A DNA stretch of 64,000 bases from Sedimentisphaerales bacterium (GTDB lineage Bacteria; Planctomycetota; Phycisphaerae; Sedimentisphaerales; Anaerobacaceae), in contig JAFGDN010000032.1 of the NCBI GenBank assembly GCA_016932095.1, forward strand, positions 1 through 64,000, in the 5' to 3' direction. The translations under genes were made by a program, and so were the position numbers. Below, in pieces: positions 1-64,000 of this stretch. The notes under the pieces are model-generated. The model made no database searches. It saw only the letters and a program-made list of their open reading frames with translations, and was not told where the DNA came from. Positions within the stretch are counted from its first letter, which is position 1. Every line of letters starts with the position of its first letter.

Positions 1-603
1 GGAAAAATCGGGTGTTTTCTCAACGGCTGCTGTTTCGGCAAGCCCTGTGATTTGCCCTGGGCGGTAAGGTTTCCATATAATTCATTAGCATATCAAAGCC
101 AGGTCCAGCCGGACCCGAAGCGTGACAGGCCTGAGCCGGAACTGAAGCTGCCGGCTGATTTTTTCGAATCGGGCGTTCTTAAACCATACGACCAGTTGAC
201 AACTGAGCAAAAACAGCAGGTAACAACAGGGATATATCGATGCCTGGCGGTTCACCCGTCTCAATTATACGCCTCGGCGAACGCAGCGATTTTGACCGGG
301 ATGCTTTACCTTTTCTGGAGGCGTTCTCGAAGAGCCGATAAGGAAGGTGTGCGGAAGATTTTTGCAGGCACCGGCTCAACATTCGCACTTATGTTCATAC
401 TTTACGGCATAGTGCGATTTTTCGAGGAATTTTTACGTGACGATAATCCATTTGAGACCGGGTGGTGGATAATTTACAAGGGCGGCACCATTTCGCAGAA
501 CATCGCGATTTATATGGTTATAATCGGCTTAATACTGATGAGCGTTTTTCAAAAAATCCCCGCTGATAAAACGGCATCACAGCGAAGCCGAAAAACGTCC
601 TGA
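1..603 (+). CDS. lgt: Prolipoprotein diacylglyceryl transferase, C-terminal part
   Basis: Lgt moves a diacylglyceryl group from phosphatidylglycerol to the lipobox cysteine of prelipoproteins at the inner membrane. The reading frame is open from base 1, so the 5' end lies outside the window. The first codons give the Lgt signature GCFLNGCCFGKPCDLPWAV, and HPSQLYAS follows, a conserved motif of the family. At least two hydrophobic segments close the protein (around bases 385-440 and 500-560). The 3' end is complete, with TGA at 601-603. A soluble insert between the signature and HPSQLYAS is somewhat long, which is common in planctomycetes. A rhomboid gene follows 72 bases later on the same strand. 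The identification is firm. Confidence 0.95.
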   Translation, partial: GKIGCFLNGCCFGKPCDLPWAVRFPYNSLAYQSQVQPDPKRDRPEPELKLPADFFESGVLKPYDQLTTEQKQQVTTGIYRCLAVHPSQLYASANAAILTGMLYLFWRRSRRADKEGVRKIFAGTGSTFALMFILYGIVRFFEEFLRDDNPFETGWWIIYKGGTISQNIAIYMVIIGLILMSVFQKIPADKTASQRSRKTS

Positions 604-675
604 GTGGTCATTTTTCCCGAACAATCCTCAAAGTTTCTGATATAATATCTTAAGTTGTTTCTCAGGAGAAGCATA

Positions 676-1536
676 ATGGGGCTTTACGACAGGGATTACA
701 CCCAGCAGGATAGAGAGCGGCCTTCGCCGTTCTCGCCGCAAATGCGCCTCGGGTTTCCTTCGATAACGCCGGCGGTCAAGGGTCTCCTGATAGCCAACGT
801 CGCAGTTTACCTTATCGGGTTTATCGCGTCCGGCCCGACGCAATCAGGCCAGACATTGCTCATAAGGTTATTCGCTCTCTATCCGGCAACGACAGCGCTG
901 ACGTTACAATTATGGCGACTGATTACTTATCAATTTCTGCACGGTGGTATCTTTCATATTTTTTTCAATATGCTCGGCCTGTTTTTCCTCGGGCCGGCGC
1001 TGGAGCGGCGCTGGGGCAGCAGGAAATTCCTGACGTTTTACCTTTCCTGCGGAGTAGCGGGAGGAATATTTTACATTATCCTGGTATCAATCGGTTACCT
1101 GGCCCCGCTGCCTATGATAGGAGCGTCGGGCGCGGTGCTCGGCGTTTTTACCGCCTGCGCCATATTATTTCCGCAGATAGTCGTCTTTCTCTTTTTCTTC
1201 CCTGTGCCAATCAGGGTAGCGGCGATACTTTTCATCCTGTATTCGGTAGTTACAATTTTTTCGAGGGGGGCAAACGTCGGCGGGGAGGCGTGCCACCTGG
1301 CGGGTGTCGCCGCGGGGGCATTCTACGTTTTTTCGCAGTCCTGGCGAACCTCGCTAAAGCTTCGCTTCAAGGCCGGCCGGTGGGGCAGGTCAATCGAGTC
1401 GGAGCGAAAACTGCGAATCGAGGTTGACCGTATCCTTAAAAAAGTCCACGACCACGGCCTGCATTCGCTGACGTTATCCGAAAAGCGCGCGTTAAAAAAG
1501 GCCACGAAGCTGGAACAATCCCGCATAAGGTTCTAA
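676..1536 (+). CDS. Rhomboid family intramembrane serine protease
   Basis: This polytopic membrane protein should cleave transmembrane segments of substrate proteins inside the membrane. The rhomboid hallmarks are all present: the loop GGIFHIFFNMLGLFFLGP, the catalytic serine in GASGAVLG (about Ser151) and the catalytic histidine in EACHLAG (about His207). About six hydrophobic segments fill residues 40-230. A basic tail of about 60 residues rich in Lys, Arg and Glu follows and is probably cytoplasmic. I chose the ATG at 676 over an upstream TTG because AGGAG lies 8 bases before it. A large stem-loop follows the stop codon. The substrate cannot be told from the sequence. Confidence 0.93.
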   Translation: MGLYDRDYTQQDRERPSPFSPQMRLGFPSITPAVKGLLIANVAVYLIGFIASGPTQSGQTLLIRLFALYPATTALTLQLWRLITYQFLHGGIFHIFFNMLGLFFLGPALERRWGSRKFLTFYLSCGVAGGIFYIILVSIGYLAPLPMIGASGAVLGVFTACAILFPQIVVFLFFFPVPIRVAAILFILYSVVTIFSRGANVGGEACHLAGVAAGAFYVFSQSWRTSLKLRFKAGRWGRSIESERKLRIEVDRILKKVHDHGLHSLTLSEKRALKKATKLEQSRIRF

Positions 1537-1543
1537 AACAACA

Positions 1544-1597
1544 CGGCCTTGCCCCCGCTGCTTCGATTTTGCGAAGCAAAACGGCGGGACAAGGCCG
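1544..1597. terminator. Large stem-loop between convergent genes, probable bidirectional terminator
   Basis: CGGCCTTG (1544-1551) pairs with CAAGGCCG (1590-1597), and an inner CTTCG/CGAAG hairpin lies between them. It sits between the converging rhomboid gene and the minus-strand beta-helix gene, where a shared terminator is expected. The T-run after it is poor, so termination strength is uncertain. Confidence 0.5.
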
Positions 1598-1629
1598 CGT
1601 AAAATAATCAATCAAAAATTATCCGTCAG

Positions 1630-2274
1630 CTATCGTCTATTTTGTATGCAGGGGTGATGCCGGTTCCAGTGGCCAAACCACTGCCTGAAATTACCCCATC
1701 GGGGCCAGCGTCCCGGGTTGAAGATTCTTATCGTATTTGAGCCATAGTAGAATTGGCCCGTCTTGAGCTTTCCGACCGCATAAACTCTTACAAACCTGTT
1801 TCCGCCGATGGCATCGAGGACATCATCTTTGTCGAAGTAAGCAAATACGACTGAACTTTTGACGCCGTAAGCATAGGAAGGCAAAACAAACTGGTTGACC
1901 GCCTCGATTCCCCCGGGGTATAGCGTTAATTTTTCAGAGCCGTCTATCTGGTCTTTGGTAATACCAGACGGCAGCCGAAGTGTGGCCATTATTCGCCGCT
2001 GCGGGCATTGCCTTGAGATTACCATTTGCGGTGTTATCCAAAGTGTTCCTTTAATCGGCCCAATAACGGTTACTGTGGTATAGTTTGGCTCGGAATCCTC
2101 AAAGCCGTCGTTGACTATAAGCTCGATTTGGTGTTCGCCGACTGGCAGTTCAATTGTGGGATTTACGCCGTCGGCTTCGTATATGTTTCCGTTGATTGCC
2201 CAGTTCCACAGGTAGGTCAGCTCATCGCCATCTTCATCATAAGAGGCGCTACCGTCTAATGTGACCTCCGCGGC
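1630..2274 (-). pseudogene. Out-of-frame 3' part of the beta-helix/PKD protein
   Basis: This stretch continues the preceding minus-strand gene after a one-base frame shift. From 2274 downward the frame reads AEVTLDGSASYDEDGDEL, a PKD domain that follows naturally from ADAGPNQVAYAWLDG at the end of the upstream frame. The PKD segment is followed by a roughly 110-residue C-terminal domain with FDKDDVLDAI and KTGQFYYGSNTIRI, a module I associate with planctomycete secreted proteins. An ATG inside it (2025) would give only a 131-residue fragment, which I do not regard as a real gene. The shift may be a true mutation or a sequencing or assembly indel in the CGCGGCCC run. Confidence 0.75.
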
Positions 2275-4031
2275 CCATCAAGCCAGGCGTACGCAACCTG
2301 ATTCGGCCCGGCATCGGCAACCGGAATCGCATTTGGATACTCATAAGCACCCATATCAATTCTGCCTGCCGCCACTCGTCTATTCCCATCAAGGTCGGTC
2401 TCTACTTCGGTTGGCTCATAGTTCGGGTCACCGGTATCAATACAAGGCGAATCCGGCAGGAGATGATAATCCCCCATCATCCAAATGAGATCGGGTGGAG
2501 GCAGAGGCGGAAAAGGGCGAGGATTAGGAAATGGAGGTATGGGGATTGAGATCCAATTACCAGGGCTGACAAAGCAGGGGTCAGAATCTATATTACCCAG
2601 TCCGGGGTAACCATTTTTTACGTTACTATATTGAACGGCGGCTTCGCCGCTTATTTCATTGATGGGTAAGGAATTTTGTTCAACTACGTCCCAGAGAATG
2701 CAGTTATTTACCGCAGGGCTGCCATATATCCCTGCTCCGTCCATAGCTTCATTTGCGTGAAATGTTGTTCCTTTGATTACCGCGCCGCTACAATATACGC
2801 CTCCACCGAAACCGTTACCATCTGGATAATTCGTATATCCGCCCTGGCCGCCTTTACTCTTGTTTGCAACAATCAGGCAGTTTGCAATTGATATTGATAA
2901 CGCTTCGCATGGATCGCAATGTACCCCTCCGCCAAGACCATCACCGCCAGTTCCAAAAAACACCTCCCATCTTCCAGACCCTAAATATCTATTCATAGTC
3001 CCAAAGCCACCCTCGCATGAATTTTCTCTTATAGTACAGTTAGTAATTGTAACTTTCGAGGGTGCAGGCCTTCCTAGTACAAATACTCCTCCGCCATGTG
3101 CAGAGCAGGCCACTAAAGGAATGGATGGAGTTCTAATAGGGCCGGCGGTTGCGATGTTTTCTCTTATGATACAATTTACAATTTGAGTGTTTCCGCTACA
3201 ATATATTCCACCTCCGTAGACATTATATCCTGGAATTACATACCCTGGTCGAGGAGGTAGGCCAGGGGATGAGGATGTAGTGCCCGTAAGAGTATTGTTT
3301 TTGATTGTGCAATTTGATACTTTTGAATCGATACAGTATATTCCTCCGCCTGCTGTTATTGCCTCATTTTCAGTAACGGTGCAATTCACAATAGTGCCTT
3401 CTCCAAAACCGTAGATGCCACCGCCTCTGCCAATACCTCCTGTCAAGAGGTAATCGCATGTAGTATTATTACTTATTATACATTGTGAAATGATCGGTCT
3501 GCCTCCCCAATAGCAGATTCCGCCTCCTAAATCTATAGCTGTATTACTTATTACACGACAGCGAATAATAGTGGGACTTGAGTTTTTGCACAGTATGCCT
3601 CCTCCTGCAAAATAAATGCCTGCAGGGGATTTTTCGAATAGATGTTCACCTCCCCAGCCGTTGGTAATTGTTAGGCCGGAGAGAACGGAATCCGGCATTT
3701 CGTTGTTGTCAAAAACAAAACCTCTGTGAGGGTTAGGGTGTATATCGCTTTTCTGGGATTGGCAGTCAATAATTGTCGCCGAAACTATATTTGGGTCATC
3801 CGGGTCAGTGCTCTGAATGGTTATGGCCTTGCCTGAGAAATCGATGTCTCGATTGCCATAGCCGGTATAAGTGCCCGGGTGAAGGATTATAACATCGCCG
3901 TGGTTGGCATTATTGACGGCGTCCTGTATTGTGGGGTAATCTCCTGAGCCGTTGGCGTTTACGTAAATGGTTCCGGCCTGGCAGGTAACAGCGGCCATGA
4001 TAGCCGCAATGACTAATATGACGTGTTTCAT
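2256..4031 (-). CDS. Secreted parallel beta-helix repeat protein, frameshifted at its 3' end
   Basis: A signal peptide of about 19 residues (MKHVILVIAAIMAAVTCQA) precedes TIYVNANGSGDYPTIQDAV, the usual start of a right-handed parallel beta-helix (pectate-lyase-like) domain. Repeats such as GGGIYC...TISNCTI-type strands run from about residue 100 to 470. A segment DTGDPNYEP...DLDGNRRVAAGRIDMGAYEY closes the helix, as in many planctomycete surface proteins. The frame then ends early at WLDGPRRSH, because one base is missing relative to the PKD domain encoded just downstream. The ATG at 4031 has AAGGAG 9 bases upstream. The ligand or substrate is unknown, and a polysaccharide-related or adhesive surface role is a guess. 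Confidence 0.8.
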   Translation of the reverse strand: MKHVILVIAAIMAAVTCQAGTIYVNANGSGDYPTIQDAVNNANHGDVIILHPGTYTGYGNRDIDFSGKAITIQSTDPDDPNIVSATIIDCQSQKSDIHPNPHRGFVFDNNEMPDSVLSGLTITNGWGGEHLFEKSPAGIYFAGGGILCKNSSPTIIRCRVISNTAIDLGGGICYWGGRPIISQCIISNNTTCDYLLTGGIGRGGGIYGFGEGTIVNCTVTENEAITAGGGIYCIDSKVSNCTIKNNTLTGTTSSSPGLPPRPGYVIPGYNVYGGGIYCSGNTQIVNCIIRENIATAGPIRTPSIPLVACSAHGGGVFVLGRPAPSKVTITNCTIRENSCEGGFGTMNRYLGSGRWEVFFGTGGDGLGGGVHCDPCEALSISIANCLIVANKSKGGQGGYTNYPDGNGFGGGVYCSGAVIKGTTFHANEAMDGAGIYGSPAVNNCILWDVVEQNSLPINEISGEAAVQYSNVKNGYPGLGNIDSDPCFVSPGNWISIPIPPFPNPRPFPPLPPPDLIWMMGDYHLLPDSPCIDTGDPNYEPTEVETDLDGNRRVAAGRIDMGAYEYPNAIPVADAGPNQVAYAWLDGPRRSH

Positions 4032-4199
4032 TGTCCTACTCCTTGTTCCCCCAAAACTAATGTTTTAGTTGTTTTCAATTTTATACTGATAGTCGTCCAA
4101 ATGCAAGCAAAAAAGAGGATTTTGGTTATTCAAGGAGTTATAGAATCCCATAAATTCATAAAAAATCAAGGCCCCGCGATATTCTGCAAGGCCTCGTTA

Positions 4200-4233
4200 A
4201 ATCAGAAATCTACAATCAGAAATCCGCAATCAG
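4200..4233. repeat. 14-bp tandem repeat AATCAGAAATCYRC
   Basis: Two full units and a partial third (4200-4213, 4214-4227, 4228-4233) lie directly at the 3' end of the minus-strand gene that stops at 4235. The unit is short and degenerate. It resembles other dispersed low-complexity spacers in this window. Confidence 0.6.
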
Positions 4234-4234
4234 C

Positions 4235-5170
4235 TTAATCCCATTCGAACCTTTCCTTTTCGCTGAGAAGCTCGTTGATTCGCTGTTTGACCTTTTCGTT
4301 CTTGAATCCCTGTGTTTTCCACTTTTCAATCTCTGTCTTCTTGTGGTCAAGCTCTCTGGTCAATTCGGCCAGCCGGTTTGATATATCCTCGCAGGCGATT
4401 TCTTTTCGTTTGACAATCAAATCGAATGACTGGGCCACAATCTTTTCAAGGTCCGCGGTAAGGAGCTCTTTTTCCTTTTCGTCAGTGGTCGCCTTAACCT
4501 GCTTTATAAGTTCTGCCCGTTGTTCCCTCAAGGCAAGCTGTTCTTTCAAGACCGACGCAAGCTGTGGATTGTCCCTGGATGCCTGGAAAATCGGCCAGTA
4601 TTTTCTTCCGCTGGCTACAACGGCTCTCATATACTGTTCGGGATTTTTCTCCTGAAGGTCATTCAGTTTGGCCGCCTCATCGGGGTAATTCTTTGCGAGC
4701 CATATAGTATATTCTACGTGTTTATCTTTCATCCATTCCTGCATCATTCCAGGGCCGCCCCTGCCTATCCAGTGATTTTCACCCTGTAATCCTCTCGTTT
4801 TCATCAATGCTTCCGACCCGCGTTGTCGCATTGGCATTTCACCCATTTGCTCCTTCATACCTCTGCGAAACTTTTCCCGCGTTGCCTTGCGAATCTCCAG
4901 TCGAAAGGCATTGGGGTCTTTATCACGCAGTTGAATTAATTCCTCTGCCTTCCCGGGGTTTTCCTCTTTTATTTCCGCAAGAATCCTCTCGATGTGTTCG
5001 GCCCTGGGCTGAAAACGCCTTTCAGGCGGATTTTCTTCCGGAACAGGCGGGGGCGGAGATGTTATCTGCTCTTCCTTTTCCATCTCCCCGGCAAAGGCAA
5101 TTGTGCCCGCGCCGGCCAGCGCCAAAATCAGGCACGCCGCCAATAGTGTTTTTAACAAAGCGCTTCTCAT
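4235..5170 (-). CDS. Secreted coiled-coil protein of a sigma-factor operon, unknown function
   Basis: I do not recognise a named family. The protein (311 aa) starts with a clear signal peptide (hydrophobic LLKTLLAACLILALAGAGTIAFA). A Pro-rich, acidic stretch follows, and then long charged helices typical of coiled coils from about residue 60 to the C-terminus, rich in Glu, Lys and Arg with almost no Cys. This style resembles periplasmic Spy/CpxP-like or LTXXQ proteins, but no LTxxQ motif is visible. It starts 4 bases after the stop of the membrane protein upstream, with AAAGGA as ribosome binding site. It is therefore the third gene of the ECF sigma operon and may be part of an envelope-stress response. 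Confidence 0.75.
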   Translation of the reverse strand: MRSALLKTLLAACLILALAGAGTIAFAGEMEKEEQITSPPPPVPEENPPERRFQPRAEHIERILAEIKEENPGKAEELIQLRDKDPNAFRLEIRKATREKFRRGMKEQMGEMPMRQRGSEALMKTRGLQGENHWIGRGGPGMMQEWMKDKHVEYTIWLAKNYPDEAAKLNDLQEKNPEQYMRAVVASGRKYWPIFQASRDNPQLASVLKEQLALREQRAELIKQVKATTDEKEKELLTADLEKIVAQSFDLIVKRKEIACEDISNRLAELTRELDHKKTEIEKWKTQGFKNEKVKQRINELLSEKERFEWD

Positions 5171-5174
5171 AATC

Positions 5175-5708
5175 TTATCCTTTCCATATATCGCCGCTGA
5201 TTTCTATCAGTTCCATTTCCAAATCGCCGACGGCCGAATCGCCGTTCTCGTCGTTATCGCTTACCTGCACGCCTGCCAGGGTGTTTTTAATAGTTTCAAT
5301 TTCCGCTGCCAGAACCGCAAAATCGGCGTCGTCGGCGATAATGTCGCTGCCTTCCCAAATCCTGCCCGGTATGCCTGCGGTGTATATCGCGGGCCTGCGG
5401 GCTTCGACTGCCGGGTTGGTAAACTTCGAAGACAATAAAATGCCGATAACGATAACTGCCGCCACGCCCGCCGCCGACAAGACCTTCCACTGTATCGAGA
5501 CAATTCGCCTGCGTTTTAACGCCAGCGATACCCTCGCTTTTACCTTTTCAATTGCTTCGTCGCTAAGCTGTGGCGCAGGGAAGGCGTTAAATAGCTTATC
5601 GCCATTTTCGATATCCCGTGCGGCCTGCCTTGCGGAATCGGCGTCCGAAAACGCCTCAAAAAGCCGGGTCAAATTTTCTTTATCCGTATTACTCATAGTT
5701 CGTTGCAT
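5175..5708 (-). CDS. Single-pass membrane protein, probable anti-sigma factor
   Basis: This 177-residue protein has a hydrophilic N-terminal half, one transmembrane segment (WKVLSAAGVAAVIVIGILL, about residues 74-92) and an acidic extracytoplasmic tail. Its start overlaps the end of the sigma factor gene by 20 bases, an arrangement expected for an anti-sigma factor that is translationally coupled to its sigma. No zinc-finger (HxxxCxxC) anti-sigma motif is present, so the role comes from position and topology only. A second ATG (MSNTDKE, at 5696) could be the actual start. Confidence 0.7.
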   Translation of the reverse strand: MQRTMSNTDKENLTRLFEAFSDADSARQAARDIENGDKLFNAFPAPQLSDEAIEKVKARVSLALKRRRIVSIQWKVLSAAGVAAVIVIGILLSSKFTNPAVEARRPAIYTAGIPGRIWEGSDIIADDADFAVLAAEIETIKNTLAGVQVSDNDENGDSAVGDLEMELIEISGDIWKG

Positions 5709-6228
5709 CCCCCATCAGCTCTCTCAGCCGTTTTAATCCCCGGTGCACTTTCGAGAGGACAGTCCCAATCGGCTCCGAGCGTATTTGCGATATTTCCTTA
5801 AACGACAATTGCGAAAAAAACCTCAGCATAACCAGCTCGCGGACGTCTTCATCCAGCTGCCCAAGAGCGATTTGCAGCTCGTCGTTGTCGGGCCGGTCAT
5901 CAACGACTTTTGGCCCGAATTCCAGCCGGCGTCTGTGCTCGTCGAGCAGGTGCGTCTGCCTTTGCTTGAATCGCAGGTGGTCGTGAAAGATGTTCGACGC
6001 CATAGTGAATATCCAGCCATCAAAGGAGCCGCCCCTGTAAGAGCCGATTTTCTCAACCAGTTTGACAAATAGCTCGCTGAGTAAATCTTCGCTTGTTTCT
6101 TTATTGCCGGTCAGGCGGTAAAAATAGCCAAAACATCGTTTGCCGTAAATATCAATGAGCTGCGAAAAACTGGCCTGGTCGCCATTCCTGCACCCGATAA
6201 TAATTCGCTCTAAGTCCTGTTGTGTCAT
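5689..6228 (-). CDS. ECF-type RNA polymerase sigma-70 factor
   Basis: This 179-residue protein has the two-domain layout of group IV sigma factors. Region 2 includes DLLSELFVKLVEKIGSYRG and WIFTMASNIFHDHLRFKQR, which contacts core polymerase and the -10 element. Region 4 (ELVMLRFFSQLSFKEISQI through VLSKVHRGLKRLRELM) is the helix-turn-helix that binds the -35 element. It heads a three-gene minus-strand operon with a membrane anti-sigma candidate and a secreted coiled-coil protein. Its target promoters cannot be assigned from this window. Confidence 0.92.
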   Translation of the reverse strand: MTQQDLERIIIGCRNGDQASFSQLIDIYGKRCFGYFYRLTGNKETSEDLLSELFVKLVEKIGSYRGGSFDGWIFTMASNIFHDHLRFKQRQTHLLDEHRRRLEFGPKVVDDRPDNDELQIALGQLDEDVRELVMLRFFSQLSFKEISQIRSEPIGTVLSKVHRGLKRLRELMGDATNYE

Positions 6229-6250
6229 ACTCAGCCATTTTTCATAAGTT

Positions 6251-6270
6251 AAGACGCAGGGGAGCGTCTT
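6251..6270 (+). terminator. Short stem-loop with T-run in the divergent spacer
   Basis: AAGACGC and GCGTCTT form a perfect 7-bp stem with loop AGGGGA, followed on the plus strand by TTTATT. It lies between the divergent sigma factor and YkgJ-like genes, where no plus-strand transcript is expected to end. It could instead act in the 5' leader of the sigma gene. Confidence 0.3.
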
Positions 6271-6315
6271 TTTATTGCAATTTCTCAGCCCGATGGCTAT
6301 CTTTATACCCTGATT

Positions 6316-6615
6316 ATGGCTGAAATTAAAGAAATACTATCCCTCAAAAACACCTGGGGCGCAAAGCTGAAGCGGACTTTCACCGCTTTTTTGCCCGTCG
6401 ATAAAAGCCGTCGAGGCCAATGCAATCGTTGCGGCGCCTGCTGCAAATTGCCTAATGTGTGCCCCTGGCTTCGCTTTGACGCCGAGGGCAAGGCATTGTG
6501 TTTAATTTATCCCGTCCGCCCCTTAAACTGCCGAAAATATCCCCGCACCCCCTCCGAGCACATCACCACCGACACCTGCGGCCTGCGATTCGAAGAACCG
6601 TCCTCGCGCTCCTGA
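6316..6615 (+). CDS. YkgJ-family cysteine cluster protein
   Basis: The 99-residue protein carries the CxxCxxCC cluster of the UPF0153/YkgJ family (Cys36, 39, 42 and 43 in CNRCGACC). It also has CPW (Cys49), CLIYPVRPLNCRKYP and a late Cys in DTCGLRF. Members are thought to chelate iron or zinc, and their biochemical role is poorly known. It is a stand-alone gene that converges on the next minus-strand gene with a 15-base gap. Confidence 0.85.
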   Translation: MAEIKEILSLKNTWGAKLKRTFTAFLPVDKSRRGQCNRCGACCKLPNVCPWLRFDAEGKALCLIYPVRPLNCRKYPRTPSEHITTDTCGLRFEEPSSRS

Positions 6616-6630
6616 ACCGCAGTTATAATC

Positions 6631-6978
6631 TCACAATCCGAGTTTGTCTGTGCCGTCATCGGACAATTGTTCCCCATTGTCCGGTTTCTCCTCCGGTTCA
6701 TCCTCGTCGATTTTCCACTTTTCGCTTTCGTCGATGTCGGTCATTTCCCTTTCGACGTATTTCATCATTTTTCGCTGCATCGGCTCCATCTCTTTTTGCC
6801 ATCGCAGCATACCCTGGTAGCTTGCCAGTAGCATATCGAGGCGAATCAACTGCCATTTGGCGATGCACTCGGGCTCCTTGATATTCGAAAACGGGTCGCA
6901 CTTGAAGACGCGTCTGCCGTCAGGTCCTATTTCGCACAGCTCACACTGAACGCATTGAATCATCTTCGGTTCCCCCAA
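6631..6978 (-). CDS. Small Cys-containing acidic protein of unknown function
   Basis: No family recognised. The 115-residue product has an N-terminal Cys cluster (CVQCELCEIGPDGRRVFKC) of CxxCxxC...C form, which could bind a metal. A helical middle rich in Met and Arg follows (LRWQKEMEPMQRKMMKYVE). The tail is very acidic. There is no signal peptide or membrane segment, so it is probably cytoplasmic. The start may be the ATG at 6978 or the one at 6963 (MIQCVQC). Confidence 0.7.
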   Translation of the reverse strand: MGEPKMIQCVQCELCEIGPDGRRVFKCDPFSNIKEPECIAKWQLIRLDMLLASYQGMLRWQKEMEPMQRKMMKYVEREMTDIDESEKWKIDEDEPEEKPDNGEQLSDDGTDKLGL

Positions 6979-7098
6979 AATATACGCCGGCGGGTAATTT
7001 ATCCTTTAACTTGCCGGCTTTTTATCTATAATAACACAATACTGATGAAATGAGAAAATTATTTTATATAACCCGGGTTTCGATTGACGGAGTAAAAT

Positions 7099-7182
7099 AT
7101 GGGAAAACCGAGACGAAGGCGCAAAATCGGCAGTAAAAAGCGCCACCAGAAGTGGAAAATACGCCATAAAATAAGCTGGTAG
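7099..7182 (+). CDS. 27-residue basic protein, AURKAIP1/COX24 (bS22/mS38)-like
   Basis: ATG at 7099 to TAG at 7180-7182 encodes MGKPRRRRKIGSKKRHQKWK followed by IRHKISW. GGAG at 7089-7092 lies 6 bases upstream of the start, a good ribosome binding site. The composition (about half Lys, Arg and His) and the KIGSKKRxxxWKxRHK pattern resemble the AURKAIP1/COX24 C-terminal domain. That domain is found in mitochondrial mS38 and in tiny bacterial ribosomal proteins such as bS22 that contact 16S rRNA. The gene is below usual length cut-offs. Assignment as a ribosomal protein is inference from pattern memory. The coding status is well supported by the binding site and by residue bias. Confidence 0.7.
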   Translation: MGKPRRRRKIGSKKRHQKWKIRHKISW

Positions 7183-7228
7183 CGGCGCTCTATTTTAGGC
7201 GTTTAACTCGTTATCAACGTTTTGGATA

Positions 7229-8752
7229 ATGAAGCATTACACCGTAACCTTTCTGCCCGAAGGCAAACAGGCGTCCGTTCATGAGGGCGCCAATCTCGTC
7301 GAGGCCGCGGGCCTTGCTGGTATTGTCCTCAATACCGTTTGCGGCCAAAAGGGCGTCTGCGGCAAATGTTCCGTAAATATCGGCCCGCAGAATCTGCCGG
7401 TTCTTGCCTGTCAATACCGAATATCAGGCGATATTACGGTTTTTGTTCCTCAGGGGTCGAGGTTCGTCGAGAATAAAATCCTGACCGAAGGGGTCAGCCG
7501 GGCCGGCGCTCTTGAGCCGGATATTTACAAAAATTACCTGCCTGTTGCCGGGAATTGCCCGGTTCTCGGCTTGAGCGTCGATATCGGAACGACCACCGTA
7601 GTTGCCAAACTAATCGATATGAAAGCCGGCCGGGTTATTACAACCGCTGCCGATGTCAATCCGCAGACCAGGTTTGGCGATGATGTCATATCGAGAATTG
7701 GATACGCCCAGAACGAAGATAAGCTGGGCGAGCTGAATCAAATAATTGTCAGTTGCCTGAACCGCCTTATTGGTGATTGCTGTGCGGCGTCAGGAAACAG
7801 GCCGCAGGACATATACGAGGTCTGTGTCGTGGGTAATACCGCGATGAATCATATTTTTCTGCGATTGCCTGTGAGCCAGCTTGGTCAGGCGCCTTATAAG
7901 GCGTTTGCGCTCGAAGCCCGTGATTTAAGGCCTTCGGATGTCGGCCTCGATATAAATCCGCAAGGCAACGTCCATACGCTGGCGAATATCGCTGGTTTTG
8001 TCGGCGCTGATACCACCGCGGTAGCGCTGGCAACCGCCGTTGATTCGGCGGAGGAAATCACGCTGGCAATCGACATCGGCACAAACGGCGAGGTCGTATT
8101 AGGCACTAAAGACAAGCTGCTGGCGGCAAGCTGTGCGGCCGGGCCTGCCTTCGAGGGGGCGAGAATCGCCTGTGGCTCGCGGGCCGTCGATGGGGCGATT
8201 GAGGCGGTTGTAGTTGCTGGAAACGACGTTGATATTGACGTGATAGGGGGGCTGGCCGCGAGTTCTATATGCGGTTCAGGTCTTATTGACGCGATAGCCG
8301 TGCTTCTCGATTTGGGCGTTATTGACCCGACGGGGCGTCTGGCCGGTCAGGAGTTTATCCTTGCCCGCGACGCGAGGGGTGGGGCGAGCGTGTATCTGAC
8401 TCAAAAAGATATTCGCGAGGTTCAGCTTGCCAAGGCGGCTATACGGGCCGGAATCCGCCTGCTTGAGAACCGGTTATCGATAACCGACGGCGATATAAAG
8501 CATATATATCTGGCCGGGGCGTTCGGTAATTTCATTCGTCCGGAATCGGCCCTTCGTATCGGGATGCTCCCTGACGTGCCGGCTGAGCGAATTCAGTCGG
8601 TCGGCAACGCCGCGTCGTCGGGGGCACAAATGGCGCTGGTCAGCTCTCATTGGAGGAGTTTAGCCGAACAGCTTGCCAAGAAAATCGAATACGTCGAAAT
8701 CGCCAATGAGCCGGATTTCCAGATGGTCTTTGCCGAGTCAATGAGGTTTTAA
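7229..8752 (+). CDS. RACo-like protein: 2Fe-2S ferredoxin fused to ASKHA ATPase domain (DUF4445 type)
   Basis: The N-terminal 90 residues form a plant-type [2Fe-2S] ferredoxin domain with Cys38, Cys44, Cys47 and Cys61 (CGQKGVCGKC...ACQ). The rest is an actin/Hsp70-like ATPase domain with VDIGTTTVVAKL (about residue 113), VVGNTAMNH, LAIDIGTNGEVVLG, SICGSGLIDAIAVLLD and IYLAGAFGNFI. This is the layout of RACo, the ATP-dependent reductive activator that returns Co(II) corrinoid proteins to Co(I) in methyltransferase systems. At 507 residues it is shorter than acetogenic RACo proteins (about 630). No methyltransferase or corrinoid protein lies next to it, so its partner is unknown. Confidence 0.85.
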   Translation: MKHYTVTFLPEGKQASVHEGANLVEAAGLAGIVLNTVCGQKGVCGKCSVNIGPQNLPVLACQYRISGDITVFVPQGSRFVENKILTEGVSRAGALEPDIYKNYLPVAGNCPVLGLSVDIGTTTVVAKLIDMKAGRVITTAADVNPQTRFGDDVISRIGYAQNEDKLGELNQIIVSCLNRLIGDCCAASGNRPQDIYEVCVVGNTAMNHIFLRLPVSQLGQAPYKAFALEARDLRPSDVGLDINPQGNVHTLANIAGFVGADTTAVALATAVDSAEEITLAIDIGTNGEVVLGTKDKLLAASCAAGPAFEGARIACGSRAVDGAIEAVVVAGNDVDIDVIGGLAASSICGSGLIDAIAVLLDLGVIDPTGRLAGQEFILARDARGGASVYLTQKDIREVQLAKAAIRAGIRLLENRLSITDGDIKHIYLAGAFGNFIRPESALRIGMLPDVPAERIQSVGNAASSGAQMALVSSHWRSLAEQLAKKIEYVEIANEPDFQMVFAESMRF

Positions 8753-8773
8753 GTTTGACGTTCAATCGACCGA

Positions 8774-9475
8774 TTATTCGGCTGTTGAAGGTCCGAAGGC
8801 AAATTTTTTGAACTGCTCGAACGACATACCGCCTATTCTCGCATTTTCGATTACACCGTTGGCGTCGATTATGAAGAACGTCGGAATTGAAGAAACATCG
8901 CTGAAGGGTTTTGGCAGGTATGTATCCCGGCCCACAGTAGCGAGGGGGTAGTTTACTTTCATTGTCTGCCTGAACTTGCGAATGGTATTCGGCGATTCGT
9001 CGGAAATGCCTATTATGACAAGGTCGTTTGCGCTGGTTGTTTTTCGCAGTTCTATCAGGTGCGGAATTGTCCTCCTGCACGGCGGGCACCAGGTAGCCCA
9101 GAAATCGAGAAGAACACGTTTGCCTTTAAGATTCGACAGCTTGATTTCCTCGCCGTCAATTGTTTTCAGGGTCATATCGGGGGCGGGCTTGCCTTTATAG
9201 GCGGGAAATGCTGCTCCGAAACCTTCGAGATTTTTGCCTGCGTACAGCATAAAGAAGCCGGCGCTTGCCAAAATTGCGATGAGCGAAAGCACAAAACCCG
9301 ATATTGAAAAACCCCTGTGAGGGAAGCGATTAGCCAGGTGAATAATCGCTATTATCACGCCTGCCAGGGCGAAAATCGAGCCGATAACAAATACGGAAGA
9401 CAAAAGCCCCGCTATTCCCAGCGCCAGGGCGGTTATGCCGAGGCCCAGTCCCCGTTGGTTCCCCTTTGGCGCCAT
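8774..9475 (-). CDS. DUF4190-like membrane domain fused to a TlpA/ResA-like thioredoxin
   Basis: Residues 10-80 contain two or three transmembrane helices with the small-residue-rich GLGITALALGIAGL...AIIHLANR pattern of DUF4190-type domains. After APDMTLKTIDGEEIKLSNLKGKR comes a thioredoxin fold with WATWCPPC (active-site Cys130 and Cys133) and the cis-proline loop SSIPTFFIID. The extracytoplasmic domain would act as a thiol-disulfide oxidoreductase, as in cytochrome c maturation or envelope redox repair. It is transcribed away from the DtxR/feo operon. A CcdA-like reductase is encoded at 21.7 kb and could supply electrons, but that link is inferred. Confidence 0.88.
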   Translation of the reverse strand: MAPKGNQRGLGLGITALALGIAGLLSSVFVIGSIFALAGVIIAIIHLANRFPHRGFSISGFVLSLIAILASAGFFMLYAGKNLEGFGAAFPAYKGKPAPDMTLKTIDGEEIKLSNLKGKRVLLDFWATWCPPCRRTIPHLIELRKTTSANDLVIIGISDESPNTIRKFRQTMKVNYPLATVGRDTYLPKPFSDVSSIPTFFIIDANGVIENARIGGMSFEQFKKFAFGPSTAE

Positions 9476-9565
9476 AAGCTATCCCTTTCAATTTTGCACC
9501 TTAAACCATATACACTACGTAAAAAACCGGCCGAAAGCAATATTGTTAATTTTACGAAAATATAT

Positions 9566-9594
9566 TTGACAAAATAAATCGGCCCGTCGATAAT
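9566..9594 (+). promoter_or_regulatory. Sigma-70-type promoter of the iron operon
   Basis: TTGACA (9566-9571), a 17-base spacer, then GATAAT (9589-9594). This near-consensus promoter places the transcription start at about 9600, inside the palindrome at 9598-9613. The regulator would thus occlude its own promoter. Confidence 0.7.
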
Positions 9595-9597
9595 AAA

Positions 9598-9613
9598 GTT
9601 AGGTGAACCTAAC
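9598..9613. promoter_or_regulatory. DtxR-type operator upstream of the regulator gene
   Basis: Perfect palindrome GTTAGGT-GA-ACCTAAC. The core matches the TTAGGTxAxCCTAA style of DtxR/IdeR/MntR boxes. It ends one base before the regulator ATG and overlaps the expected transcription start. A second copy lies before feoB, which supports autoregulation and co-regulation. Confidence 0.8.
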
Positions 9614-9614
9614 A

Positions 9615-10076
9615 ATGGCTGTTCGTAAGAACTACAACTTGAGCCCTTCGATGGAAGATTACCTTGAGGCCATCCTGAACGTGGCCGACCCTTCGGGCAT
9701 CGCCCGAAGCAGGGATATAGCCGCGACCCTCGAAGTGGCGAAACCGTCCGTTACGGGTGCGTTGAGACAGCTTGCCAAAAAAGGGCTGGTCAATTACAAG
9801 CCGTACGGCTGTGTTACGCTAACCACATCGGGCGCTGTCCTGGCGATGAAAGTCGCAAAAAAGCACGACATAATCAAGTCCTTTCTTACAGAAATCCTGG
9901 GGGTTGACGGACCCGCGGCGCAGGATGCCGCCTGCAAGGCCGAGCACCTGCTTGATGTGTCTATCGTGTCGAAAATGAGCCATTTTACGAATTTCGCAAA
10001 AACCCGGGCGAAGAAAGGCGAAGATATTATGCATCTTCTGAAAAGATTCTCGGCCGCCGGCAGGGCGGGAAAGTAG
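9615..10076 (+). CDS. DtxR/MntR-family metal-dependent transcriptional regulator
   Basis: The 153-residue protein has the N-terminal winged helix of DtxR regulators (SPSMEDYLEAIL, SRDIAATLEVAKPSVTGAL, GLVNYKPYGCVTLTTSG). A dimerisation and metal-binding helix region follows (KKHDIIKSFLTEILGV, CKAEHLLDVSIVSKM). It lacks a C-terminal SH3-like domain, so it is of the short MntR/TroR kind. FeoA starts two bases after its stop, so the three genes form one operon. Iron(II) is the likely co-repressor because the targets are feoA and feoB. Manganese cannot be ruled out from the sequence. Confidence 0.92.
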   Translation: MAVRKNYNLSPSMEDYLEAILNVADPSGIARSRDIAATLEVAKPSVTGALRQLAKKGLVNYKPYGCVTLTTSGAVLAMKVAKKHDIIKSFLTEILGVDGPAAQDAACKAEHLLDVSIVSKMSHFTNFAKTRAKKGEDIMHLLKRFSAAGRAGK

Positions 10077-10078
10077 CT

Positions 10079-10321
10079 ATGGAAACTAAAAACGCGATAC
10101 CGCTTTCGAAGGTTGGCGAGGGATTTCTTGTCAGTGTAGTCGGCGTTGACGCCGGTCGCGGCCTCAGAAACCGCCTGATTTCAATGGGCCTGTTTACGGG
10201 AACTCAAATCAGGATTGTAAGAAACGACGGGTCCGGCCCCTTTGTAATAAGCGTTAAAAATTCGAGAATGGCGCTGGGCCGGGGGGTCGCAGACAAAATT
10301 ATGGTAACCCTGTCCGGCTAA
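10079..10321 (+). CDS. feoA: Ferrous iron transport protein FeoA
   Basis: An 80-residue SH3-like FeoA protein, with PLSKVGEGFLVSVVGVDAGRG, RLISMGLFTGTQIRIV and a C-terminal ISVKNSRMALGRGVADKIMV. FeoA is a small cytoplasmic partner needed for FeoB iron(II) uptake. It starts two bases after the regulator stop codon and is followed after 53 bases by feoB. That spacer contains a second operator. Confidence 0.93.
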   Translation: METKNAIPLSKVGEGFLVSVVGVDAGRGLRNRLISMGLFTGTQIRIVRNDGSGPFVISVKNSRMALGRGVADKIMVTLSG

Positions 10322-10342
10322 ACTGTATTTTTTTACACATAA

Positions 10343-10358
10343 GTTAGGTTTGCCTAAC
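10343..10358. promoter_or_regulatory. DtxR-type operator between feoA and feoB
   Basis: GTTAGG-TTTG-CCTAAC, a perfect palindrome sharing the arms of the site at 9598-9613. It lies 17 bases before the feoB ATG. A weak promoter (TTTACA at 10332-10337, TAACAT at 10355-10360, 17-base spacing) overlaps it. feoB may therefore have its own regulated start. Confidence 0.75.
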
Positions 10359-10374
10359 ATATAAACATCAAAAA

Positions 10375-12459
10375 ATGACGATTGAGAGGCAAAAAAAAAT
10401 AACCGTCGCTCTTGCCGGTAATCCCAACAGCGGCAAGACGAGTATTTTTAATATGCTTACCGGCGCCAGCCAACAGGTAGCCAATTACCCCGGAACGACC
10501 GTTGAAACAAAACAGGCGCACTGCACATACAAAGATTTTCGCATAACTTTCGTTGACCTGCCCGGCGCCTACGGCCTGACGGCCTTCTCTGAAGAGGAGC
10601 TTGTTGCGCGAAACTACATTATAAACGAAAAGCCGGACGTCGTCGTGGACGTTATCGATTGCTCAAACGTTGAACGCAATTTGTATCTGACCACCCAGTT
10701 GATTGAAATCGACGTCCCCTTCGTTCTTGCCTTCAATATGAGTGATATTGCACGGAGGCGGGGGGTTGTTTTCGATAACGGCCGGCTTTCGACTCTTCTC
10801 GAAGCGCCTGTTGTTTCAACCGTCGGCAATAAAGCCGAAGGTCGGCTTGCGCTTCTCGATGCAATCATCGCCGTCGCAGGCGCGGATAGAAAGCCGCGAA
10901 CACATCGTATAATCTACGGCGATGAAATTGAAAAGTCCCTGAAAAGAATCGAATCCGCCATTCGTTCCGGCCATCCCGAAATTGCCTCCAGGTATGGCTC
11001 TCGCTGGGCGGCGATTAAACTGCTCGAACAGGATAATGAAATGCTGACGAAAATCAGCGATTCGCCGCTTCGCGGCGTCCTCGACGGGGAGGTCGTCCGC
11101 CTGAAACGGATTTTCCGCGACGACCCCGAAACGGTTATAGCGGACAAACGCTATGGTTTTATTTCAGGCGCCTGCCAGGAAGCCGTTAAAGCCACCGTTG
11201 AGCTTCGCCACACCACAAGCGACCTGGCCGATGTTGTTCTCACGCATCGCGTTCTCGGCCTGCCCATATTCCTGTTGCTTATGTATCTGGTTTTCTATCT
11301 GACATTCACGGTCGCGGCTTTCCCAATGGCCTGGCTCGAACAGTTCTTTGGCTGGCTTGCCGGCTTCATTGCCGCTCTCTGGCCGGCCGATGTCGTCAAC
11401 TGGTTGCGTTCACTGCTAATCGACGGCGTTATACCGGGCGTCGGAGGCATACTTGTCTTTGTGCCTAATATCCTCATTTTGTTTCTGGCGATAGCGGTCC
11501 TCGAGGATTCCGGCTATATGGCGCGAGCCGCCTTCGTTATGGACCGCCTGATGCACAAAATCGGTTTGCACGGCAAAAGCTTTATCCCTATGCTCATCGG
11601 CTTCGGCTGTTCGGTCCCGGCCATTATGGCCACGCGCATCCTCGAAGACAAACGCAACCGCTTTACCACGATTATGGTTTTGCCTCTGATGAGCTGCGGC
11701 GCACGTCTGACAATCTACGGCCTGCTTATACCCGCGTTTTTCCGGCAAAACTGGAGAGGGCCGGTTTTGTGGCTCATTTATCTCATTGGTATCATTCTGG
11801 CCGTTGTCGCCGCTAAGGTTTTGCGTTTCACCGTTTTTCGCGGCGAAACCACACCTTTTGTTATGGAACTGCCTCCGTACCGCGTTCCTACGCTTAAATC
11901 AATCCTCAATCATACGTGGATTCGCGGCTGGCTCTACCTCAAAAAGGCAGGCACAGTTATCCTCGTCTTTTCCATCGTTCTCTGGGCCGCTATGAATTAT
12001 CCGAGGGTCGAAGATGAGTCCTTAACAGGAAAGTCGGTCGAGCAGGTTCAGCAGGCGCAACTGGCGAATTCCATAATCGGCCGGCTTGGCCGGGCGATTG
12101 AGCCGGCTATAAGGCCGCTCGGTTTCGACTGGAAAATCGGCTCAGCGTTAATCGGCGCAACAGCCGCTAAAGAATTGTTCGTCTCGCAATTAAGCATCAT
12201 TTACGCCGTCTCCAGCCGCGACGAATCTTCTACGGCTCCAACGCTCCGCTCTCATCTGCAGGCCGACTATACACCTCTGGCTGGCTTTTGCATAATGCTT
12301 TTTTGCCTTATTAGCTCTCCTTGTTTTGCAACTGTCGCGGTTACACGTTCCGAAACCGGCTCCTGGCGATGGGCTGCATTTCAGTTTATCTCCCTTACCG
12401 CACTCGCCTATGCCGTTACACTTGTGGTTTACCAGCTCGGCGCCTTTTTCATTGGTTAA
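10375..12459 (+). CDS. feoB: Ferrous iron transporter FeoB
   Basis: The 694-residue protein has an N-terminal G domain: P-loop GNPNSGKTS at about residues 16-24, switch NYPGTTVE, DLPGAYGL and the NMSD specificity motif. A helical GDI-like spacer follows, then the polytopic membrane domain with two Gate segments (ILILFLAIAVLEDSGYMAR and the later LFVSQLSIIYAV). It imports Fe(II) across the inner membrane. The conserved second-Gate region ends in PCFATVAVTRSETGSW. No FeoC is present. No clear Shine-Dalgarno is visible before the ATG, so expression may depend on the local promoter or a leaderless-like start. Confidence 0.96.
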   Translation: MTIERQKKITVALAGNPNSGKTSIFNMLTGASQQVANYPGTTVETKQAHCTYKDFRITFVDLPGAYGLTAFSEEELVARNYIINEKPDVVVDVIDCSNVERNLYLTTQLIEIDVPFVLAFNMSDIARRRGVVFDNGRLSTLLEAPVVSTVGNKAEGRLALLDAIIAVAGADRKPRTHRIIYGDEIEKSLKRIESAIRSGHPEIASRYGSRWAAIKLLEQDNEMLTKISDSPLRGVLDGEVVRLKRIFRDDPETVIADKRYGFISGACQEAVKATVELRHTTSDLADVVLTHRVLGLPIFLLLMYLVFYLTFTVAAFPMAWLEQFFGWLAGFIAALWPADVVNWLRSLLIDGVIPGVGGILVFVPNILILFLAIAVLEDSGYMARAAFVMDRLMHKIGLHGKSFIPMLIGFGCSVPAIMATRILEDKRNRFTTIMVLPLMSCGARLTIYGLLIPAFFRQNWRGPVLWLIYLIGIILAVVAAKVLRFTVFRGETTPFVMELPPYRVPTLKSILNHTWIRGWLYLKKAGTVILVFSIVLWAAMNYPRVEDESLTGKSVEQVQQAQLANSIIGRLGRAIEPAIRPLGFDWKIGSALIGATAAKELFVSQLSIIYAVSSRDESSTAPTLRSHLQADYTPLAGFCIMLFCLISSPCFATVAVTRSETGSWRWAAFQFISLTALAYAVTLVVYQLGAFFIG

Positions 12460-12467
12460 CAGCGAAA

Positions 12468-14129
12468 TCAATATTGATAATAGAATGGGTCTATTTGCAG
12501 CCAGGACTCGGCTAATTTTGTGAAGTCGGCAAAGTCAATTATGCCATTGGCAGATAACAGTAAATCGAGGGGTGAATCTTCTATAAGCCAGGCGGAGGCG
12601 AGCGTTGATAAATCGTTAAAATCCACGGCGTAATCGTATGGCGGCAGGTCGCCTGCCGGGACGGGATGCAGCTCAAAGGCGAAGCCGTAATCGGCCGATT
12701 CGCCGTTGGCGGAGTCGTTTTCAATCACGAGTGTATAATCGCCCGGCGATTCGAGCAGCAAATCGCATTTTTCAAGGTTATTCGGGTCAAAGTCGGGAAC
12801 ATCTGTGCTGAAAATCGGGTTTGGCTCGCCGGGGGCATATAAAATCATATCGAGGTCGGCCAAATAAACCGTTAATTCGTCCGATTCAAGAACGCCGATT
12901 GGATTCTTGTCGGTCCACAGGATTCTTCGATGCCAGGTAAGCGTTCCTGATAATCTGAATCTTTCGGTTACACTGATTGTGAATACGTCGTTTTGGTCCG
13001 GTTCAAGCCGGCCAAATACCCAACCCCTGTCCTGTAAAATTAAAGTATTCGGCTTAATCTCGTTTGTATCGAGCAACAGATACGCCCTGAGAACATCAAG
13101 CCGGCCGTAGCCGCGGTCCCTGTGCCAGGTATTGTTTGAATCGGCGGGATTAGTGGATGCGCCTGCCTTGTCGTTGATATTTGGCATAGCGGTATTGACT
13201 AAAACGGCTTTTATGACAACGCTGCGATTGTCGTTGGGGTCTTCCGTGTCGTCGGCAAGCCCCAGCAATAAGGCGGCAGCGCCCGCCGTATGCGGCATTG
13301 AGTAGCTTGTTTCGCCGCCTGAGGTTCCTGAGTTCCTCCAGTCGGTATCGGAGCTCGACGTCGGCGTCATCTGTTGTTGCGAGGGGGCTGTTATATCCGG
13401 TTTTCGCCTGCCGTCAACCGTCGGCCCGGGATTGCTGACGGACCCGACCATTCGATAATCGTATGGATTATTCAGGTCGTTTAGTCGAAGCCCTCCCGTT
13501 GTAATGCCGTTATAGGCGTCGCCGAATATGGTTATTTCGGGATATATGTTTCCGGCAGCGTTTGCGAAAATAACGTTGTTTTCATAAGCATAATAATCAT
13601 ACAACATTGTCCAGGGGCTTTGACCATCCGCAGATAAGCCGTCAATCTGGAAGCCGGTAACGATAGCCCGGCATTGCTGATTTATGACAAGTTCGGTCAG
13701 TGCGTTATTAAAGTTGCTCCATGAAACGCTGTTGTTGTCGTCCACGACCCTTGCGCAATAAATATCCGCCCCCGGCGCGACGCCGATGTCGTTGGGGTGC
13801 GAAACGCCTCCTCTGCTCGATATAGGCCCCACTAATTGCGTATCGTGCCAGAATATTGAGTTGCCGTCGCCGGTAAAATCGAGATTAAAGGCGTGTGAAA
13901 CCCCGTTGGCGTCCTTGAATGCCTCGTGGGTGGTCCTGACGCTCCTGCTCAGTATCACCCCAATGTTGACGTCCTGGCCTGTCTGGCCGAGATTATGCAC
14001 CGCTATTGCGTTTGAGCCGCCCGGGCCGGTTGATTCCTTGAGGGCATAGACATCTGATGCCGTAATGTTGCAAAAAAATATTGCAACAAACACCCCCCAT
14101 ACCTCTAATATATTAGAGTTTCGTCTCAC
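12468..14129 (-). CDS. Secreted subtilisin-like (S8) protein lacking the catalytic Asp, with dockerin-like tail
   Basis: I chose the GTG at 14129 (GGAGG 5 bases upstream) over the ATG at 14156. It yields a good signal peptide (ILEVWGVFVAIFFCNITAS). The S8 fold is recognisable from HDTQLVG (His95, matching HGTHVAG), VAPGADIYCARV, ANAAGN (oxyanion Asn) and ETSYSMPHTAGAAALLL (Ser277, matching GTSMAxPHVAG). At the position of the catalytic Asp (VAVIDSG in active enzymes) the protein reads IGVILSRS, with Leu60. A bacterial pre-peptidase-like beta domain follows (ILQDRGWVFGRL...YTLVIEND), and then the dockerin-like VDFNDLSTLASAWL and IDFADFTKLAESWL. It may be a pseudoprotease or use a shifted acidic residue. 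It converges on feoB with an 8-base gap. Confidence 0.85.
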   Translation of the reverse strand: MRRNSNILEVWGVFVAIFFCNITASDVYALKESTGPGGSNAIAVHNLGQTGQDVNIGVILSRSVRTTHEAFKDANGVSHAFNLDFTGDGNSIFWHDTQLVGPISSRGGVSHPNDIGVAPGADIYCARVVDDNNSVSWSNFNNALTELVINQQCRAIVTGFQIDGLSADGQSPWTMLYDYYAYENNVIFANAAGNIYPEITIFGDAYNGITTGGLRLNDLNNPYDYRMVGSVSNPGPTVDGRRKPDITAPSQQQMTPTSSSDTDWRNSGTSGGETSYSMPHTAGAAALLLGLADDTEDPNDNRSVVIKAVLVNTAMPNINDKAGASTNPADSNNTWHRDRGYGRLDVLRAYLLLDTNEIKPNTLILQDRGWVFGRLEPDQNDVFTISVTERFRLSGTLTWHRRILWTDKNPIGVLESDELTVYLADLDMILYAPGEPNPIFSTDVPDFDPNNLEKCDLLLESPGDYTLVIENDSANGESADYGFAFELHPVPAGDLPPYDYAVDFNDLSTLASAWLIEDSPLDLLLSANGIIDFADFTKLAESWLQIDPFYYQY

Positions 14130-14241
14130 ACCGTCCTCCAAAACACTAAAAATCAACGGTTATATTGTATTATAGCAGAATGGAGTTGAATTTTCAAAAA
14201 AAACGTCCATAAAGTAAGATAAATCCAGCGTGGACCGTCCT

Positions 14242-15195
14242 TTATTTACGAGGGTTTTCCCTGCGAAGCCACTCGACGAAACGCTTTAGGCCATCGCTAA
14301 TATGCGTATTCGGCGAATATCCCAAATCCCTGCCGGCTTTGGTAACGTCAGCGTATGTTTTATCAACGTCTCCCGGCTGCATCGGCAAATATTCAATGAC
14401 CGCCTTTTTGCCGAGGGCCTTTTCAATCTCGATAATCAAGTCCTTGACGCTGAGCGGCCTTGATTCGCCTAAATTGTAAATATGGCAGCCGTCGCATTTT
14501 TTAATGCTCGCCATAGTGCCGTCGATAATATCGTTAATATAGGTAAAATCCCTCATCATACTGCCGTCGCCGTAAACCGGGATGGGTTTGCCTGCCTCGA
14601 TAAGCCGGGCAAACTTGTGAATGGCCAGATCCGGCCTTTGCCGGGGTCCGTAAACCGTGAAAAACCGCAGGCACGTCAGCGAAATCCCGTAAAGGTGATG
14701 GTAAGTATGGCAAATCAGCTCGCCGGCCTTTTTCGTCGCGGCGTATGGCGAAATGGGGAAATCGACGTTATCGTCTTCTGAAAAGGGGACCTTTTTGTTG
14801 TTGCCGTAAACGCTGGAGCTTGAGGCGAAAATGAATTTCTGTATTCGGTTCTTTTTTGCTGCTTCCAGGAGTGTCATTGTTCCGTTTACGTTCACGTCGG
14901 CGTAAGCGAGCGGCTGCTCAATCGAAGGCCGGACGCCCGCCTTTGCGGCGAGGTGAATTATAATATCCACTCCCTGGCCAGCCGTTCTGTTCATCGATTC
15001 AGCGTCACGAATATCCGCCTCGACTAACTGAAATCGCTTGTTCTGCAGGCAGGTTTTGATATTGTCGCGTTTGATTTTCGGGTCGTAAAACTCGTCGAAA
15101 TTGTCAATCCCGATAATGCTCCAGCCGTCGGTCAACAGCCGTTCACATAAATGCGACCCGATAAATCCAGCCGCCCCGGTTACTATCGCTTTCAT
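14242..15195 (-). CDS. NAD-dependent epimerase, UDP-glucuronate 4-epimerase type
   Basis: An extended short-chain dehydrogenase of 317 residues. The Rossmann motif is TGAAGFIGSHL, and the catalytic Ser/Tyr/Lys set is in SSSSVYG and SPYAATKKAGE. IDNFDEFYDPKIKRDNI and TVYGPRQRPD are typical of UDP-glucuronate/UDP-galacturonate 4-epimerases (CapI/LspL type). It is the last gene of the sugar-nucleotide operon, behind UDP-glucose dehydrogenase, which would supply its UDP-glucuronate substrate. UDP-galacturonate is the likely product, probably for surface polysaccharide. The exact sugar is inferred. Confidence 0.9.
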   Translation of the reverse strand: MKAIVTGAAGFIGSHLCERLLTDGWSIIGIDNFDEFYDPKIKRDNIKTCLQNKRFQLVEADIRDAESMNRTAGQGVDIIIHLAAKAGVRPSIEQPLAYADVNVNGTMTLLEAAKKNRIQKFIFASSSSVYGNNKKVPFSEDDNVDFPISPYAATKKAGELICHTYHHLYGISLTCLRFFTVYGPRQRPDLAIHKFARLIEAGKPIPVYGDGSMMRDFTYINDIIDGTMASIKKCDGCHIYNLGESRPLSVKDLIIEIEKALGKKAVIEYLPMQPGDVDKTYADVTKAGRDLGYSPNTHISDGLKRFVEWLRRENPRK

Positions 15196-15205
15196 TGGCT
15201 AAAAC

Positions 15206-15571
15206 CTATGCCGCAATAACAATAATAAGTCCAGTCGCCAGAACAATTAGCGCTAGAATCCTTTGCATAAAAACCGGTTGTTCGAGGAACCAGCCCAGTA
15301 TCTCTTTGCCTTTTTGAAGTCCTAAGATGAAAATCAGTAATCCCGATACGAGCATTATCAGCCCGAATAGAAAAATGAGCCGTGGAAATTCACACTCTCT
15401 GGCCCCTAAGAAAAATACTATCGCCAAAGCAAATCTTACCAACGCCGCGAAATACAGCCAGATGCCCTTCAGGAAAAATCTCATTATCGCCCGCGGTATC
15501 GCCGGCTTAAACAGGTAAACCAGTCCCATACAGACGATAAACGTTCCTATGGCTTTTATGGCTGTATTCAT
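15206..15571 (-). CDS. Small four-helix membrane protein, unknown function
   Basis: No named family recognised. The 121-residue protein is almost entirely hydrophobic, with about four transmembrane segments (IGTFIVCMGLVYLF, LYFAALVRFALAIVFFLGA, LIFLFGLIMLVSGLLIFILG, ALIVLATGLIIVIAA). It lies between UDP-glucose dehydrogenase and the epimerase with gaps of 21 and 10 bases, so it is co-transcribed with the sugar-nucleotide genes. No catalytic motif is visible. Confidence 0.75.
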   Translation of the reverse strand: MNTAIKAIGTFIVCMGLVYLFKPAIPRAIMRFFLKGIWLYFAALVRFALAIVFFLGARECEFPRLIFLFGLIMLVSGLLIFILGLQKGKEILGWFLEQPVFMQRILALIVLATGLIIVIAA

Positions 15572-15592
15572 AGTGAATTCTACTTTCCCACT

Positions 15593-16903
15593 TCACTTCA
15601 CCGCGGGTCTTCCGATGCTGTAATATTCGAATCCTGCTTTCCGGACGACGTCGAGGTCAAGCAGGTTTCGGCCGTCGAAAATAACGGGTTTTTTCAATTT
15701 TTTTGCGATTAGCTCGAAATCCGGGTTCCTGAACTCCTGCCAGTCGGTCAAAATCACAAGGGCGTCCGCGCCTTCGATTGCGTCGTAGCCGTTCTCGAAT
15801 ATTTCCATCCTGGCCCCCAGGGCTGCCTTCGCGTTCTGAGCCGCCTCGGGGTCGTATGCCTTTATTTTCATCCCGTGCTCCGATAGCTTCCTTATGCAGT
15901 TTATAGCCGGCGACTCGCGAATATCGTCGGTTTTGGCTTTGAAAGCCAGACCCCAAACCCCTAATATCGGGTTTTTGGTCTTTTTGCCGAAATATTCGAT
16001 GATTCTGCGGGCGAACCTTTCCTGCGAGGCGACGTTGGCAAGCCAGGCGGCTTTGCCGATTTTCATTTCACTTTTTTCAATCTCGCCGGTGTGAATCAGC
16101 GCCCGTATGTCTTTTGGAAAACAGCTTCCGCCGAAACCCACGCCCGTAAAGAGAAAGGCCCTTCCTATTCTGGTGTCGCTGCCGATTCCCTGGCGAACCG
16201 CCTCGATGTCTGCACCCATTTTTTCGCACAGGGCGGCAATTTCGTTCATAAACGATATCCGCGTCGCCAGCATAACGTTGGCGGCGTATTTGGTCATCTC
16301 CGCCGAAGCGGCGTCCATAAATATGAGCCGGTTGCCCTTTCGCATAAACGGGCCGTAGATTTGCTTCATCATCTCACGCGCCTGCTGGCTGTCAGTCCCG
16401 ATGATTATGCGGTCGGGGCTCATAAAGTCCTCGATGGCCGAGCCCTCTTTCAAAAACTCGGGATTGCTGACGTAGTCAAAAGGTTTGTCCGTTTTTGATT
16501 TTATCAATTTAATCGCCTTTTTGTGTGTGCCGATTGGGACGGTGCTTTTTGTGACGATAATCCGATAGTCAGTCATTATTGCGGCTATATCGCCCGTAAC
16601 CTCAAGAATGGCTGATATATCCGCGGAGCCATCCGCCATAGGCGGCGTTCCGACAGCTAAAAATATAATCGAGCTATTGTCCACACCGTATTTCAGGTCC
16701 GTCTTAAACTCGAGCCGTTTGAGTTTTTCATTGTGCTGCACTATTTCGGCAAGCCCCGGCTCGTAAATCGGTATAACGCCTTTTTTCAAACCCTCTATCT
16801 TTGTCCCGTCTTTGTCAACGCAAATCACGTTGTTACCTGCCTCGGCCAGGCATCCGGCCGTTACAAGACCCACGTATCCTATCCCGACCACGCAAACCTT
16901 CAT
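15593..16903 (-). CDS. UDP-glucose 6-dehydrogenase
   Basis: The 436-residue enzyme oxidises UDP-glucose to UDP-glucuronate with two NAD+. The N-terminal Rossmann motif GIGYVGLVTAGCLAE, the TKSTVPIGT and NPEFLKEGSAI motifs, and the catalytic cysteine in GFGGSCFPKDIRAL are all present. The C-terminal UDP-binding domain includes WGLAFKAKTDDIRESPA. The neighbours (phosphomannose isomerase, NusG-like factor, UDP-glucuronate epimerase) point to surface polysaccharide synthesis. Confidence 0.95.
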   Translation of the reverse strand: MKVCVVGIGYVGLVTAGCLAEAGNNVICVDKDGTKIEGLKKGVIPIYEPGLAEIVQHNEKLKRLEFKTDLKYGVDNSSIIFLAVGTPPMADGSADISAILEVTGDIAAIMTDYRIIVTKSTVPIGTHKKAIKLIKSKTDKPFDYVSNPEFLKEGSAIEDFMSPDRIIIGTDSQQAREMMKQIYGPFMRKGNRLIFMDAASAEMTKYAANVMLATRISFMNEIAALCEKMGADIEAVRQGIGSDTRIGRAFLFTGVGFGGSCFPKDIRALIHTGEIEKSEMKIGKAAWLANVASQERFARRIIEYFGKKTKNPILGVWGLAFKAKTDDIRESPAINCIRKLSEHGMKIKAYDPEAAQNAKAALGARMEIFENGYDAIEGADALVILTDWQEFRNPDFELIAKKLKKPVIFDGRNLLDLDVVRKAGFEYYSIGRPAVK

Positions 16904-16924
16904 CTGTTTTTGCTCCTTTTTGGC

Positions 16925-17488
16925 TTAATGCATTTCGTTTTCTTCGACCGGCTCAATCATATCGGCGTCTATTTCCACGCTTGCCGCCTGTCCTAACATA
17001 TCAACCTGAAGCACGAGGCGCATCTCATTTCTTGTCTTCTCGACTATCCCCTGCAAACCTGCCAGGGCGCCGCCTATTACCCGAACGCGCCGACCGGTTT
17101 TGATATAATTATGCTGCGTCAAATTCACGCCCGCTGAAATCGCCTGCTCTATCTGCGACAGCTCCGCAACGAGGCGCTGCTGGTCTTTTACCTCTATGAG
17201 GTTGGCAACGCGGTTGGTCCGCAAAACCTCGAGGCGATGTCGTTCCTCGCCGCAGAAAAACAAATATCCGCTAAACAGCGGCAAAAGCGACTTAATCGTC
17301 CTGCCGCGAATTTTCCTGACCTTCCAGTTCATCGGCAAAAAATAGCTCACACCTTTGACGACAAGGTCGTCGGCCAGGGCCTTTTCGTTTCTGCTTTTGG
17401 TGTGCGCGACCCACCATTGCCCCGCGAAATCACGAATCGGTGCTCCTTCAGGCCACCGTATCGGCGGATTTTCACTCGGCTTCAGCAA
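16925..17488 (-). CDS. NusG/RfaH-like transcription antitermination protein
   Basis: The 187-residue protein has the NGN domain (WWVAHTKSRNEKALADDLV, YFLPMNWKVR, PLFSGYLFF) and a C-terminal KOW motif (TGRRVRVIGGALAGLQGIVE). Genome-wide NusG is usually next to secE and rplK. This one sits inside a polysaccharide operon, like RfaH, UpxY or LoaP, which suppress termination within their own operons. The start is a TTG at 17488 with AGGA 9 bases upstream, so low translation is possible. It is 21 bases upstream of UDP-glucose dehydrogenase. Confidence 0.87.
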   Translation of the reverse strand: MLKPSENPPIRWPEGAPIRDFAGQWWVAHTKSRNEKALADDLVVKGVSYFLPMNWKVRKIRGRTIKSLLPLFSGYLFFCGEERHRLEVLRTNRVANLIEVKDQQRLVAELSQIEQAISAGVNLTQHNYIKTGRRVRVIGGALAGLQGIVEKTRNEMRLVLQVDMLGQAASVEIDADMIEPVEENEMH

Positions 17489-17531
17489 TTTCTTTTTCCT
17501 AATCGCAATGCGGGGTTTGCCCCGCCGTTCC

Positions 17532-18476
17532 TCAAATTGTCACGGTTAAATATTCGCTCTCACCGGCAAACCGCATTACGCCTTCGTATGCGGCCGGCAT
17601 CAAAATCGTTTCACCCGCCCTGAACTCGACGGTCGTTTGCTCGTTTACTATTGTCCCGAATCCGCTGAGTATAATCAGCGTTTTCATTTTCCCCGCAGAA
17701 ATCAGCACCTCACAATTCCTTGCCTGATGGCCCTTGTCAACTTTGAAAAACTCGCAGTCAACCAGCCGGCCGACCGTGGTTACTGAAAGGTTGTCGCCGG
17801 AGGAATCAAAATGAATGCTTTCGAGCGCCTCGTCAATATGGAGCGGTCTGGGCTTGCCTTTCTCGTCAAGCCGGTTCCAGTCAAAAACACGAAAAGTTGT
17901 ATCCGAAGGCGTCTGAATTTCGGCTATCAATAATCCCGTCCCAATCGCGTGGGCCGTCCCGGCCGGCAGGTAATGGCATTCGCCCGCCTTCACCTCAACT
18001 TTATTTAACATTTTTTCAACGGTGCCATCGTTGATTGCCCGTTCGAATTTTTCTTTCGTTACGCCCTTTTTCAATCCCTTATATATCACCGCTCCCGGCT
18101 GCGCCTGGATTATATACCAGCATTCCGCCTTGAAATCTCCTTTGCCTAAGCGGCTGCAGGTTTCCCTGTCCGGGTGAACCTGAACGCTTAGCACGTCGCC
18201 GCAGTCAAGGAATTTTATCAGCAGCGGAAACGGCAGCGAAAAGTCCTTGCGCCCCGTTATCTTTTCCGGGCATTTGCCGATTGCCTCGGCTAACGTCAGC
18301 CCGGACAGCTCGCCGTTGACGATTTTCGATTTGTCGTCGGGTAAATCCGCCAGCTCCCAGCTTTCGCCGATTCTTTTACCTTTCGGGGTTTGCCTGCCGA
18401 ACACCTCGCGAAGCATTATGCCGCCCCAGATGCGCTTCTTGTATATCGGACCAAATTTTAACGGGTAAATCTGCAT
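17532..18476 (-). CDS. manA: Mannose-6-phosphate isomerase, class I
   Basis: The 314-residue cupin enzyme interconverts mannose 6-phosphate and fructose 6-phosphate using a metal. Seen in the sequence: PLKFGPIYKKRIWGG at the N-terminus, the metal-site strand VLSVQVHPDRE with His and later Glu in AECWYI, GECHYLPAGTAHAIG, and IAEIQTPSDTTFRVFDWNR. The length matches the short bacterial YvyI/PMI type. It supplies mannose precursors for the polysaccharide operon. Its ATG follows the previous stop by 9 bases. Confidence 0.93.
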   Translation of the reverse strand: MQIYPLKFGPIYKKRIWGGIMLREVFGRQTPKGKRIGESWELADLPDDKSKIVNGELSGLTLAEAIGKCPEKITGRKDFSLPFPLLIKFLDCGDVLSVQVHPDRETCSRLGKGDFKAECWYIIQAQPGAVIYKGLKKGVTKEKFERAINDGTVEKMLNKVEVKAGECHYLPAGTAHAIGTGLLIAEIQTPSDTTFRVFDWNRLDEKGKPRPLHIDEALESIHFDSSGDNLSVTTVGRLVDCEFFKVDKGHQARNCEVLISAGKMKTLIILSGFGTIVNEQTTVEFRAGETILMPAAYEGVMRFAGESEYLTVTI

Positions 18477-18485
18477 ATCCTTATG

Positions 18486-19499
18486 TTAATACGGCGACGG
18501 TGTATTGTCCACAGTCAGGTCTGCCTCTTTTCTTTTCCCAGCCGTTTCGTTATCCTGCTGTTCCGTTCTTCTTCTTTTCTGTTTCTGCAGCCGGTTGACA
18601 GGCGCCCTGTCGTCCGTTAGAACCTTTACGCTGGGGGCCGGCCTGATACTTGGCCTGAACTGTTTTGATACCGCAAGCATATCAAAGGCAGGATTGGCCT
18701 TGTGTTGAAGTATGTTCGCTTGTTTCATCGCCTCTCGAATGGTTAGCGTCTGACACTTCTGTCCCGGTGAAACCAGCATTGCGTTGTTCGTATAGCTGCC
18801 GAAAAAAACCTGGCATCGTCCGAACACCGCCAGAAAGGTCGCGCACTGCGCTTCGAAAAGTCGATTGTTATAAAACACGTTCGCCACTACAACCCCGTCG
18901 TCGGCCAAAACCTCTTTGACCTCCTCAAGAAACTCTTTCGTCGTCAGGTGAAACGGTATGTATTCGCTGTTAAATGCGTCCAGGATAACGATGTCGTATT
19001 TATCCTCGACTTTCCTGCGAATTCGCTCCCTGATGAACATTCTTCCGTCGGCTATATGCACTTTTAACCTGTCGTCCTCGGCAAAACAGAAAAACTCCCT
19101 GGCTATTTTCGGGATTTCGGGGTCTATCTCCACAACGTCAATCAGGGTCGTCGGAAAATAATGATGCATCTCTCGCGGAATCACACCGCCCCCGAGTCCA
19201 AGCACAAGTATTCTCCTCGGCGCCGGCTTATAGAGCATTCCGCAGAAAGCTATTTTTGTGTATTCCAGCCGATGCTGGCGCAAATTGCTGACGTCCACCT
19301 GGCTTTGCAACTGTTCTGCCGGCTGTTTTCCGAATCGCAAAGTTACAACTGTTCCTTGCTTGTAAACGTAAATGACTTGATACAGTGAATCCCTTTTGTG
19401 AACCAGCCGGCCCCACCGCGCTCCTGCCGCCGTTCCGGCAGTCGTCGCCTGCCAGACAATCGCCGCGCAAAAACATAATTTCAAGACGAGCTTGTCCAT
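18486..19499 (-). CDS. Spermidine synthase-like methyltransferase-fold protein
   Basis: The 337-residue product has a short hydrophobic N-terminus, then a polyamine-synthase core: YQVIYVYKQGTVVTLRFG, ILVLGLGGGVIPREM (nucleotide-binding loop), IDVVEIDPEIPKIAREFF, HIADGRMFI and YDIVILDAFNSEYIPFHL. Active spermidine synthases carry an Asp in the D-A-F/D-D region, and the motif here is DAFN, so the substrate may not be putrescine. A basic tail (QKQKRRRTEQQ) follows. The ATG at 19499 has GGAGAAGAAG just upstream and overlaps the end of the upstream membrane gene by 19 bases. Many bacteria have the two domains as one fused protein. Confidence 0.82.
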   Translation of the reverse strand: MDKLVLKLCFCAAIVWQATTAGTAAGARWGRLVHKRDSLYQVIYVYKQGTVVTLRFGKQPAEQLQSQVDVSNLRQHRLEYTKIAFCGMLYKPAPRRILVLGLGGGVIPREMHHYFPTTLIDVVEIDPEIPKIAREFFCFAEDDRLKVHIADGRMFIRERIRRKVEDKYDIVILDAFNSEYIPFHLTTKEFLEEVKEVLADDGVVVANVFYNNRLFEAQCATFLAVFGRCQVFFGSYTNNAMLVSPGQKCQTLTIREAMKQANILQHKANPAFDMLAVSKQFRPSIRPAPSVKVLTDDRAPVNRLQKQKRRRTEQQDNETAGKRKEADLTVDNTPSPY

Positions 19500-20113
19500 C
19501 TTCTTCTCCGTAGGACCGCCTGCACCAGGATAGCACACCCCAAAACGAAAAGTATAATCCCCGAAATACGTATCGTCAGCCGCAGGGAAACAAGCACAAG
19601 ATAAAACGCCGTTACGACACAGCCCGCAAAGCTGGCCGTGGTTGACAGCGCCAGCACCAGCCCCGCGTTGACCCCGGAATCGCTCGCCTGCCTGGTCAGC
19701 CATTGCACCGCTGAAGGCGTCACCGTTCCGAGCAGCATTGTCGGCAGTCCGAAAAGAATTATGGCGGCCAATAGCGAGCCCCATCTCTCATCCAGCCCGA
19801 TGTTGTACATCCCGTCGCACACCGGCTCTATGAATGCCGGCATCGCAAACAGCCACGTTCCGCACAGTATCAGGTTAATACCAAGCATCCGCTGAATGTT
19901 TACTTTTTTTGAAAGCCATCCTCCCGACATATATCCCGCCGATAAGCTCAGCAGGAAGACCCCCACGACGCTCCCCATTACGACGTAAACCGCGCTGCCG
20001 AAATATGGCGCCAGCGCCCTCACCCCCAGGATTTCCAGCTCCATCACAAACCACCCGCATACGCATGCGATAAAAATGACGCCTGTGGCGCGCATTTTGT
20101 TATTTCCCGTCAT
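19481..20113 (-). CDS. Polytopic membrane half of a spermidine-synthase-type transporter
   Basis: The 210-residue protein has about six transmembrane segments, starting TGVIFIACVCGWFVMELEILGVRALAPYFG. It carries GSVVGVFLLSLSAGYMSGGWLS and LGTVTPSAVQWLTRQ, which are typical of the membrane domain of fused MFS/spermidine-synthase proteins. Here that domain is encoded separately and its last 19 bases overlap the start of the soluble half. Its own start overlaps the end of the Fur-family gene by 14 bases. The transported compound is unknown. Confidence 0.8.
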   Translation of the reverse strand: MTGNNKMRATGVIFIACVCGWFVMELEILGVRALAPYFGSAVYVVMGSVVGVFLLSLSAGYMSGGWLSKKVNIQRMLGINLILCGTWLFAMPAFIEPVCDGMYNIGLDERWGSLLAAIILFGLPTMLLGTVTPSAVQWLTRQASDSGVNAGLVLALSTTASFAGCVVTAFYLVLVSLRLTIRISGIILFVLGCAILVQAVLRRRRWTSSS

Positions 20114-20597
20114 TGTGCATGTGCCTTTTGTTTTCTGTCATATTGCACTCAGGGCAAAGCCCTTCTAATCGTACCTGTTGTCGTTTTATTATAAATCCTG
20201 CCGGCATGCTTGTCGCCATTGGAACCGTCGCATCCGTCAGGCAATGGGTTTGCCCGCAACCCGTGCATACGAAATGCGGATGGCACTGGTTCTCGCTGCA
20301 TTTGTCCGCCGGCTCATAGCACCGGCTTCTCCCCTCTATAAACGCCTTGTGCAAAATACCCGCTTCAGCCATACTTTCGAGCGTTCGATAAATCGTTACT
20401 CGGTTTGGCCCGGTATTTCCTGTTGCGTGAACAATTTCATCTGCTGTGAGCGGGCTGTTTGCCTTCAACAGGACCTCAAGGATTGCTTTCCTCTGTCCGG
20501 TCCTTTTTAATCTTGCTGAGCTTAACAGCTTGTCAACCTTTTCTTTGAACGCGAATTTCATCATAAGGCCAGATCCGAAATAATTCGCATTAATCAT
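20100..20597 (-). CDS. Fur-family metalloregulator (Zur- or Fur-like)
   Basis: Winged-helix domain LSSARLKRTGQRKAILEVL...ADEIVHAT...RVTIYRTLESMAEAGILHKA, then the metal-binding half with CHPHFVCTGCGQTHCL and a C-terminal CPECN. The two CxxC pairs form the structural zinc site of the family. No single residue decides between iron and zinc. Zinc is favoured weakly by the adjacent His-rich membrane protein. The ATG at 20597 leaves a short N-terminal extension. MKFAFKEK (about 20561) is an alternative start. The preceding gene stops 3 bases upstream, so the two are coupled. Confidence 0.9.
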   Translation of the reverse strand: MINANYFGSGLMMKFAFKEKVDKLLSSARLKRTGQRKAILEVLLKANSPLTADEIVHATGNTGPNRVTIYRTLESMAEAGILHKAFIEGRSRCYEPADKCSENQCHPHFVCTGCGQTHCLTDATVPMATSMPAGFIIKRQQVRLEGLCPECNMTENKRHMHNDGK

Positions 20598-20600
20598 TCA

Positions 20601-21326
20601 TTAGTGCTCGCGGTGTTTTCCGCCCTCACAAAGTATACACGTATCCCCATCGGCCTTGACTAACAGCATCGGGAAAATTATGTCGCTGAAGCAGCAGGGC
20701 AGCCATACGGCTATAAACAGAACGATGAAAAAGCCCGTTATCAGCATTGCCGTTATCGGCTGATATGTGTTCATCATAATATGCGCCGACGAAGCCCACG
20801 TGCTTATTAAAATATGAAATGCATGCGGGAATTTCGATTTCGGCAAAAAATACGCTATTATAATTCCCAGCAGCGCCGCAGGATTCACGATATACCATTC
20901 TTCAATAAATCCGATATGCAGTTCCTTCTCGTGTTCTCCTTCTTCCGTCTTCTCTGCTCCGGCCTCCGGACTATGTGAGTGAACAGCCGACTCCGTCGGT
21001 ATGACCGCACCTAATATCTCCTCTCCGAAGAATGGTAATATGGAATCGCTCAGCGTTGCCACGCCTATTGAGCCGATGTAGCCGACTATGGCAATCACGA
21101 GGAAGCTTTTTGTCTTCTCATGCAGCCGGAATAAAGACGCTGTTACCATTGCGCTCAATACAACGTGTGCCGGATGAAATATGTAAAACAGCCGATAGAT
21201 TCCCTGATGGCTGATATTTCTGAATATCAACATCATCGCTAATCCTGTTAATGCCCCGAAGAGCGTAAACGGTGAGTGTGCCTTAAGTTCAGAGCCAATC
21301 TGTTTCAATTTTCCCATTGCCGACAT
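20601..21326 (-). CDS. His-rich polytopic membrane protein linked to a Fur-family regulator
   Basis: I do not recognise a named family. The 241-residue protein has about six transmembrane segments. A central hydrophilic loop is rich in His and Glu (HSHSPEAGAEKTEEGEHEKELH). Conserved-looking metal-type residues also lie near the C-terminus (WLPCCFSDIIFP, CILCEGGKHREH). These features and co-transcription with a Fur-type regulator suggest transport or sensing of a transition metal. AGGAG lies 10 bases before the ATG at 21326. It is the first gene of the long minus-strand operon. Confidence 0.72.
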   Translation of the reverse strand: MSAMGKLKQIGSELKAHSPFTLFGALTGLAMMLIFRNISHQGIYRLFYIFHPAHVVLSAMVTASLFRLHEKTKSFLVIAIVGYIGSIGVATLSDSILPFFGEEILGAVIPTESAVHSHSPEAGAEKTEEGEHEKELHIGFIEEWYIVNPAALLGIIIAYFLPKSKFPHAFHILISTWASSAHIMMNTYQPITAMLITGFFIVLFIAVWLPCCFSDIIFPMLLVKADGDTCILCEGGKHREH

Positions 21327-21438
21327 TTCGCTTTTTCTCCTAAATAAATAAGGTGCTGTTGCGAGGCGCGATTTTTTCAGACCGAAGCAATCTCAATATG
21401 AACAATTTTTTCAGCGGATTACGCACAATAGCTTTGTT

Positions 21439-21466
21439 ATTTTATCTAATTGCAACTAAGTTGCAA
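21439..21466 (-). promoter_or_regulatory. Promoter with overlapping 17-bp palindromic Fur-type operator
   Basis: TTGCAACT-A-AGTTGCAA (21450-21466) is a perfect palindrome. On the minus strand it supplies the -35 hexamer TTGCAA (21466-21461), followed after 16 bases by TAAAAT (21444-21439). A repressor bound here would block the promoter of the operon that contains the Fur-family gene. The other 388-base spacer sequence shows no further clear element. Confidence 0.6.
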
Positions 21467-21714
21467 CAACTTCATTGCATTTTTCATATATTTATCGTAT
21501 CTCCTTGTCGTTACAAGTGTTATGAATGATTTTATGAGACGATATTTTCCTTTCTGATAATTAATTTTTTATTTTCCAGGCGGAATTATAAAAATTGCCG
21601 GCCGGCAGACGTCAGTCATCAATATTGCTTAAGTTACCCCCTGATTAGTCCGAAAATCTTGTTGTTGTGGGTTGTTTTTCCATACTTGTTTTTTAATTGA
21701 ATCGGAAGCATTAA

Positions 21715-22425
21715 ATGTTTTCGAGCATCCAAAAATTGATTTCGGATACGCCGTTTTTAGCGGTGTTTGTGGTATTTTGGGCCGGCGCACTCGCATCGCT
21801 GAGTTCCTGCACAATAGTTCGCGTGCCCGTCGCGCTCGGGTTTATCGCCGGCGCTGCAGAATCAAAGAAAAAAGCGCTGCTGGTGACCCTGCTTTTCGTA
21901 ACAGGTCTTGTTGCCGCTTATACGGCCCTCGGAATTTTTCTCGGCATCGTCGGGCGTATGGCCTTTACAATCATCCAGGTCAACAAATACATATTTTATT
22001 TACTTGGTCTGCTCCTGTTTATCACCGGTCTGTTTATCGCTGGTCTTGTCAAAGTCAGACGTCTTCCCCGGCTGCTTCAGTTCCGTGAAAACTTCCACCA
22101 CGTGACGCTAATCAGCGCCTTCGTCTTCGGCATCCTTTTTGCGCTGCTCGAAATGCCCAGTTGCCCGACCTGCGGCGGCCTGCTCCTGATGCTCGCATCG
22201 CTCGTTGTCACGCACAACCTGGCGCCTTTTTCGGTCCTGATTTTCGTCAGTTTCGCGATTGGCCAGAGTTTCCCGGTTCTCGCCGTGGCGCTGTCGGCCA
22301 GCTTGGTCAAAACCGACGTAATTATGTTCCTTGCCGCGAAAGTCCAGCGCGTCGAAGACCATATAAACTTCGTTTCAGGGAACGTCCTTATGACGCTCGG
22401 CATTTATTATCTAATCGTTGCCTGA
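21715..22425 (+). CDS. CcdA/DsbD-type transmembrane redox protein
   Basis: The 236-residue protein has six transmembrane segments in the DsbD-beta/CcdA arrangement. The paired cysteines in the expected helices are in ASLSSCTIVRVPVALGFIAGA and LEMPSCPTCGGLLLML, though the second helix has a CPTC motif, not a single Cys. Such proteins carry reducing equivalents from cytoplasmic thioredoxin across the membrane for cytochrome c maturation or envelope thiol repair. The TPR gene that follows begins 10 bases after its stop. It is divergent from the metal operon. Confidence 0.85.
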   Translation: MFSSIQKLISDTPFLAVFVVFWAGALASLSSCTIVRVPVALGFIAGAAESKKKALLVTLLFVTGLVAAYTALGIFLGIVGRMAFTIIQVNKYIFYLLGLLLFITGLFIAGLVKVRRLPRLLQFRENFHHVTLISAFVFGILFALLEMPSCPTCGGLLLMLASLVVTHNLAPFSVLIFVSFAIGQSFPVLAVALSASLVKTDVIMFLAAKVQRVEDHINFVSGNVLMTLGIYYLIVA

Positions 22426-22435
22426 GGGATTGATT

Positions 22436-23068
22436 ATGGAAATGCTGGACGAAAAAATCGAAACCACACTCGCTGACCCATGGCTCTCGAAGATGTCAAA
22501 CCGCCTGCCTTTCAGCATTTTTTTTGTTATGGCCGCGCTTTTGGCGATAAAGCCGCTGATTATCAACCGTCTCATCTCACGAGCCGAGGCATACGCTTCC
22601 CGCGGGTTTTATAATAACGCCGAACGGGAATGCAAAAAAGTGCTCTTTCTCGACGGCGACAACGAAATCGCCTTGAATACGCTGGCCAGCGCCTATAACA
22701 GCAGGGGCGACTTAGACAACGCGATAAACACATACCTCAACGCTATAAACATAAATTCTTCCAACAAAGTTGCTCACTTCTGGGGCGCTATGGTCTTTGC
22801 CAAACAGGGCAGTTTCAACAGGGCGATACCCCATTTCGAATACATCAAATCGCTGGGCAAGGAAACCACAGACCAGCTCAACGCAGATTCTTTTTCATAC
22901 TATCGCGCTTCACTCGAAATGCTTGTCTTGTGCTACAAGAGAACAGGGAATATCGAGAAACAGCAGCATATCCTCGATGTGCTTAAAAATACGTACCCCG
23001 GCTACAATGGAACAATAGACAACCTTGACATTATCGAACGATACTCTGATGTTCCTTACTGGTATTGA
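22436..23068 (+). CDS. Membrane-anchored TPR protein
   Basis: Residues 20-38 form one transmembrane helix (FSIFFVMAALLAIKPLII). The rest is TPR helices: AEAYASRGFYNNAERECKKVL, ALNTLASAYNSRGDLDNAINTYL, AHFWGAMVFAKQGSFNRAIPHFE, LEMLVLCYKRTGNIEKQQHIL. I chose the ATG at 22436 because GAGG lies 8 bases upstream. It probably scaffolds a membrane complex with the CcdA-like partner, perhaps in cytochrome maturation. That role comes only from neighbourhood. Confidence 0.85.
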   Translation: MEMLDEKIETTLADPWLSKMSNRLPFSIFFVMAALLAIKPLIINRLISRAEAYASRGFYNNAERECKKVLFLDGDNEIALNTLASAYNSRGDLDNAINTYLNAININSSNKVAHFWGAMVFAKQGSFNRAIPHFEYIKSLGKETTDQLNADSFSYYRASLEMLVLCYKRTGNIEKQQHILDVLKNTYPGYNGTIDNLDIIERYSDVPYWY

Positions 23069-23196
23069 CGACTGCTGCGGTCGCCTGATATTGCCGATTC
23101 TAATTGAATCATTCGCACTTCGGGTGTAAACTACTCCCTGTTGGTTCTGATTCCTCTGTCATTATTTTTTGAAACGTATATTCTGACTTGTGGCCT

Positions 23197-24195
23197 ATGA
23201 AAATTCTTAAAACTGTCTCAGAACTTGGTCGGCTTCCGGCCGGCTGTGTCCTTACCATCGGCAACTTCGACGGCGTTCACGTCGGGCACCGCCAGAATAT
23301 AAACGTTGCCCGCGACATTGCGGTTCTTGAAAACACGGCCCTGGCGGTTATGACCTTCGAGCCGCATCCGGTCGCGATTCTGCATCCCGAAAAAGCCCCA
23401 GGTGTTCTCACCCCCCTGCCTCTCAAGATTCGCCTTATCGAAGGTTGCTGTGTCGATTACCTCATTGTCCTGCGCGATACCGCCAGCCTGCTTCGCCTGT
23501 CGCCAGCCGATTTCGTTGATAAATTTCTTCTTAAAGACGTCCGTCCAAAAGCCCTCGTCGAGGGCGATGACTTCCATTTTGGCGCCGGCAGGGGTGGAAA
23601 CGTCGAAACTTTGCAGCAAATGGCCGGGCAAAATGGCTTCGACGTTGTTGTTGTCCCTGCAAAGCTTGTCCGGCTGCCATCGGGCCAGTCGATTCGCGTC
23701 TCAAGCACCACAATTCGCTATATGCTTCAGTCGGGTCACGTCGCGGACGCTGCTGCTATGCTCGGCAGGTTTTATCGCATCATTGGCCGAATCGTCCCCG
23801 GCAGAGGCAAAGGCAGGCAGCTCGGTTTCCCAACCCTGAATATGCAGATTCCCCGCCAGATTATCCCTCAGCAGGGCGTTTACGCCGGTTACGTCCGTCT
23901 CGGCGGCTCCGAAGAGGATGTCTGCCGCTTCGACCGCCCCCGGCCCGCCGTCTTTAGCATTGGTCAGGCCACAACTTTTGCCGATGTCGGCCGGATGCTC
24001 ATCGAGGCGCATTTACTCGACCCAATGGCGGAAAACCCGACCGCCGACTGGATGGCGATGGATTTCGTTAAACTCATCAGGACGCAGCACAAATTCGGCT
24101 CCATCGACGACCTCTCCGCACAAATCGCAAGGGACTGTGAGTCGGCAGGACAAATCTTATCATCGACGGATTCGCTAAATCAGTATATTATGTAG
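23197..24195 (+). CDS. ribF: Bifunctional riboflavin kinase/FAD synthetase
   Basis: RibF makes FMN and then FAD. The N-terminal FAD synthetase (nucleotidyltransferase) has GNFDGVHVGH, FEPHPVAIL and ISSTTIR-like VSSTTIRYMLQSGHV. The C-terminal riboflavin kinase has GRIVPGRGKGRQLGFPTLNM and PQQGVYAGYV. The length (332 residues) is normal. The ATG at 23197 follows a TTG that would add only three residues. A terminator hairpin lies 46 bases after the stop. Confidence 0.95.
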   Translation: MKILKTVSELGRLPAGCVLTIGNFDGVHVGHRQNINVARDIAVLENTALAVMTFEPHPVAILHPEKAPGVLTPLPLKIRLIEGCCVDYLIVLRDTASLLRLSPADFVDKFLLKDVRPKALVEGDDFHFGAGRGGNVETLQQMAGQNGFDVVVVPAKLVRLPSGQSIRVSSTTIRYMLQSGHVADAAAMLGRFYRIIGRIVPGRGKGRQLGFPTLNMQIPRQIIPQQGVYAGYVRLGGSEEDVCRFDRPRPAVFSIGQATTFADVGRMLIEAHLLDPMAENPTADWMAMDFVKLIRTQHKFGSIDDLSAQIARDCESAGQILSSTDSLNQYIM

Positions 24196-24241
24196 GGTGG
24201 GATTTTATCCGTCGCAGGCGGATTACCCCGTAAACAGATGG

Positions 24242-24265
24242 CCCTCAGGTCTGCCTGGGGGTTTT
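24242..24265 (+). terminator. Rho-independent terminator after ribF
   Basis: CCCTCAGG (24242-24249), loop TCTG, CCTGGGGG (24254-24261), then TTTT. The 8-bp stem has one G-T pair. It separates ribF from the CNNM-type gene. Confidence 0.65.
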
Positions 24266-24285
24266 CAAAATAAAGGTAAATCGTT

Positions 24286-25581
24286 ATGTTCGATTATGAG
24301 CTTGGTGTAATAGTCCTGATGTTGGTTTTCAACGCGGTATTTGCGGCTTACGAAATGGGACTTGCCTCCATTTCCCGCGCCCGTATCGCGGTTCTCGTCA
24401 GCGAGCGTAAAAAAGGCGCCGCGGAGGCCGCGTTTATGAAGGACCGTATGGAGGCCAGCTTGGCCGTAATTCAGCTCGGCATAACGCTTTTTGCAGCCGT
24501 CGCCGCTGCCGTCGGCGGAGCAGGCGCACAGGCCGCATTCGCCCCTTATCTGGCAAAAAGCTGGAATATCTCAATGACGCTCGCTCAGGTTATTGCCATT
24601 GCGTTTATCGTTATACCCCTTATTCTGGTCACTATTATTTTTGCGGAGCTTGTTCCGAAAATGTTTGCTCTCAACAATAAGGAATGGATTGTCCTTCGGC
24701 TGTCGCCTGCTATGAAGATTTTGGCGCAAATCATCAATCCCGTTGTCTCAGTTATCGAAGTTGTTGTGAAATCGGTCGTCGGTGTCCTCTCCCGGCTACA
24801 GCCCAAAATCCTTAATGCACAGACGTCCTGGATTCACGAGCTTCGTGCAGCCGTATCGCTGGCTCGGACATCTAAACTTATGGGCGAACGCGAGGAAAAA
24901 ATCGTCCTCGCTGCCGCGCACCTTTCTTTGCACATGGTCCGCGACATTATGATTCCCGCCCAGGACATTTTCACGATTTTTGCCGGAAACTCTCTTTCGG
25001 AGGCGCTTGCGAAGGCACATCTCGATATGCACACGCGATTTCCCGTCTGCGATGTTGAAAATGAACCGCAGTCAATTCATAGTTACATAAATTTCAAGGA
25101 TATTGTCTCGGCTCTTCGGATTAATCCCTCAGACCCCTCCGTTAAAGGAATTTCGCGCCCGATAACAAGGGTCTATGAAGACCTTCCTCTCTCGAAGCTG
25201 CTCGAAAAGATGATACAGGAAAAGGCGCATATCGCTATCGTGGTCTCCAGCGACGATAAGGTCTCCGGATTGGTAACGCTTGAGGACGTAATTGAGGAGC
25301 TTGTCGGAGAAATCGAGGATGAATTCGACCGGCTGCCCACTCACGTTCATCCCTGTCCATCCGGCTGGATTATGGGCGGCGGCGTCCCGATGACTACCGT
25401 TGCCTCGACCGTCGGCCTCGACTGGTCGGCAAAATTTACGGGCCGGTCCCCGACCCTGGCAGAATGGTGCGGCCACCTAAAAGCAGGCGAGACGTTTGAA
25501 TCTGATAATCTCCGTGTAGTTCCGAGAAAGTTCAGACGCAAAAAGCTCTCCGAAGCCATCGTCTCCCGAATTACTGCCTGA
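24286..25581 (+). CDS. CNNM/CorC-family protein (hemolysin-like, DUF21 plus CBS)
   Basis: An N-terminal DUF21 membrane domain of about 190 residues (LMLVFNAVFAAYEMGLASISRARI, FAELVPKMFALNNKE) is followed by a pair of CBS domains (VRDIMIPAQDIFTIFAG and KAHIAIVVSSDDKVSGLVTLEDVIEELVGEIEDEFD). A C-terminal CorC/HlyC transporter-associated domain follows, of about 75 residues (WIMGGGVPMTT...). Family members export or regulate Mg2+/Co2+, or affect membrane integrity. The ATG at 24286 is the only plausible start. Confidence 0.9.
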   Translation: MFDYELGVIVLMLVFNAVFAAYEMGLASISRARIAVLVSERKKGAAEAAFMKDRMEASLAVIQLGITLFAAVAAAVGGAGAQAAFAPYLAKSWNISMTLAQVIAIAFIVIPLILVTIIFAELVPKMFALNNKEWIVLRLSPAMKILAQIINPVVSVIEVVVKSVVGVLSRLQPKILNAQTSWIHELRAAVSLARTSKLMGEREEKIVLAAAHLSLHMVRDIMIPAQDIFTIFAGNSLSEALAKAHLDMHTRFPVCDVENEPQSIHSYINFKDIVSALRINPSDPSVKGISRPITRVYEDLPLSKLLEKMIQEKAHIAIVVSSDDKVSGLVTLEDVIEELVGEIEDEFDRLPTHVHPCPSGWIMGGGVPMTTVASTVGLDWSAKFTGRSPTLAEWCGHLKAGETFESDNLRVVPRKFRRKKLSEAIVSRITA

Positions 25582-25602
25582 TGAATTACACGGCGGGGCT
25601 TG

Positions 25603-25622
25603 TTCGGCCTGAGCTTGCCGAA
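25603..25622. repeat. REP-like hairpin TTCGGCCTGAGCTTGCCGAA
   Basis: TTCGGC and GCCGAA flank an 8-base loop. It sits in the 135-base spacer between the converging CNNM gene and the minus-strand cluster. It is of the same kind as the palindrome inside the 1012-residue gene at 34859-34880. It may serve as a terminator for both genes. Confidence 0.5.
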
Positions 25623-25716
25623 GGACCCGGCAAATTCAAACTATGGCTCTTTGGCAGGGGCGTTCGCGTCGTTTGGCTTGTCAGTTTGATTTTCGATTTG
25701 CGGCTTTGCCGATTTA

Positions 25717-26814
25717 TCAGATGTTGGGCTCAACCGATATTTTTTCAAGGCGGACTGGGACGCCGTTTATGTAGTATATCCCCGATGTTTCAGAATTTGG
25801 CTCAGCAGCCGCCGGTTTTACTTCTAATAAGTCCTTCGTTATGCCGAGCTCGTCGAAATACGCCTTGAGCTGCTCCGATGGCATATAATAATAACCATAA
25901 ACAGCGTTTTCGCCGATACAAATTTCTTTCCAGTAAAACCAATCCTGAGTCACAAATACAATCCAGCCGTAATTGTCGCAATGCTGGTTGCTTCGAAAAT
26001 TCTTTTCTTCCGCCTCTTTGAACACTATTTCATACGCATCAACAATTTTTTCCAACCAGTCGCGGCCTTCAAAGACCATATTCGGCTCAGCCGGCCTGCC
26101 GGCGGGCTTTCCCGCTTCAATCATTGATGGGTATAAAAGGTCTTCCGCCGGTTTTTTATCGCCAAATAATACTACCGGAGGCAAACCGAACCAAGGAACA
26201 CAACGCTTTCTATTAGAGAATAAGGCGATCACCACTGTCTGCTCTTTTGGCGGCACGAAATAGTTAGTGCTGCGTAAACCGCATTCCTTAAGGTATTCTC
26301 CCAATTCATATGACACCCAATCGTCTCCATAAACATTAGGACTGTATTCCGTACTGATATTGGTTTCCACATGAAATATGTATTTTCCCTTTTTTGTCAC
26401 AACCAGCATTCTTTCTGACGGTCGGATAGTAGGTAATGCGCCCAACAGCCACCAGGGTCTTCGTGTGTTCTTTATTCCCCTGTCAATGACATCTATGCAC
26501 TCCGGCAAGCATTCTTTTGGAACTTCACGGTGTTGAGACCACCATTTGACAATATTGGGATCTCTCTGGCGATAACTAATTATTTCTACAATTGCCTCAA
26601 AACTCGAATCTTCATCATGTCCGGTCAGCGGACTCCTCGCAGAGGTAAATCTAATGCTTTCTATTCCTTCACTCTTCAAACGCGACCATTTCCCAATTAA
26701 GCTTCTGTATTCTTTCCAGTTATCAGACGGCCGTATCTCGTAGATCTTGTAAACAAGATAAATTATAAGAATCAGGGCAATAGCTATATATATCTTTTTT
26801 CTTCTATTTGGCAT
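25717..26814 (-). CDS. Single-pass membrane protein, partner of caspase-like copy C
   Basis: No family recognised. The 365-residue protein starts with a basic segment and one transmembrane helix (KIYIAIALILIIYLVYKIYE, residues 6-25), then a mixed alpha/beta domain. It is a clear paralogue of the 334-residue protein at 31363-32367: both have RNWKEYRSLxGxW-like, KWWSxHHEVPKECLPEC, VPPKEQTxxIAIFSxR, VFEGRDWLEKIVD, WIxFVTQDWFYWK and EQLKAYFDELGITKxLL. It starts 6 bases after the stop of its caspase-like partner, the same spacing as in the other copy. Confidence 0.8.
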   Translation of the reverse strand: MPNRRKKIYIAIALILIIYLVYKIYEIRPSDNWKEYRSLIGKWSRLKSEGIESIRFTSARSPLTGHDEDSSFEAIVEIISYRQRDPNIVKWWSQHREVPKECLPECIDVIDRGIKNTRRPWWLLGALPTIRPSERMLVVTKKGKYIFHVETNISTEYSPNVYGDDWVSYELGEYLKECGLRSTNYFVPPKEQTVVIALFSNRKRCVPWFGLPPVVLFGDKKPAEDLLYPSMIEAGKPAGRPAEPNMVFEGRDWLEKIVDAYEIVFKEAEEKNFRSNQHCDNYGWIVFVTQDWFYWKEICIGENAVYGYYYMPSEQLKAYFDELGITKDLLEVKPAAAEPNSETSGIYYINGVPVRLEKISVEPNI

Positions 26815-26820
26815 AATATC

Positions 26821-28275
26821 TTACCAGTTTCTTAAATATACGCTCATTAAATCACCCATCCCTTTTAACCTGAAATTATTTATGGGGTCTTCAGGGCCAA
26901 ACCGTTCTTGTCGCCAGATTGTATATGCTAATGCATCGTAAAGATTCTCGCCTGCGCCTAATTGCGCCCATTCCCATTGAGTCCACATTTGAAAATCGGT
27001 TTCCTGTGGAAAAGGTTTAACTTTTGCTTCATTATACCATCCCTGATAAAAATGATTTCTGCTGCTATCAGCCATTCTCAATGCAAAACTCATATCAGAA
27101 TGTGGGATGTCCCAAAGCCCCTGTTGGCCCGCTTGACCCTCCACTAATTCATCATCTGCGTTTATTTTTAATCTGCCTGAATAACAGACATCAAAATAAG
27201 CAAACTCGAGAGAATCAAATCCCATCGTGGCAAAACTCTTTAGAGTTTCTTCATCCCGTCCAGATAAATCTTCACACCAGGGAGGAGCGTAATTGGGGTC
27301 GCAGTAATCCGAGCGTTTTATAGAAACAACTTGTCCATCATATAGGAAAACGTTTGTTCTTAAAGGTAAGGGTGTATCTTTATCTGTATAAAAATTGCCA
27401 TGCGTGCAACCTATATATAAATATTTTATATTCATATAACTTGCATACCAGGCAACATTGTCATAAGTAGCCAATTTACCTGATAATTTTGCATAAATGA
27501 TATTCCTTCTTGCGAACGAGTCCTGAATCTGCGCTACTGTTTTCCAATCGTATAATCTCAGGAACCGGCTGGGAAGAACTATCAAGGCCTGAACATTCGC
27601 CGACGAGTCCGGCTCATTGGGGTCTGTAACTTTTTTTGCGATGGATTGTCCGTTGACATCACCAAAACTGACATAATCGATATCATTCTGGTCTGCTGTA
27701 ATCTCCGAAGGGATAGAACCTAATATTGTATTTCCGCTAAATGTCTGCGACCAAACCAGATTTCCGCCGCCTGCATAAACATTAACAGAAAAATTCCCAT
27801 CACCTGGGTTATATGCGGCAAATGGCAAAGGCTGATTCTTTTTATAGTTCTCAGGTAAAACACAATAATATAAAGGTCTTGAAAAATCAATATAATCGAT
27901 GTTTGAACATGTTAAATGCCCATTTCTGTCAGCGCTTACCATTTTATATTGATGCTCACCAATTCCATATTCTGAAATATCAGTTGTAAGAGTTTTACTA
28001 TCTTTAAACCTGAATATTTCACCGACGTATTTCCCATCGGCTAATAAATAAACACGTTTTGTAGCGGATAACCAGTTGCTGACCCCAAAACCAATGTATC
28101 CATCATTCGCATCTCCGCTAATCTGAATTTGAATATTTGGGTCCCCGCTAAATATAAGCCATTCGTCGGCCATTGAGTTCAGGTCATAAACGTTGTAGTC
28201 TGACTGCCAGCCGGAAGCAAGGAGCGCAAAATCCTTAAAATCAACGAACGAATCCACGTATAAATCCATTGTCAA
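26821..28275 (-). CDS. Caspase-like domain protein with dockerin-like module, copy C, no signal peptide
   Basis: The 484-residue frame aligns over its whole length with the C-terminal half of the 1012-residue protein at 32374-35412. In order: a dockerin-like VDFKDFALLASGW, an Ig-like domain (VYLLADGKYVGEIFRFKDS), then a caspase-like fold with His292 in CTHGNF and Cys364 in FDVCYSGRL. Homology continues upstream of the TTG start at 28275 (PNWNFSNAGDGN), but no start codon or signal peptide precedes it. So this copy has lost its N-terminal half. An ATG two codons later, at 28269, is an alternative start. Confidence 0.75.
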   Translation of the reverse strand: MTMDLYVDSFVDFKDFALLASGWQSDYNVYDLNSMADEWLIFSGDPNIQIQISGDANDGYIGFGVSNWLSATKRVYLLADGKYVGEIFRFKDSKTLTTDISEYGIGEHQYKMVSADRNGHLTCSNIDYIDFSRPLYYCVLPENYKKNQPLPFAAYNPGDGNFSVNVYAGGGNLVWSQTFSGNTILGSIPSEITADQNDIDYVSFGDVNGQSIAKKVTDPNEPDSSANVQALIVLPSRFLRLYDWKTVAQIQDSFARRNIIYAKLSGKLATYDNVAWYASYMNIKYLYIGCTHGNFYTDKDTPLPLRTNVFLYDGQVVSIKRSDYCDPNYAPPWCEDLSGRDEETLKSFATMGFDSLEFAYFDVCYSGRLKINADDELVEGQAGQQGLWDIPHSDMSFALRMADSSRNHFYQGWYNEAKVKPFPQETDFQMWTQWEWAQLGAGENLYDALAYTIWRQERFGPEDPINNFRLKGMGDLMSVYLRNW

Positions 28276-28328
28276 AGTATTGCCGTCTCCGGCGTTCGAG
28301 AAATTCCAGTTCGGATGAGATAGTGATT

Positions 28329-29879
28329 TCAGCTCTTTGATGATATTTCCCGAATCAGGTTGACTTCGTTCATAAAGTTGATATCGTTAGTATCTTTTTG
28401 ACCTGTTACACTTTTCCAATATTCAATAATTTCATTCGTATCAGGCGGACTTTCAATGACTTTCTCTCGACGTTCAAATTTCTTGACGGGCCAAAAAACA
28501 ATATCGCGACGCTTATCTTCAGGAAGACCCTGTCGTCCCAATCCGGTAGATGTAAAGCTTATAACAGCCGAACCGCCGTCATCCCTAAAATCCTCGCCCA
28601 CGCTATACAACAGAAAGTTATCTTTGGTTTCTTTATAAATTAAAGAGCCATCACTATAAGGGTCAAGCGGCATTGATTTCAAGAAGCCGGCAGCAATAAG
28701 CTCGTCTAAAGAATCCGGAAACCGATTTTTATCGCCTTTGAACCGCAGAATCGCAACAATTGTTAGCAAGGCATTCTGACCTGCTTTCACTTGATAATAT
28801 TTGTGAAAGAGACGGGTGGGATTTGGAGAAAACATACCAAGGATATTGAAACTATCACAATCTTGGCAGCGAGATACATCCAATTTACGAAAGTAATTGG
28901 GGTCTCTGGCGTGAAGCTGCCAGGGTGTTTCTGTCCTGAGCGGTTCGAACAAGAAAAATATCTCTTCGGTGTTTTTAATCATTTCATTATGTGTTGGACC
29001 GACAAAACAACTCCAGAGTAGCTTGCATTTCAAGATAAAATTTTCATGGTTGCCGCACATTGTTTCAAAATAATGAGCCGTGCTCCAGGAAAACCGTCCA
29101 GTACCTCTTGAATTATATACAAATATTCTCTGTAGTATGTCATATAGTGATAACCTTTCTGTTTCAAAATCAAGAGCGCAAGTATCTTTTTCAAACTCTC
29201 CTTGTATGGCAAGCTGGAAATTCCTCAGGTCTTCCGTTGTAACCTCGCACTTGTCTATGATATTCATAGCGGCGGTCAACGCCTTTTCTTTAATAGACAT
29301 ACCATTTATTTGCTCAATCAAGAAGGATGGGGTTCGGCATTTTTGTCGGCCTGCTCGATAACAGGCCGATATATCTTCAAACCCTTTCTGATATTGCCCA
29401 TTAGCCGCATTTAGTTTGGCGTTCCAAAACATTGCTTCAACTAAATATCGCAAAGGGGCCAATTCCGGAAATAATATACTCATCATACCGTTTGCATCCC
29501 GGACATTTCTTTCAAGCCAATAATAGGGCTTGTGTGAAGCGGTCTTGAAGTATTCAAATGCCTCCTCATTCGAGGCCAGCCACTGCCCAAGCTTATTCCT
29601 GTTTGTGTCGTCGAAGTCCGTAGGCCAATCTTTCAATGGTTCTCTAAGTTCAACGGGCATTTTATGAAATGAGTCAAATGCTTTCTGATAATTATCAGCG
29701 GCGTTGTCGTTAGGGTCGTAATTTGGCGGAATGGTTATTTTGTTGTATTCGGCCACGTAATCAACTGTAACTTTGGGTTTGGCGGTCAAAACCAGGACTA
29801 TTTTCAAAACTAACAATACCAGCAAAATTCCTATCGCTGATAATGACCATTTTTTACTCGACCTTAATGATAGTTTCAT
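28329..29879 (-). CDS. Membrane-anchored protein with pseudopilin-like C-terminal domain, partner of copy B
   Basis: This 516-residue protein has one N-terminal transmembrane helix (LSAIGILLVLLVLKIVLVLT, residues 14-33). A long helical domain follows, and then a C-terminal stretch like the globular part of type II secretion pseudopilins in planctomycetes: KNRFPDSLDELIAAGFL, PLDPYSDGSLIYK, FLLYSVGEDFRDDGG. It begins 23 bases after the stop of the second caspase-like copy. It is in the partner position but is not homologous to the 334/365-residue partners. The function is unknown. Confidence 0.8.
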   Translation of the reverse strand: MKLSLRSSKKWSLSAIGILLVLLVLKIVLVLTAKPKVTVDYVAEYNKITIPPNYDPNDNAADNYQKAFDSFHKMPVELREPLKDWPTDFDDTNRNKLGQWLASNEEAFEYFKTASHKPYYWLERNVRDANGMMSILFPELAPLRYLVEAMFWNAKLNAANGQYQKGFEDISACYRAGRQKCRTPSFLIEQINGMSIKEKALTAAMNIIDKCEVTTEDLRNFQLAIQGEFEKDTCALDFETERLSLYDILQRIFVYNSRGTGRFSWSTAHYFETMCGNHENFILKCKLLWSCFVGPTHNEMIKNTEEIFFLFEPLRTETPWQLHARDPNYFRKLDVSRCQDCDSFNILGMFSPNPTRLFHKYYQVKAGQNALLTIVAILRFKGDKNRFPDSLDELIAAGFLKSMPLDPYSDGSLIYKETKDNFLLYSVGEDFRDDGGSAVISFTSTGLGRQGLPEDKRRDIVFWPVKKFERREKVIESPPDTNEIIEYWKSVTGQKDTNDINFMNEVNLIREISSKS

Positions 29880-29902
29880 ATTTCCGTCCTCAGTAAAAGG
29901 CG

Positions 29903-31285
29903 TTAATTTATGTATAGATCTCTAAACCAGACAAGTTGCCAACTAATAACGCCGTATGTTATGAAGTTATTTTCGATTTGGTTCCAACCCGGTCCGCTGG
30001 TTGCAAAGTCGAAGGCATCTTGGAGATTGAATCCCATAGCAAGATGCTCCCACAACTTTTCTTCAAATTGGTTATATTTCCCAATAATGTCATACACTAA
30101 AGCTGGTTCTCTCCATCCGATGAATATTACTTTACCTATATACGTAGGGTCTTCAATCGGCATTCCAAGTGATATCGGAAACTCATCCGTATGGCCGCTG
30201 TAACAGCAGTTAAACTGAACCCAGTTAAGTTTTGGATTACCATAAAGACCAAGTTCTCTTATCGAATGGTTGTTTTCATAATACCAAGACAGCGGCTCGT
30301 AGTCAGGGGGAATGTTATTAGGGTCATAATCTTTTCTAAGGCGTGAGAATACTAAACCGTCTTTGAAGTCTACACATTGCCTCGGCGGCTGACCTATCAA
30401 ATCATAGGCGCCGTGCGATACGTGATACCATTTCTTTACGTTATTCAAATTAAGGCAATATTGAACATTCTCAAAACTGCAATCTTCATTATTCAGATAT
30501 ATCGGCCATATTTTCTTTTTTACTGCTGCTGTAAGCACTGCGACAATACACCTCATTTTTGCCTGTTCAACATCTTCATTACCGCAGGAAACCAGCATCC
30601 TCGCCGGAGAGTCAGGAGGGTAATCGGCTTTATTGAACTTTCTATGCAGGATTATTTTTACTATTTCATCGTAAGCATCGCTAACCGTCAGCGTATAAGG
30701 AGCATACGCGAAACCATTGCTATCTGATATAGGCACGAAAGTATAGGACGATATATGGGCGTTTATCGAATCTTCGAAAGTATCGCTGTAAACTACGCTT
30801 TCGGTGTAATTATCGTATAACTCCACCGTGTAATTTCCCGAACCTATACCATAAAGAGTATAATCAAGGCTGGGTCTGAAACCGTTTTCAGCAATAAAGT
30901 ATGATAAATGGTTGTTAAATGAAACGTCTATCGGCTGCGAGCAGATTATATTTCCATCTTCATCGACCCCGACAATATTAAAAGAGTGCAGTCCATTAGA
31001 GTCACACATACTATTGACTACCATAGGCCATTCCGTTGGAACATCTGTCGTAGCTCGCAACTGTCCATCCATAAAAAGAAATACCTTTCCCATTATTTCT
31101 TCATTGCTATCAACTGTAACATTTACATAACCATGAATATTATTAGGGTCCTGGTCAAAAACAAGCGTAAGTTCAGGATAAACACTTTCGGTTTTCAGCC
31201 AGTCGAAGGCAAAACCGGATAAATCCCAAATGTCATACGTCGTCGGCCAGGAATCGGCAAAGAGCGCAAAATCGAAAAAGTCCAC
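29903..31285 (-). CDS. Diverged caspase-like protein with dockerin-like module, copy B, no signal peptide
   Basis: The 460-residue frame starts with GTG at 31285 (AAGGA 7 bases upstream). Order of parts: a dockerin-like DFFDFALFADSW, two beta-rich domains, then a caspase-like fold with His291 in VSHGAYD and Cys361 in FNCCYSGHTD. The 70-residue His-Cys distance is close to the 72 of its two relatives. A later IFIGWREP strand and GFNLQDAFDFA helix fit the same fold. Homology to the other copies extends upstream of the start (YPNWGFSNTG), which suggests N-terminal loss as in copy C. Confidence 0.72.
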   Translation of the reverse strand: MDFFDFALFADSWPTTYDIWDLSGFAFDWLKTESVYPELTLVFDQDPNNIHGYVNVTVDSNEEIMGKVFLFMDGQLRATTDVPTEWPMVVNSMCDSNGLHSFNIVGVDEDGNIICSQPIDVSFNNHLSYFIAENGFRPSLDYTLYGIGSGNYTVELYDNYTESVVYSDTFEDSINAHISSYTFVPISDSNGFAYAPYTLTVSDAYDEIVKIILHRKFNKADYPPDSPARMLVSCGNEDVEQAKMRCIVAVLTAAVKKKIWPIYLNNEDCSFENVQYCLNLNNVKKWYHVSHGAYDLIGQPPRQCVDFKDGLVFSRLRKDYDPNNIPPDYEPLSWYYENNHSIRELGLYGNPKLNWVQFNCCYSGHTDEFPISLGMPIEDPTYIGKVIFIGWREPALVYDIIGKYNQFEEKLWEHLAMGFNLQDAFDFATSGPGWNQIENNFITYGVISWQLVWFRDLYIN

Positions 31286-31362
31286 AATATCATCCTTATG
31301 TAAATCCCATCTTGAAACGCCGGTGTTAGAAAAACCCCAGTTGGGATAGTTAACCTGTCGGT

Positions 31363-32367
31363 CTATTGGTTCACGTCCGCTGTGTTTTCGTCGTTTTGGT
31401 CGGCAACATTCATTTTGCCCGTCAATAGTTCCTTCGTTATGCCGAGCTCGTCGAAATAGGCCTTGAGCTGCTCTGATGCCATATAATCACCCAATACTGC
31501 ATTTGCATCAAGATAAATGTTTTTCCAGTAAAACCAATCCTGAGTCACAAATATAATCCAGCCATAAAATTTACAGTTTTTGCTTTGGAATTTCTTTTCT
31601 TCCGCCTCTCTGAAGGCGATTTCGTATTCATCAACTATTTTTTCCAGCCAGTCGCGTCCCTCAAATACCATTTTGGGCTCAAGCAATTTTCCAAATAATT
31701 CTTTGGTCCGTTTTTTGTCGCCGAACAACGCAACCGGAGGCCAATCGAGAAGAAAGTCCTCGCGATGAATGCGTGAGGAGAATATAGCAATAGATATGGT
31801 TTGCTCTTTTGGCGGAACGAAATATCTAGTTGTTTGTAAGCCGCATTTTCTAAGGTATTCTCCTAATTCATGGGACACCCAATTGTCTCCATAAACTTTA
31901 GACATAGCCACAATAGAAATATCAGAGTCTGCATGAACTATATACTTACCCCTTTTTGTAACAACAAGCATTCTCGCGACCGGCCAGACGCGATAATTCG
32001 GCAACCACCGCCAACGCGCATCTTTCATTGTCCTGTCAAGAATATTTATGCACTCCGGGAGGCATTCTTTTGGAACTTCATGGTGGCGAGACCACCACTT
32101 AACAATAGTTGCGTCTCTCTTGCGAAAACTAAACCACTCTAAAATTCCCTGAAACCCTGAATCTGTATCATCGCCTGTTTGCGGACTCCTCGCATAACAA
32201 AACATAATATTTTCTATTCCCTCCTTCTTCAATCGAGGCCAAATCCCAACCAAGCTCCTGTATTCTTTCCAGTTCCGGGAAGGCCATCTCTCGTATCCTT
32301 TGTAAATAAGATAAATCGTAAATATCAGAGCAATTGCTGTATATAACTTTCTTCTTTTTTTAAGCAT
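31363..32367 (-). CDS. Single-pass membrane protein, partner of caspase-like copy A
   Basis: This 334-residue protein has an N-terminal transmembrane helix (KLYTAIALIFTIYLIYKGYE, residues 7-26) and a roughly 300-residue extracytoplasmic domain. It shares long blocks with the 365-residue protein at 25717-26814. Aromatic-rich motifs (KWWSRHHEVPKECLPEC, FVTQDWFYWK) are conserved in both. The start codon follows the stop of the 1012-residue gene by 6 bases. No enzymatic motif is evident. A role as anchor, inhibitor or substrate of the caspase-like protein is possible but not shown. Confidence 0.8.
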   Translation of the reverse strand: MLKKRRKLYTAIALIFTIYLIYKGYERWPSRNWKEYRSLVGIWPRLKKEGIENIMFCYARSPQTGDDTDSGFQGILEWFSFRKRDATIVKWWSRHHEVPKECLPECINILDRTMKDARWRWLPNYRVWPVARMLVVTKRGKYIVHADSDISIVAMSKVYGDNWVSHELGEYLRKCGLQTTRYFVPPKEQTISIAIFSSRIHREDFLLDWPPVALFGDKKRTKELFGKLLEPKMVFEGRDWLEKIVDEYEIAFREAEEKKFQSKNCKFYGWIIFVTQDWFYWKNIYLDANAVLGDYMASEQLKAYFDELGITKELLTGKMNVADQNDENTADVNQ

Positions 32368-32373
32368 AATATT

Positions 32374-35300
32374 TCACCAGTTTCTTAAAATTACATCTTC
32401 AATATTTCCCTGTCCTTTCAGGCGGTAACAGTTTACAGGGTCGTTAACATCAGAAAAATGCTCTTGCCGACTGATAGCATCATTTATTGCCTCACTAAGA
32501 TTCCCTCCTAAGCCCAACCACATCCACTCATCCTGAGTCCACTGCTGATAGTCGGTTTCGAAAGGCCAGAATTTTGTAAAAGGTATATCGTACCATCCCT
32601 GATAAACGCGGCTTCTGCTTGGTTCATGCATCCCCAGAGCCAAACTCATATCGGATATAGGACTATCAAAAACAATGCCCATTTGCCCCGGCTGGCCAAA
32701 AACTAATTCGTCATTATCATTTATCATTAATCTGCCCGAATAACAGGTGTCAAAATAAGCAAATTCAAGAGAGTCAAATCCCATTGAATAGAAACTCTTT
32801 TTCTCATCTTCGTCTCGTCCCTTTAAATCTACACACCAGAAAGGCGCACTGTTTGGATCGCAAAAATCCGATCGTTTTATAGAAACAACTGCTTCGTTTG
32901 GGTATAGATACACAACTGTCCTAAATATTCCATCATCTGGATCTATCCAAAAATGACCATGCGCGCTAATGTATAAATATTTGATATTTTTATTCTGCGC
33001 ATACCAAGCGATTTTATCGTAAGTGGCTTTTTTCCCTGATAATTTTGCATAAATGATTCCTCTGAATTTCAATGCTTCTTCAATAAACCATGGAGTTTGA
33101 GAGTCGTATAATCTCAGTAACCAATCGGGAAGAACGATTAAGGCCTGAACGTTCGCAGAGTCGTCCGGCTCATTTGGATCTGTTATTTTCTTTGCGATAG
33201 ACAGGTCGTTGCTGTCGTCGAAGCTGACGTAATCAATATCGTTCTGGTCTGCTGTAATCGCCGCGGGGATAGAACCTAAAATGCTGTTTCCGCTAAAGGT
33301 CTGCGACCATACAAGATTCCCGCCGCCTGCATATACCTTGACAGTAATATCCCCGGCACCGGAATTATAAGCGGCAAAAGGCAATGAGCTGCCTTTCTCG
33401 TATGTCTCAGGTAAAACGCAGTAATTCAGCGTCCTTTGAAATTTGGCTTTGTTGACATCCGAGCAGGTAATCCGGCCGAACTTGTCAACATCAATTAGTT
33501 TTACTTCCATCAACCCATTGGAATCTGAAATATCGGTTGTGAGGGTATAATCGTCTTTGAACCTGATTATTTCGCCGACGTATTTGCCGTCTGCTAATAG
33601 AAAGATGCGTCTGGTATCTAATGAGTATCCGGCGGCCCCAAAATCAACATACCCATTATTAGAGTCCCCGCTAATCTTAATTTGTATGTTGGGGTCTGCG
33701 GTCTTGAGCCATTGTTCTGCTAATATATCAAGGTCGTTGCAGTCAACAAAGCCGTTATCATCGAGGTCGGCGTCCGCAGAAGCTGACTGCCACCAATAAT
33801 TGGCTAATTCAGTAAAATCTTTGAAATCAACAACCTTACTATCATCCAGATCAGCCGACAATGAATTGCCCAATCCCGGGTTTGAATAATCCCAGTTTGG
33901 ATAATGATAGCCAATATCGGTAAAGTTGCTATCGGGGGAACGGTTTACGTCGGTGGTTTTGCCGATGAGGGGCGTTTGTTCGATATATTCGTAGCCGTTA
34001 TTTACGAAGTTGCAGTCGGTGCGAAGATAATATGTTCCGTCCGGGCCCGCTATAAAAGGGAAATTGGCCTCGTAAACCGGATTATATTCAACCTCCTCAA
34101 AATCAACGCATATATTGACTGCGTTACTGTAATAGCCGTTGCAGGCAATCAGCGGATAGAAATATCCGTTTCCGCATAGGCCGTAACTGCTCGACCGTGA
34201 TATGATATTATTGGCTATTACAACCCGGCCGGCGTAATCGGGCAAAATCGGCCCGTCCAGCCAGATACCATACTTCTGCCCGTCGCAGGTGTTATTTTGT
34301 ATGGCGATGTCGCTGTTAAAATATTGAACACATTTGCTACCCTTCACTTCGCCCATATATATGCCGGCTTTTATCGCGGTATCGCTCGTCTGCTCAAATA
34401 AATTATTAATTATATCGGTATGCCTGTCCCACCCATTCACGCTGATTCCATTCTCATTGTTGTAGAAATAATTATTCTCAATCGGATGGTCAAGCCGAAC
34501 GTTGTATAGATATACGGCAGTTTCGGCCCCGTAAAAATGGCTGTATGTTATTTTTGTCTGCGTTGAAGCATTGCCGCTGATACTTATCGCGTGCCAGTAT
34601 GACTGGTTGCTATCAGCACGTGTATATATAATCGGCTTATCAGGCGTGCCTGCCGAAATCAGACACCCGCCGTTTGAGACGCCCAACTCCTTGTTCGGCA
34701 TAAATTCAATCACAGTCCCCGGCTCTATAACCAAAAGCGCATAAACTGCTACGCAATAGTTCCAGCCGTTAATGCGATACCGGTTATCCGCAGTCCAGAT
34801 TTGATTTGTCGTTATGTTATCGGTTATTTCAATTACGTTATCAAGGAGCATTTCGCCTGCCCCGAGCGTAGTCGAGGGGCCGCCGCCACCGCCTTCTGGT
34901 TCGTTCCCAATCGTTTCTTCGTCCTTGATTACGGCGGGTAGCTCGCCGGTTTCCTCCTCATACTGTTCACCTTGTTCTTCCTCGGACGGGATAATGTCGG
35001 GCAGGCCTGCATAAAGGACGCTGATGATATTGGCTTCGCGGTCGCAGAAAAAATAAAGCTGACAGATTGTCGTTCCCGCCGGCACAAACCTTCCTTCGAT
35101 TGAAATATCAACGTTGGCAATCAATAAAGCGTTACCAAACGTCGATTCGGCGTCGAATTTGAAATGGTATTGGTTATTAACGCCGGGCAATTCGACGAGT
35201 GTGCCTCCTGTTGCTGCAACGGATACATCGTTCGGCCCAACAGGGGTATTTCCATCGACTGCGACCAGAAAAGGACCAATTCCTTCTATCATAAGCGGAG

Positions 35301-35412
35301 CGCCGGCAGGATTTTCACCATTTACGGTCAATATCACATCAGCGTTGGCAATTGAACCTCCTAATACAATAATACCTGCTGCCAAAACCGACAGGATGTG
35401 TTTTCGCTTCAT
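32374..35412 (-). CDS. Secreted beta-helix, dockerin-like and caspase-like protein, copy A (full length)
   Basis: The 1012-residue protein is the only complete member of the local trio. A signal peptide (MKRKHILSVLAAGIIVLGGS) is followed by a cohesin-like beta domain, an acidic linker with a Gly-run, and a right-handed beta-helix (about residues 190-500). A dockerin-like pair comes next (VDFKDFTELANYWW, VDCNDLDILAEQWL), and then an Ig-like domain. The caspase-like domain has His818 in SAHGHF and Cys890 in FDTCYSGRL. The YISxHGH / FDxCYSG pair matches the His-Gly and Asp-x-Cys-x-Ser-Gly motifs of clan CD peptidases. AAGGAG lies before the ATG at 35412. Peptidase activity is an inference. Confidence 0.82.
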   Translation of the reverse strand: MKRKHILSVLAAGIIVLGGSIANADVILTVNGENPAGAPLMIEGIGPFLVAVDGNTPVGPNDVSVAATGGTLVELPGVNNQYHFKFDAESTFGNALLIANVDISIEGRFVPAGTTICQLYFFCDREANIISVLYAGLPDIIPSEEEQGEQYEEETGELPAVIKDEETIGNEPEGGGGGPSTTLGAGEMLLDNVIEITDNITTNQIWTADNRYRINGWNYCVAVYALLVIEPGTVIEFMPNKELGVSNGGCLISAGTPDKPIIYTRADSNQSYWHAISISGNASTQTKITYSHFYGAETAVYLYNVRLDHPIENNYFYNNENGISVNGWDRHTDIINNLFEQTSDTAIKAGIYMGEVKGSKCVQYFNSDIAIQNNTCDGQKYGIWLDGPILPDYAGRVVIANNIISRSSSYGLCGNGYFYPLIACNGYYSNAVNICVDFEEVEYNPVYEANFPFIAGPDGTYYLRTDCNFVNNGYEYIEQTPLIGKTTDVNRSPDSNFTDIGYHYPNWDYSNPGLGNSLSADLDDSKVVDFKDFTELANYWWQSASADADLDDNGFVDCNDLDILAEQWLKTADPNIQIKISGDSNNGYVDFGAAGYSLDTRRIFLLADGKYVGEIIRFKDDYTLTTDISDSNGLMEVKLIDVDKFGRITCSDVNKAKFQRTLNYCVLPETYEKGSSLPFAAYNSGAGDITVKVYAGGGNLVWSQTFSGNSILGSIPAAITADQNDIDYVSFDDSNDLSIAKKITDPNEPDDSANVQALIVLPDWLLRLYDSQTPWFIEEALKFRGIIYAKLSGKKATYDKIAWYAQNKNIKYLYISAHGHFWIDPDDGIFRTVVYLYPNEAVVSIKRSDFCDPNSAPFWCVDLKGRDEDEKKSFYSMGFDSLEFAYFDTCYSGRLMINDNDELVFGQPGQMGIVFDSPISDMSLALGMHEPSRSRVYQGWYDIPFTKFWPFETDYQQWTQDEWMWLGLGGNLSEAINDAISRQEHFSDVNDPVNCYRLKGQGNIEDVILRNW
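34859..34880. repeat. REP-like palindrome inside the 1012-residue coding sequence
   Basis: GCCCCGAGCGTAGTCGAGGGGC folds as an imperfect hairpin. It is translated in frame as PSTTLGAG after a Gly-run in a linker. It looks like a repeat inserted in a place where it does no harm. Confidence 0.55.
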
Positions 35413-35615
35413 AATATTCTCCTTTCCATAAATTATAAGTGTATATTACATCCGGACCATAAAAATTGTCAATCCCGTTCTGTTAAATATTTCATAACCG
35501 ATTCGGTTACCCTGTTGGCTCGTTTGGCCCGTTCTTAATTACCTTATTTTTGCGTTCTTGCCCTGTGTAAATTTCCCTGCTACAATTATGCCTTTACTTT
35601 TTGGAAAACGCTCAA

Positions 35616-35709
35616 ATGATAACGAAACAAAATTTTCAAAACGCCCTTGACCTGATAAACAGGTCGCAAAGTATTCTTATTACCACCCACACACGCGCCG
35701 ACGGCGGAA
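35616..35709 (+). pseudogene. Truncated N-terminus of a DHH-family phosphoesterase (NrnA-like)
   Basis: ATG at 35616 gives MITKQNFQNALDLINR, followed by SQSILITTHTRADGG. This matches the start of bifunctional oligoribonuclease/pAp phosphatases (xILITTHxxPDGD). The homology stops at the ADG motif, where the IS3 sequence begins, and the frame then runs to an early stop. The rest of the gene is not in the window, so this marks a break point. Confidence 0.65.
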
Positions 35710-36360
35710 TTATACCAGCAGATAGGCCAGTTAAAGGTAGAACTTGACTGGCTCAAAAAAAATCTGGTCTTGACGCTTGAGCAAGAGCGTAACGCCATAG
35801 AGCCGGCCCATAAGAAGATACCAGTTTATCGACAGTGTGAGTAACTGGGGCTGAACCGGAGCAGTTTGTATTATAAATGCCGCAGGTGTACACAGTATAA
35901 CGAGATGCTAATGAAGCTGATAGACAAGCAATACGTTTAGACGCCGTTTTACGGCATAGACAAGATGACCGAATTCCTGTGTCTTCAGGGTCATCATGTC
36001 AATCACAAACGTGTCCGGCGATTGATGCGTCAGATGGGTTTGGAGGCGGTTTATCCTCGTAGAAAGTGTGGTTTGAGCATATCCAACAGGCAGCACAAGA
36101 TATATCCATACCTGCTAAGGGGGATTACGATTGCCCGGCCGGATCAGGTATGGTCGGCAGATATAACATACATTCGTATGTATCGCGGATGGCTTTATCT
36201 CGTAGCGGTGATGGACTGGTTCAGCCGGTATGTGTTGAGCTGGGAAGTATCGACAACGCTCGAATCTGAATTTTGCGTTACGGCATTGAAGCGGGCATTG
36301 TGTCGTGGCAGGCCTGAAGTATTCAATACTGACCAGGGCAGCCAGTTTACCAGCGATAAT
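35704..36360 (+). mobile_element. Degenerate IS3-family transposase (OrfB) remnant
   Basis: One frame from 35704 reads ELYQQIGQLKVELDWLKK, then a typical IS3 OrfB N-terminal region. It includes HVNHKRVRRLMRQMGLEA, RPDQVWSADITYIRM (DDE Asp), VMDWFSRYVLSWE and FNTDQGSQFTSDNY (second Asp). Two in-frame stops (TAA at 35842, TAG at 35938) break it, and the C-terminal part with the DDE Glu is missing. No terminal inverted repeats could be defined. It is inactive. Confidence 0.85.
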
Positions 36361-36504
36361 TATCAACAGGTCTCGGCAACGCCGGCGGGCAATGATTTTG
36401 TTGCAATATCGGCGGGATATTATTATTCTGCTGCCGTGAAGAAGGATGGCTCGATAGTATACTGGGGCAAGAACGATTACGGCCAGACGGTGCCTCCTGC
36501 GACG
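36361..36504 (+). pseudogene. RCC1-repeat protein fragment fused in frame to the IS3 remnant
   Basis: The frame continues from the transposase into SATPAGNDFVAISAGYYYSA, then VKKDGSIVYWGKNDYGQTVPP. This is one repeat of an RCC1-type beta-propeller (AxGxxHSxAxxxDGxVxxWGxNxxGQ). It has no start of its own and is flanked by transposase pieces on both sides. Confidence 0.75.
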
Positions 36505-36651
36505 ATGGAAAATATGGTTATGCCGGTCGAGCGGACCTTTTCCTGGCTGGGCAATAATCACCGACTGGTTGTCAGATGGGATCGTGATATTACTGTTTAT
36601 AACGCGTTTTTTCATATCGCTTGCCTTGTCACAGCTCTTAGGAGGTTATGA
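36505..36651 (+). mobile_element. C-terminal fragment of an IS5-family transposase
   Basis: The same frame goes on with VERTFSWLGNNHRLVVRWDR and ends with FFHIACLVTALRRL. This is the end of an IS5/IS4-type DDE transposase, whose catalytic Glu lies in the VERTFxWL motif. Only about 48 residues remain. It is inactive. Confidence 0.75.
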
Positions 36652-37019
36652 AATGGCTTGTACGAAATGTGAACCTTCACCCGGAGAAATTTTCCTAATT
36701 AATCTTTGAGGGGGCAATGTCAATGCTTGTTCAAGCATTTACGACATGAAGCAAAGGTTTTTAGGGGGGTGCTTTCCCCCAAAGGGTAATATATGACACA
36801 ACTCTGTGTAGATAAGGCCACCCTGATTTCATCGACTCTATTCTGTTTAGCATTTGGTGATTTTTTGAAGTCCTTGGAGAGTTTTATTGCTGGAAAATGA
36901 TTCGCAGTTTTGACTTGGCAAGAGAAAGCGTGCCTAACCATGTGCTGGGCAGCAATTGCAATCTGATAACGGGAAACAGTTTTACTTGAAGAGCATGCTT
37001 CTAAAGGAAAAAACGGTAA
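36652..37019. other. 368-base spacer without a supported gene
   Basis: I see no coding frame with homology, no RNA gene and no strong hairpin. The minus-strand 73-residue frame (36720-36941) has no recognisable family and no convincing start. Given its place next to IS remnants, it is probably decayed sequence. Confidence 0.5.
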
Positions 37020-40000
37020 TCACCACAACCAATTGGCTGCAAAAGCGGCAAAGTCAGTGAAGTTAACCAAGCCACTCTGGTCTATGTCGGAACTGTTGCA
37101 CCACTCGGGCCCGGTACAACTGGTCAGCCAATAATTGGCAAGGGTACTAAGATCGGCCAAGTCCACATCTTCGTCAGGCTCAAAATCGCCTGCTATAGGA
37201 AACACCTCGTCGGCCCCCATATCGGCCCGACCATACAGCACTCGGGGTTCACCATCAATATCTATTTGGTCGGTGTAATTTTCAGTTGGGTCACCGGCGT
37301 TAATACAGGGTGAACCGCACCGCAGGTGATAATCGCCATCCATCCATACATCTTTCGAATCCTCAGGCGCAACGTTTGGGTCCCAATATCCCACTTGGAC
37401 ACAACGGGGAGCACTATCAATGTTGCCTGGCCCCCAATTCAGCGTACAGTCAGTGTCCACATATACTGCCCCGGAGTCACCTTGCACGTCGCTGTAGCTA
37501 ACCGAGATTGATGAAGGAACGCTTCCTCCCCAGGGATCGTTATAAAGGACTACGGCTATTTCGCTACCCCGTGTAGCCGTATCCTCCAACAAGATGCAGT
37601 TGACAATAGTTGGATTGCTATCAACCCAGCAGTAGATCGCACCACCATCGCAGTTTGCGGTATTGGCACTGATTATGCAGTTACTAATCACTGGGCTGCC
37701 TTGTTCATCGGCTATTGCCCCACCATAGGCTGCTGTGTTACCCGTTATGATGCAGTTCCTGATGGCGCCGAGAGGAAAGCTTACCCCGCCACCATATTTG
37801 CCGGCCGAGTTACCGCTGATGGTGCAGTTGCTGGTTGTACCGCATAGAGACATCCCCCCGCCGGCGAGCACTTTGGCAGAGTTACCACTGATGGTGCAGT
37901 GGTTGATCTGGCCGCCACATCTATACAATCCCCCGCCCTTGTTCTTAGCCAAGTTGCCTCTGATAGTACAGTTGCTGATCTCACCATCGCATCTATATAG
38001 CCCTCCACCGTTTGTGGCTAAGTTCCCACTGATAGTACAGTTGCTTATATTTCCGTCACACTCGTACAGGCCACCGCCATCGAGGATGGCTACTTCATTC
38101 ATCTTGACAGTGCAATTACTGATAGGACCGTTGCACTCATACAGCCCGCCGCCATTTTGACCCGCTCTGTTTCCGCTAATGATACATCTGGCAATCGAAT
38201 TGCACTCGTACAACCCACCACCATTCCAGTGGGCCCAGTTCATGGTGATCGTGCAATCGTTTAGCCGAGCGGGACCATAAACGCCGGCACCGCCACCATG
38301 CTGTCCTGGGAGGTAGTTATCATCTGTTATGTTCCCAGTTATAATGCAGTTTTTGATTGTCGGGGCGCTTCCGGTGCACTTGATGCCTCCACCAAAGTCG
38401 GCATAGCCGTTGGTGATTGTGAAGCCATCCACAACGGAGTCCTCTCCCTCACCGTTATGGAAGTAGAATCCACGATGTGGCTCAGTTTCCGTGCCATTGC
38501 AATCTATGATGCAATTATTCGGTCCGTTTTCGCTCCGTACCGTAATCGCCTTTACTTTAAAGTCAATATCGCGGTTCCCTTCTCCGGTATGTACGCCGTC
38601 AGCAACGATGACCACATTTCCTGTCGCTGCCGCATCTATTGCCGCCTGAATCGTTGGGTATTCCAACGGTACGGGTAATTCTCCTGCGGTATATAAGCGT
38701 AATTTCACCTCAACCAGTTCTGGACTGTTAAGGGCATTGGAATCCGAAACCGTCAACTTGCAATTATAGCTGCCTCCGGTAAGACCTGTTATATCTGCGC
38801 TGAGCGTAACTTCATCTAATTCGCCAGTCGAACTGCCCTCGCAGGGGTCGACGTCCAGCCAGTTGCACTCATAGGTTATTGCCCAATTCATGGTTCCTGA
38901 ACCGCTGTTGCGGATGTTAAGTATCTGAGTATCTGGATTTGAGCCACCCTGACGAACTTCGAATTTAAATTCTTCTGCCGATAGGACAATAACAGGTTCT
39001 TCGCAGGGCAGGGATTCGTAGACACCCATATCTGCGAGGGCTTGTCCATTATTGTCTCCATCTATTGGACGTGGCTGCCCATCTATGTCCGTTGCCGGTA
39101 GTCCCCCAACAGGACTATTCGTTCCTGCATCAACACACGGCGAACCAGGCCACAAATGATAATCGCCATTGTTTGGACCCACAAAGCATGGGTCAACATC
39201 AATGTTTCCAACTCCCCAGCTCACCTTTAAACCCTGCTCTGGGTCCACTGCTCCCTCCAGGTCCACTGCCCATCGGCCGCCCTCAACATCACTGTAGCAG
39301 ACCAAGACATTACATTCGTTCCTCAAGGCAAGCTCAGGCCCCTCGCCAGAAACAACTTCATTGTCCCATAAAACACAGTTGTAGATGGTGGGATTGTTTG
39401 CATCATAGCAACGAATGGCCCCACCTTTGGTAGTGGCTGAGTTACCGCTTATGGTGCAGTTCGTAATTATTGGGCTGCTGCCACGGCAATACATACCGCC
39501 TCCATAACGGGCGGAATTTTCAACAATGAGACAATTGCGGATTGCCGGTTTGCTATCGCAGCAGCAAAATATTCCTCCTCCCAGTACGCTGTAGTTATCA
39601 GCGATTATGCAGTTTTGGATGGTTGGGCTAGATTCGTTGCAGAAAACAGCGCCTCCGACCGACCTCGTTGAGTTAACTATCTGCTCCTTGGGACCATAAC
39701 CGTTTTTTATGGTAAAACCGTCGAGAACAGAATTGGCGTCCTCGTCAAAGTGGAACCTAAATCCACGGTGTGGTTCGGCTTCTGAGCCGTTGCAATCAAT
39801 AACACAGTTTTCCGGACCATTTTGGCTTTTAACGGTGATGGCTTTGCCTCCAAAATCTATGTCGCGATTCCAATCTCCGCTATATGTACCATCAGCAACA
39901 ACAACCGTCCCCCCGTTCCAGGAAACATCGATTGCCTCCTGAATGATGGTGTACTCGCTGGGGACATAGACGTCGCGCGGTCCAGCATCAGTGGTAAATG

Positions 40001-42179
40001 CATAACATGCACCGCCATTATCGTCCACAATTTCGTTACCATTGCCATCAGTAGCCTCAATTACAAAATAATAGTCAGTTTCAGGAAGAACACCGGTAAG
40101 TTGAATTGTGTGCGTAGTTACCAAAACTAAGTCAGTTGCTATTATGTCATTAGGCTCTCCACAGTCCTGACCGCACAATACGCGAGCGGCAGTGGGTTCG
40201 TTTGTTTCGAAGGTGACTGTCGGCTCTGGGCCGGGTATTTCAACTTGAACATTGAAAATCACCGCTCCCTGACAATCTGCTGTTGCGGTATCGGTTGCGG
40301 TGGCGGGACTACCGGTACCATCATTGGCATCATAATATTCTGCGGTGATAACGTCACCGTGCGAAAGTTGAACGATGCTGTCTTCGATATTCGGGTCACC
40401 CGAGCCAGTTGGAATTGACCCTGTAAAAACACCAAGAAAAGGCGAAGTTTCGGTTAGAGGAACTGTTTCCAAATCCCCTCCACTGCTCTCTACGATTACC
40501 TGCTGTGTTCCATTTCCTTTCAGGTCTGAATCCAGCAGTCTAATTCCTACAAGGTCACAACAGTTATAAACGTCGGCATCAAGAAAAATGTATCCGCGTG
40601 GACCACTCGAAAGCAGCTTTGTTGCCTGATGTAGATTCAATCTGCCTGAGATGCAGATTTCAGGGGAGATCGGGTCCGTGGACTGTAACAGAACCTGTTC
40701 GGCCTCGTTAACGTCTATTTCGGGATAAACGGATAGCAGCAAGGCGCAGGCGCCGGCCACATGTGGGCAAGCCATTGATGTGCCTGACATAATTGTTGTA
40801 TGACAACCGTAGGGTGTGTCCATGAACGTTGCGTTCGCGCGCAGTGATAAAATATCAACTCCAGGGGCAGCTATATCCACCCAATCGCCATATGTGGAAA
40901 AGGACGCTTTTTCGTCGTTGGAATTTGTTGCAGCGACGGAAATCACGTGGTCATAATGGGCTGGATAATGCGGTTCTGTGGAATTGTCGTTCCCGGCGGA
41001 AGCAACCACAACCACACCTTGGCTATGGGCATAGTTGATGGCTTCTTGCATTGTTTCCATATAATCGTCGCCGCCCCAACTGTTGGATATGATATCGGCT
41101 CCGTTTTCAATAGCATAATAAAAAGCCGATATTGCATCTGTGCTGGTGCCATATCCATCGATGCCAAGAAACTTAAGTGCCATTATCTTCGCGTTCCAGC
41201 AGACCCCTGTAATACCGAGGCCATTATCGCCCTCGGCTGCGATTGTTCCGGCGCAGTGCGTGCCATGGCCGGTATCATCCAATGGGTCGTTGTCGTCATT
41301 GATGAAATCATATCCGCAGAAACCGTTCGAATCGACCCACATGTTGTCATCCAGGTCCGGATGGGTGTAATCGACTCCGCTGTCCACTACTGCCACGATA
41401 ACTTCTGGACTTCCCGTGTTCACATCCCAGGCCTCAGGAGCGTCTATGTCGCAATCAAAAGTCCCCGGCGGGCTGTTATATTCGCCACTGTCCGGATAGT
41501 CCTGGGCCACATTGTTTAAAGGCCACTGTATTGGATAGAGTGGGTCATTTGGAGTAATGTCTGCTGAAACCACATAATTAAGCTCAGCGTATTCGACATC
41601 GTGGTCTTTGTCATAAGCTACTGCAACATCTTCCAGCGATTGCCCGACGTTAGGCTGAACCTGAACCTTGTATATCCTACCGAGGTTAGGCACTTTCGCT
41701 TCCTTAGAAGCACGTTTTAGTCTTTTGAGAACGTGTTTTTCTCGTTCTGTTAGATGGGTTTTATCCCTTTTCAGCAGGTCTTTTAGACACTCTCTGCGCT
41801 GCCTGAAGCTTTCGAAAAGGGGCTTGATATCACTAAAGCCAAATTTCTTGTTCAGCTTGTCCAGTGACTCAGACAGTTCCAACTGGCATGTGCCTTTGCC
41901 AGCAGAGATGTTTTTTTCAATGGCTAGCGCGACTGGCTCTTTGAATTTGATGATTATCTCGTTGGGAATGTAATCAAGACCTGGATGCGAGTTTCCTCCC
42001 TGCCTATCGAGGTCGACATTCGCCACCAGAGTAACTTCTGGCTTATGCGGGTGACTGCAAAAACGGGCATGAAGTATTCTTTCAGATTGGTGATATTTGC
42101 TCGGTAGGCATGGACTTGCTGCCCAAACAGCACTACTGAGCAAAAGGAGCACCGCGAAATATAGCAACGCAGCTTTCAT
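37020..42179 (-). CDS. Giant secreted subtilisin with two beta-helix domains, a BACON-like domain and dockerin-like tail
   Basis: The 1719-residue protein starts with a signal peptide (LLYFAVLLLLSSAVWA), then a propeptide-like region (IPNEIIIKFKEP...). The S8 catalytic domain is intact: Asp266 in VAVVDSGVDYTHPDL, His305 in GHGTHCAGTIA, Asn in ASAGND, Ser468 in SGTSMACPHVAG. Next come a fibronectin/Ig-like part and a first beta-helix (VPSEYTIIQEAIDV onward, about 735-960). A BACON-like domain follows (LSAEEFKFEVRQGGSNPDTQ), then a second beta-helix with about ten NCTISGN-type turns. The protein ends with a dockerin-like pair (VDLADLSTLANYWL, VNFTDFAAFAANWLW). It should act at or outside the cell surface. 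Substrates are unknown. Confidence 0.92.
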   Translation of the reverse strand: MKAALLYFAVLLLLSSAVWAASPCLPSKYHQSERILHARFCSHPHKPEVTLVANVDLDRQGGNSHPGLDYIPNEIIIKFKEPVALAIEKNISAGKGTCQLELSESLDKLNKKFGFSDIKPLFESFRQRRECLKDLLKRDKTHLTEREKHVLKRLKRASKEAKVPNLGRIYKVQVQPNVGQSLEDVAVAYDKDHDVEYAELNYVVSADITPNDPLYPIQWPLNNVAQDYPDSGEYNSPPGTFDCDIDAPEAWDVNTGSPEVIVAVVDSGVDYTHPDLDDNMWVDSNGFCGYDFINDDNDPLDDTGHGTHCAGTIAAEGDNGLGITGVCWNAKIMALKFLGIDGYGTSTDAISAFYYAIENGADIISNSWGGDDYMETMQEAINYAHSQGVVVVASAGNDNSTEPHYPAHYDHVISVAATNSNDEKASFSTYGDWVDIAAPGVDILSLRANATFMDTPYGCHTTIMSGTSMACPHVAGACALLLSVYPEIDVNEAEQVLLQSTDPISPEICISGRLNLHQATKLLSSGPRGYIFLDADVYNCCDLVGIRLLDSDLKGNGTQQVIVESSGGDLETVPLTETSPFLGVFTGSIPTGSGDPNIEDSIVQLSHGDVITAEYYDANDGTGSPATATDTATADCQGAVIFNVQVEIPGPEPTVTFETNEPTAARVLCGQDCGEPNDIIATDLVLVTTHTIQLTGVLPETDYYFVIEATDGNGNEIVDDNGGACYAFTTDAGPRDVYVPSEYTIIQEAIDVSWNGGTVVVADGTYSGDWNRDIDFGGKAITVKSQNGPENCVIDCNGSEAEPHRGFRFHFDEDANSVLDGFTIKNGYGPKEQIVNSTRSVGGAVFCNESSPTIQNCIIADNYSVLGGGIFCCCDSKPAIRNCLIVENSARYGGGMYCRGSSPIITNCTISGNSATTKGGAIRCYDANNPTIYNCVLWDNEVVSGEGPELALRNECNVLVCYSDVEGGRWAVDLEGAVDPEQGLKVSWGVGNIDVDPCFVGPNNGDYHLWPGSPCVDAGTNSPVGGLPATDIDGQPRPIDGDNNGQALADMGVYESLPCEEPVIVLSAEEFKFEVRQGGSNPDTQILNIRNSGSGTMNWAITYECNWLDVDPCEGSSTGELDEVTLSADITGLTGGSYNCKLTVSDSNALNSPELVEVKLRLYTAGELPVPLEYPTIQAAIDAAATGNVVIVADGVHTGEGNRDIDFKVKAITVRSENGPNNCIIDCNGTETEPHRGFYFHNGEGEDSVVDGFTITNGYADFGGGIKCTGSAPTIKNCIITGNITDDNYLPGQHGGGAGVYGPARLNDCTITMNWAHWNGGGLYECNSIARCIISGNRAGQNGGGLYECNGPISNCTVKMNEVAILDGGGLYECDGNISNCTISGNLATNGGGLYRCDGEISNCTIRGNLAKNKGGGLYRCGGQINHCTISGNSAKVLAGGGMSLCGTTSNCTISGNSAGKYGGGVSFPLGAIRNCIITGNTAAYGGAIADEQGSPVISNCIISANTANCDGGAIYCWVDSNPTIVNCILLEDTATRGSEIAVVLYNDPWGGSVPSSISVSYSDVQGDSGAVYVDTDCTLNWGPGNIDSAPRCVQVGYWDPNVAPEDSKDVWMDGDYHLRCGSPCINAGDPTENYTDQIDIDGEPRVLYGRADMGADEVFPIAGDFEPDEDVDLADLSTLANYWLTSCTGPEWCNSSDIDQSGLVNFTDFAAFAANWLW

Positions 42180-42357
42180 CGCCAGCCTTCAACCAATTCC
42201 GATATTAGCTCCAATATCGGTCGATCTGAATAAAAAAGACCATATCAAGAATTTATTCTACAAAATAGCTGCAAAAAAAGCAATAAAATTCCGAGGAATA
42301 AAAGAAAACAGGCCCTTGCCTGTGCAAGGGCCTGTCTCTTTCAAAACTTGGATTGCA

Positions 42358-45300
42358 TTAGTCTAAGAACTGTCCTGTGAATGCGTCCACATAAACCCAA
42401 AGCGAATTGTTTACCTTAAATCCCCAGGCAGGTGTCAGGTACTGCTGCTCCTCTTCAGAAGGCAGACCATGGTAGAAAAGCTTAATCTCAGTAATTGCAT
42501 AACCTCCATCGAGTGGCAGTATAATGACCCTTGGTACATTCTCAACCGCTACGTCAAGGGCATCACTGGCAGAGATAACTTGTTGCTGTAAGCTGCCGCC
42601 AATAGGGCCAACGATGTTACGCCAATGACGGTTGAGACTGACTACCTGGTTACCTGCAACTCCAACACAAATGCTATCACCGCGATTGCCACCCGTTACC
42701 CGAATACCATCGACCTTATGGCCATATTCAAAAAACGCCTTCTCAACATATTCATTCCACGTATTCTCTGGCGCCAAAGCATTGTAAGACACTCCCATTT
42801 GCTGTATTACCCCGACCAGTTCGGCATCTACAGGTTTGCCGCCGCCTTTCTGTGCGAGGAAGCTGTCAGCTTTGGCACAGGCCTGTGCTTTGGACAACTG
42901 TATTGGACCGCTTTCGTGTAAGTGTTTTTTGAATCGGACGCGTCCAGTGTTGTCAAAATCAACTTCATCAGAAGCAGTATAATCCAAAGCGTTTCCAGTT
43001 AGTACTTCTTTGTGAACTAACACTCTCGCCAGTTGCGGCTGGTCGGTGGGAATGGTACAAAGCACCTCACATCCTATGCCTGTACTTGGAGTATATTCCG
43101 TCGCGGACCTACCTGCAGACCAAACACTATTTGGATCATTTGGGTCCGGTGCGTTGGGGTCTTCTTCGTAATAAGCGTAATATGTGTAATACATATCGGG
43201 GTCATCAGTATCTGGAGTTGTGTTGTCAAGGTAATCATCCAGATTATCTTCGTGAAACAGAGCAGAGGCATTCGTCTGCATAGGCGATACTTCCAGAGCA
43301 CTGTCCATATATGCATCTATGACCTTTTTGGTGTTGCCTTTGAGGTAATTGCACATCTTTTGCATGTGCGTTTTCGTCGGGTTTGCCCAAAGCACATCGG
43401 CTGATGCGAGTATACCATGTGCATTATTTTCGTCGGGCCCACGTATCAGTGCATCATCCCAATATGTTATCCATGCATCGGGGCTTGAACTCCTATATTG
43501 CCCGAGTACATGGCAGGAGTAAAATACAGCCCACTCAATATCTTTTCCCCAGTCGCTCGATGTTATGGTTGGCGAACTGCCGCTGCCTGGTTTGTAGAGC
43601 ACACCTTCGCCTGAATGCCAGTAACCGAAGTTGCCCGAACCTCCGTGAGAGCACTGAAAGAGAAAATCGGCTGGGAATGATAAGCCCGTATTGCCTACAT
43701 CCTTGACAAAATTGGGGAACACACTGGAGGTTATAGCTCTTTCCTCGCCGACGTTTGGCCAGAAGCATATTCCGCAAAGGAAATTTTCAACCGCATCTGC
43801 ACCGTCGTCTGCCATGTACTGCGGTACTGAAGCTACGTTTGCAGTAATGGTAGCGACCTCGCCTCGATCTACTTTTGGTCCGTTTACACTATCTACATAG
43901 AGTGTCTCTTCATCGAGTACTTTAAGCTCAAGATTGAGTTGATTGCTGTCTGTAGATAGGTGAATGGGATTAATACTGCGGTACTTGTTCGTATTTATCC
44001 CGGTTTCTTGGAAATCAACCTCAATGCCTGTACTGTCGGAATCGCTTGTAACATACAGCGTATCCTCATCTATATTCCAACCGCAACCGCCGGTTGCATC
44101 AACTTCAATGTAAAGATTGGGATAAGCATAGCTACCCGATCCGTCCTTGTGTCCAAAATGTACCTGGCAGTCGTTTAACCCATCTCCATCGTTGTCACTA
44201 TAGTCAGTACTGGTGTAAATCCTCACTTCGGTAACGGTAAGATCGACGGCGTAGGTGAACTCGTAAGCGCCAATATCAGCGTAGTCAGGGTCGCCCGTGC
44301 CTGTATTGTCAACTTCATTAATATCAAACCTTGGCTGGCTGAGTATATCGTATGAGGGAGCAGCGTCGCCATCTGCTGCATCAATACATGGACTATTCAG
44401 ATCTGATAAACGCAGACCGTCATCAAACGTTCCAAAGACCCCATCTTCACCGGCCGGACTGTCAGCATCATAGAAAATTGGGTCACTGTCGATATTACCA
44501 CCGCCATCGGTACCAAAGTTGGGATCCCACGCGGTGCTGCCGCCGCATCCTTCTATATCACAATAGCTAACGGTTGGGTAAGTGAAGTCGTCGTTGTATA
44601 TTTCGTCATAATCGCCAGCCGAATTCGCCCAGAAGATGCAGTTGGTTACTGTCGGGTCGGATGGTCCCTCGTGCGAATAGGTATTGCTCATACCTCCCCC
44701 GCACAAAGAGGCAACATTTCCTGTGAAAGTGCAGTTAATTAGCTCCGGGCAAGACGGAAAGTTGGCAATACCGCCGCCAAAACCGGAAGAATTTCCACTG
44801 AAGGTGCAATTCATAACTATCGGACACACGCAATTACGGTTGCACATGCTGCCGCCGTAATTGCTGGAACTATTGCCGCTAAAGAAGCAATGCATAACCG
44901 TTGGAGAGCACCCACTGTTGAACATCCCACCGCCGTATCTATCATCACCTGAACCGTTGGCCTTTCCACCGGTAATCGTAAAGCCATCAAGTACTGCCCC
45001 CTCAGCTCCTTTGACCACATGGTAGCTGTTGTCGCTTTGGACATCTACAGTCCCTATATCGCCGCTTAATTTTGTCTCGTTTTCTGTCCAGTCACGTTCG
45101 TAGCGCAAGGTTTCGGTACCGGCAAATCCGCCATAGACACCTACATTTGCGACTAACTCGAAAGAGATAGACCTATCGCTTCCGTCTGTAGGCTTGTATG
45201 TACCCTCTGCCACCCATATTTCAGCGTTATCATTACCGTCAGCTACGGCAAGAGCACTCTGCAAATCGGTAAATGCATCGTCCCACGAACTGCCATCGTT

Positions 45301-47253
45301 GGCCCCGCCGGAGGCGTCCTTGTCCACGAACCATATCGTTTGCGATTCGTAGGCACCTATGTCGGCGTAATTAGGATCGCCCACACCCTTATTGTCAACG
45401 TAACCAACATCGATCCGAGCATGACCGGTTACATCGGTCAGTTTAAAACCTCCAACCGTGGCGTCAGCCGTATCCACACAGGAGCTGTGAACCTTGACTC
45501 GCAAGCCATCATCATATGTACCGAAAACACCATCTTGGCCGAAGAGACTGTCTGCATTTACGAAAGTCGGATCGTTATCAATGTTGCCGCCGCCATCGGT
45601 ACCAAAGCTGATGTCCCATGCGGCACTGCCGCCGCATCCTTCTATGTCACAGTATCTGAAGTTGGGATCAGCGGAAGAATCATTGTATACCTCGTCTCCT
45701 GAAATCCCGGCCTCGTTGCTCCATAAGATACAATTGGTCACTTTAGGCATTGAAGGAGAATCATAGTTGTGCATTCCGCCACCGTGGTTATCCGCCTGGT
45801 TTCCACTAAAGGTACAGTTAATCACCGCTGGGGAAGACCTGTAATTGTACATCCCGCCACCGTCCGTGTAAGTGTGATTTCCACTGATGATACAGTTGAT
45901 TACTGAGGGGGAAGAATAGTCGTTATTAATTGCCCCACCATCCTCGGCCTCATTGCTGTTAAAAATGCAGTTAGTCACAGTGGGGTATGAGTCGATGTTA
46001 TGCATACCGCCTCCATACCAACCAGCGGTATTACCGGTGAAAATACAGCTTATCACGATGGGGTTCGAAGAATCGTGGTTGAGCATACCACCTCCGTCAT
46101 AATCTGCATAGTTTTCGCTGAAGGTGCAATTAGTCAGGGTAGGGTTCGAAGAATCGTGGTTCAGCATCCCACCGGCCATATTATCAGCAGTGTTTACAGT
46201 AAAGGTGCAATTGGCCAGCGTCGGGGAAGAACCGCAGTTGAACATGCCCCCGCCGCCGTAAGCATTACCCAAGGCAAAGCAATTGCTGGAATTTCCAGTG
46301 AAGATGCAATTGCTCATAGCTGGGTTGCTGAAAAAGTTGTTATATACTCCTCCACCCCGGAAAGCCGAATTATTGCTGAAGGTGCAGTTAGTCAAGCTCG
46401 GAGAGGAGTTATAGTTGTACATCCCCCCGCCATCCCCGGAAGCCGAGTTATCACTGAGTATGCAGTTTGTTATATTCGGAGATGCAGAATCAGTACAATA
46501 AATCCCGGCACCATCGTAGTCATTTTGATTGTTTGTAATCACGCAGTTGCTGATAGTGGGTGATGTAGCAGCGCAATATATCCCTCTGGCCCCACCGGTA
46601 ATTGTAAATCCTCTAAGCACAAAATTTGCATCTTCGGAACTGCTGAATGTAACACCATAACTGCTGGCTGAGTTAGCATCAATTATAGTCGCATCAATTA
46701 TATTCGGGTTATCCGGGTCAATGCTTCGTAGGGTACAGGAGACGCCGTTGGGGTCGATAGCTTCATAATATATACCATCAGAGGCCACAAGGGTGTCGCC
46801 ATTATTGGCGTTGTCGAGAGCATCCTGGATAGTGTTATGCCCGGTGCCTTGAGTTATGTTTTTCACCCTGACGACATGGACCGTGCAGGTATTGGTTCTC
46901 TGCCGGTGCAAACGGTAGCCCTCGGTAACTCTCAACCTTGCTGTGTAGGTCCCTATACTGGGGTATGTGTATAGAGTTTCACCGTCGAATGCACCATCAG
47001 GATGATAACTGGACGTTTCATAATAATCGTAAATGCCATCATCGGTCCAATCCCATTCGTATTTGATAATACCCCCTGAACCTGAAGAACCGCTTCCGTC
47101 AAGATTTACACTCGCTCCAGGGAATACAGGATCCGGGTCATCTATCAGGACCGCTTTCGGAACTGCCGGCGGTTTATAACATCCATAGCTTATTCCAGAA
47201 GCGACAAAAAGTATGGTTAAAATCAAAACAATGGTGGATAATTCTGCCTTCAT
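42358..47253 (-). CDS. Giant secreted PKD and beta-helix protein with a His/Cys (caspase-like) domain
   Basis: The 1631-residue protein has a signal peptide (IVLILTILFVASGISYG), a PKD-type domain (AVLIDDPDPVFPGASVNLDG) and two long beta-helix regions of NCTFSGN/GGGMxN turns (about 130-520 and 680-880). An interhelix segment has WFVDKDASGGANDGSSWDDA. A domain with FQCSHGGSGNFGYW (His1203) and AVFYSCHVLGQY (Cys1247) follows. It resembles the His/Cys core of clan CD-like or DUF6345-type domains. The C-terminal 200 residues look PepSY-like (AWGFKVNNSLWVYVDAFTGQFLD). A perfect AAGGAGG precedes the ATG at 47253. Enzymatic activity is unproven. Confidence 0.85.
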   Translation of the reverse strand: MKAELSTIVLILTILFVASGISYGCYKPPAVPKAVLIDDPDPVFPGASVNLDGSGSSGSGGIIKYEWDWTDDGIYDYYETSSYHPDGAFDGETLYTYPSIGTYTARLRVTEGYRLHRQRTNTCTVHVVRVKNITQGTGHNTIQDALDNANNGDTLVASDGIYYEAIDPNGVSCTLRSIDPDNPNIIDATIIDANSASSYGVTFSSSEDANFVLRGFTITGGARGIYCAATSPTISNCVITNNQNDYDGAGIYCTDSASPNITNCILSDNSASGDGGGMYNYNSSPSLTNCTFSNNSAFRGGGVYNNFFSNPAMSNCIFTGNSSNCFALGNAYGGGGMFNCGSSPTLANCTFTVNTADNMAGGMLNHDSSNPTLTNCTFSENYADYDGGGMLNHDSSNPIVISCIFTGNTAGWYGGGMHNIDSYPTVTNCIFNSNEAEDGGAINNDYSSPSVINCIISGNHTYTDGGGMYNYRSSPAVINCTFSGNQADNHGGGMHNYDSPSMPKVTNCILWSNEAGISGDEVYNDSSADPNFRYCDIEGCGGSAAWDISFGTDGGGNIDNDPTFVNADSLFGQDGVFGTYDDGLRVKVHSSCVDTADATVGGFKLTDVTGHARIDVGYVDNKGVGDPNYADIGAYESQTIWFVDKDASGGANDGSSWDDAFTDLQSALAVADGNDNAEIWVAEGTYKPTDGSDRSISFELVANVGVYGGFAGTETLRYERDWTENETKLSGDIGTVDVQSDNSYHVVKGAEGAVLDGFTITGGKANGSGDDRYGGGMFNSGCSPTVMHCFFSGNSSSNYGGSMCNRNCVCPIVMNCTFSGNSSGFGGGIANFPSCPELINCTFTGNVASLCGGGMSNTYSHEGPSDPTVTNCIFWANSAGDYDEIYNDDFTYPTVSYCDIEGCGGSTAWDPNFGTDGGGNIDSDPIFYDADSPAGEDGVFGTFDDGLRLSDLNSPCIDAADGDAAPSYDILSQPRFDINEVDNTGTGDPDYADIGAYEFTYAVDLTVTEVRIYTSTDYSDNDGDGLNDCQVHFGHKDGSGSYAYPNLYIEVDATGGCGWNIDEDTLYVTSDSDSTGIEVDFQETGINTNKYRSINPIHLSTDSNQLNLELKVLDEETLYVDSVNGPKVDRGEVATITANVASVPQYMADDGADAVENFLCGICFWPNVGEERAITSSVFPNFVKDVGNTGLSFPADFLFQCSHGGSGNFGYWHSGEGVLYKPGSGSSPTITSSDWGKDIEWAVFYSCHVLGQYRSSSPDAWITYWDDALIRGPDENNAHGILASADVLWANPTKTHMQKMCNYLKGNTKKVIDAYMDSALEVSPMQTNASALFHEDNLDDYLDNTTPDTDDPDMYYTYYAYYEEDPNAPDPNDPNSVWSAGRSATEYTPSTGIGCEVLCTIPTDQPQLARVLVHKEVLTGNALDYTASDEVDFDNTGRVRFKKHLHESGPIQLSKAQACAKADSFLAQKGGGKPVDAELVGVIQQMGVSYNALAPENTWNEYVEKAFFEYGHKVDGIRVTGGNRGDSICVGVAGNQVVSLNRHWRNIVGPIGGSLQQQVISASDALDVAVENVPRVIILPLDGGYAITEIKLFYHGLPSEEEQQYLTPAWGFKVNNSLWVYVDAFTGQFLD

Positions 47254-47270
47254 TTTATTCCTCCTTTTTA

Positions 47271-47348
47271 ACTATGACTTCACATTTACCTTCATTACTA
47301 TGACTTCACATTTACCTTTATTACTATGACTTCACATTTACCTTCATT
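47271..47348. repeat. Three tandem 26-bp repeats between two large genes
   Basis: Units 47271-47296, 47297-47322 and 47323-47348 read ACTATGACTTCACATTTACCTTCATT with one substitution in the middle unit. They fill almost the whole spacer between the TPR gene (stop 47352) and the start of the 1631-residue gene. There are no spacers, so this is not a CRISPR array. Confidence 0.85.
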
Positions 47349-47351
47349 ATT

Positions 47352-49406
47352 TTATCTCTCCTTCTCAACCTTAACTCTTTGCGACAGCCAATTGCCAGCA
47401 TATTCTGCAGCCGAGGAATCAGGATAATTGCGAATAATGCGCTCGTAAGCGGCTTTGATATGTGCATCCGCGGTATCTCTCAATATCTCATAAGAACGGC
47501 CAATCATAAACTGAGCGTGCCAGGCGTGTTGGTATCCAGGGTATTTATCAACCACCTCTTGAAAACACCGTATAGAATCTTCGTATTGACTTAGTTTTTC
47601 GAAGTAACAATCACCTGCCCAACAACATGCCTCAGGTACCAATAAAGGGTCCGGGAATTTAGTTATAACTTTTTCCCACATCTGGACGGCCTTCTCGAAA
47701 CGGTCCCTAGCTTGGACCTGCAGGCCTGCGCTTTCCTTCGAAAGTCCTTCCTTATAATATTGTTCCCCCGAGGCTAATATCGCCCTTGGCAAATCCGGAT
47801 GGTTATTAAAATCGCTAACCATTTTATCAAAGGCGGCATCGGCCCCATCATAGTCCTGCGAGTCGACAAGAGCTCCGACTTCCGCCCTTGAAAGACCTAA
47901 TTTTGCCTTACCCGCGTAAGAGCCATCGGGATAGTCTTGTATTATCTGTTGATAGATGGCCTTTGCATCTTCATATTTTCGCGCCCATTCGTATCTCCGT
48001 GCAATCGAGTGAAGGGTAGCTGGGAAATCGGGGTGTCCGGCGAAATCTCCCGCAAGGAGCTGATTAAAATCATCTTTGGCCTGGTCGTAGTTTTGCGACA
48101 GAATAAGAAAGAGGATATTAGCCCTTGCGAGACCTAATTTTGCCTTGCCTGCGTACGGACTATCAGGATAATTCTGCAGAATTCGCTCATAGACAGCCTT
48201 TTCTTCTTCGTATTTATCCGACAAACTGTATTTTTCTGCAACCCAGTAAAGCGTCTCCGGCAAGTCCGGATGGTCATTAAAATCGGCCACCAGTTTATCG
48301 AAAGATTTTTTTGCGTCGGAGTCGTCCGACCTGATACGCAACTGGACATCCGCCCTTGAAATACCTAATTTTGCTCTGTTTGCGAAAGAACTGCGCGGAT
48401 AGTTCTGTATTATCTGCTGATAGAAATTCTTCGCGTCTTCATATCTTCCCGACCATTTGTACCTTTCTGCAATCCAGTAAAGTGCATCTGGAAAATCCGG
48501 ATGGTTGGAGAAATCCTCTGTAAAGAGCTTATTTAAGGCATCTTTGGCCTGGTCGTATTTCCGCGACAGGATAAGAGAGAGGATATTGGCCCTTGCGAAA
48601 CCCAGCTTTGACCTGTCAGCCCAGTTAGGGTCATCATCAGAAACGCTTTGCGTCAATTGCTGATAGACGCTCTTTGCATCTTCATACTTATCCGCCCATT
48701 CGTACCTCCGTGCGATCCAGTAAAGCGTATCGGGCAAATCCGGATGGCCGGAGAAATCCGCGGCTAATTTATCAAAAGCTTTTTTGGCCCGAACGTTGTT
48801 TTGCGACATTATAAGAGACAGGACATTCGTCCTTGCAACACCTAATTTTGCCTTGCCCGTGTATGGGCTATCGTGGTGCCCCTTTGTCATTTGCTGATAA
48901 TAGACGGCCTTTGCGTCTTCATATTTATCCGCCCATTCGTATCTTCGGGCGACATAGTAGAGCGTTTCCGGCAAATCCGGATGACCGGAGAAATCTTTGA
49001 CCAGTTTATCGAAAGCTTCTTTGGCGCGACTATTGTTCGCCATAATAAGAGACAGAACCTCGGTCCTTGCAACACCTAATTTTGCCTTGCCAATCCAAGT
49101 ATTGTCGGGACGAGTTTTCATCATTTGCTGATAGATATCATTTGCATCATCGTATTTATCCGACAGTTCGTATTGTTGTGCGATGGAGTAAAGGGCCTCC
49201 GTAAGAGCCGGCTTTTTAGGGAAATCGGTGAGCAATCTATGCGTTTGTGCCCTGGCACGTGCGTAATTATCCTCCCTGATTAGGGAAAGGATATTTGACT
49301 TTGCTTGTTCAAGCTCAACCGACGCATCCGCAAAACATTCTCCAGCCATCCCAGAAAGCACAAAAATAAATAAAACTAACGGTATTAATTCGACTTTCCT
49401 GAACAT
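47352..49406 (-). CDS. Secreted TPR-repeat protein (YbgF/BamD-like helical repeats)
   Basis: A signal peptide (LIPLVLFIFVLSGMAGECFA) precedes about eight long TPR-type repeats of 75-80 residues. They follow a scheme such as AKLGVARTxVLSLI...AFDKLxxDFxGHPDLPETLYWIARRYEWADKYEDAK. The repeats are nearly identical at DNA level as well, which points to recent internal duplication. The last part (QEVVDKYPGYQHAWHAQFMIG) resembles outer-membrane TPR lipoproteins. It lies upstream of the 1631-residue gene on the same strand and may be co-transcribed with it. Confidence 0.85.
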   Translation of the reverse strand: MFRKVELIPLVLFIFVLSGMAGECFADASVELEQAKSNILSLIREDNYARARAQTHRLLTDFPKKPALTEALYSIAQQYELSDKYDDANDIYQQMMKTRPDNTWIGKAKLGVARTEVLSLIMANNSRAKEAFDKLVKDFSGHPDLPETLYYVARRYEWADKYEDAKAVYYQQMTKGHHDSPYTGKAKLGVARTNVLSLIMSQNNVRAKKAFDKLAADFSGHPDLPDTLYWIARRYEWADKYEDAKSVYQQLTQSVSDDDPNWADRSKLGFARANILSLILSRKYDQAKDALNKLFTEDFSNHPDFPDALYWIAERYKWSGRYEDAKNFYQQIIQNYPRSSFANRAKLGISRADVQLRIRSDDSDAKKSFDKLVADFNDHPDLPETLYWVAEKYSLSDKYEEEKAVYERILQNYPDSPYAGKAKLGLARANILFLILSQNYDQAKDDFNQLLAGDFAGHPDFPATLHSIARRYEWARKYEDAKAIYQQIIQDYPDGSYAGKAKLGLSRAEVGALVDSQDYDGADAAFDKMVSDFNNHPDLPRAILASGEQYYKEGLSKESAGLQVQARDRFEKAVQMWEKVITKFPDPLLVPEACCWAGDCYFEKLSQYEDSIRCFQEVVDKYPGYQHAWHAQFMIGRSYEILRDTADAHIKAAYERIIRNYPDSSAAEYAGNWLSQRVKVEKER

Positions 49407-50572
49407 TATTCTAACCTCATAAAGAAGTTAAATTTTTACTCAATTGTATTTTTCCTCTTGAACCGTAGCCACAGTGTAGTGAAAAGCTCCAGCCGCTGTC
49501 AAGAAAAAAACTTAAAAAATCTGAAAAAAAGTAAAAATTTTTCCTTACCTATTTTAACACTTGCACACCAAGTTATCCGCCCGCACCAGCGTTGAATCCT
49601 CCTTTGTGATTACTTCTGATAGTTTATATTTCACTCCTTTCAACAACTTAATCAACCAATCACAATCTTTATGTCACTCAAACTTTGGGATTTTTCAAAG
49701 GTAATATCTGGCAACAGGCCTAATCGTTGTAAGATTTGTGATTCAAGCTACTTACGTCTATTTGTTTTATTCAGTGGGCATATCACACCATATAATTAGA
49801 GACTTTATAGAGCATACCTTTTTGGGGGATGCGGATTTTGGAACGCCCTTTTTAGACTCCGGCGAAAAAAACGTTTTTCAGGCCATTAACGGGTTTTTTC
49901 ACATAGCCGAAGTTCCCGATTAGTGGAAGGAATTTCATTTCGAGAGAGGTGGAAAGTTTAAAGCCTCACCTTAAAAGAGCCATAAGTATTTTTACAAATG
50001 AGCGTCTTGCGATTGATGCTACCCGCACCGACATGGGTATGAAAAAACACTAACTTTGAGTTATGTCGTCAACAAACCCGTCTGCTGGGTTTCCTCCACA
50101 AAAACAACCAACCTATTTAGCTGATTAGTTGCTTTTTGGGATTCTGTCAATAAAAAACATCCATATTATATCATATATTACTGATTTTCAAACGTTCAGA
50201 AATTGGTATGAAACGTGAAAGCTCTTCTCTCCGAAAGTTGTTTCCCGAACCAACTGCTATCGCTGGCATCATACTGCTTTTTCTCGCCGTTTTGAGGACA
50301 GGTATAGGGAACAACTTATCTGTCAACGGCTCGCAAACTACCAGTAGAAATATACGAAAAACTCCTTGCACTACCCATGGGAAGACAATCGCTACGCTTT
50401 ACGCCTCGTGCTCAAACGCGTTGCGTCACCGACAGCCACATAGCAGTTGAGGAACGTCCTCCACAAACAGTATATTTGAAACCGATAGTTGACATCGGCG
50501 GGTTCACGACTTATATTTTACCCTCCAATCCTTCGAAAATAGCATTTGATGTGGCGTTTGGAAAAGAATGAG
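49407..50572. other. 1.17-kb spacer without a supported gene
   Basis: The stretch is AT-rich and divergent between the TPR gene and the Gfo/Idh/MocA gene. Short frames at 49738-49923 and 50208-50450 have no recognisable family and no good ribosome binding site. An AAACCC/GGGTTT hairpin lies at 50074-50092. It may hold the promoters of both flanking genes and decayed sequence. Confidence 0.5.
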
Positions 50573-51922
50573 ATGGAGAAGCCAAAACTACAAGCAGAGT
50601 TACCTATATCGCAGAAGAAAAACATTAATCGCCGCCAGTTTTTCAAAAGAGCCGCTGGCGCTGCTATAGGGGTAATAAGCTTTCCGTACATCGTTCCTTC
50701 ATCGGCTCTCGGACAGGCCGGCAACGTTGCGCCGAGCGAACGAATTACTATGGGCTGCATCGGCGTGGGCTGGCAGGGAACAAACAACCTCTACTCTTTC
50801 CTCGCCGAGAAAGACTGCCGAGTTATCGCTGTCTGCGATGTAGACAAAAATCATTTGCAAAACGCAGTTGATATTGTCAATAACCACTATGGGAACACCG
50901 GCTGTGCTGCATATCACGATTTTCGCCGGCTTTTGGCACGCGACGATATCGATGCGGTCGCACTCAGTTTGCCTGACCACTGGCACGCGATACCGGCGAT
51001 AGAAGCGGCGCGGGCAGGCAAGGATATTTACGGCGAAAAGCCGCTTTCACACACCTTCAATGAAGGCCGTGCAATGTGCGAGGCGGTGAAACGCTATGGC
51101 AGAATCTGGCAGACCGGCAGTTGGCAGCGGTCGCAGGCAATCTTTCGCTTTGCCTGCGAGCTTGTGCTGAACGGCCGAATCGGCCAAGTCCATCAAGTTG
51201 AAGTGGGACTACCTTCTGGCCATTCTGATTATAATGGAACCGAAGGTCAGCAACAGATTTGTTCCCCGCCAGAGAAGCTTGATTACGACTTCTGGCTTGG
51301 GCCTGCACCCTACGAGCCCTACTGTCCTGCACGGGTGCACCGGAACTGGCGATGGCACCTTGACTACGGCGGCGGTCAGCTAATGGACTGGATTGGCCAC
51401 CATCTTGACATCGCCCACTGGGGCTTGGGCTTCGACTATACAGGGCCTTATGTGATCGAGGGCCAGGGCAAATATCCGAAAGACGGTTTATGGAACGCTC
51501 CAACAGAATATCGCCTGACTGCAAAATACGCCAAAGGTGTTACAATAATTATTGCCGGAGGATATAATGATATCAGTAGCGGCATAAAGTGGATTGGCAA
51601 AGATGGATGGGTCGCGGTCAACCGTGATTACATAGATGCACACCCCCAAAAATTGCTTAGGGAAAGGTTCAAACCCGGTGATATACACCTGTTTCGTTCA
51701 CCGGGTCATCAGCGTAATTTTCTGGATTGCGTAAAGAGCCGCCGAACGACGATAGCGCCGTCTGAGGTCTCGCACCGCTCCGCCACACCGGGTCACCTCG
51801 GCCAGATTGCTATGGTGCTGGGACGCAAAATATGCTTTAATCCCAACACCGAAGAGATAATCGGTGATTCGACCGCGACGCGTATGTTAGGCGGCGCAAT
51901 GCGCAGCCCCTGGCGATTGTAA
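50573..51922 (+). CDS. Tat-exported Gfo/Idh/MocA family oxidoreductase
   Basis: A twin-arginine signal (INRRQFFKRAAGAAIGVISF) leads into a Rossmann domain (ITMGCIGVGWQGTNNLYSF, VIAVCDVDKNHL). GEKPLSHTFNEGRAMCEA contains the family EKP motif. A second alpha/beta domain follows (GQVHQVEVGLPSG, DWIGHHLDIAHWGLGFDYTGP). Such planctomycete enzymes act on sugars or inositols outside the cytoplasm, with tightly bound nicotinamide cofactor. I chose the ATG at 50573 because it places the twin arginines near residue 20. Two upstream codons are alternatives. A ThuA-type protein follows on the same strand. Confidence 0.92.
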   Translation: MEKPKLQAELPISQKKNINRRQFFKRAAGAAIGVISFPYIVPSSALGQAGNVAPSERITMGCIGVGWQGTNNLYSFLAEKDCRVIAVCDVDKNHLQNAVDIVNNHYGNTGCAAYHDFRRLLARDDIDAVALSLPDHWHAIPAIEAARAGKDIYGEKPLSHTFNEGRAMCEAVKRYGRIWQTGSWQRSQAIFRFACELVLNGRIGQVHQVEVGLPSGHSDYNGTEGQQQICSPPEKLDYDFWLGPAPYEPYCPARVHRNWRWHLDYGGGQLMDWIGHHLDIAHWGLGFDYTGPYVIEGQGKYPKDGLWNAPTEYRLTAKYAKGVTIIIAGGYNDISSGIKWIGKDGWVAVNRDYIDAHPQKLLRERFKPGDIHLFRSPGHQRNFLDCVKSRRTTIAPSEVSHRSATPGHLGQIAMVLGRKICFNPNTEEIIGDSTATRMLGGAMRSPWRL

Positions 51923-51982
51923 AAAATCAGAAAGAATATGCACAACAAAATAACAAACTCTAAAAGTCAAAAAGGGAAAATT

Positions 51983-54940
51983 ATGAATCCCTTCGTCAAA
52001 GTTTTAGCTGCCGCATTATTTATCGTCTTCTGTTTCGTTCTCATGGGGAGTCCTTGCGGACTGGTCGGACAAACCGCTGCAGCGGCCGATACTGCTCACT
52101 TGAAGGCCCTTATCGTAACTGGTCAAACTAACCCCTGGCATAAGTGGGAAATCAGCAGTCCCATTTTGAAGCAATTGCTGGAACAGACAGGTCTTTTCAA
52201 AGTTGATATTGCCACAAGCCCTCCTGGCAGCGATGGTCTGGAGAATTTCAAGCCCTCTTTTGCCGACTACAATGTGGTAGTGCTTGACTACGATGGGTAC
52301 AATAGGCCCGGCTGGTCTGAACAGACAAAGACAGCGTTTGTTGAATATGTCACGTCCGGCGGTGGCGTTGTCATCTACCATTCGTCGGATAACGCTTTTC
52401 CCGATTGGAAGCAATACAACGAAATAATTGGCCTTGGTGGCTGGGGTGGCAGAGACGAAAAAACCGGCCCTATGGTCTACTGGCGCGACGGAAAGGTCAT
52501 TCTTGATAATTCACCCGGCGCCGCCGGCGCTCACGGAACAGCTCACCCGTTTCAGGTCGTAAACCGCAGTAGCGACCACCCAATCACTAAAGATTTGCCA
52601 CAGAAATGGATGCATGCCGAAGACGAGCTTTACGGCAAGCTTCGCGGCCCTGCTAAAAACCTCACTGTCCTCGCCACCGCATACTCCAAACCTGTTGGAA
52701 AAGGCACCGGTGAGCACGAGCTTGTCCTGTTTACAGTTAATTACGGTAAGGGAAGGGTTTTTCACACAACGCTGGGACACGTTGAAAAACTTCCAGCACC
52801 TGCTGTCGAATGCGTCGGTTTTATCGTAACATTCCAGCGAGGCGCCGAATGGGCGGCAACGGGCGGAGTCACGCAGAAAGTCCCCGATGACTTCCCAACC
52901 GCAACTGAAGTTCACACACGTAAGGATTCTGTCTCGGCTTCACTTGCTTCTGCGGCTCTGCAGTTGCAGGCAGCCGATAAGCTGCTGGAGAGAATTGCCA
53001 CCTACGAATTCGGCCAGAGCCGAGAAAATCTTACTAAACTGACGGATATTATTCATCAATCGTACGATTCACCACAGCTTCTCACACAGCTCCAGAAACG
53101 ATTCCTGGAATTTCTCCGCTCGGATGCTACCCTGGCCGGCAAGCAGTTCATCTGCAAACACTTGAGTATTATTGGCACCGAAGAGGCCGTGCCCGCCCTC
53201 GCTGCGATGCTGACTCAACCGGCAACCTCGGATATGTCCCGATACGCCCTTGAGCGGATACCGGGTGCGGCAGTTAATGAGGCGCTGCGAAATGTTTTGG
53301 ACAAAACCAGCGGAAAAACAAAGATTGGGATAATCAACTCGCTGGGTGAGCGTCGTGACAAAGCAGCGGTAACGACGCTAAGTAAACTATTGAGTGACAC
53401 CGACAAGGAAGTTGCACAGGCCGCGGCAGCGTCGCTGGGTAAAATCGCAGGTCCGGCCGCCGCTGCGGAATTAGGTAAGGCTTTGAAGCAGGCCTCAGGT
53501 GTCTGGCATGCCGACCTTGGCGATGCTTACCTGACCTGTGCCTGTAATCTTGCTGCATCAGGAGATAAAAAAGCGGCAGCAGATATTTACAAAGAATTAT
53601 ATACCCCCGCCGAATCGACGCTAATTCGTTCTGCCGCACTGGCAGGTTTAGTTGCCGCAAGGCCGGAAAAGGCAGTCGAACTTGTCATCGACGCCCTTAA
53701 AGGCAACGAGCCGACGATGCAGGCCGCAGCAATTAGTCTTGTAAGACAGATACCTGGAACGCAAACTACACAAACCATAGCCGCGGAGCTGCCGAATCTT
53801 TCTGCAGCGGGGCAGGTGCAACTATTGTCAGCATTGGCCGACCGAGGCGACCCCGCTGCTTTGCCTGTGGTTGTCACTGCTGTAAAAGCTCAGGATGATG
53901 AAATTCGGATAGCAGCTTTGAAAGCACTGGCGTCACTGGGAGACGCTTCAACCGCCGCTCTGTTAGCACAGACTGCGGCAGTCACGGATGGGACTGAACG
54001 CCAGACTGCCCGCGATAGTCTCTATCGTTTGAATAGCCCAGGCGTTAATGAAACTATCGTGGAGCATATTTCAAAGGCTGACCCTAAAGTTAAAGTCGAG
54101 CTGATTCGCAGTATAGGGCAGCGCAATATACGTGAATCCTTACAAACTTTACTGAAAACTGTGCAGGACCCTAATCACAACGTAAGGCTGGAATCAATTA
54201 AAGTTTTAAGGGATATAGCAGAACCAACGCACCTGCCGAAACTTGTTGATATCCTGATAAATGCCAAAAGCGACGCCGAACTCAGAGAAGCTGGGAAAAT
54301 GGTCTCTTCCGTGGCCAGCAAATCCACCTTCGAAAACGCTGCCGCCGCAACTATCCTAAATGTGCTCGGCTCCGCCAAAGATGTCAACGTCCGATGCGTT
54401 CTGTTTGAAACTCTTGGAAGCATCGGGGATGTCAATTCTCTCGGCGTGTTGCGAACATCTTTGAAGGACGATAGTGCCGAAGTTCAGACCGCCGCCGTTC
54501 GCGCCTTGAGCGATTGGCCCAATGCCATTCCCGCTGCCGACCTGCTCAAAGTAGCGCAGACCTCCGCCAACCAGACTCATCGCGCTTTGGCGCTGCGTGG
54601 CTATGTGCGCCTCATCGGCCTTGATGGTAACCGCCCGGCCGAAAAAACTGTAAAAATGTATGGCGAGGTGATGCAACTAACCGCAAATGTGGATGAAAAG
54701 AAATTGGTTCTCTCGGCTCTGGCGAACGTAAAAGGACTCGAATCTCTAAATATGGCCGCTTTATATCTGGATGACCCGGCTTTGCAGCAGGAAGCTGCCG
54801 CTGCTGTCGTCAAAATCGCAGAGTCCACCCTCAAGAGCAATCCTGATGAAGCTGAAGCCGTCTTGGAAAAGGTGCTCGAAACTACAAAAAGTAATTCCTT
54901 GCGGGAGCGAGCGCAGGAACTGATAAACAGGATTAAATAA
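51983..54940 (+). CDS. ThuA-domain protein with long HEAT-repeat region
   Basis: The ATG at 51983 (AGGGAAAA upstream) gives a signal peptide (VKVLAAALFIVFCFVLMGS). Residues about 35-265 are a ThuA/trehalose-utilisation domain: LKALIVTGQTNPWHKW, YNVVVLDYDGYNRPGW, GGGVVIYHSSDNAFPDW, HPITKDLPQKWMHAEDELYG, VFHTTLGH. The remaining 720 residues are HEAT/PBS-lyase-like alpha repeats (ALKALASLGDASTAALL, VRLESIKVLRDIAEPTHL). ThuA proteins next to Gfo/Idh/MocA oxidoreductases are frequent in planctomycetes and are linked to sugar conversion. The HEAT region is probably a binding platform. Confidence 0.9.
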   Translation: MNPFVKVLAAALFIVFCFVLMGSPCGLVGQTAAAADTAHLKALIVTGQTNPWHKWEISSPILKQLLEQTGLFKVDIATSPPGSDGLENFKPSFADYNVVVLDYDGYNRPGWSEQTKTAFVEYVTSGGGVVIYHSSDNAFPDWKQYNEIIGLGGWGGRDEKTGPMVYWRDGKVILDNSPGAAGAHGTAHPFQVVNRSSDHPITKDLPQKWMHAEDELYGKLRGPAKNLTVLATAYSKPVGKGTGEHELVLFTVNYGKGRVFHTTLGHVEKLPAPAVECVGFIVTFQRGAEWAATGGVTQKVPDDFPTATEVHTRKDSVSASLASAALQLQAADKLLERIATYEFGQSRENLTKLTDIIHQSYDSPQLLTQLQKRFLEFLRSDATLAGKQFICKHLSIIGTEEAVPALAAMLTQPATSDMSRYALERIPGAAVNEALRNVLDKTSGKTKIGIINSLGERRDKAAVTTLSKLLSDTDKEVAQAAAASLGKIAGPAAAAELGKALKQASGVWHADLGDAYLTCACNLAASGDKKAAADIYKELYTPAESTLIRSAALAGLVAARPEKAVELVIDALKGNEPTMQAAAISLVRQIPGTQTTQTIAAELPNLSAAGQVQLLSALADRGDPAALPVVVTAVKAQDDEIRIAALKALASLGDASTAALLAQTAAVTDGTERQTARDSLYRLNSPGVNETIVEHISKADPKVKVELIRSIGQRNIRESLQTLLKTVQDPNHNVRLESIKVLRDIAEPTHLPKLVDILINAKSDAELREAGKMVSSVASKSTFENAAAATILNVLGSAKDVNVRCVLFETLGSIGDVNSLGVLRTSLKDDSAEVQTAAVRALSDWPNAIPAADLLKVAQTSANQTHRALALRGYVRLIGLDGNRPAEKTVKMYGEVMQLTANVDEKKLVLSALANVKGLESLNMAALYLDDPALQQEAAAAVVKIAESTLKSNPDEAEAVLEKVLETTKSNSLRERAQELINRIK

Positions 54941-55022
54941 TTTCAAGAAACAGAAAACTATCAGTTTGTTAGCTCTGCCACAGACAAATTCATGGACTGG
55001 ACAGGGACATAATGACAACAAC

Positions 55023-55387
55023 TCATCCCAAAATCCTTCTTAGCAGAATGACAATACAGCCAAGTTGAATCATTGCAAGGAAGTTTTTAAGCTTGCTTTC
55101 GTAACCGACTACAAGTCGACGGTAATTCTGAAGCCGTGCAAAAAGGCGTTCAACCTTCCAGCGTTTTCTATATCTCCGCAACATTCGGCCATCCTGAGCA
55201 GGCGGTTTGATGCGGTTGTTTCTGTGTGGCGAGGTCGGTTCGACGCCTCGTTCTTCGGCCAGCCGATTTTCAAGTTTGTCGCTGTCATAAGTTCTGTCGC
55301 CGACAACTTTTTCCGGCAAATGCTTGTATGTCTTCAGCAAGAATGGGACAAATACGCCTTTGAATTAGGAGACGGTTTCAGCTCCTG
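55023..55387 (-). mobile_element. IS5-family transposase C-terminal remnant
   Basis: The 105-residue open part (55023-55340) has PEKVVGDRTYDSDKLENRLA (second DDE Asp), PHRNNRIKPPAQDGRML, RKRWKVERLFARLQNYRRL (Glu motif) and a C-terminal MIQLGCIVILLRRILG. Homology continues a little upstream (ITVTGAETV), where a TAA at 55365 interrupts it. The N-terminal half with the first catalytic Asp is missing. It abuts the IS3 remnant directly. Confidence 0.8.
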
Positions 55388-55900
55388 TTACAGTAATGTT
55401 ATCGTTATATTTTTTCTCTCAAGAACTGTTTTTCTTTTCAATTCGGTCCGTATCTTCAGTATCTTCTCGCGACGCCCGTAGTACACATCGTCTGGAGTTA
55501 CATTGCCGATGGCTTCGTGGTATCGCCGGCCGTTATACCAACGCACAAATCAGGCAATTTCCCTTTCTAATTCCGCGGGGCTTTCCCACACATTCAAAAA
55601 GATATGTTCCTTTATTGAACGATTGTATCGTTCTATCTTGCCGTTGGTCTGCGGATGATACGGCGATGCACAGATATGCCCGATGCCTCTGGCCTCGAGA
55701 TAATCGCCGAATTCCCTCGACACAAGTGCTGAACCATTGTCGCTCAAAAGTTTAACCCTGTTGTCTATTGGAACGTCTTTGATGCCGGTATCTTCACAGG
55801 CAAGCTCAACTACATCGCTGAATGAACCTGCATCCATATTCATCTGCAGCTTCCACGACAATATCCTGCGGCTGTCATCGCGAAGCTTTCGGGCCAGCAG
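55388..55900 (-). mobile_element. IS3/IS481-type transposase remnant with in-frame stop
   Basis: Translated in one frame, the segment gives [37 protein letters not shown] (Asp motif) and [20 protein letters not shown] (Glu motif). After a TGA at 55550 it continues with [19 protein letters not shown], the typical C-terminal end. The N-terminus is cut off around 55900. It is inactive. Confidence 0.82.
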
Positions 55901-55929
55901 ATTAAGACAAATCCAGAGTAGTCGAAGCG

Positions 55930-56039
55930 ACTGGCTGTTGTTTGCCTGTCGCAGAGGCGGTAAAAAACAAATACGACTAAGTATGTAGTATGCCCGCCTT
56001 AAAGTATACTGGGACGGGGGTTCGAATCCCCCATCTCCA
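55930..56039 (+). ncRNA. ssrA: 3' part of a tmRNA gene (ssrA), 5' half missing
   Basis: GACTAAGTATGTAGTATG (from 55974) closely matches the conserved 3' region of bacterial tmRNA (GACTAAGCATGTAGTA in E. coli). A GGCGG/CCGCC pair (55956-55960 with 55994-55998) fits the last pseudoknot. GGGGG-TTCGAAT-CCCCC (56016-56032) is the T arm, and ATCTCCA (56033-56039) is the 3' acceptor strand. A helix GCGAC/GTCGC (55927-55952) precedes these. There is no CCA. Upstream there is only IS3 sequence, with no tag reading frame and no 5' acceptor strand. The copy is therefore partial, either broken by the IS or left as an attachment-site duplicate. Confidence 0.75.
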
Positions 56040-56259
56040 TTGCGTTTCGTAAGTCCTTTTCTGCAAAGAAGTTACGCCCTTATCGAACTGAAATAAATAG
56101 TTTTAATTTCAACATTTTTCGGCATTGCCTTTATGTCTGCACTCTAATTACAAGCGGCACAATTTTGGGGGAAGGTCACCGAACATCGGAATGAATTACA
56201 TAATTACATAGATTATGTGAGAAATTTTTGGAATAATAGCTATCCTCAAAGGACATAGG

Positions 56260-57654
56260 ATGTTTGAGTTTGATTTAGAGAAAATTGAAGACCTCCGCAA
56301 ACTTTCGGCGACGTTGCCGCTCGATATACCGGCGCAGCAGGATGTTTCGATTCTCGGCCAGGCCATTAAAATCGGTCCGCTTACTGCCCCCAACCGAATG
56401 GCTGTGCAACCTATGGAAGGGATGGATGCGGAAAGCGACGGAAGCCCGGGGGAATTGACCCTGAGACGATACACACGTTTTGGCGCGGGCGGCTGTGGTA
56501 TTGTATGGGCTGAAGCGATTGCTGTCGTTCCTGAAGGGCGGGCAAATCCGCGACAATTATGGCTTCACGACAAAAACAAAGACGCATTTGCAAATATGCT
56601 TGCCCGGACGAGAAGGGCCGCACGCGACTCGATGGGCGACTCGCATAATCCGATTATCATAGCGCAATTGACTCATTCGGGCCGATATTCAAGGCCGGAG
56701 GGCAAACCTGAGCCGATTATTCCGCAGCGAAATCCGCACCTCGATGCCAAGGGTCTCAATGATTGGCCGCTCGTAACCGACGATTACCTTGACGGGCTGG
56801 TTGAGGCATACGTAAAGGCCGCGAAACTCGCGTTTGATGTTGGTTTTGACGCGATCGATATTAAGGCCTGTCACGGCTATTTAATCAGCGAATTGTTGGC
56901 GTGTTTCAATCGGCAGGGTAAATACGGCGGGTCGTTTGAGAATCGCACGCGCCTCTTGCTTGCTATTATTGACGAGATTGGCCGGCTGAGCGGGAAAGAC
57001 AAGGTTGTTGTAACTCGATTGAATGTTTATGACGCGATACCATACCCCTATGGCTGGGGGGTCGCTCAAAATGATTACACGAAGCCCGAACTGGCCGAAC
57101 CAAAAAAGCTGTTTGCCTTGCTTGCCGGGCGAAAAATCCCGATGGTTAACGTTACGATTGGAAATCCGTATCATAATCCGCATTTCGGCAGACCGTATAA
57201 TAAGCCGATTGTCGGGGGATATGAGCCGCCGGAGCACCCCTTAAAGGGCGTCGAAAGAATGATTCGATTGACTGCTGAATTGCAAAAGGCCTTTCCACAA
57301 ATTGTTTCGGTCGGGACGGGTTATAGCTGGCTTCAGCATTTGATGCCTTATGTCGGGTCGGCGGTTTTGCAACAGGGTATGGCGGGCATAATCGGCGCGG
57401 GCCGGCTGGCTATTGCTTATCCCGATTTTGCAAAAGACATACTTACCAAAGGCCGGCTTGACAAAAATAAGGTCTGTATCGCGTGCAGCGCCTGCTCGCA
57501 GATTATGCGCGACGGCGGTAAAGTCGGCTGCGTAGTCCGCGATAGTAAAATATACGGGCCGATTTACAAGCAGGGAAGGAAATCGGGTCATCAGGAAAAC
57601 AGGATGCAGGAAACCAGTGAATCAGGGAATCAGGAGATGGGGCGCACCACCTGA
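56260..57654 (+). CDS. Old Yellow Enzyme-family flavin oxidoreductase with Fe-S cysteine cluster
   Basis: A TIM-barrel FMN enzyme like the N-terminal domain of 2,4-dienoyl-CoA reductases. Motifs are APNRMAVQPMEGMDAESDG, FGAGGCGIVWAEAIAV, IIAQLTHSGRYSRP (His-x-Gly active-site pair region), FDAIDIKACHGYLISELL and GGSFENRTRLLL. The cluster CIACSAC followed 11 residues later by Cys fits a [4Fe-4S] site. The FAD/NAD domain that follows in the longer enzymes is absent. The last 20 residues (HQENRMQETSESGNQE) come from a repetitive DNA tract and are probably an extension. AAGGA precedes the ATG at 56260. Confidence 0.87.
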   Translation: MFEFDLEKIEDLRKLSATLPLDIPAQQDVSILGQAIKIGPLTAPNRMAVQPMEGMDAESDGSPGELTLRRYTRFGAGGCGIVWAEAIAVVPEGRANPRQLWLHDKNKDAFANMLARTRRAARDSMGDSHNPIIIAQLTHSGRYSRPEGKPEPIIPQRNPHLDAKGLNDWPLVTDDYLDGLVEAYVKAAKLAFDVGFDAIDIKACHGYLISELLACFNRQGKYGGSFENRTRLLLAIIDEIGRLSGKDKVVVTRLNVYDAIPYPYGWGVAQNDYTKPELAEPKKLFALLAGRKIPMVNVTIGNPYHNPHFGRPYNKPIVGGYEPPEHPLKGVERMIRLTAELQKAFPQIVSVGTGYSWLQHLMPYVGSAVLQQGMAGIIGAGRLAIAYPDFAKDILTKGRLDKNKVCIACSACSQIMRDGGKVGCVVRDSKIYGPIYKQGRKSGHQENRMQETSESGNQEMGRTT

Positions 57655-57712
57655 TAACCTGTTAACCTGTTAACCTGCGCCCTGATACCCTGATATTCTG
57701 ATAACCGTCGTT
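57590..57712. repeat. Degenerate inverted tract of CAGGGAATCAGG / CCTGATACCCTG words
   Basis: The left arm (AATCAGGGAATCAGGAGATGGGGCGC) and right arm (GCGCCCTGATACCCTGATATTCTGATAA) are imperfect inverted repeats, with CCTGTTAACCTGTTAACCTG between them. The tract begins inside the 3' end of the oxidoreductase gene and fills the spacer before the next gene. Confidence 0.65.
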
Positions 57713-57726
57713 AGAAGGGAAAAAAT

Positions 57727-58542
57727 ATGAGCACAAAAAACCAAAATGGTAACAGACCCGTCGCCATCGTTACCGGCGCAAGCAGGGGTATCGGCAAAGC
57801 AATCGCAATCGGACTGGCGGGAACGGGTTTCGATGTATTTATCAATCATTACGATTTCACAAAAGACGGCTTTCCCGATGAAAGGATTGCATTGAAGACC
57901 CTGATGGATATAGAAGCAAAAGGCGCTCGATGCGTTTCATTGCGGGGCGATGTTTCAATCCCAGCAGACCGGACGGCACTTGTAAAGGCGGTCAAAAATG
58001 AGTTTGGCAGATGCGATATGCTCGTTAATAACGCAGGCGTTGCGCCTCTTAAACGCGCTGATTTGCTCGAAGCGACGGAGGAAAGTTTTGACAGGGTAAT
58101 GAATATTAATCTCAAAGGGCCGTATTTCCTCACGCAATTAGTGGCGAAATGGTTCATTGAGCAGAAAAAGCAGTTCCCCGAAAGGAATTTCCGCATTATC
58201 AATATCGGCTCAATGTCATCTTATACAAGCTCGACTGCGCGCGGGGAGTATTGTATCAGTAAGGCGGGTGTCAGTATGTTCACGATGCTTTACGCGGACC
58301 GCTTAGCCGAATTCGGTATAGGCGTATTTGAAATTCGGCCGGGTATTATCGAGACCGATATGACGGCTGTCGTTAAGGAAAAATACGATAAACTTATAGC
58401 CGAAGGCTTAACGCCGCTCAAACGCTGGGGAAAACCCGAAGACGTCGCCAAAGCCGTTAGCGCTATTGCCGAAGGCAAACTCGATTTCTCCCCCGGCCAA
58501 ATCATAAACATCGACGGCGGGTTTCATTTGAGACGACTTTAA
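57727..58542 (+). CDS. Short-chain dehydrogenase/reductase (FabG-like)
   Basis: The 271-residue classical SDR has TGASRGIGKAIAIGLAG (NAD(P) motif), NNAG in LVNNAGVAP, catalytic Ser in INIGSMSSYTSS, Tyr-x3-Lys in YCISKAG, and GQIINIDGGFHL at the end. It oxidises a secondary alcohol or reduces a ketone. The set of neighbouring genes points to a sugar or sugar-acid substrate, and fatty-acid synthesis is less likely. AGAAGGG lies before the ATG at 57727. Confidence 0.92.
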   Translation: MSTKNQNGNRPVAIVTGASRGIGKAIAIGLAGTGFDVFINHYDFTKDGFPDERIALKTLMDIEAKGARCVSLRGDVSIPADRTALVKAVKNEFGRCDMLVNNAGVAPLKRADLLEATEESFDRVMNINLKGPYFLTQLVAKWFIEQKKQFPERNFRIINIGSMSSYTSSTARGEYCISKAGVSMFTMLYADRLAEFGIGVFEIRPGIIETDMTAVVKEKYDKLIAEGLTPLKRWGKPEDVAKAVSAIAEGKLDFSPGQIINIDGGFHLRRL

Positions 58543-58546
58543 TTTC

Positions 58547-58578
58547 ACCATAGAGACCGCGAAGAACGCAGAGATTTT
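58547..58578 (-). repeat. Inverted copy of the CTTCGTGTCTTCGTGGT-type spacer repeat
   Basis: CACCATAGAGACCGCGAAGAACGCAGAGATTT, after the SDR stop, is a degenerate reverse-complement relative of the leader at 59567-59603. Together the two copies flank the AT-rich gene at 58643-59341. Confidence 0.5.
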
Positions 58579-58642
58579 TATATCTAATTTCTGATTTAAA
58601 CAATTCGGACCTGTCCCCTTTTTGCACGGAGTTCCAATTTTC

Positions 58643-59341
58643 TTATTGAGGATTTCCCATACGATTGTTAAACATTGATAATCGTGGCAGTGCATGCGCT
58701 GCAAGGCAATTTTTATATTCTTTAGAGGACATCTGCAATATTTCCATATTGGCTGTTAGCATAAAATCGAGCAGGATATCGGAATATTTTAAACATTGCT
58801 TAAACATTCTTTTCTGATAGAAACGACCTGTCCCATATTGTATAGGGCAAACTTCTTTAAGCCATTTACCATAAGGGTGTGACCATTCACATAAATTATT
58901 CCAGAATTTCTTTAATTTTTTCTTTTCGTTAAATTTTAGAAAATCTATTGAACCTATACGTGTTTTCATTGAACCATTAACGTTAGTTGAAATTCCCACC
59001 AATAATTCAAAAAGAGTCCGCATGATTACAATTGAACTTAAGTAATCTGTTGCCCCAAGTAAGTAAAGTGAACTTTTATAGATTTTAACAAAATAGCCAA
59101 GGAAAAGAGCTATTTCTTTTATGTTTTTATGAAACCGAGATTTATTTGACATTTTACTAAGTGACTTTTTAATAAGCCTCTCTGTATAGACTGTTAAGTA
59201 AAAGGCGTTAGTTAATTTTAAAAACATTCTTATATCAGTACACATTGATTTAATAAAAGGCTCGACAACATCATAATCGATCGACTTTTTAACGATTTCT
59301 GTTAGTTGTATTAATTCTCGGTCTAATTTCGGGGACTGCAT
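58643..59341 (-). CDS. AT-rich helical protein of unknown function, possibly HEPN/DUF5677-like
   Basis: I chose the ATG at 59341 (MQSPKLDREL) because AAAGGA precedes it. The upstream extension to 59476 reads through a hairpin repeat and is not credible. The 232-residue protein is all-alpha and Lys-rich. IVIMRTLFELLVGISTNVNG and NNLCEWSHPYGKWL resemble the RxxxE and late-His elements of DUF5677/HEPN-type proteins found in defence or toxin contexts. This similarity is weak and from pattern only. The base composition is clearly more AT-rich than the neighbours, and the gene lies between inverted repeat copies, so it was probably acquired. Confidence 0.6.
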   Translation of the reverse strand: MQSPKLDRELIQLTEIVKKSIDYDVVEPFIKSMCTDIRMFLKLTNAFYLTVYTERLIKKSLSKMSNKSRFHKNIKEIALFLGYFVKIYKSSLYLLGATDYLSSIVIMRTLFELLVGISTNVNGSMKTRIGSIDFLKFNEKKKLKKFWNNLCEWSHPYGKWLKEVCPIQYGTGRFYQKRMFKQCLKYSDILLDFMLTANMEILQMSSKEYKNCLAAHALPRLSMFNNRMGNPQ

Positions 59342-59379
59342 ATTTATTTCCTTTTGATTTATAAAAGCGTTAGCCGGAC

Positions 59380-59407
59380 GGCCCTTCTTCGCTGCGATAC
59401 GAAGGGC
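59380..59407. repeat. Hairpin GGCCCTTC...GAAGGGCT upstream of the AT-rich gene
   Basis: GCCCTTC and GAAGGGC enclose TTCGCTGCGATAC (59381-59407). It lies in the leader region of the minus-strand gene. It has the look of a dispersed REP-like palindrome. Confidence 0.5.
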
Positions 59408-59566
59408 TGGGCCAGTTGAAAGCCAAAGGAGCGTTGCCCTTTGTTGCAGTGTATTGTTAATCTGAAGAGAAAACAAGCTTTTTGCAGAAGCGGAGAATAA
59501 TCAGTGAAATCTGTGAAATCCATACTTCACTAAAGCTTCGCAGGGCAGGGTCGCGTTTAAAAATTC

Positions 59567-59603
59567 TCTTTGTTTCTTCGTGTCTTCGTGGTAAAAACCC
59601 CCT
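59567..59603 (+). repeat. Leader repeat directly before the aldolase start
   Basis: ATTCTCTTTGTTTCTTCGTG then TCTTCGTGGTAAAAACCCCCT, abutting ATGGA. The sequence is nearly the same as 60639-60676 before the flavoprotein gene. No Shine-Dalgarno is visible between the repeat and the ATG. Confidence 0.65.
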
Positions 59604-60386
59604 ATGGACATAAAAGCAACGATACAAACTTTAATCAGGGATGGCTTTATTCTCGTTTTCAATGAGGACCGGCTGGATATTGTTAAGACGGCTGGGGCGC
59701 TGGTTGAGGCGGAAATTGGAAATATGGAAGTAACCTGCCGGATTAAAAAACCGCTGGAAAAGTTAAGCCGGCTGCGTAAAGAATTGCCTGAATTTGTCAG
59801 CGGGATGGCGAGCTTAATAGATGAGCCAAAAATGCTCAGAATCATCAACAAAGCCAATCCCGACAAGGCGATGCCGACGGTCGATGAAGTTGTTGAGGCG
59901 GGGGCGCAATATCTTGTCTCAGCGGTCAATTTCAGTAAAAGCACATTCGAAAAATACGCAGGCAAGCTGCCGATTATACCGGGCTGCGGAAGCGCGACCG
60001 AAATTGTAACGCAATTCTCGCTTGGAGCGAATTTGTGCAAGGTTTTCCCCGCCAAAGAGCTTGGCGGGCCGGCCTTTATCAAGGCGGTTGACCCCGCGAT
60101 TCATAAGCTGATTAGCTTGGTCCCCACAGGCGGCACAAATGCACAAAATATACCGGACTATATCGACACCGGCGTTCTCGTATTAGGCGGCTCTTTCAGC
60201 GCGATTGAAAAGAGCGTATTTGCGAAAATCGTAGAGCAGCAGGATTATAAACTGCTTAGCGGTGAATTGAAAATGATGAAGGACCTTATTGACCAGAGGC
60301 GCAAACAAAAATGGCCGACAATCGATTTCGGAAAATGCTCGGTTGAGGATGTTAGCCGGCTAACCGGACGAAACTTCAATATATAA
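59604..60386 (+). CDS. KDPG/KHG aldolase family protein
   Basis: A 260-residue class I aldolase like 2-dehydro-3-deoxy-6-phosphogluconate / 4-hydroxy-2-oxoglutarate aldolase. Seen: Glu42 in GNMEVTCR, IPGCGSATEIVTQFSLGAN, the Schiff-base Lys146 in LCKVFPAKELGG, and LVPTGGTNAQNIPDYI. At 260 residues it is longer than the usual 205-215, with about 40 extra C-terminal residues (LKMMKDLIDQRRKQKWP). Its neighbours (SDR and flavoprotein) suggest it is the cleavage step of a sugar-acid pathway. The exact substrate is unknown. Confidence 0.9.
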   Translation: MDIKATIQTLIRDGFILVFNEDRLDIVKTAGALVEAEIGNMEVTCRIKKPLEKLSRLRKELPEFVSGMASLIDEPKMLRIINKANPDKAMPTVDEVVEAGAQYLVSAVNFSKSTFEKYAGKLPIIPGCGSATEIVTQFSLGANLCKVFPAKELGGPAFIKAVDPAIHKLISLVPTGGTNAQNIPDYIDTGVLVLGGSFSAIEKSVFAKIVEQQDYKLLSGELKMMKDLIDQRRKQKWPTIDFGKCSVEDVSRLTGRNFNI

Positions 60387-60388
60387 TT

Positions 60389-60422
60389 TTCACCACGAAA
60401 TCACGAAGAAAACACGAAGATT
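60389..60422 (-). repeat. Inverted copy of the leader repeat after the aldolase gene
   Basis: TTCACCACGAAATCACGAAG then AAAACACGAAGATTT is the reverse-complement form of the element at 60639-60676. The two copies flank the hairpin element at 60454-60583. Confidence 0.6.
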
Positions 60423-60453
60423 TAACTACAGATTTGACACAGATGGACACTGT

Positions 60454-60583
60454 TTTTGCTCGGCTTGGTGTTCTCGACGAATCCTGCTTGTTTAAGCAAG
60501 CTTAGTCGCAGGATTCGTCATCGCCCACCTAAGGCCTTTGGCCTTCATTTTTATCCGCCGAGGCGGATAAAAGCCGAGCAAAA
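60454..60583. repeat. Nested cloverleaf-like inverted-repeat element
   Basis: The outer stem TTTTGCTCGGCTT (60454-60466) pairs perfectly with AAGCCGAGCAAAA (60571-60583). Inside it are three hairpins. GACGAATCCTGC (60476-60487) pairs with GCAGGATTCGTC (60508-60519). AAGGCC-TTT-GGCCTT spans 60531-60545. TTATCCGCC-GA-GGCGGATAA spans 60551-60570. All stems are perfect, which is unusual for neutral spacer DNA. It may be a miniature mobile element, a structured RNA or a REP cluster. Confidence 0.8.
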
Positions 60584-60638
60584 GACACGGATTTTCGGCT
60601 ACTTTTATGGAAGAGGAGCATTTCTAACAATAAATTTT

Positions 60639-60676
60639 CCCTTTGTGTCTTGGTGTCTTTGTGGTAAAAAAATCCT
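60639..60676 (+). repeat. Leader repeat directly before the flavoprotein start
   Basis: ATTTTCCCTTTGTGTCTTGG then TGTCTTTGTGGTAAAAAAATCCT, abutting ATGGA. It matches the leader of the aldolase gene at 59567-59603. Confidence 0.65.
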
Positions 60677-62662
60677 ATGGAATCGTTAAAGATTGGAAAA
60701 CAAAAAATAACGCTCTGCCGATACAACACCGTTATCGTCGGCTCCGGTGCGGCGGGGCTTAACGCGGCGGTTCATCTTTATGAATTCTTCACACAAAAAG
60801 GAATCGCGGACGCCCAAAGCCGTATCGCGATAGTAACCGCGGGTGTAACGCTTGGCGCATCGCGAATGAGCGGCTCGGACAAGCAGACCTATTATAAAAT
60901 GGGAACCAGCGTCGAGAACTCCGACTCGGCTTTGGAATTTGCCAAAACGCTAACGGCAGGCGGCTGCTGTCACGGCGATTTGGCTTTGGCAGAAGCAATC
61001 GGTTCGCTGAGGGAATTCTATCACCTTGTCCAGATTGGTGTGCCGTTTCCTCACGATTCAACGGGAAGTTTTCTGGGCTATAAGACCGACAATGACCCGT
61101 CCGAGCGGGCGACATCCGCTGGGCCGTTGACAAGCAAAATGATGTGCGAATGTCTGCAAAGGCGGGTTGTAAATTACGGCATAAGGATTTACGACCAGCA
61201 GGAAGTCGCGCATTTAATAACCAAAAATCACCACATCGTCGGCGTTGTTACGATTGATAAAAAAAAGTTGAACGCCAAAAATTTCGGCATAAACGTTTTC
61301 CAGTGCGAGAATCTCATACTTGCTGCAGGCGGTCCCGGTGAATTATATAAAACAAGCGTTTATCCCAAAGGCCAGGCAGGCATTCACGGCCTTGCGTTCA
61401 AGGCAGGGCTTGCCGCTGAAAATCTGACAGAAACACAGTTTGGCCTTGCAAGCACAAAGTTTCGCTGGAACATGTCGGGCTCATATATGCAGGTCATTCC
61501 CCGGATTTTCAGCACCGACGCCGAAGGCGGCGATGAGAGGGAATTTTTGACGGTTTTTTTCCTGACGATGAGCAAAATGGCCACGAATATATTTCTCAAG
61601 GGTTATCAGTGGCCTTTTGACCCGCAGCGAATTGAAAATCAGCAGTCCTCGCTTATCGATATTCTCGTATTTAACGAGACGCAGAAAAACAGACGCGTAT
61701 TTCTGGACTTCAGAAAAAATCCGGTCGGCAATTCGAGTATGACACCCTTTGCGATTGAAGACCTTGAGCCGGAAGCCCTTAACTACCTGAAAAAAACCGG
61801 CGCGATACAGAAGACGCCGATAGAGCGACTCGCCTGTATGAATCAGCCGGCGATTGATATATACAAAAAACACGGCATTGACCTCTACAAAGAGCCACTG
61901 GAAATCGCCGTCTGTGCCCAGCACAATAACGGCGGCTTCGCCGTTAATCACTGGTGGGAATCGAGTGTGGAGCGGACTTTTGTCGTCGGCGAAATGGCAG
62001 GAACCCATGGCGTAAAACGGCCTGGGGGTGCAGCGCTAAATTCCGGACAGGTCGGCTCATTGCGTGCAGCCGAATTCATCGCCAATGCCTATGATGCCGA
62101 AATACCATCAAAAAATTCAGCAGCGAAAGAAATTAAGATACAGGTAAGTGAGCTGGTTGCGAAATTCACGGCTGGGTCGCTTACAACAAAAGATATAATC
62201 GATGAGATTCAATCACGTATGACCGCCTCGGCGGGCCATATCAGGGAAATCAACGACGCTCGTAATGAATTAGCCCAGGCAATCGCTTTGGTGAGTCGGA
62301 TTAAACAAAATGGTATTCTCATAAAAAGCACAAAAGATATTTCCGCCGCAATCAGGGCGGAGCACCTTGCACTGGCAAGCGTTGCTTATTTGAAAGCAAT
62401 TGTAACGTTATTGGAGCAGGGCAGCGGCTCTCGCGGCTCGCACCTGGTGTTATCGCCCGACGGCCTCCTTATCGGCGGCACTGAGTTACGTATCAAGCCG
62501 GAAAATCAGGGATTGCGCAACTCAATCCTGCGAGTCGAATATGACCCCAAACAGACGGATTTATTCCGCTGTGAAAACATCACGCCCAGACCCTTCCCGG
62601 CCGAACGCAAGGCATTCGAACCCGGCTGGAAAGATTTCAGAAACGGAAAAATCTTTTCATAG
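60677..62662 (+). CDS. FAD-dependent oxidoreductase, fumarate reductase/succinate dehydrogenase flavoprotein-like
   Basis: The 661-residue protein has an N-terminal FAD-binding motif (VIVGSGAAGLNAAVHL) and a later capping domain. ENLILAAGGPGELYKTSVYP is typical of the fumarate reductase flavoprotein family, and GEMAGTHGVKRPGGAALNSGQVG contains the second FAD contact. A helical C-terminal domain follows (about 480-560), as in SdhA/FrdA. There is no obvious signal peptide, so it is likely cytoplasmic. The active-site Arg/His set cannot be assigned with certainty. Its physiological acceptor is unknown, and it may work with the Fe-S flavin enzyme at 56260. Confidence 0.87.
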   Translation: MESLKIGKQKITLCRYNTVIVGSGAAGLNAAVHLYEFFTQKGIADAQSRIAIVTAGVTLGASRMSGSDKQTYYKMGTSVENSDSALEFAKTLTAGGCCHGDLALAEAIGSLREFYHLVQIGVPFPHDSTGSFLGYKTDNDPSERATSAGPLTSKMMCECLQRRVVNYGIRIYDQQEVAHLITKNHHIVGVVTIDKKKLNAKNFGINVFQCENLILAAGGPGELYKTSVYPKGQAGIHGLAFKAGLAAENLTETQFGLASTKFRWNMSGSYMQVIPRIFSTDAEGGDEREFLTVFFLTMSKMATNIFLKGYQWPFDPQRIENQQSSLIDILVFNETQKNRRVFLDFRKNPVGNSSMTPFAIEDLEPEALNYLKKTGAIQKTPIERLACMNQPAIDIYKKHGIDLYKEPLEIAVCAQHNNGGFAVNHWWESSVERTFVVGEMAGTHGVKRPGGAALNSGQVGSLRAAEFIANAYDAEIPSKNSAAKEIKIQVSELVAKFTAGSLTTKDIIDEIQSRMTASAGHIREINDARNELAQAIALVSRIKQNGILIKSTKDISAAIRAEHLALASVAYLKAIVTLLEQGSGSRGSHLVLSPDGLLIGGTELRIKPENQGLRNSILRVEYDPKQTDLFRCENITPRPFPAERKAFEPGWKDFRNGKIFS

Positions 62663-62722
62663 AGGGATTTGTATGCGTTCCCGGGCGTCGGCTTATGTTT
62701 GTAAGCGAAATGACAACTTGCG

Positions 62723-63997
62723 TTATCGACGAATCAGTGTATAGAGGTAATAGCATGAGCTTGCCGCGGACACAATGATTGCGGCAAGCATTCCGATATT
62801 CCATATAACTGCCCCTGTTCCCGCGGGTTTGTCTTTGCCGAGGTATTTTTTACTGTTATTGAGGACAAAAAAGGCGATGTAAGCGACAGGCAGCAATAAG
62901 CTGGATATTGCCGTAGTGGGGACCGCAATCCATGGTCCGATGCGCTGCCAGAATAAAACGCCGGCGACGGCGGGCGCCGGAATCAGGCAGGCAATCCTGT
63001 GCCACCGGCCGCCGTGTTCGAGACCGAACGCCTCGCAGGCCGCAAAACCGCATACGAGCATCTGCATCGTGATTGTGCTCAGCACCATACCGATGATTCC
63101 TAAGCTAAAGACGATGCGGGAAAAGAAAGTCCCCAAACCCGCTGCCTCGAGCATCACGGCGGCCTTTGCCGGAGACAACACCGTTGAGCCGGAAGAGAAC
63201 ATTTCGGGGTCATAAATTGTGCAGCCGACGGCGATAATCATCAAGATCACAGCGATGGAATATGGAAAAAACATACCGGTAATTAAATCGAATCTCGAAA
63301 GCGCCCGATGCTCCTTACCCCAGCCGCGGGCCAGAAGCGTGTACGGGAAGAGGAACGTCATATTAATGCCTATTGCAGCCCCGAATCCCGCCATAACTAC
63401 AGAAACCTCTCGCGGATTTGTAGGAATCTCTAAAGGTAAAAAACCCTTTAATACCCTGGCCCATTCAATATGACCGCCCAAACCCCTGCGCAGAACCACC
63501 AGGGCAAAAGCCAGGACAATCATCCATACCATTGCCTTTAATATGCGCTCATAGATTCTTACACCTTTTTGTCCGCTACTGTACTGCCAGGTTATGGTGA
63601 TTGAAACGGCCAGAAAAAAACAACCGAGGCATACTATAATCAGGGTTTCCCATCCGGCGGAGGGTTGCCAGCCAGTTACAGCTTTAATCATTTCCTCACT
63701 CATTCCGACAGCCAACGCATACTGCGGCACATGCCAGACAATCGTGGATAATACGGTAATTGTTATCCAGGTCCAAGCCAGGGATGGATGAACGAATTTT
63801 TTCATTGCAAAGAAGGGTTTGTTGCCGGTCGAGAGGGTTTGATATGAAATTGCCGACATCATAATGACGCCGAGCAGCATTGCCAGTGGCTGGACCCAGA
63901 GCAGCTTATACTGGAGCATCGCCCCGGCAAAAAGCGACGCCATGGCGCTGCCGCCACCGAGAGTCATTGCGCTTTGCATCCAGCCGGGACCGGTCAT
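62723..63997 (-). CDS. Nramp-fold divalent metal transporter-like protein (possibly 5'-incomplete)
   Basis: The 424-residue frame has about eleven transmembrane segments and begins GPGWMQSAMTLGGGSAMASL, in the place of TM1 of Nramp (GPGxxxxxxxxDPGN). The metal-binding DPGN is replaced by GGGS, and the TM6 MPH motif by FPY in INMTFLFPYT. So it is a divergent member whose substrate may not be Mn or Fe. The ATG at 63997 lies 3 bases from the window end. The real start may be upstream and outside. Confidence 0.65.
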   Translation of the reverse strand: MTGPGWMQSAMTLGGGSAMASLFAGAMLQYKLLWVQPLAMLLGVIMMSAISYQTLSTGNKPFFAMKKFVHPSLAWTWITITVLSTIVWHVPQYALAVGMSEEMIKAVTGWQPSAGWETLIIVCLGCFFLAVSITITWQYSSGQKGVRIYERILKAMVWMIVLAFALVVLRRGLGGHIEWARVLKGFLPLEIPTNPREVSVVMAGFGAAIGINMTFLFPYTLLARGWGKEHRALSRFDLITGMFFPYSIAVILMIIAVGCTIYDPEMFSSGSTVLSPAKAAVMLEAAGLGTFFSRIVFSLGIIGMVLSTITMQMLVCGFAACEAFGLEHGGRWHRIACLIPAPAVAGVLFWQRIGPWIAVPTTAISSLLLPVAYIAFFVLNNSKKYLGKDKPAGTGAVIWNIGMLAAIIVSAASSCYYLYTLIRR

Positions 63998-64000
63998 TCG

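What the first reader, a model, noticed from the sequence alone, without database searches (positions are those of the whole stretch)
25717..35412. Triplicated module: caspase-like secreted protein plus membrane-anchored partner
Three consecutive minus-strand pairs share a design. The first gene encodes a dockerin-like module, a beta-rich domain and a His/Cys caspase-like domain (His818/Cys890, His291/Cys361, His292/Cys364, always 70-72 residues apart, with HG and CYSG motifs). The second gene encodes a protein with one N-terminal membrane helix. In copies A and C both partners are clearly homologous (334 and 365 aa) and the stop-to-start gap is 6 bases in each. Co-duplication of both genes suggests that they function together. 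I know no named system with this pair.
Basis: partly seen in the sequence, partly recalled or inferred. Interest (0 to 1): 0.82.

Follow-up and report, generated by a model that had tools for sequence, protein, structure and literature searches.

The report
Caspase-like protein cassettes with anchored partners
A planctomycete carries a full-length secreted protein ending in a caspase-like domain, followed by two cut-off copies of that ending, each with its own membrane-anchored partner gene; relatives show that the endings are swapped like cassettes, and in two of them the partner slot holds a serpin, a known protease inhibitor.

Summary
Six minus-strand genes form three pairs. Each first gene has a clan-CD (caspase-like) domain with His/Cys 70-72 residues apart. 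The predicted fold is confident (pLDDT 90) and its best non-Ig/FnIII PDB match is the caspase-like SAVED-CHAT protease. No Pfam family covers the domain. Only copy A is full length (signal peptide, beta-helix, dockerin-like linker). B and C begin at the dockerin and lack signal peptides, so they look like displaced 3' modules, not three secreted proteins.

The pairing is general. The domain occurs in 28 of 161 genomes of the order. In 39 of 40 loci with a close downstream gene, that gene starts with a lipobox or membrane helix (25 of 55 background). Cassette exchange is visible in congeners: one pair is 98-100% identical except a ~1-kb block over the caspase domain and partner anchor; another has the same module full length in one genome and orphan in the other.

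Two relatives have a serpin as the downstream gene, one at 12 bp. Best reading: secreted caspase-like proteases, each encoded with an anchored inhibitor, exchanged like polymorphic-toxin cassettes. Inhibition and catalysis are inferred, not shown. New variant of a known kind.

The parts
32374..35412 (-). A: full-length gene, 1012 aa: signal peptide, beta-helix (Pfam match 276-412), dockerin-like linker (~519-570), two Ig/FnIII-like domains (~574-745), caspase-like domain (~749-1012)
32959..32961 (-). catalytic His818 codon of A
32743..32745 (-). catalytic Cys890 codon of A
31363..32367 (-). A partner, 334 aa, one N-terminal membrane helix, two related alpha/beta repeats; family P1
31286..31348 (-). 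untranslated-looking stub YPNWGFSNTGVSRWDLHKDDI in frame with B, homologous to the end of A's beta-helix
   Evidence: sequence
29903..31285 (-). B: orphan module, 460 aa (GTG start), half dockerin, Ig-like, caspase-like; His291/Cys361
28329..29879 (-). B partner, 516 aa, N-terminal membrane helix; family P2, not homologous to P1; a relative (L094) has a weak GspG-like C-terminal stretch
28276..28320 (-). stub SHPNWNFSNAGDGNT in frame with C, homologous to the end of A's beta-helix
   Evidence: sequence
26821..28275 (-). C: orphan module, 484 aa (TTG start), half dockerin, Ig-like, caspase-like; His292/Cys364; 59% identical to A
25717..26814 (-). C partner, 365 aa, N-terminal membrane helix; 59% identical to A partner

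Best explanation
This is one active locus of a secreted clan-CD (caspase-like) peptidase plus two displaced modules of the same kind. The A product is exported by its signal peptide, with the beta-helix and dockerin-like linker as carrier and the caspase-like domain as the working end. The downstream gene makes a membrane-anchored protein that most likely binds and inhibits the cognate peptidase at the producer's envelope (an antidote). New [peptidase domain + partner] cassettes enter by recombination in conserved stretches (dockerin linker, Ig/caspase junction, caspase core) and push the old 3' end and its partner downstream, leaving orphan pairs such as B and C. Shown: fold (predicted), dyad, gene linkage, module displacement in relatives, serpins in the partner position. 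Inferred: proteolytic activity, inhibition, the target, and whether the orphans are ever exported.
For: Fold and dyad. Linkage: 39 of 40 close downstream genes are anchored versus 25 of 55 background genes, two further loci agree; partner class follows caspase phylogeny, 15 changes against 26.1 mean and 22 minimum in 300 shuffles. Inhibitor: a serpin (PF00079, 4e-121) lies 12 bp downstream in L071, and the closest caspase relative of that locus (71% identical) has a P1 partner like A's instead; a lipobox-bearing serpin (2e-101) is the next same-strand gene in L077. Cassette exchange: L096/L097 are 98-100% identical except a ~1-kb block over the caspase domain and partner anchor; L086/L092 hold the same module full length in one and orphan in the other, 93% over 3326 bp. 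Orphan and head stay under constraint: dN/dS about 0.18 (caspase) and 0.26 (partner) between A and C. The array is absent next to the conserved CNNM gene in three congeners.
Against: No partner fold match and no known inhibitor family apart from the two serpins. In L096/L097 the partner body is ~100% identical although the caspase domain changed, so P2 partners are not tightly cognate. The P2 family is common without caspase neighbours (83 of 89 genomes). Within P1 the caspase/partner distance correlation is weak (rho 0.17, p 0.03). Seven of 40 domains lack the His. In L077 the serpin is 656 bp away. L087 has no partner, and the downstream genes of L074 and L088 are not inhibitor-like.
Confidence: 0.58

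Rival explanations
1. A polymorphic interbacterial toxin system: the caspase-like end enters rival cells and the partner is an immunity protein for kin, specific to each cassette.
For: C-terminal caspase-like toxins with immunity genes and standalone cassettes are described (PMC3482391). Orphan modules and sharp domain replacement are seen here; distribution is patchy.
Against: No toxin-trafficking domain found; the carrier is beta-helix/dockerin. Partner body unchanged when the caspase end changed in L096/L097. Serpins would be unusual as immunity proteins.
Confidence: 0.25
2. The anchored partner is the substrate or surface anchor: the caspase-like domain is a processing or sortase-like enzyme that cleaves or joins the partner.
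For: Partner is membrane-bound and encoded next to the enzyme; clan-CD domains serve as processing peptidases in surface proteins (PMC3482391).
Against: Partners belong to several unrelated families, two are serpins, and no shared cleavage motif was seen in the alignments.
Confidence: 0.1
3. Ordinary expansion of a surface-protein family; partners are generic envelope genes carried along and the orphans are decaying pseudogenes.
For: Frameshifted or late-truncated copies exist (L022, L030, L021 6270-6461); P2 proteins are common elsewhere.
Against: B and C are intact over 460-484 codons, and A versus C has dN/dS well below 1; anchored-partner excess; serpins in the slot.
Confidence: 0.07

Closest known systems
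KLIKK protease-potempin pairs of Tannerella forsythia (PMC7296668)
   Same: secreted protease gene directly beside a gene for a small lipoprotein that inhibits it specifically; variation in both genes
   Different: proteases are not clan CD (own knowledge); the inhibitor gene precedes the protease there; no sequence relation found (only a weak signal-peptide-region hit to PotA, E 0.39); no orphan cassettes described in what was read
Bacteroides C10 proteases with staphostatin-like Bfi/Bti proteins; staphopain-staphostatin; SpeB-Spi (PMC3462683)
   Same: inhibitor gene 4-5 bp downstream of btpA and btpB, exported, some lipoproteins; a paralogue that lost a catalytic residue keeps its inhibitor
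   Different: papain-fold peptidases; unrelated inhibitors; no carrier beta-helix and no module exchange described there
Polymorphic toxin systems with Tox-Caspase ends (PMC3482391)
   Same: caspase-like domain at the extreme C-terminus, downstream gene, standalone cassettes by recombination
   Different: other carriers and export routes; no known immunity family found in the partners; rival killing not shown here
SAVED-CHAT (CalpL-type) proteases
   Same: caspase-like fold, best informative structural match (8tl0, E 2.9e-5, prob 1.00)
   Different: cytoplasmic CRISPR effectors; no sequence similarity detected; low TM (0.34 over the whole query)

Membership tests
Clan CD (caspase-like) peptidases | His and Cys each following a core beta-strand, His first | tested here: met
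   strand 239-242 before His245 and strand 311-314 before Cys317 in the model; Cys 43/43, His 33/40
Clan CD (caspase-like) peptidases | overall fold similar to a solved clan-CD structure | tested here: met
   SAVED-CHAT 8tl0, E 2.9e-5, prob 1.00; modest TM 0.34, the query also includes two Ig-like domains
Named clan-CD families (C11, C13, C14, C25, C50, C80, CHAT) | sequence match to the family profile | tested here: not met
   no peptidase family among 31 members in Pfam at E<=0.1; none for A-C at E<=10
Clan CD peptidases | peptidase activity | not testable with these tools
   needs purified protein
Protease-inhibitor operons (potempin / staphostatin / Bti type) | exported or anchored small protein encoded next to a secreted protease | tested here: met
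   39 of 40, plus 2; that the enzyme is an active protease is inferred
Protease-inhibitor operons | partner is a protease inhibitor | tested here: inconclusive
   serpin in two loci; other partners match nothing
Polymorphic toxin systems | conserved N-terminal carrier with exchangeable C-terminal end | tested here: met
Polymorphic toxin systems | orphan end/immunity cassettes downstream | tested here: met
   window B and C; L021, L024, L069, L070, L086, L092
Polymorphic toxin systems | known immunity family among the partners | tested here: not met
   no such profile in Pfam or, for the window partners, NCBIfam
Polymorphic toxin systems | dedicated delivery machinery | not tested
   no systematic search made
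Polymorphic toxin systems | kills or inhibits non-kin | not testable with these tools
   needs competition assays
Dockerin type I | profile match above cut-off | tested here: not met
   E 0.49, 11.1 bits against cut-off 22.9
Serpin (L071, L077 partners) | PF00079 over full length and GTEA hinge | tested here: met
   4e-121 and 2e-101; EEGTEA hinge in both sequences, canonical P1-P1' would read Arg-Ser in L077

The most novel reading that the evidence does not exclude
A cassette-swapping family of secreted caspase-like proteases confined to one planctomycete class, in which the antidote slot is filled repeatedly by unrelated membrane-anchored inhibitors, including serpins: natural bacterial serpin/caspase-like cognate pairs.
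Probability: 0.33. Interest if true: 0.8.

Novelty: new variant of a known kind. Interest (0 to 1): 0.62.

Why it matters
Endogenous targets of bacterial serpins are mostly unknown (own knowledge). A serpin next to a caspase-like protease, in the slot that its nearest relative fills with an uncharacterised lipoprotein-type family, names a target that can be tested in one assay. It also gives several unnamed protein families (the clan-CD domain, P1 and P2 partners) a joint functional hypothesis, and extends cassette exchange known from polymorphic toxins to beta-helix/dockerin surface proteins of Planctomycetota.

Tried and rejected
The search for related loci with P0007 found no relatives in genome contigs; A2 was too diverse; A6 gave four named loci, all Planctomycetota. 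Viral contigs: none. PADLOC: none. Partner fold search: nothing significant. PDB sequence profile of the partner hit PotA only over the signal-peptide region (E 0.39), rejected as evidence. P2 (516-aa family) as a caspase-specific partner: rejected, it is near universal in the family, though the members next to caspase genes are the closest ones. Mirror-tree test within P1 was weak. First single-linkage clustering of partners merged families through small-database E-values and was redone. A phylum-wide sample found the domain only in the window's own order; the class-wide one also found it in one further family of the same class.

Full report
What is in the window. Six minus-strand ORFs at 25717-35412 form three pairs. 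A (1012 aa) has a signal peptide, a beta-helix (PF13229, 4e-8), a dockerin-like linker, Ig/FnIII-like domains and a caspase-like end. B and C are homologues of its last ~490 residues only. The A and C partners are 59% identical; the B partner is unrelated to them.

B and C are not secreted copies. Their first start codons (B GTG, C TTG) lie at the dockerin linker. Directly upstream, in frame, lie stubs (NYPNWGFSNTG..., SHPNWNFSNAG...) homologous to A's HYPNWDYSNPG at the end of the beta-helix. So each is the 3' part of a gene like A, cut at the same place. C and A remain under constraint (dN/dS about 0.18 for the caspase gene, 0.26 for the partner; the caspase dS is near saturation, so the first ratio is rough).

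The domain. Across nine loci the only invariant residues are the His, the Cys, one Leu and one Gly. In 49 ORFs, Cys is kept in all 43 that cover it and His in 33 of 40; four have Asp and three Arg. AlphaFold2 on a 31-row alignment gives pLDDT 90.3 and pTM 0.88, with His and Cys each after a core strand. Foldseek finds mainly FnIII/Ig structures, as expected for the first half, and SAVED-CHAT (8tl0, E 2.9e-5, probability 1.00) as the caspase-like peptidase among the top matches. Pfam has no matching family. The fold assignment is therefore solid; catalysis is inferred, and the His-less members are probably inactive.

Distribution. The domain is in 11 of 89 genomes of the family by single-sequence search, 28 of 161 of the order by profile, 23 of 397 sampled from the class, and in a phylum sample only in the window's order. 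Named relatives are Planctomycetota, Sedimentisphaerales and Phycisphaerales MAGs. In the window's genus two of four genomes have it. In three congeners the conserved CNNM gene (window 24286-25581) is followed directly by another gene and the array is absent there, so the locus is accessory.

The partner slot. Of 49 caspase ORFs, 40 have a same-strand gene within 60 bp downstream, and 39 of those begin with a lipobox or membrane helix; the exception is the second half of a broken caspase gene. Other genes of 250 aa or more in the same loci give 25 of 55. Two more loci found later agree. Cases without a close partner call are contig ends, frameshifts, overlapping gene calls, one gap slightly over the limit (L030) and two genes of one distant genome (L077, L087). 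The gene finder is mechanical, so counts are approximate. Partners fall into several families: P1 (A and C type), P2 (B type), multi-spanning proteins, coiled-coil lipoproteins and others. Partner class follows the caspase tree (15 changes against a mean of 26.1 and minimum of 22 in 300 shuffles).

Serpins. In L071 the gene 12 bp downstream is a serpin (PF00079, 4e-121). The closest caspase relative of L071 is the orphan L070 3133-3618 (71% identical), whose partner is a P1 protein. In L077 the next same-strand gene is a lipobox-bearing serpin (2e-101), 656 bp away, with an unsupported opposite-strand ORF between. Ten of the 23 caspase genomes in the class sample have a serpin at all; with a few thousand genes per genome, two neighbours by chance is very unlikely (rough estimate of mine, expected about 0.005). 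This is the main reason to prefer inhibitor over substrate or anchor.

Cassette exchange. L096 and L097, from two genomes of one genus, are 98-100% identical over ~2.7 kb upstream and ~1.4 kb downstream (95-100%) of a sharply bounded ~1-kb block at about 36-85% identity that covers the caspase domain, the gap and the partner's membrane anchor. Both versions keep the dyad. In L086 and L092, also congeners, one module (dockerin part, Ig, caspase, P2 partner; 93% over 3326 bp) is the end of the full-length gene in one genome and an orphan behind another caspase/partner unit in the other; a 141-bp scar of the same linker lies downstream of the second unit in L086. Other orphan fragments: L021, L024 (two), L069, L070. 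L069's orphan and its partner match the head pair of L078 (81% and about 59%), so pairs travel together. This explains the window: A is the current head, B and C are displaced modules.

Limits. L096/L097 show that a P2 partner can stay while the caspase domain changes, so P2 may act generally or not be an inhibitor at all. P2 relatives are common without caspase genes. The P1 fold is only moderately confident (pLDDT 76.5) and matches nothing. Nearly all genomes are draft or metagenome assemblies.

Comparison with what is known. The layout matches protease-inhibitor operons: KLIKK/potempin in Tannerella (PMC7296668) and C10 protease/staphostatin-like pairs in Bacteroides, where the inhibitor gene lies 4-5 bp downstream of btpA and btpB and some are lipoproteins (PMC3462683). 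Caspase-like domains as the C-terminal end of polymorphic toxins, with immunity genes and standalone cassettes, are described (PMC3482391). This case differs in fold of the protease (versus the first two), in carrier and partner families (versus the last), and in using serpins. It is filed as a new variant, not as a member of either, because inhibition and kin-dependent killing are untested and no known inhibitor or immunity profile matches the window's own partners.

Noticed in passing
window 42358-47253 (-): A 1631-aa PKD/beta-helix protein with DUF6345 (5.5e-7) carrying SHG...FYSC motifs, that is, another caspase-like-looking domain on a beta-helix carrier next to the array.
   Followed up: no
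window 37020-42179 (-): A 1719-aa subtilase (PF00082) fused to polymorphic-membrane-protein-like beta-helices and a dockerin-like tail.
   Followed up: no
window 35965-36651 (+): An IS3-type integrase ORF that runs into an RCC1-like repeat: a chimeric or decayed insertion element beside the array.
   Followed up: partly
window 25581-25717: Synteny break: genes up to the CNNM gene are conserved in three congeners, the array side is not.
   Followed up: yes
L089, L093, L078, L083, L087, L090, L091: Caspase-like domains that have lost the His (Asp or Arg) but always keep the Cys; all except L087 and the contig-end L091 still have partners.
   Followed up: partly
L097 (reverse complement 8900-11600): About 2 kb extra between the partner and the next shared segment relative to L096, flanked by ~260-bp direct repeats.
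   Followed up: no
G000-G088, family-wide: The 516-aa P0003 family, with a weak GspG-like C-terminal stretch in one member, occurs in 83 of 89 genomes, often several copies, function unknown.
   Followed up: no

Follow-up and report, generated by a model that had tools for sequence, protein, structure and literature searches.

A covarying cloverleaf repeat family behind polar arrays of short motifs in Sedimentisphaerales-type planctomycetes

Small structured repeats are already known from bacterial genomes and the REP sequences and REPINs with their RAYT proteins in particular, which are described as short, extragenic, palindromic and dispersed, with compensating changes and no gene of their own, are thought to move in trans as folded single strands (PMC3116915, PMC3733652). 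The MITE-like families ERIC, Correia/NEMIS, RUP and YPAL are likewise small and mobile, with inverted ends, a potential to fold and a dispersal between genes (PMC2229807, in part), and the attC sites of integrons work as folded single strands in which unpaired bases are recognised and the sequence is otherwise variable (PMC2727003).

We report a dispersed family of cloverleaf-like sequences, about 105-145 bp long, in Sedimentisphaerales-type planctomycetes, of which one copy lies at positions 60454-60583 of the window, by which we mean the whole stretch of 64,000 nucleotides of a Sedimentisphaerales genome that was analysed. What is new is a structured mobile-repeat family with an unusual link to arrays of short repeats. 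The family is seemingly undescribed: searches of the open-access literature returned no description of the cloverleaf element or of its arrays and, of six array strings sought in the parts of that literature covered, one occurs, in two papers whose subjects are unrelated. To our knowledge, few families show such strong pair-by-pair compensation and we know of none that keeps a fixed direction relative to arrays of a short, degenerate motif lying upstream.

The initial annotation had described four mismatch-free stems in the window copy, all of which were found at the positions it had given. The third hairpin is 11 bp long and has 2 bp in common with the outer stem, so that the 9-11 bp originally quoted is correct, the range arising because the last two bases of this hairpin also belong to the outer stem. 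Two helices come in addition to the four, a GGTG/CACC pairing at the base of hairpin 1 and a small apical hairpin (Table 1). Folded as RNA, the region reaches -69.8 kcal/mol, compared with -46.8 (sd 3.8) in 200 dinucleotide shuffles, none of which was equally stable (z = -5.99). One of the four perfect stems is a nested palindrome, hairpin 3, which lies outside the core of the family; it is absent from the own-genome copies C86 and C11, and palindromes of the TTATCCGCC-GGCGGATAA type also occur elsewhere, at L033, L039, L042 and L045 of genome G022.

Table 1. Features of the window cloverleaf, of the block that holds it and of a second insertion in the same operon
Feature	Position	Strand	Remark
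Inserted block, 290 bp, holding the cloverleaf	60387-60676		3 bp at this junction in relatives G002 (L129) and G003 (L130)
Neighbours of the block	60386; 60677		KDPG-aldolase gene ends at 60386; FAD-protein gene starts at 60677
Left array arm, TTTTCACCACGAAATCACGAAGAAAACACGAAG	60387-60419	+
Second array, ACAGATTTGACACAGATGGACACTG type	60427-60452	+	Runs straight into the cloverleaf
Outer stem, 13 bp	60454-60466 with 60571-60583	+	12 of 12 outer pairs with both-side changes, 104 copies
Hairpin 1 base, 5' side GGTG	60467-60470, pairs with 60526-60529 (CACC)	+	Conserved GYG/CRC
Internal loop TTCTC, conserved	60471-60475	+	Alignment columns 18-23
Hairpin 1 body including 12-bp stem	60476-60519; stem 60476-60487 with 60508-60519	+
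Hairpin 1 apical hairpin, CRAG loop	60492-60505; 60492-60496 with 60501-60505	+
3' strand of internal loop and base, conserved (A/T)TCGNCCRC	60520-60529	+	Alignment columns 95-103
Hairpin 2, 6 bp, sequence variable	60531-60545; 60531-60536 with 60540-60545	+	T-rich linker next
Hairpin 3, nested TTATCCGCC/GGCGGATAA palindrome, 11 bp	60549-60572; 60549-60559 with 60562-60572	+
Right array arm, inverted CACGAAG-like array	60641-60668	-
Second array-armed insertion, same operon, 1061 bp	58543-59603		G002 and G003 have 10-11 bp there
277-aa ORF inside the second insertion	58643-59476	-

The cloverleaf is multi-copy, with 8-9 copies in its own genome (2.95 Mb, 94 contigs), where a DNA search gave three further long matches (C31, C86, C11) together with fragments; the same kind of search gave matches in 7 of a related set of 41 genomes. 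A covariance model, R1, built from an alignment of 16 copies and a structure taken from single-sequence folds, counted 45 copies across the genus, which has four genomes here (E 0.05), and found, at E 0.01, cloverleafs in 38 of the 89 genomes of the bacterial family. A second model, R2, built from 104 copies, at E 0.001 matched 46 of the order's 161 genomes, 41 of them in the family and 5 in other families, and the fold is spread over 27 genera of the order. R2 also matched two of 391 other genomes when the phylum was sampled sparsely, one of which (G485) looked genuine and has an array upstream; the match in the other (G134), a coding-like stretch rich in repeats, was judged false by eye. Furthermore, a strict exact pattern, of the kind that 26 of the 104 copies would satisfy, occurs in 40 stretches among some 85,000 species genomes, 39 of them titled Planctomycetota, Phycisphaerae, Phycisphaerales, Sedimentisphaerales or planctomycete and one 'uncultured bacterium'; it had 0 matches in viral contigs.

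The cloverleaf fold is kept by compensating changes and is clearly not that of a single copy without covariation. RNAalifold, applied to a structure-blind MAFFT alignment of 16 copies, recovered the outer stem and the apex, with both-side changes in 12 of the 16 predicted pairs. With the fuller structure, the 16 copies show such changes in 25 of 35 pairs, amounting to 77 cells as against 28.5 when shuffled, and 85.2% of cells are paired, compared with 31-46% when the structure is slid along the alignment. Covariation is stronger still in the 104 copies from 82 loci, in which 33 of the 35 pairs change on both sides (846 cells, 275 when shuffled) and 85.9% of cells are paired (31-45% when slid), although these counts overstate the independent events because the alignment was fitted to the model and contains related copies; the direction is not in doubt. 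A few of its rows are partial copies (L094:1786, L091:163, L088:317, L075:1790, L119:1687), and others share a common origin through inheritance or segmental duplication (L083:191 and 852); the cells therefore do not each represent a separate event. The outer stem is free to vary in sequence with its pairing kept, 92.4% of the cells in its 12 model pairs being paired among the 104 copies. That the whole might be a chance palindrome or an assembly artefact, as the position of several copies near contig ends could suggest, is scarcely credible against a z of about -6 and 104 covarying copies in independent assemblies. The purity of the stems had been taken at the outset to imply recent mobility or selection; recent mobility stands for the family, but purity does not hold as a general trait, many copies having mismatches.

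Directly upstream of the cloverleaf lie arrays of 9-11-nt repeats (CACAGAGNN, CACGAAGNN, CACNGATTNA) in a single orientation, examples being CACAGAG-NN-CACAGAG-NN-CACAGAG, CACGAAG-NN-CACGAAG and CACTGATTNACACTGATT. With a motif set that was written after examples had been seen, an array unit was found within 80 nt upstream in the sense direction in 87 of 96 copies and antisense in 1 of 96 (8 of the 104 rows were dropped for short or repeated flanks), the background being 5.4% of 1598 window tiles of 80 nt with both strands counted. This upstream signal fades over about 300 nt. Downstream of the 96 copies the unit is sense in 43 and antisense in 5, and antisense arrays are not enriched there. 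A CACAGAG array also precedes a copy in G516, a genome that belongs to another family of the order; this copy has a different outer stem and was not in the training set. Nine of the 96 copies are without an array motif within 80 nt upstream, which counts against an array-linked DNA reading. The array pattern is present in 84 of the 89 family genomes and arrays without cloverleafs exist, the numbers of cloverleafs and arrays per genome being modestly correlated (rho 0.39). In the own genome CACAGAGNNCACAGAG has 40 matches and the reversed pattern has 0.

In the window the cloverleaf stands within an inserted block with an array arm at either side (Table 1). Three relatives of the genus were searched and the gene downstream of the block is present in two, both with the 3-bp junction; these empty junctions give no clear target-site duplication, and the flanks are themselves repeats. 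The second insertion in this operon is of the same kind, and its 277-aa ORF is without a match in Pfam or PADLOC. Over all loci examined, neighbouring arrays face inward in 29 cases, outward in 16 and the same way in 49. The gaps between inward arrays are of 15-78 bp (n=15) or of 190-3449 bp (n=14); one of the latter, at L037, encloses a cloverleaf. Only at L037 and in the window does a cloverleaf have inverted arms to its left and right, and this rarity counts against an array-linked DNA reading. Of eight places in the own genome that were viewed closely, five have inward-facing arrays (L250, L251, L252, L253 and L255; L257-L259 do not) in a common layout of GCCACAGAG, a spacer and TTTAGCCACAGAG-NN-CACAGAG-NN-CACAGAGAA around one or two ORFs, which sit between core genes named by eye as argF/argD, gcvH/gcvPA, proB, aroE and pyrG.

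Several further observations concern the arrays themselves. Among the cargo at L250, L251, L252, L253 and L255 are an ORF resembling T5orf172/GIY-YIG, a BD-FAE hydrolase, one weakly matching SIR2 and ORFs without an assigned kind; no transposase was found among the scanned cargo ORFs. At L275 (G050:C2) the gene enclosed by arrays has matches to DUF6602 and to the PADLOC PD-DExK/NucC models. Inward array pairs only tens of bases apart, at L356, L357 and L358, fold as long array-armed hairpins. At L258 and L259 (C39 and C92 of the own genome) CACAGAG arrays lie in frame within coding sequence, reading ATEHTETTE and ATEDTEDTEDTE, in ORFs that by eye are peptidase-like and leucyl-tRNA-synthetase-like. 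One 44-kb IMG/VR contig filed as viral (L281, L323, L337) holds at least 10 matches of the triple CACAGAG pattern. This pattern occurs in 78 stretches among viral contigs and the arrays therefore extend past this bacterial family.

Three species of the genus have near-identical copies of the cloverleaf, 96-98% alike (L135, L142, L106), with flanks that are 0.57-0.75 alike, resembling each other no more than arrays in general do, and other near-identical copies lie in unrelated places within one genome; for comparison, G002 and G003 agree at 85% in the DNA of the operon. Since the block is absent from two relatives and near-identical copies stand at unrelated sites, the cloverleaf is mobile. 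The general reading of the initial annotation, that of a mobile or selected palindromic element which may be MITE-like, a protein scaffold or a structured RNA, holds because the sequence is multi-copy, covarying and inserted. We favour, with a probability of roughly one half, a non-autonomous mobile DNA element whose folded strand is recognised and which is mobilised in trans, along with the array-armed insertions. Neither an enzyme nor an excision product nor a clear target-site duplication was found for the cloverleaf, which counts against a mobile-DNA reading.

The more specific proposal, of a REP or MITE moved by a Y1-type transposase, is not supported. The cloverleaf is, as REPINs are, a dispersed extragenic palindrome with compensating changes and without a gene of its own, but it differs from them in its branched core of 105-145 nt, its conserved internal-loop bases and its fixed orientation behind repeat arrays, and it does not follow the GTAG/CGTC rule of REP tags, GTAG lying within 8 nt of an end in 1 of 104 copies and CGTC in 10 of 104. 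Nor is there a linkage to Y1 genes, which occur in 34 of the 38 genomes with a cloverleaf and 43 of the 51 without (Fisher p 0.55), four cloverleaf-carrying genomes being without a Y1 match; 21 Y1 loci contain 0 cloverleafs. The search of the own genome for a TnpA-REP gene gave a single Y1_Tnp gene (L052, C56) with no cloverleaf nearby and with different flanking repeats, its own, of the GTGCCCGCGTGAGGA type. We consider it very unlikely that the cloverleaf is a REP/REPIN-like element mobilised by a Y1 (RAYT) transposase.

Of the other described systems, a MITE has terminal inverted repeats, which the outer stem provides here; from the families ERIC, Correia/NEMIS, RUP and YPAL the cloverleaf is set apart, on their descriptions rather than letter by letter, by its polar arrays, its variable outer stem and its lack of an Rfam match. 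It would share a working style with attC but is branched rather than a single hairpin, with no cassette arrays or IntI shown. The ends of attC carry the boxes RYYYAAC and GTTRRRY, and an identity with attC was rejected, the R-box pair being at the ends in 0 of 104 copies. Genes for IVP (PF05635), a protein linked to IVS insertions in 23S rRNA, similarly lie between inverted arrays whose repeats are short and degenerate, but with other motifs. Such brackets are frequent around the IVP genes at L150-L161, where the repeats are of the TCGTGNC, CAGCGTNCAG and AACGGTTN types. As a partner of the cloverleaf IVP was rejected, with 0 cloverleafs in 30 IVP loci.

Whether the cloverleaf acts as DNA or as RNA is approached through its base pairs. 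A structured RNA, either a small RNA or a UTR element, might be spread by mobile arrays, transcribed from array to cloverleaf and ended at hairpin 2 and the T-rich linker. The very strong covariation and the conserved unpaired bases are in keeping with this, as is a terminator-like hairpin 2 with its T-rich linker, present in 19 of 101 copies where shuffles give 2.5 and the antisense strand gives 0, the window copy being one that is terminator-like on the plus strand. In RNA families, G-U pairs are expected to exceed A-C mismatches on the transcribed strand. In the 104 copies, over 32 of the 35 pairs (the poorly paired columns 14-104, 19-99 and 41-68 being excluded), there are 124 G-T cells and 140 A-C cells and thus no wobble excess on either strand; the outer stem alone has more G-T (57) than A-C (35) and hairpin 1 more A-C than G-T. 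A tRNA control (n=12) gave 3 G-T and 0 A-C and is too small to weigh much. Against an RNA, furthermore, it is the other strand that forms the more stable fold, in 80 of 99 copies when computed as RNA and in 89 of 99 when computed as DNA (99 of the 104 being used), the 290-bp block has no promoter-like site, and a scan of the window gave 0 Rfam families at the gathering score, the best sub-threshold match having 19.4 bits where 48 are required and the weak matches being judged chance. The terminator is missing from most copies, and with 19 of 101 terminator-like it was rejected as the main role. Taken together the evidence leans towards action at the DNA level, and the structured RNA is a possible but doubtful reading.

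Alternatively, the cloverleaf could be a conserved structure for binding or stalling in replication, transcription or chromosome organisation, kept for the host, with dispersal secondary. The conserved internal-loop bases, a fold that is kept over 27 genera and the position of 98 of 104 copies where no open frame of at least 200 codons spans them would suit such a role. It is made improbable by the insertion inside a tight operon and by a patchy distribution, 51 of the 89 family genomes having no R1 match at E 0.01 and copies per genome ranging from 0 to 34.

For the mobile, folded-strand element that we prefer, a course of events can be suggested. The strand would become single, through replication, transfer or extrusion, and fold into the cloverleaf, whose fixed internal-loop and apex bases, GYGTWCT...TCGNCCRC and AAGCRAGCTT, could then be read by an enzyme encoded elsewhere. 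This putative enzyme would place the cloverleaf at an array's inner end, and the arrays would serve as arms of larger insertions that may enclose nothing, a cloverleaf or a gene. More tentatively, we suggest that the cloverleaf is one cargo of an insertion system that has yet to be described. Hairpin-like elements would have as their arms the polar arrays, whose short motif (CACAGAGNN and its kin) leaves two positions free; the arms would hold between them no cargo (gaps of 15-78 bp), a cloverleaf or one gene, in some cases nuclease- or defence-like, and the elements would enter core-gene junctions. A putative enzyme that builds or moves these elements would use the folded strand of the cloverleaf as its site of recognition or priming.

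The cloverleaf offers a sharp handle in the search for such an enzyme, as the 46 of 161 genomes of the order that carry it can be sorted from the others. Should the arrays prove to form the arms of a cassette-like insertion system, single genes, defence-like ones among them, would have in it a way into the operons of planctomycetes and perhaps of other organisms.
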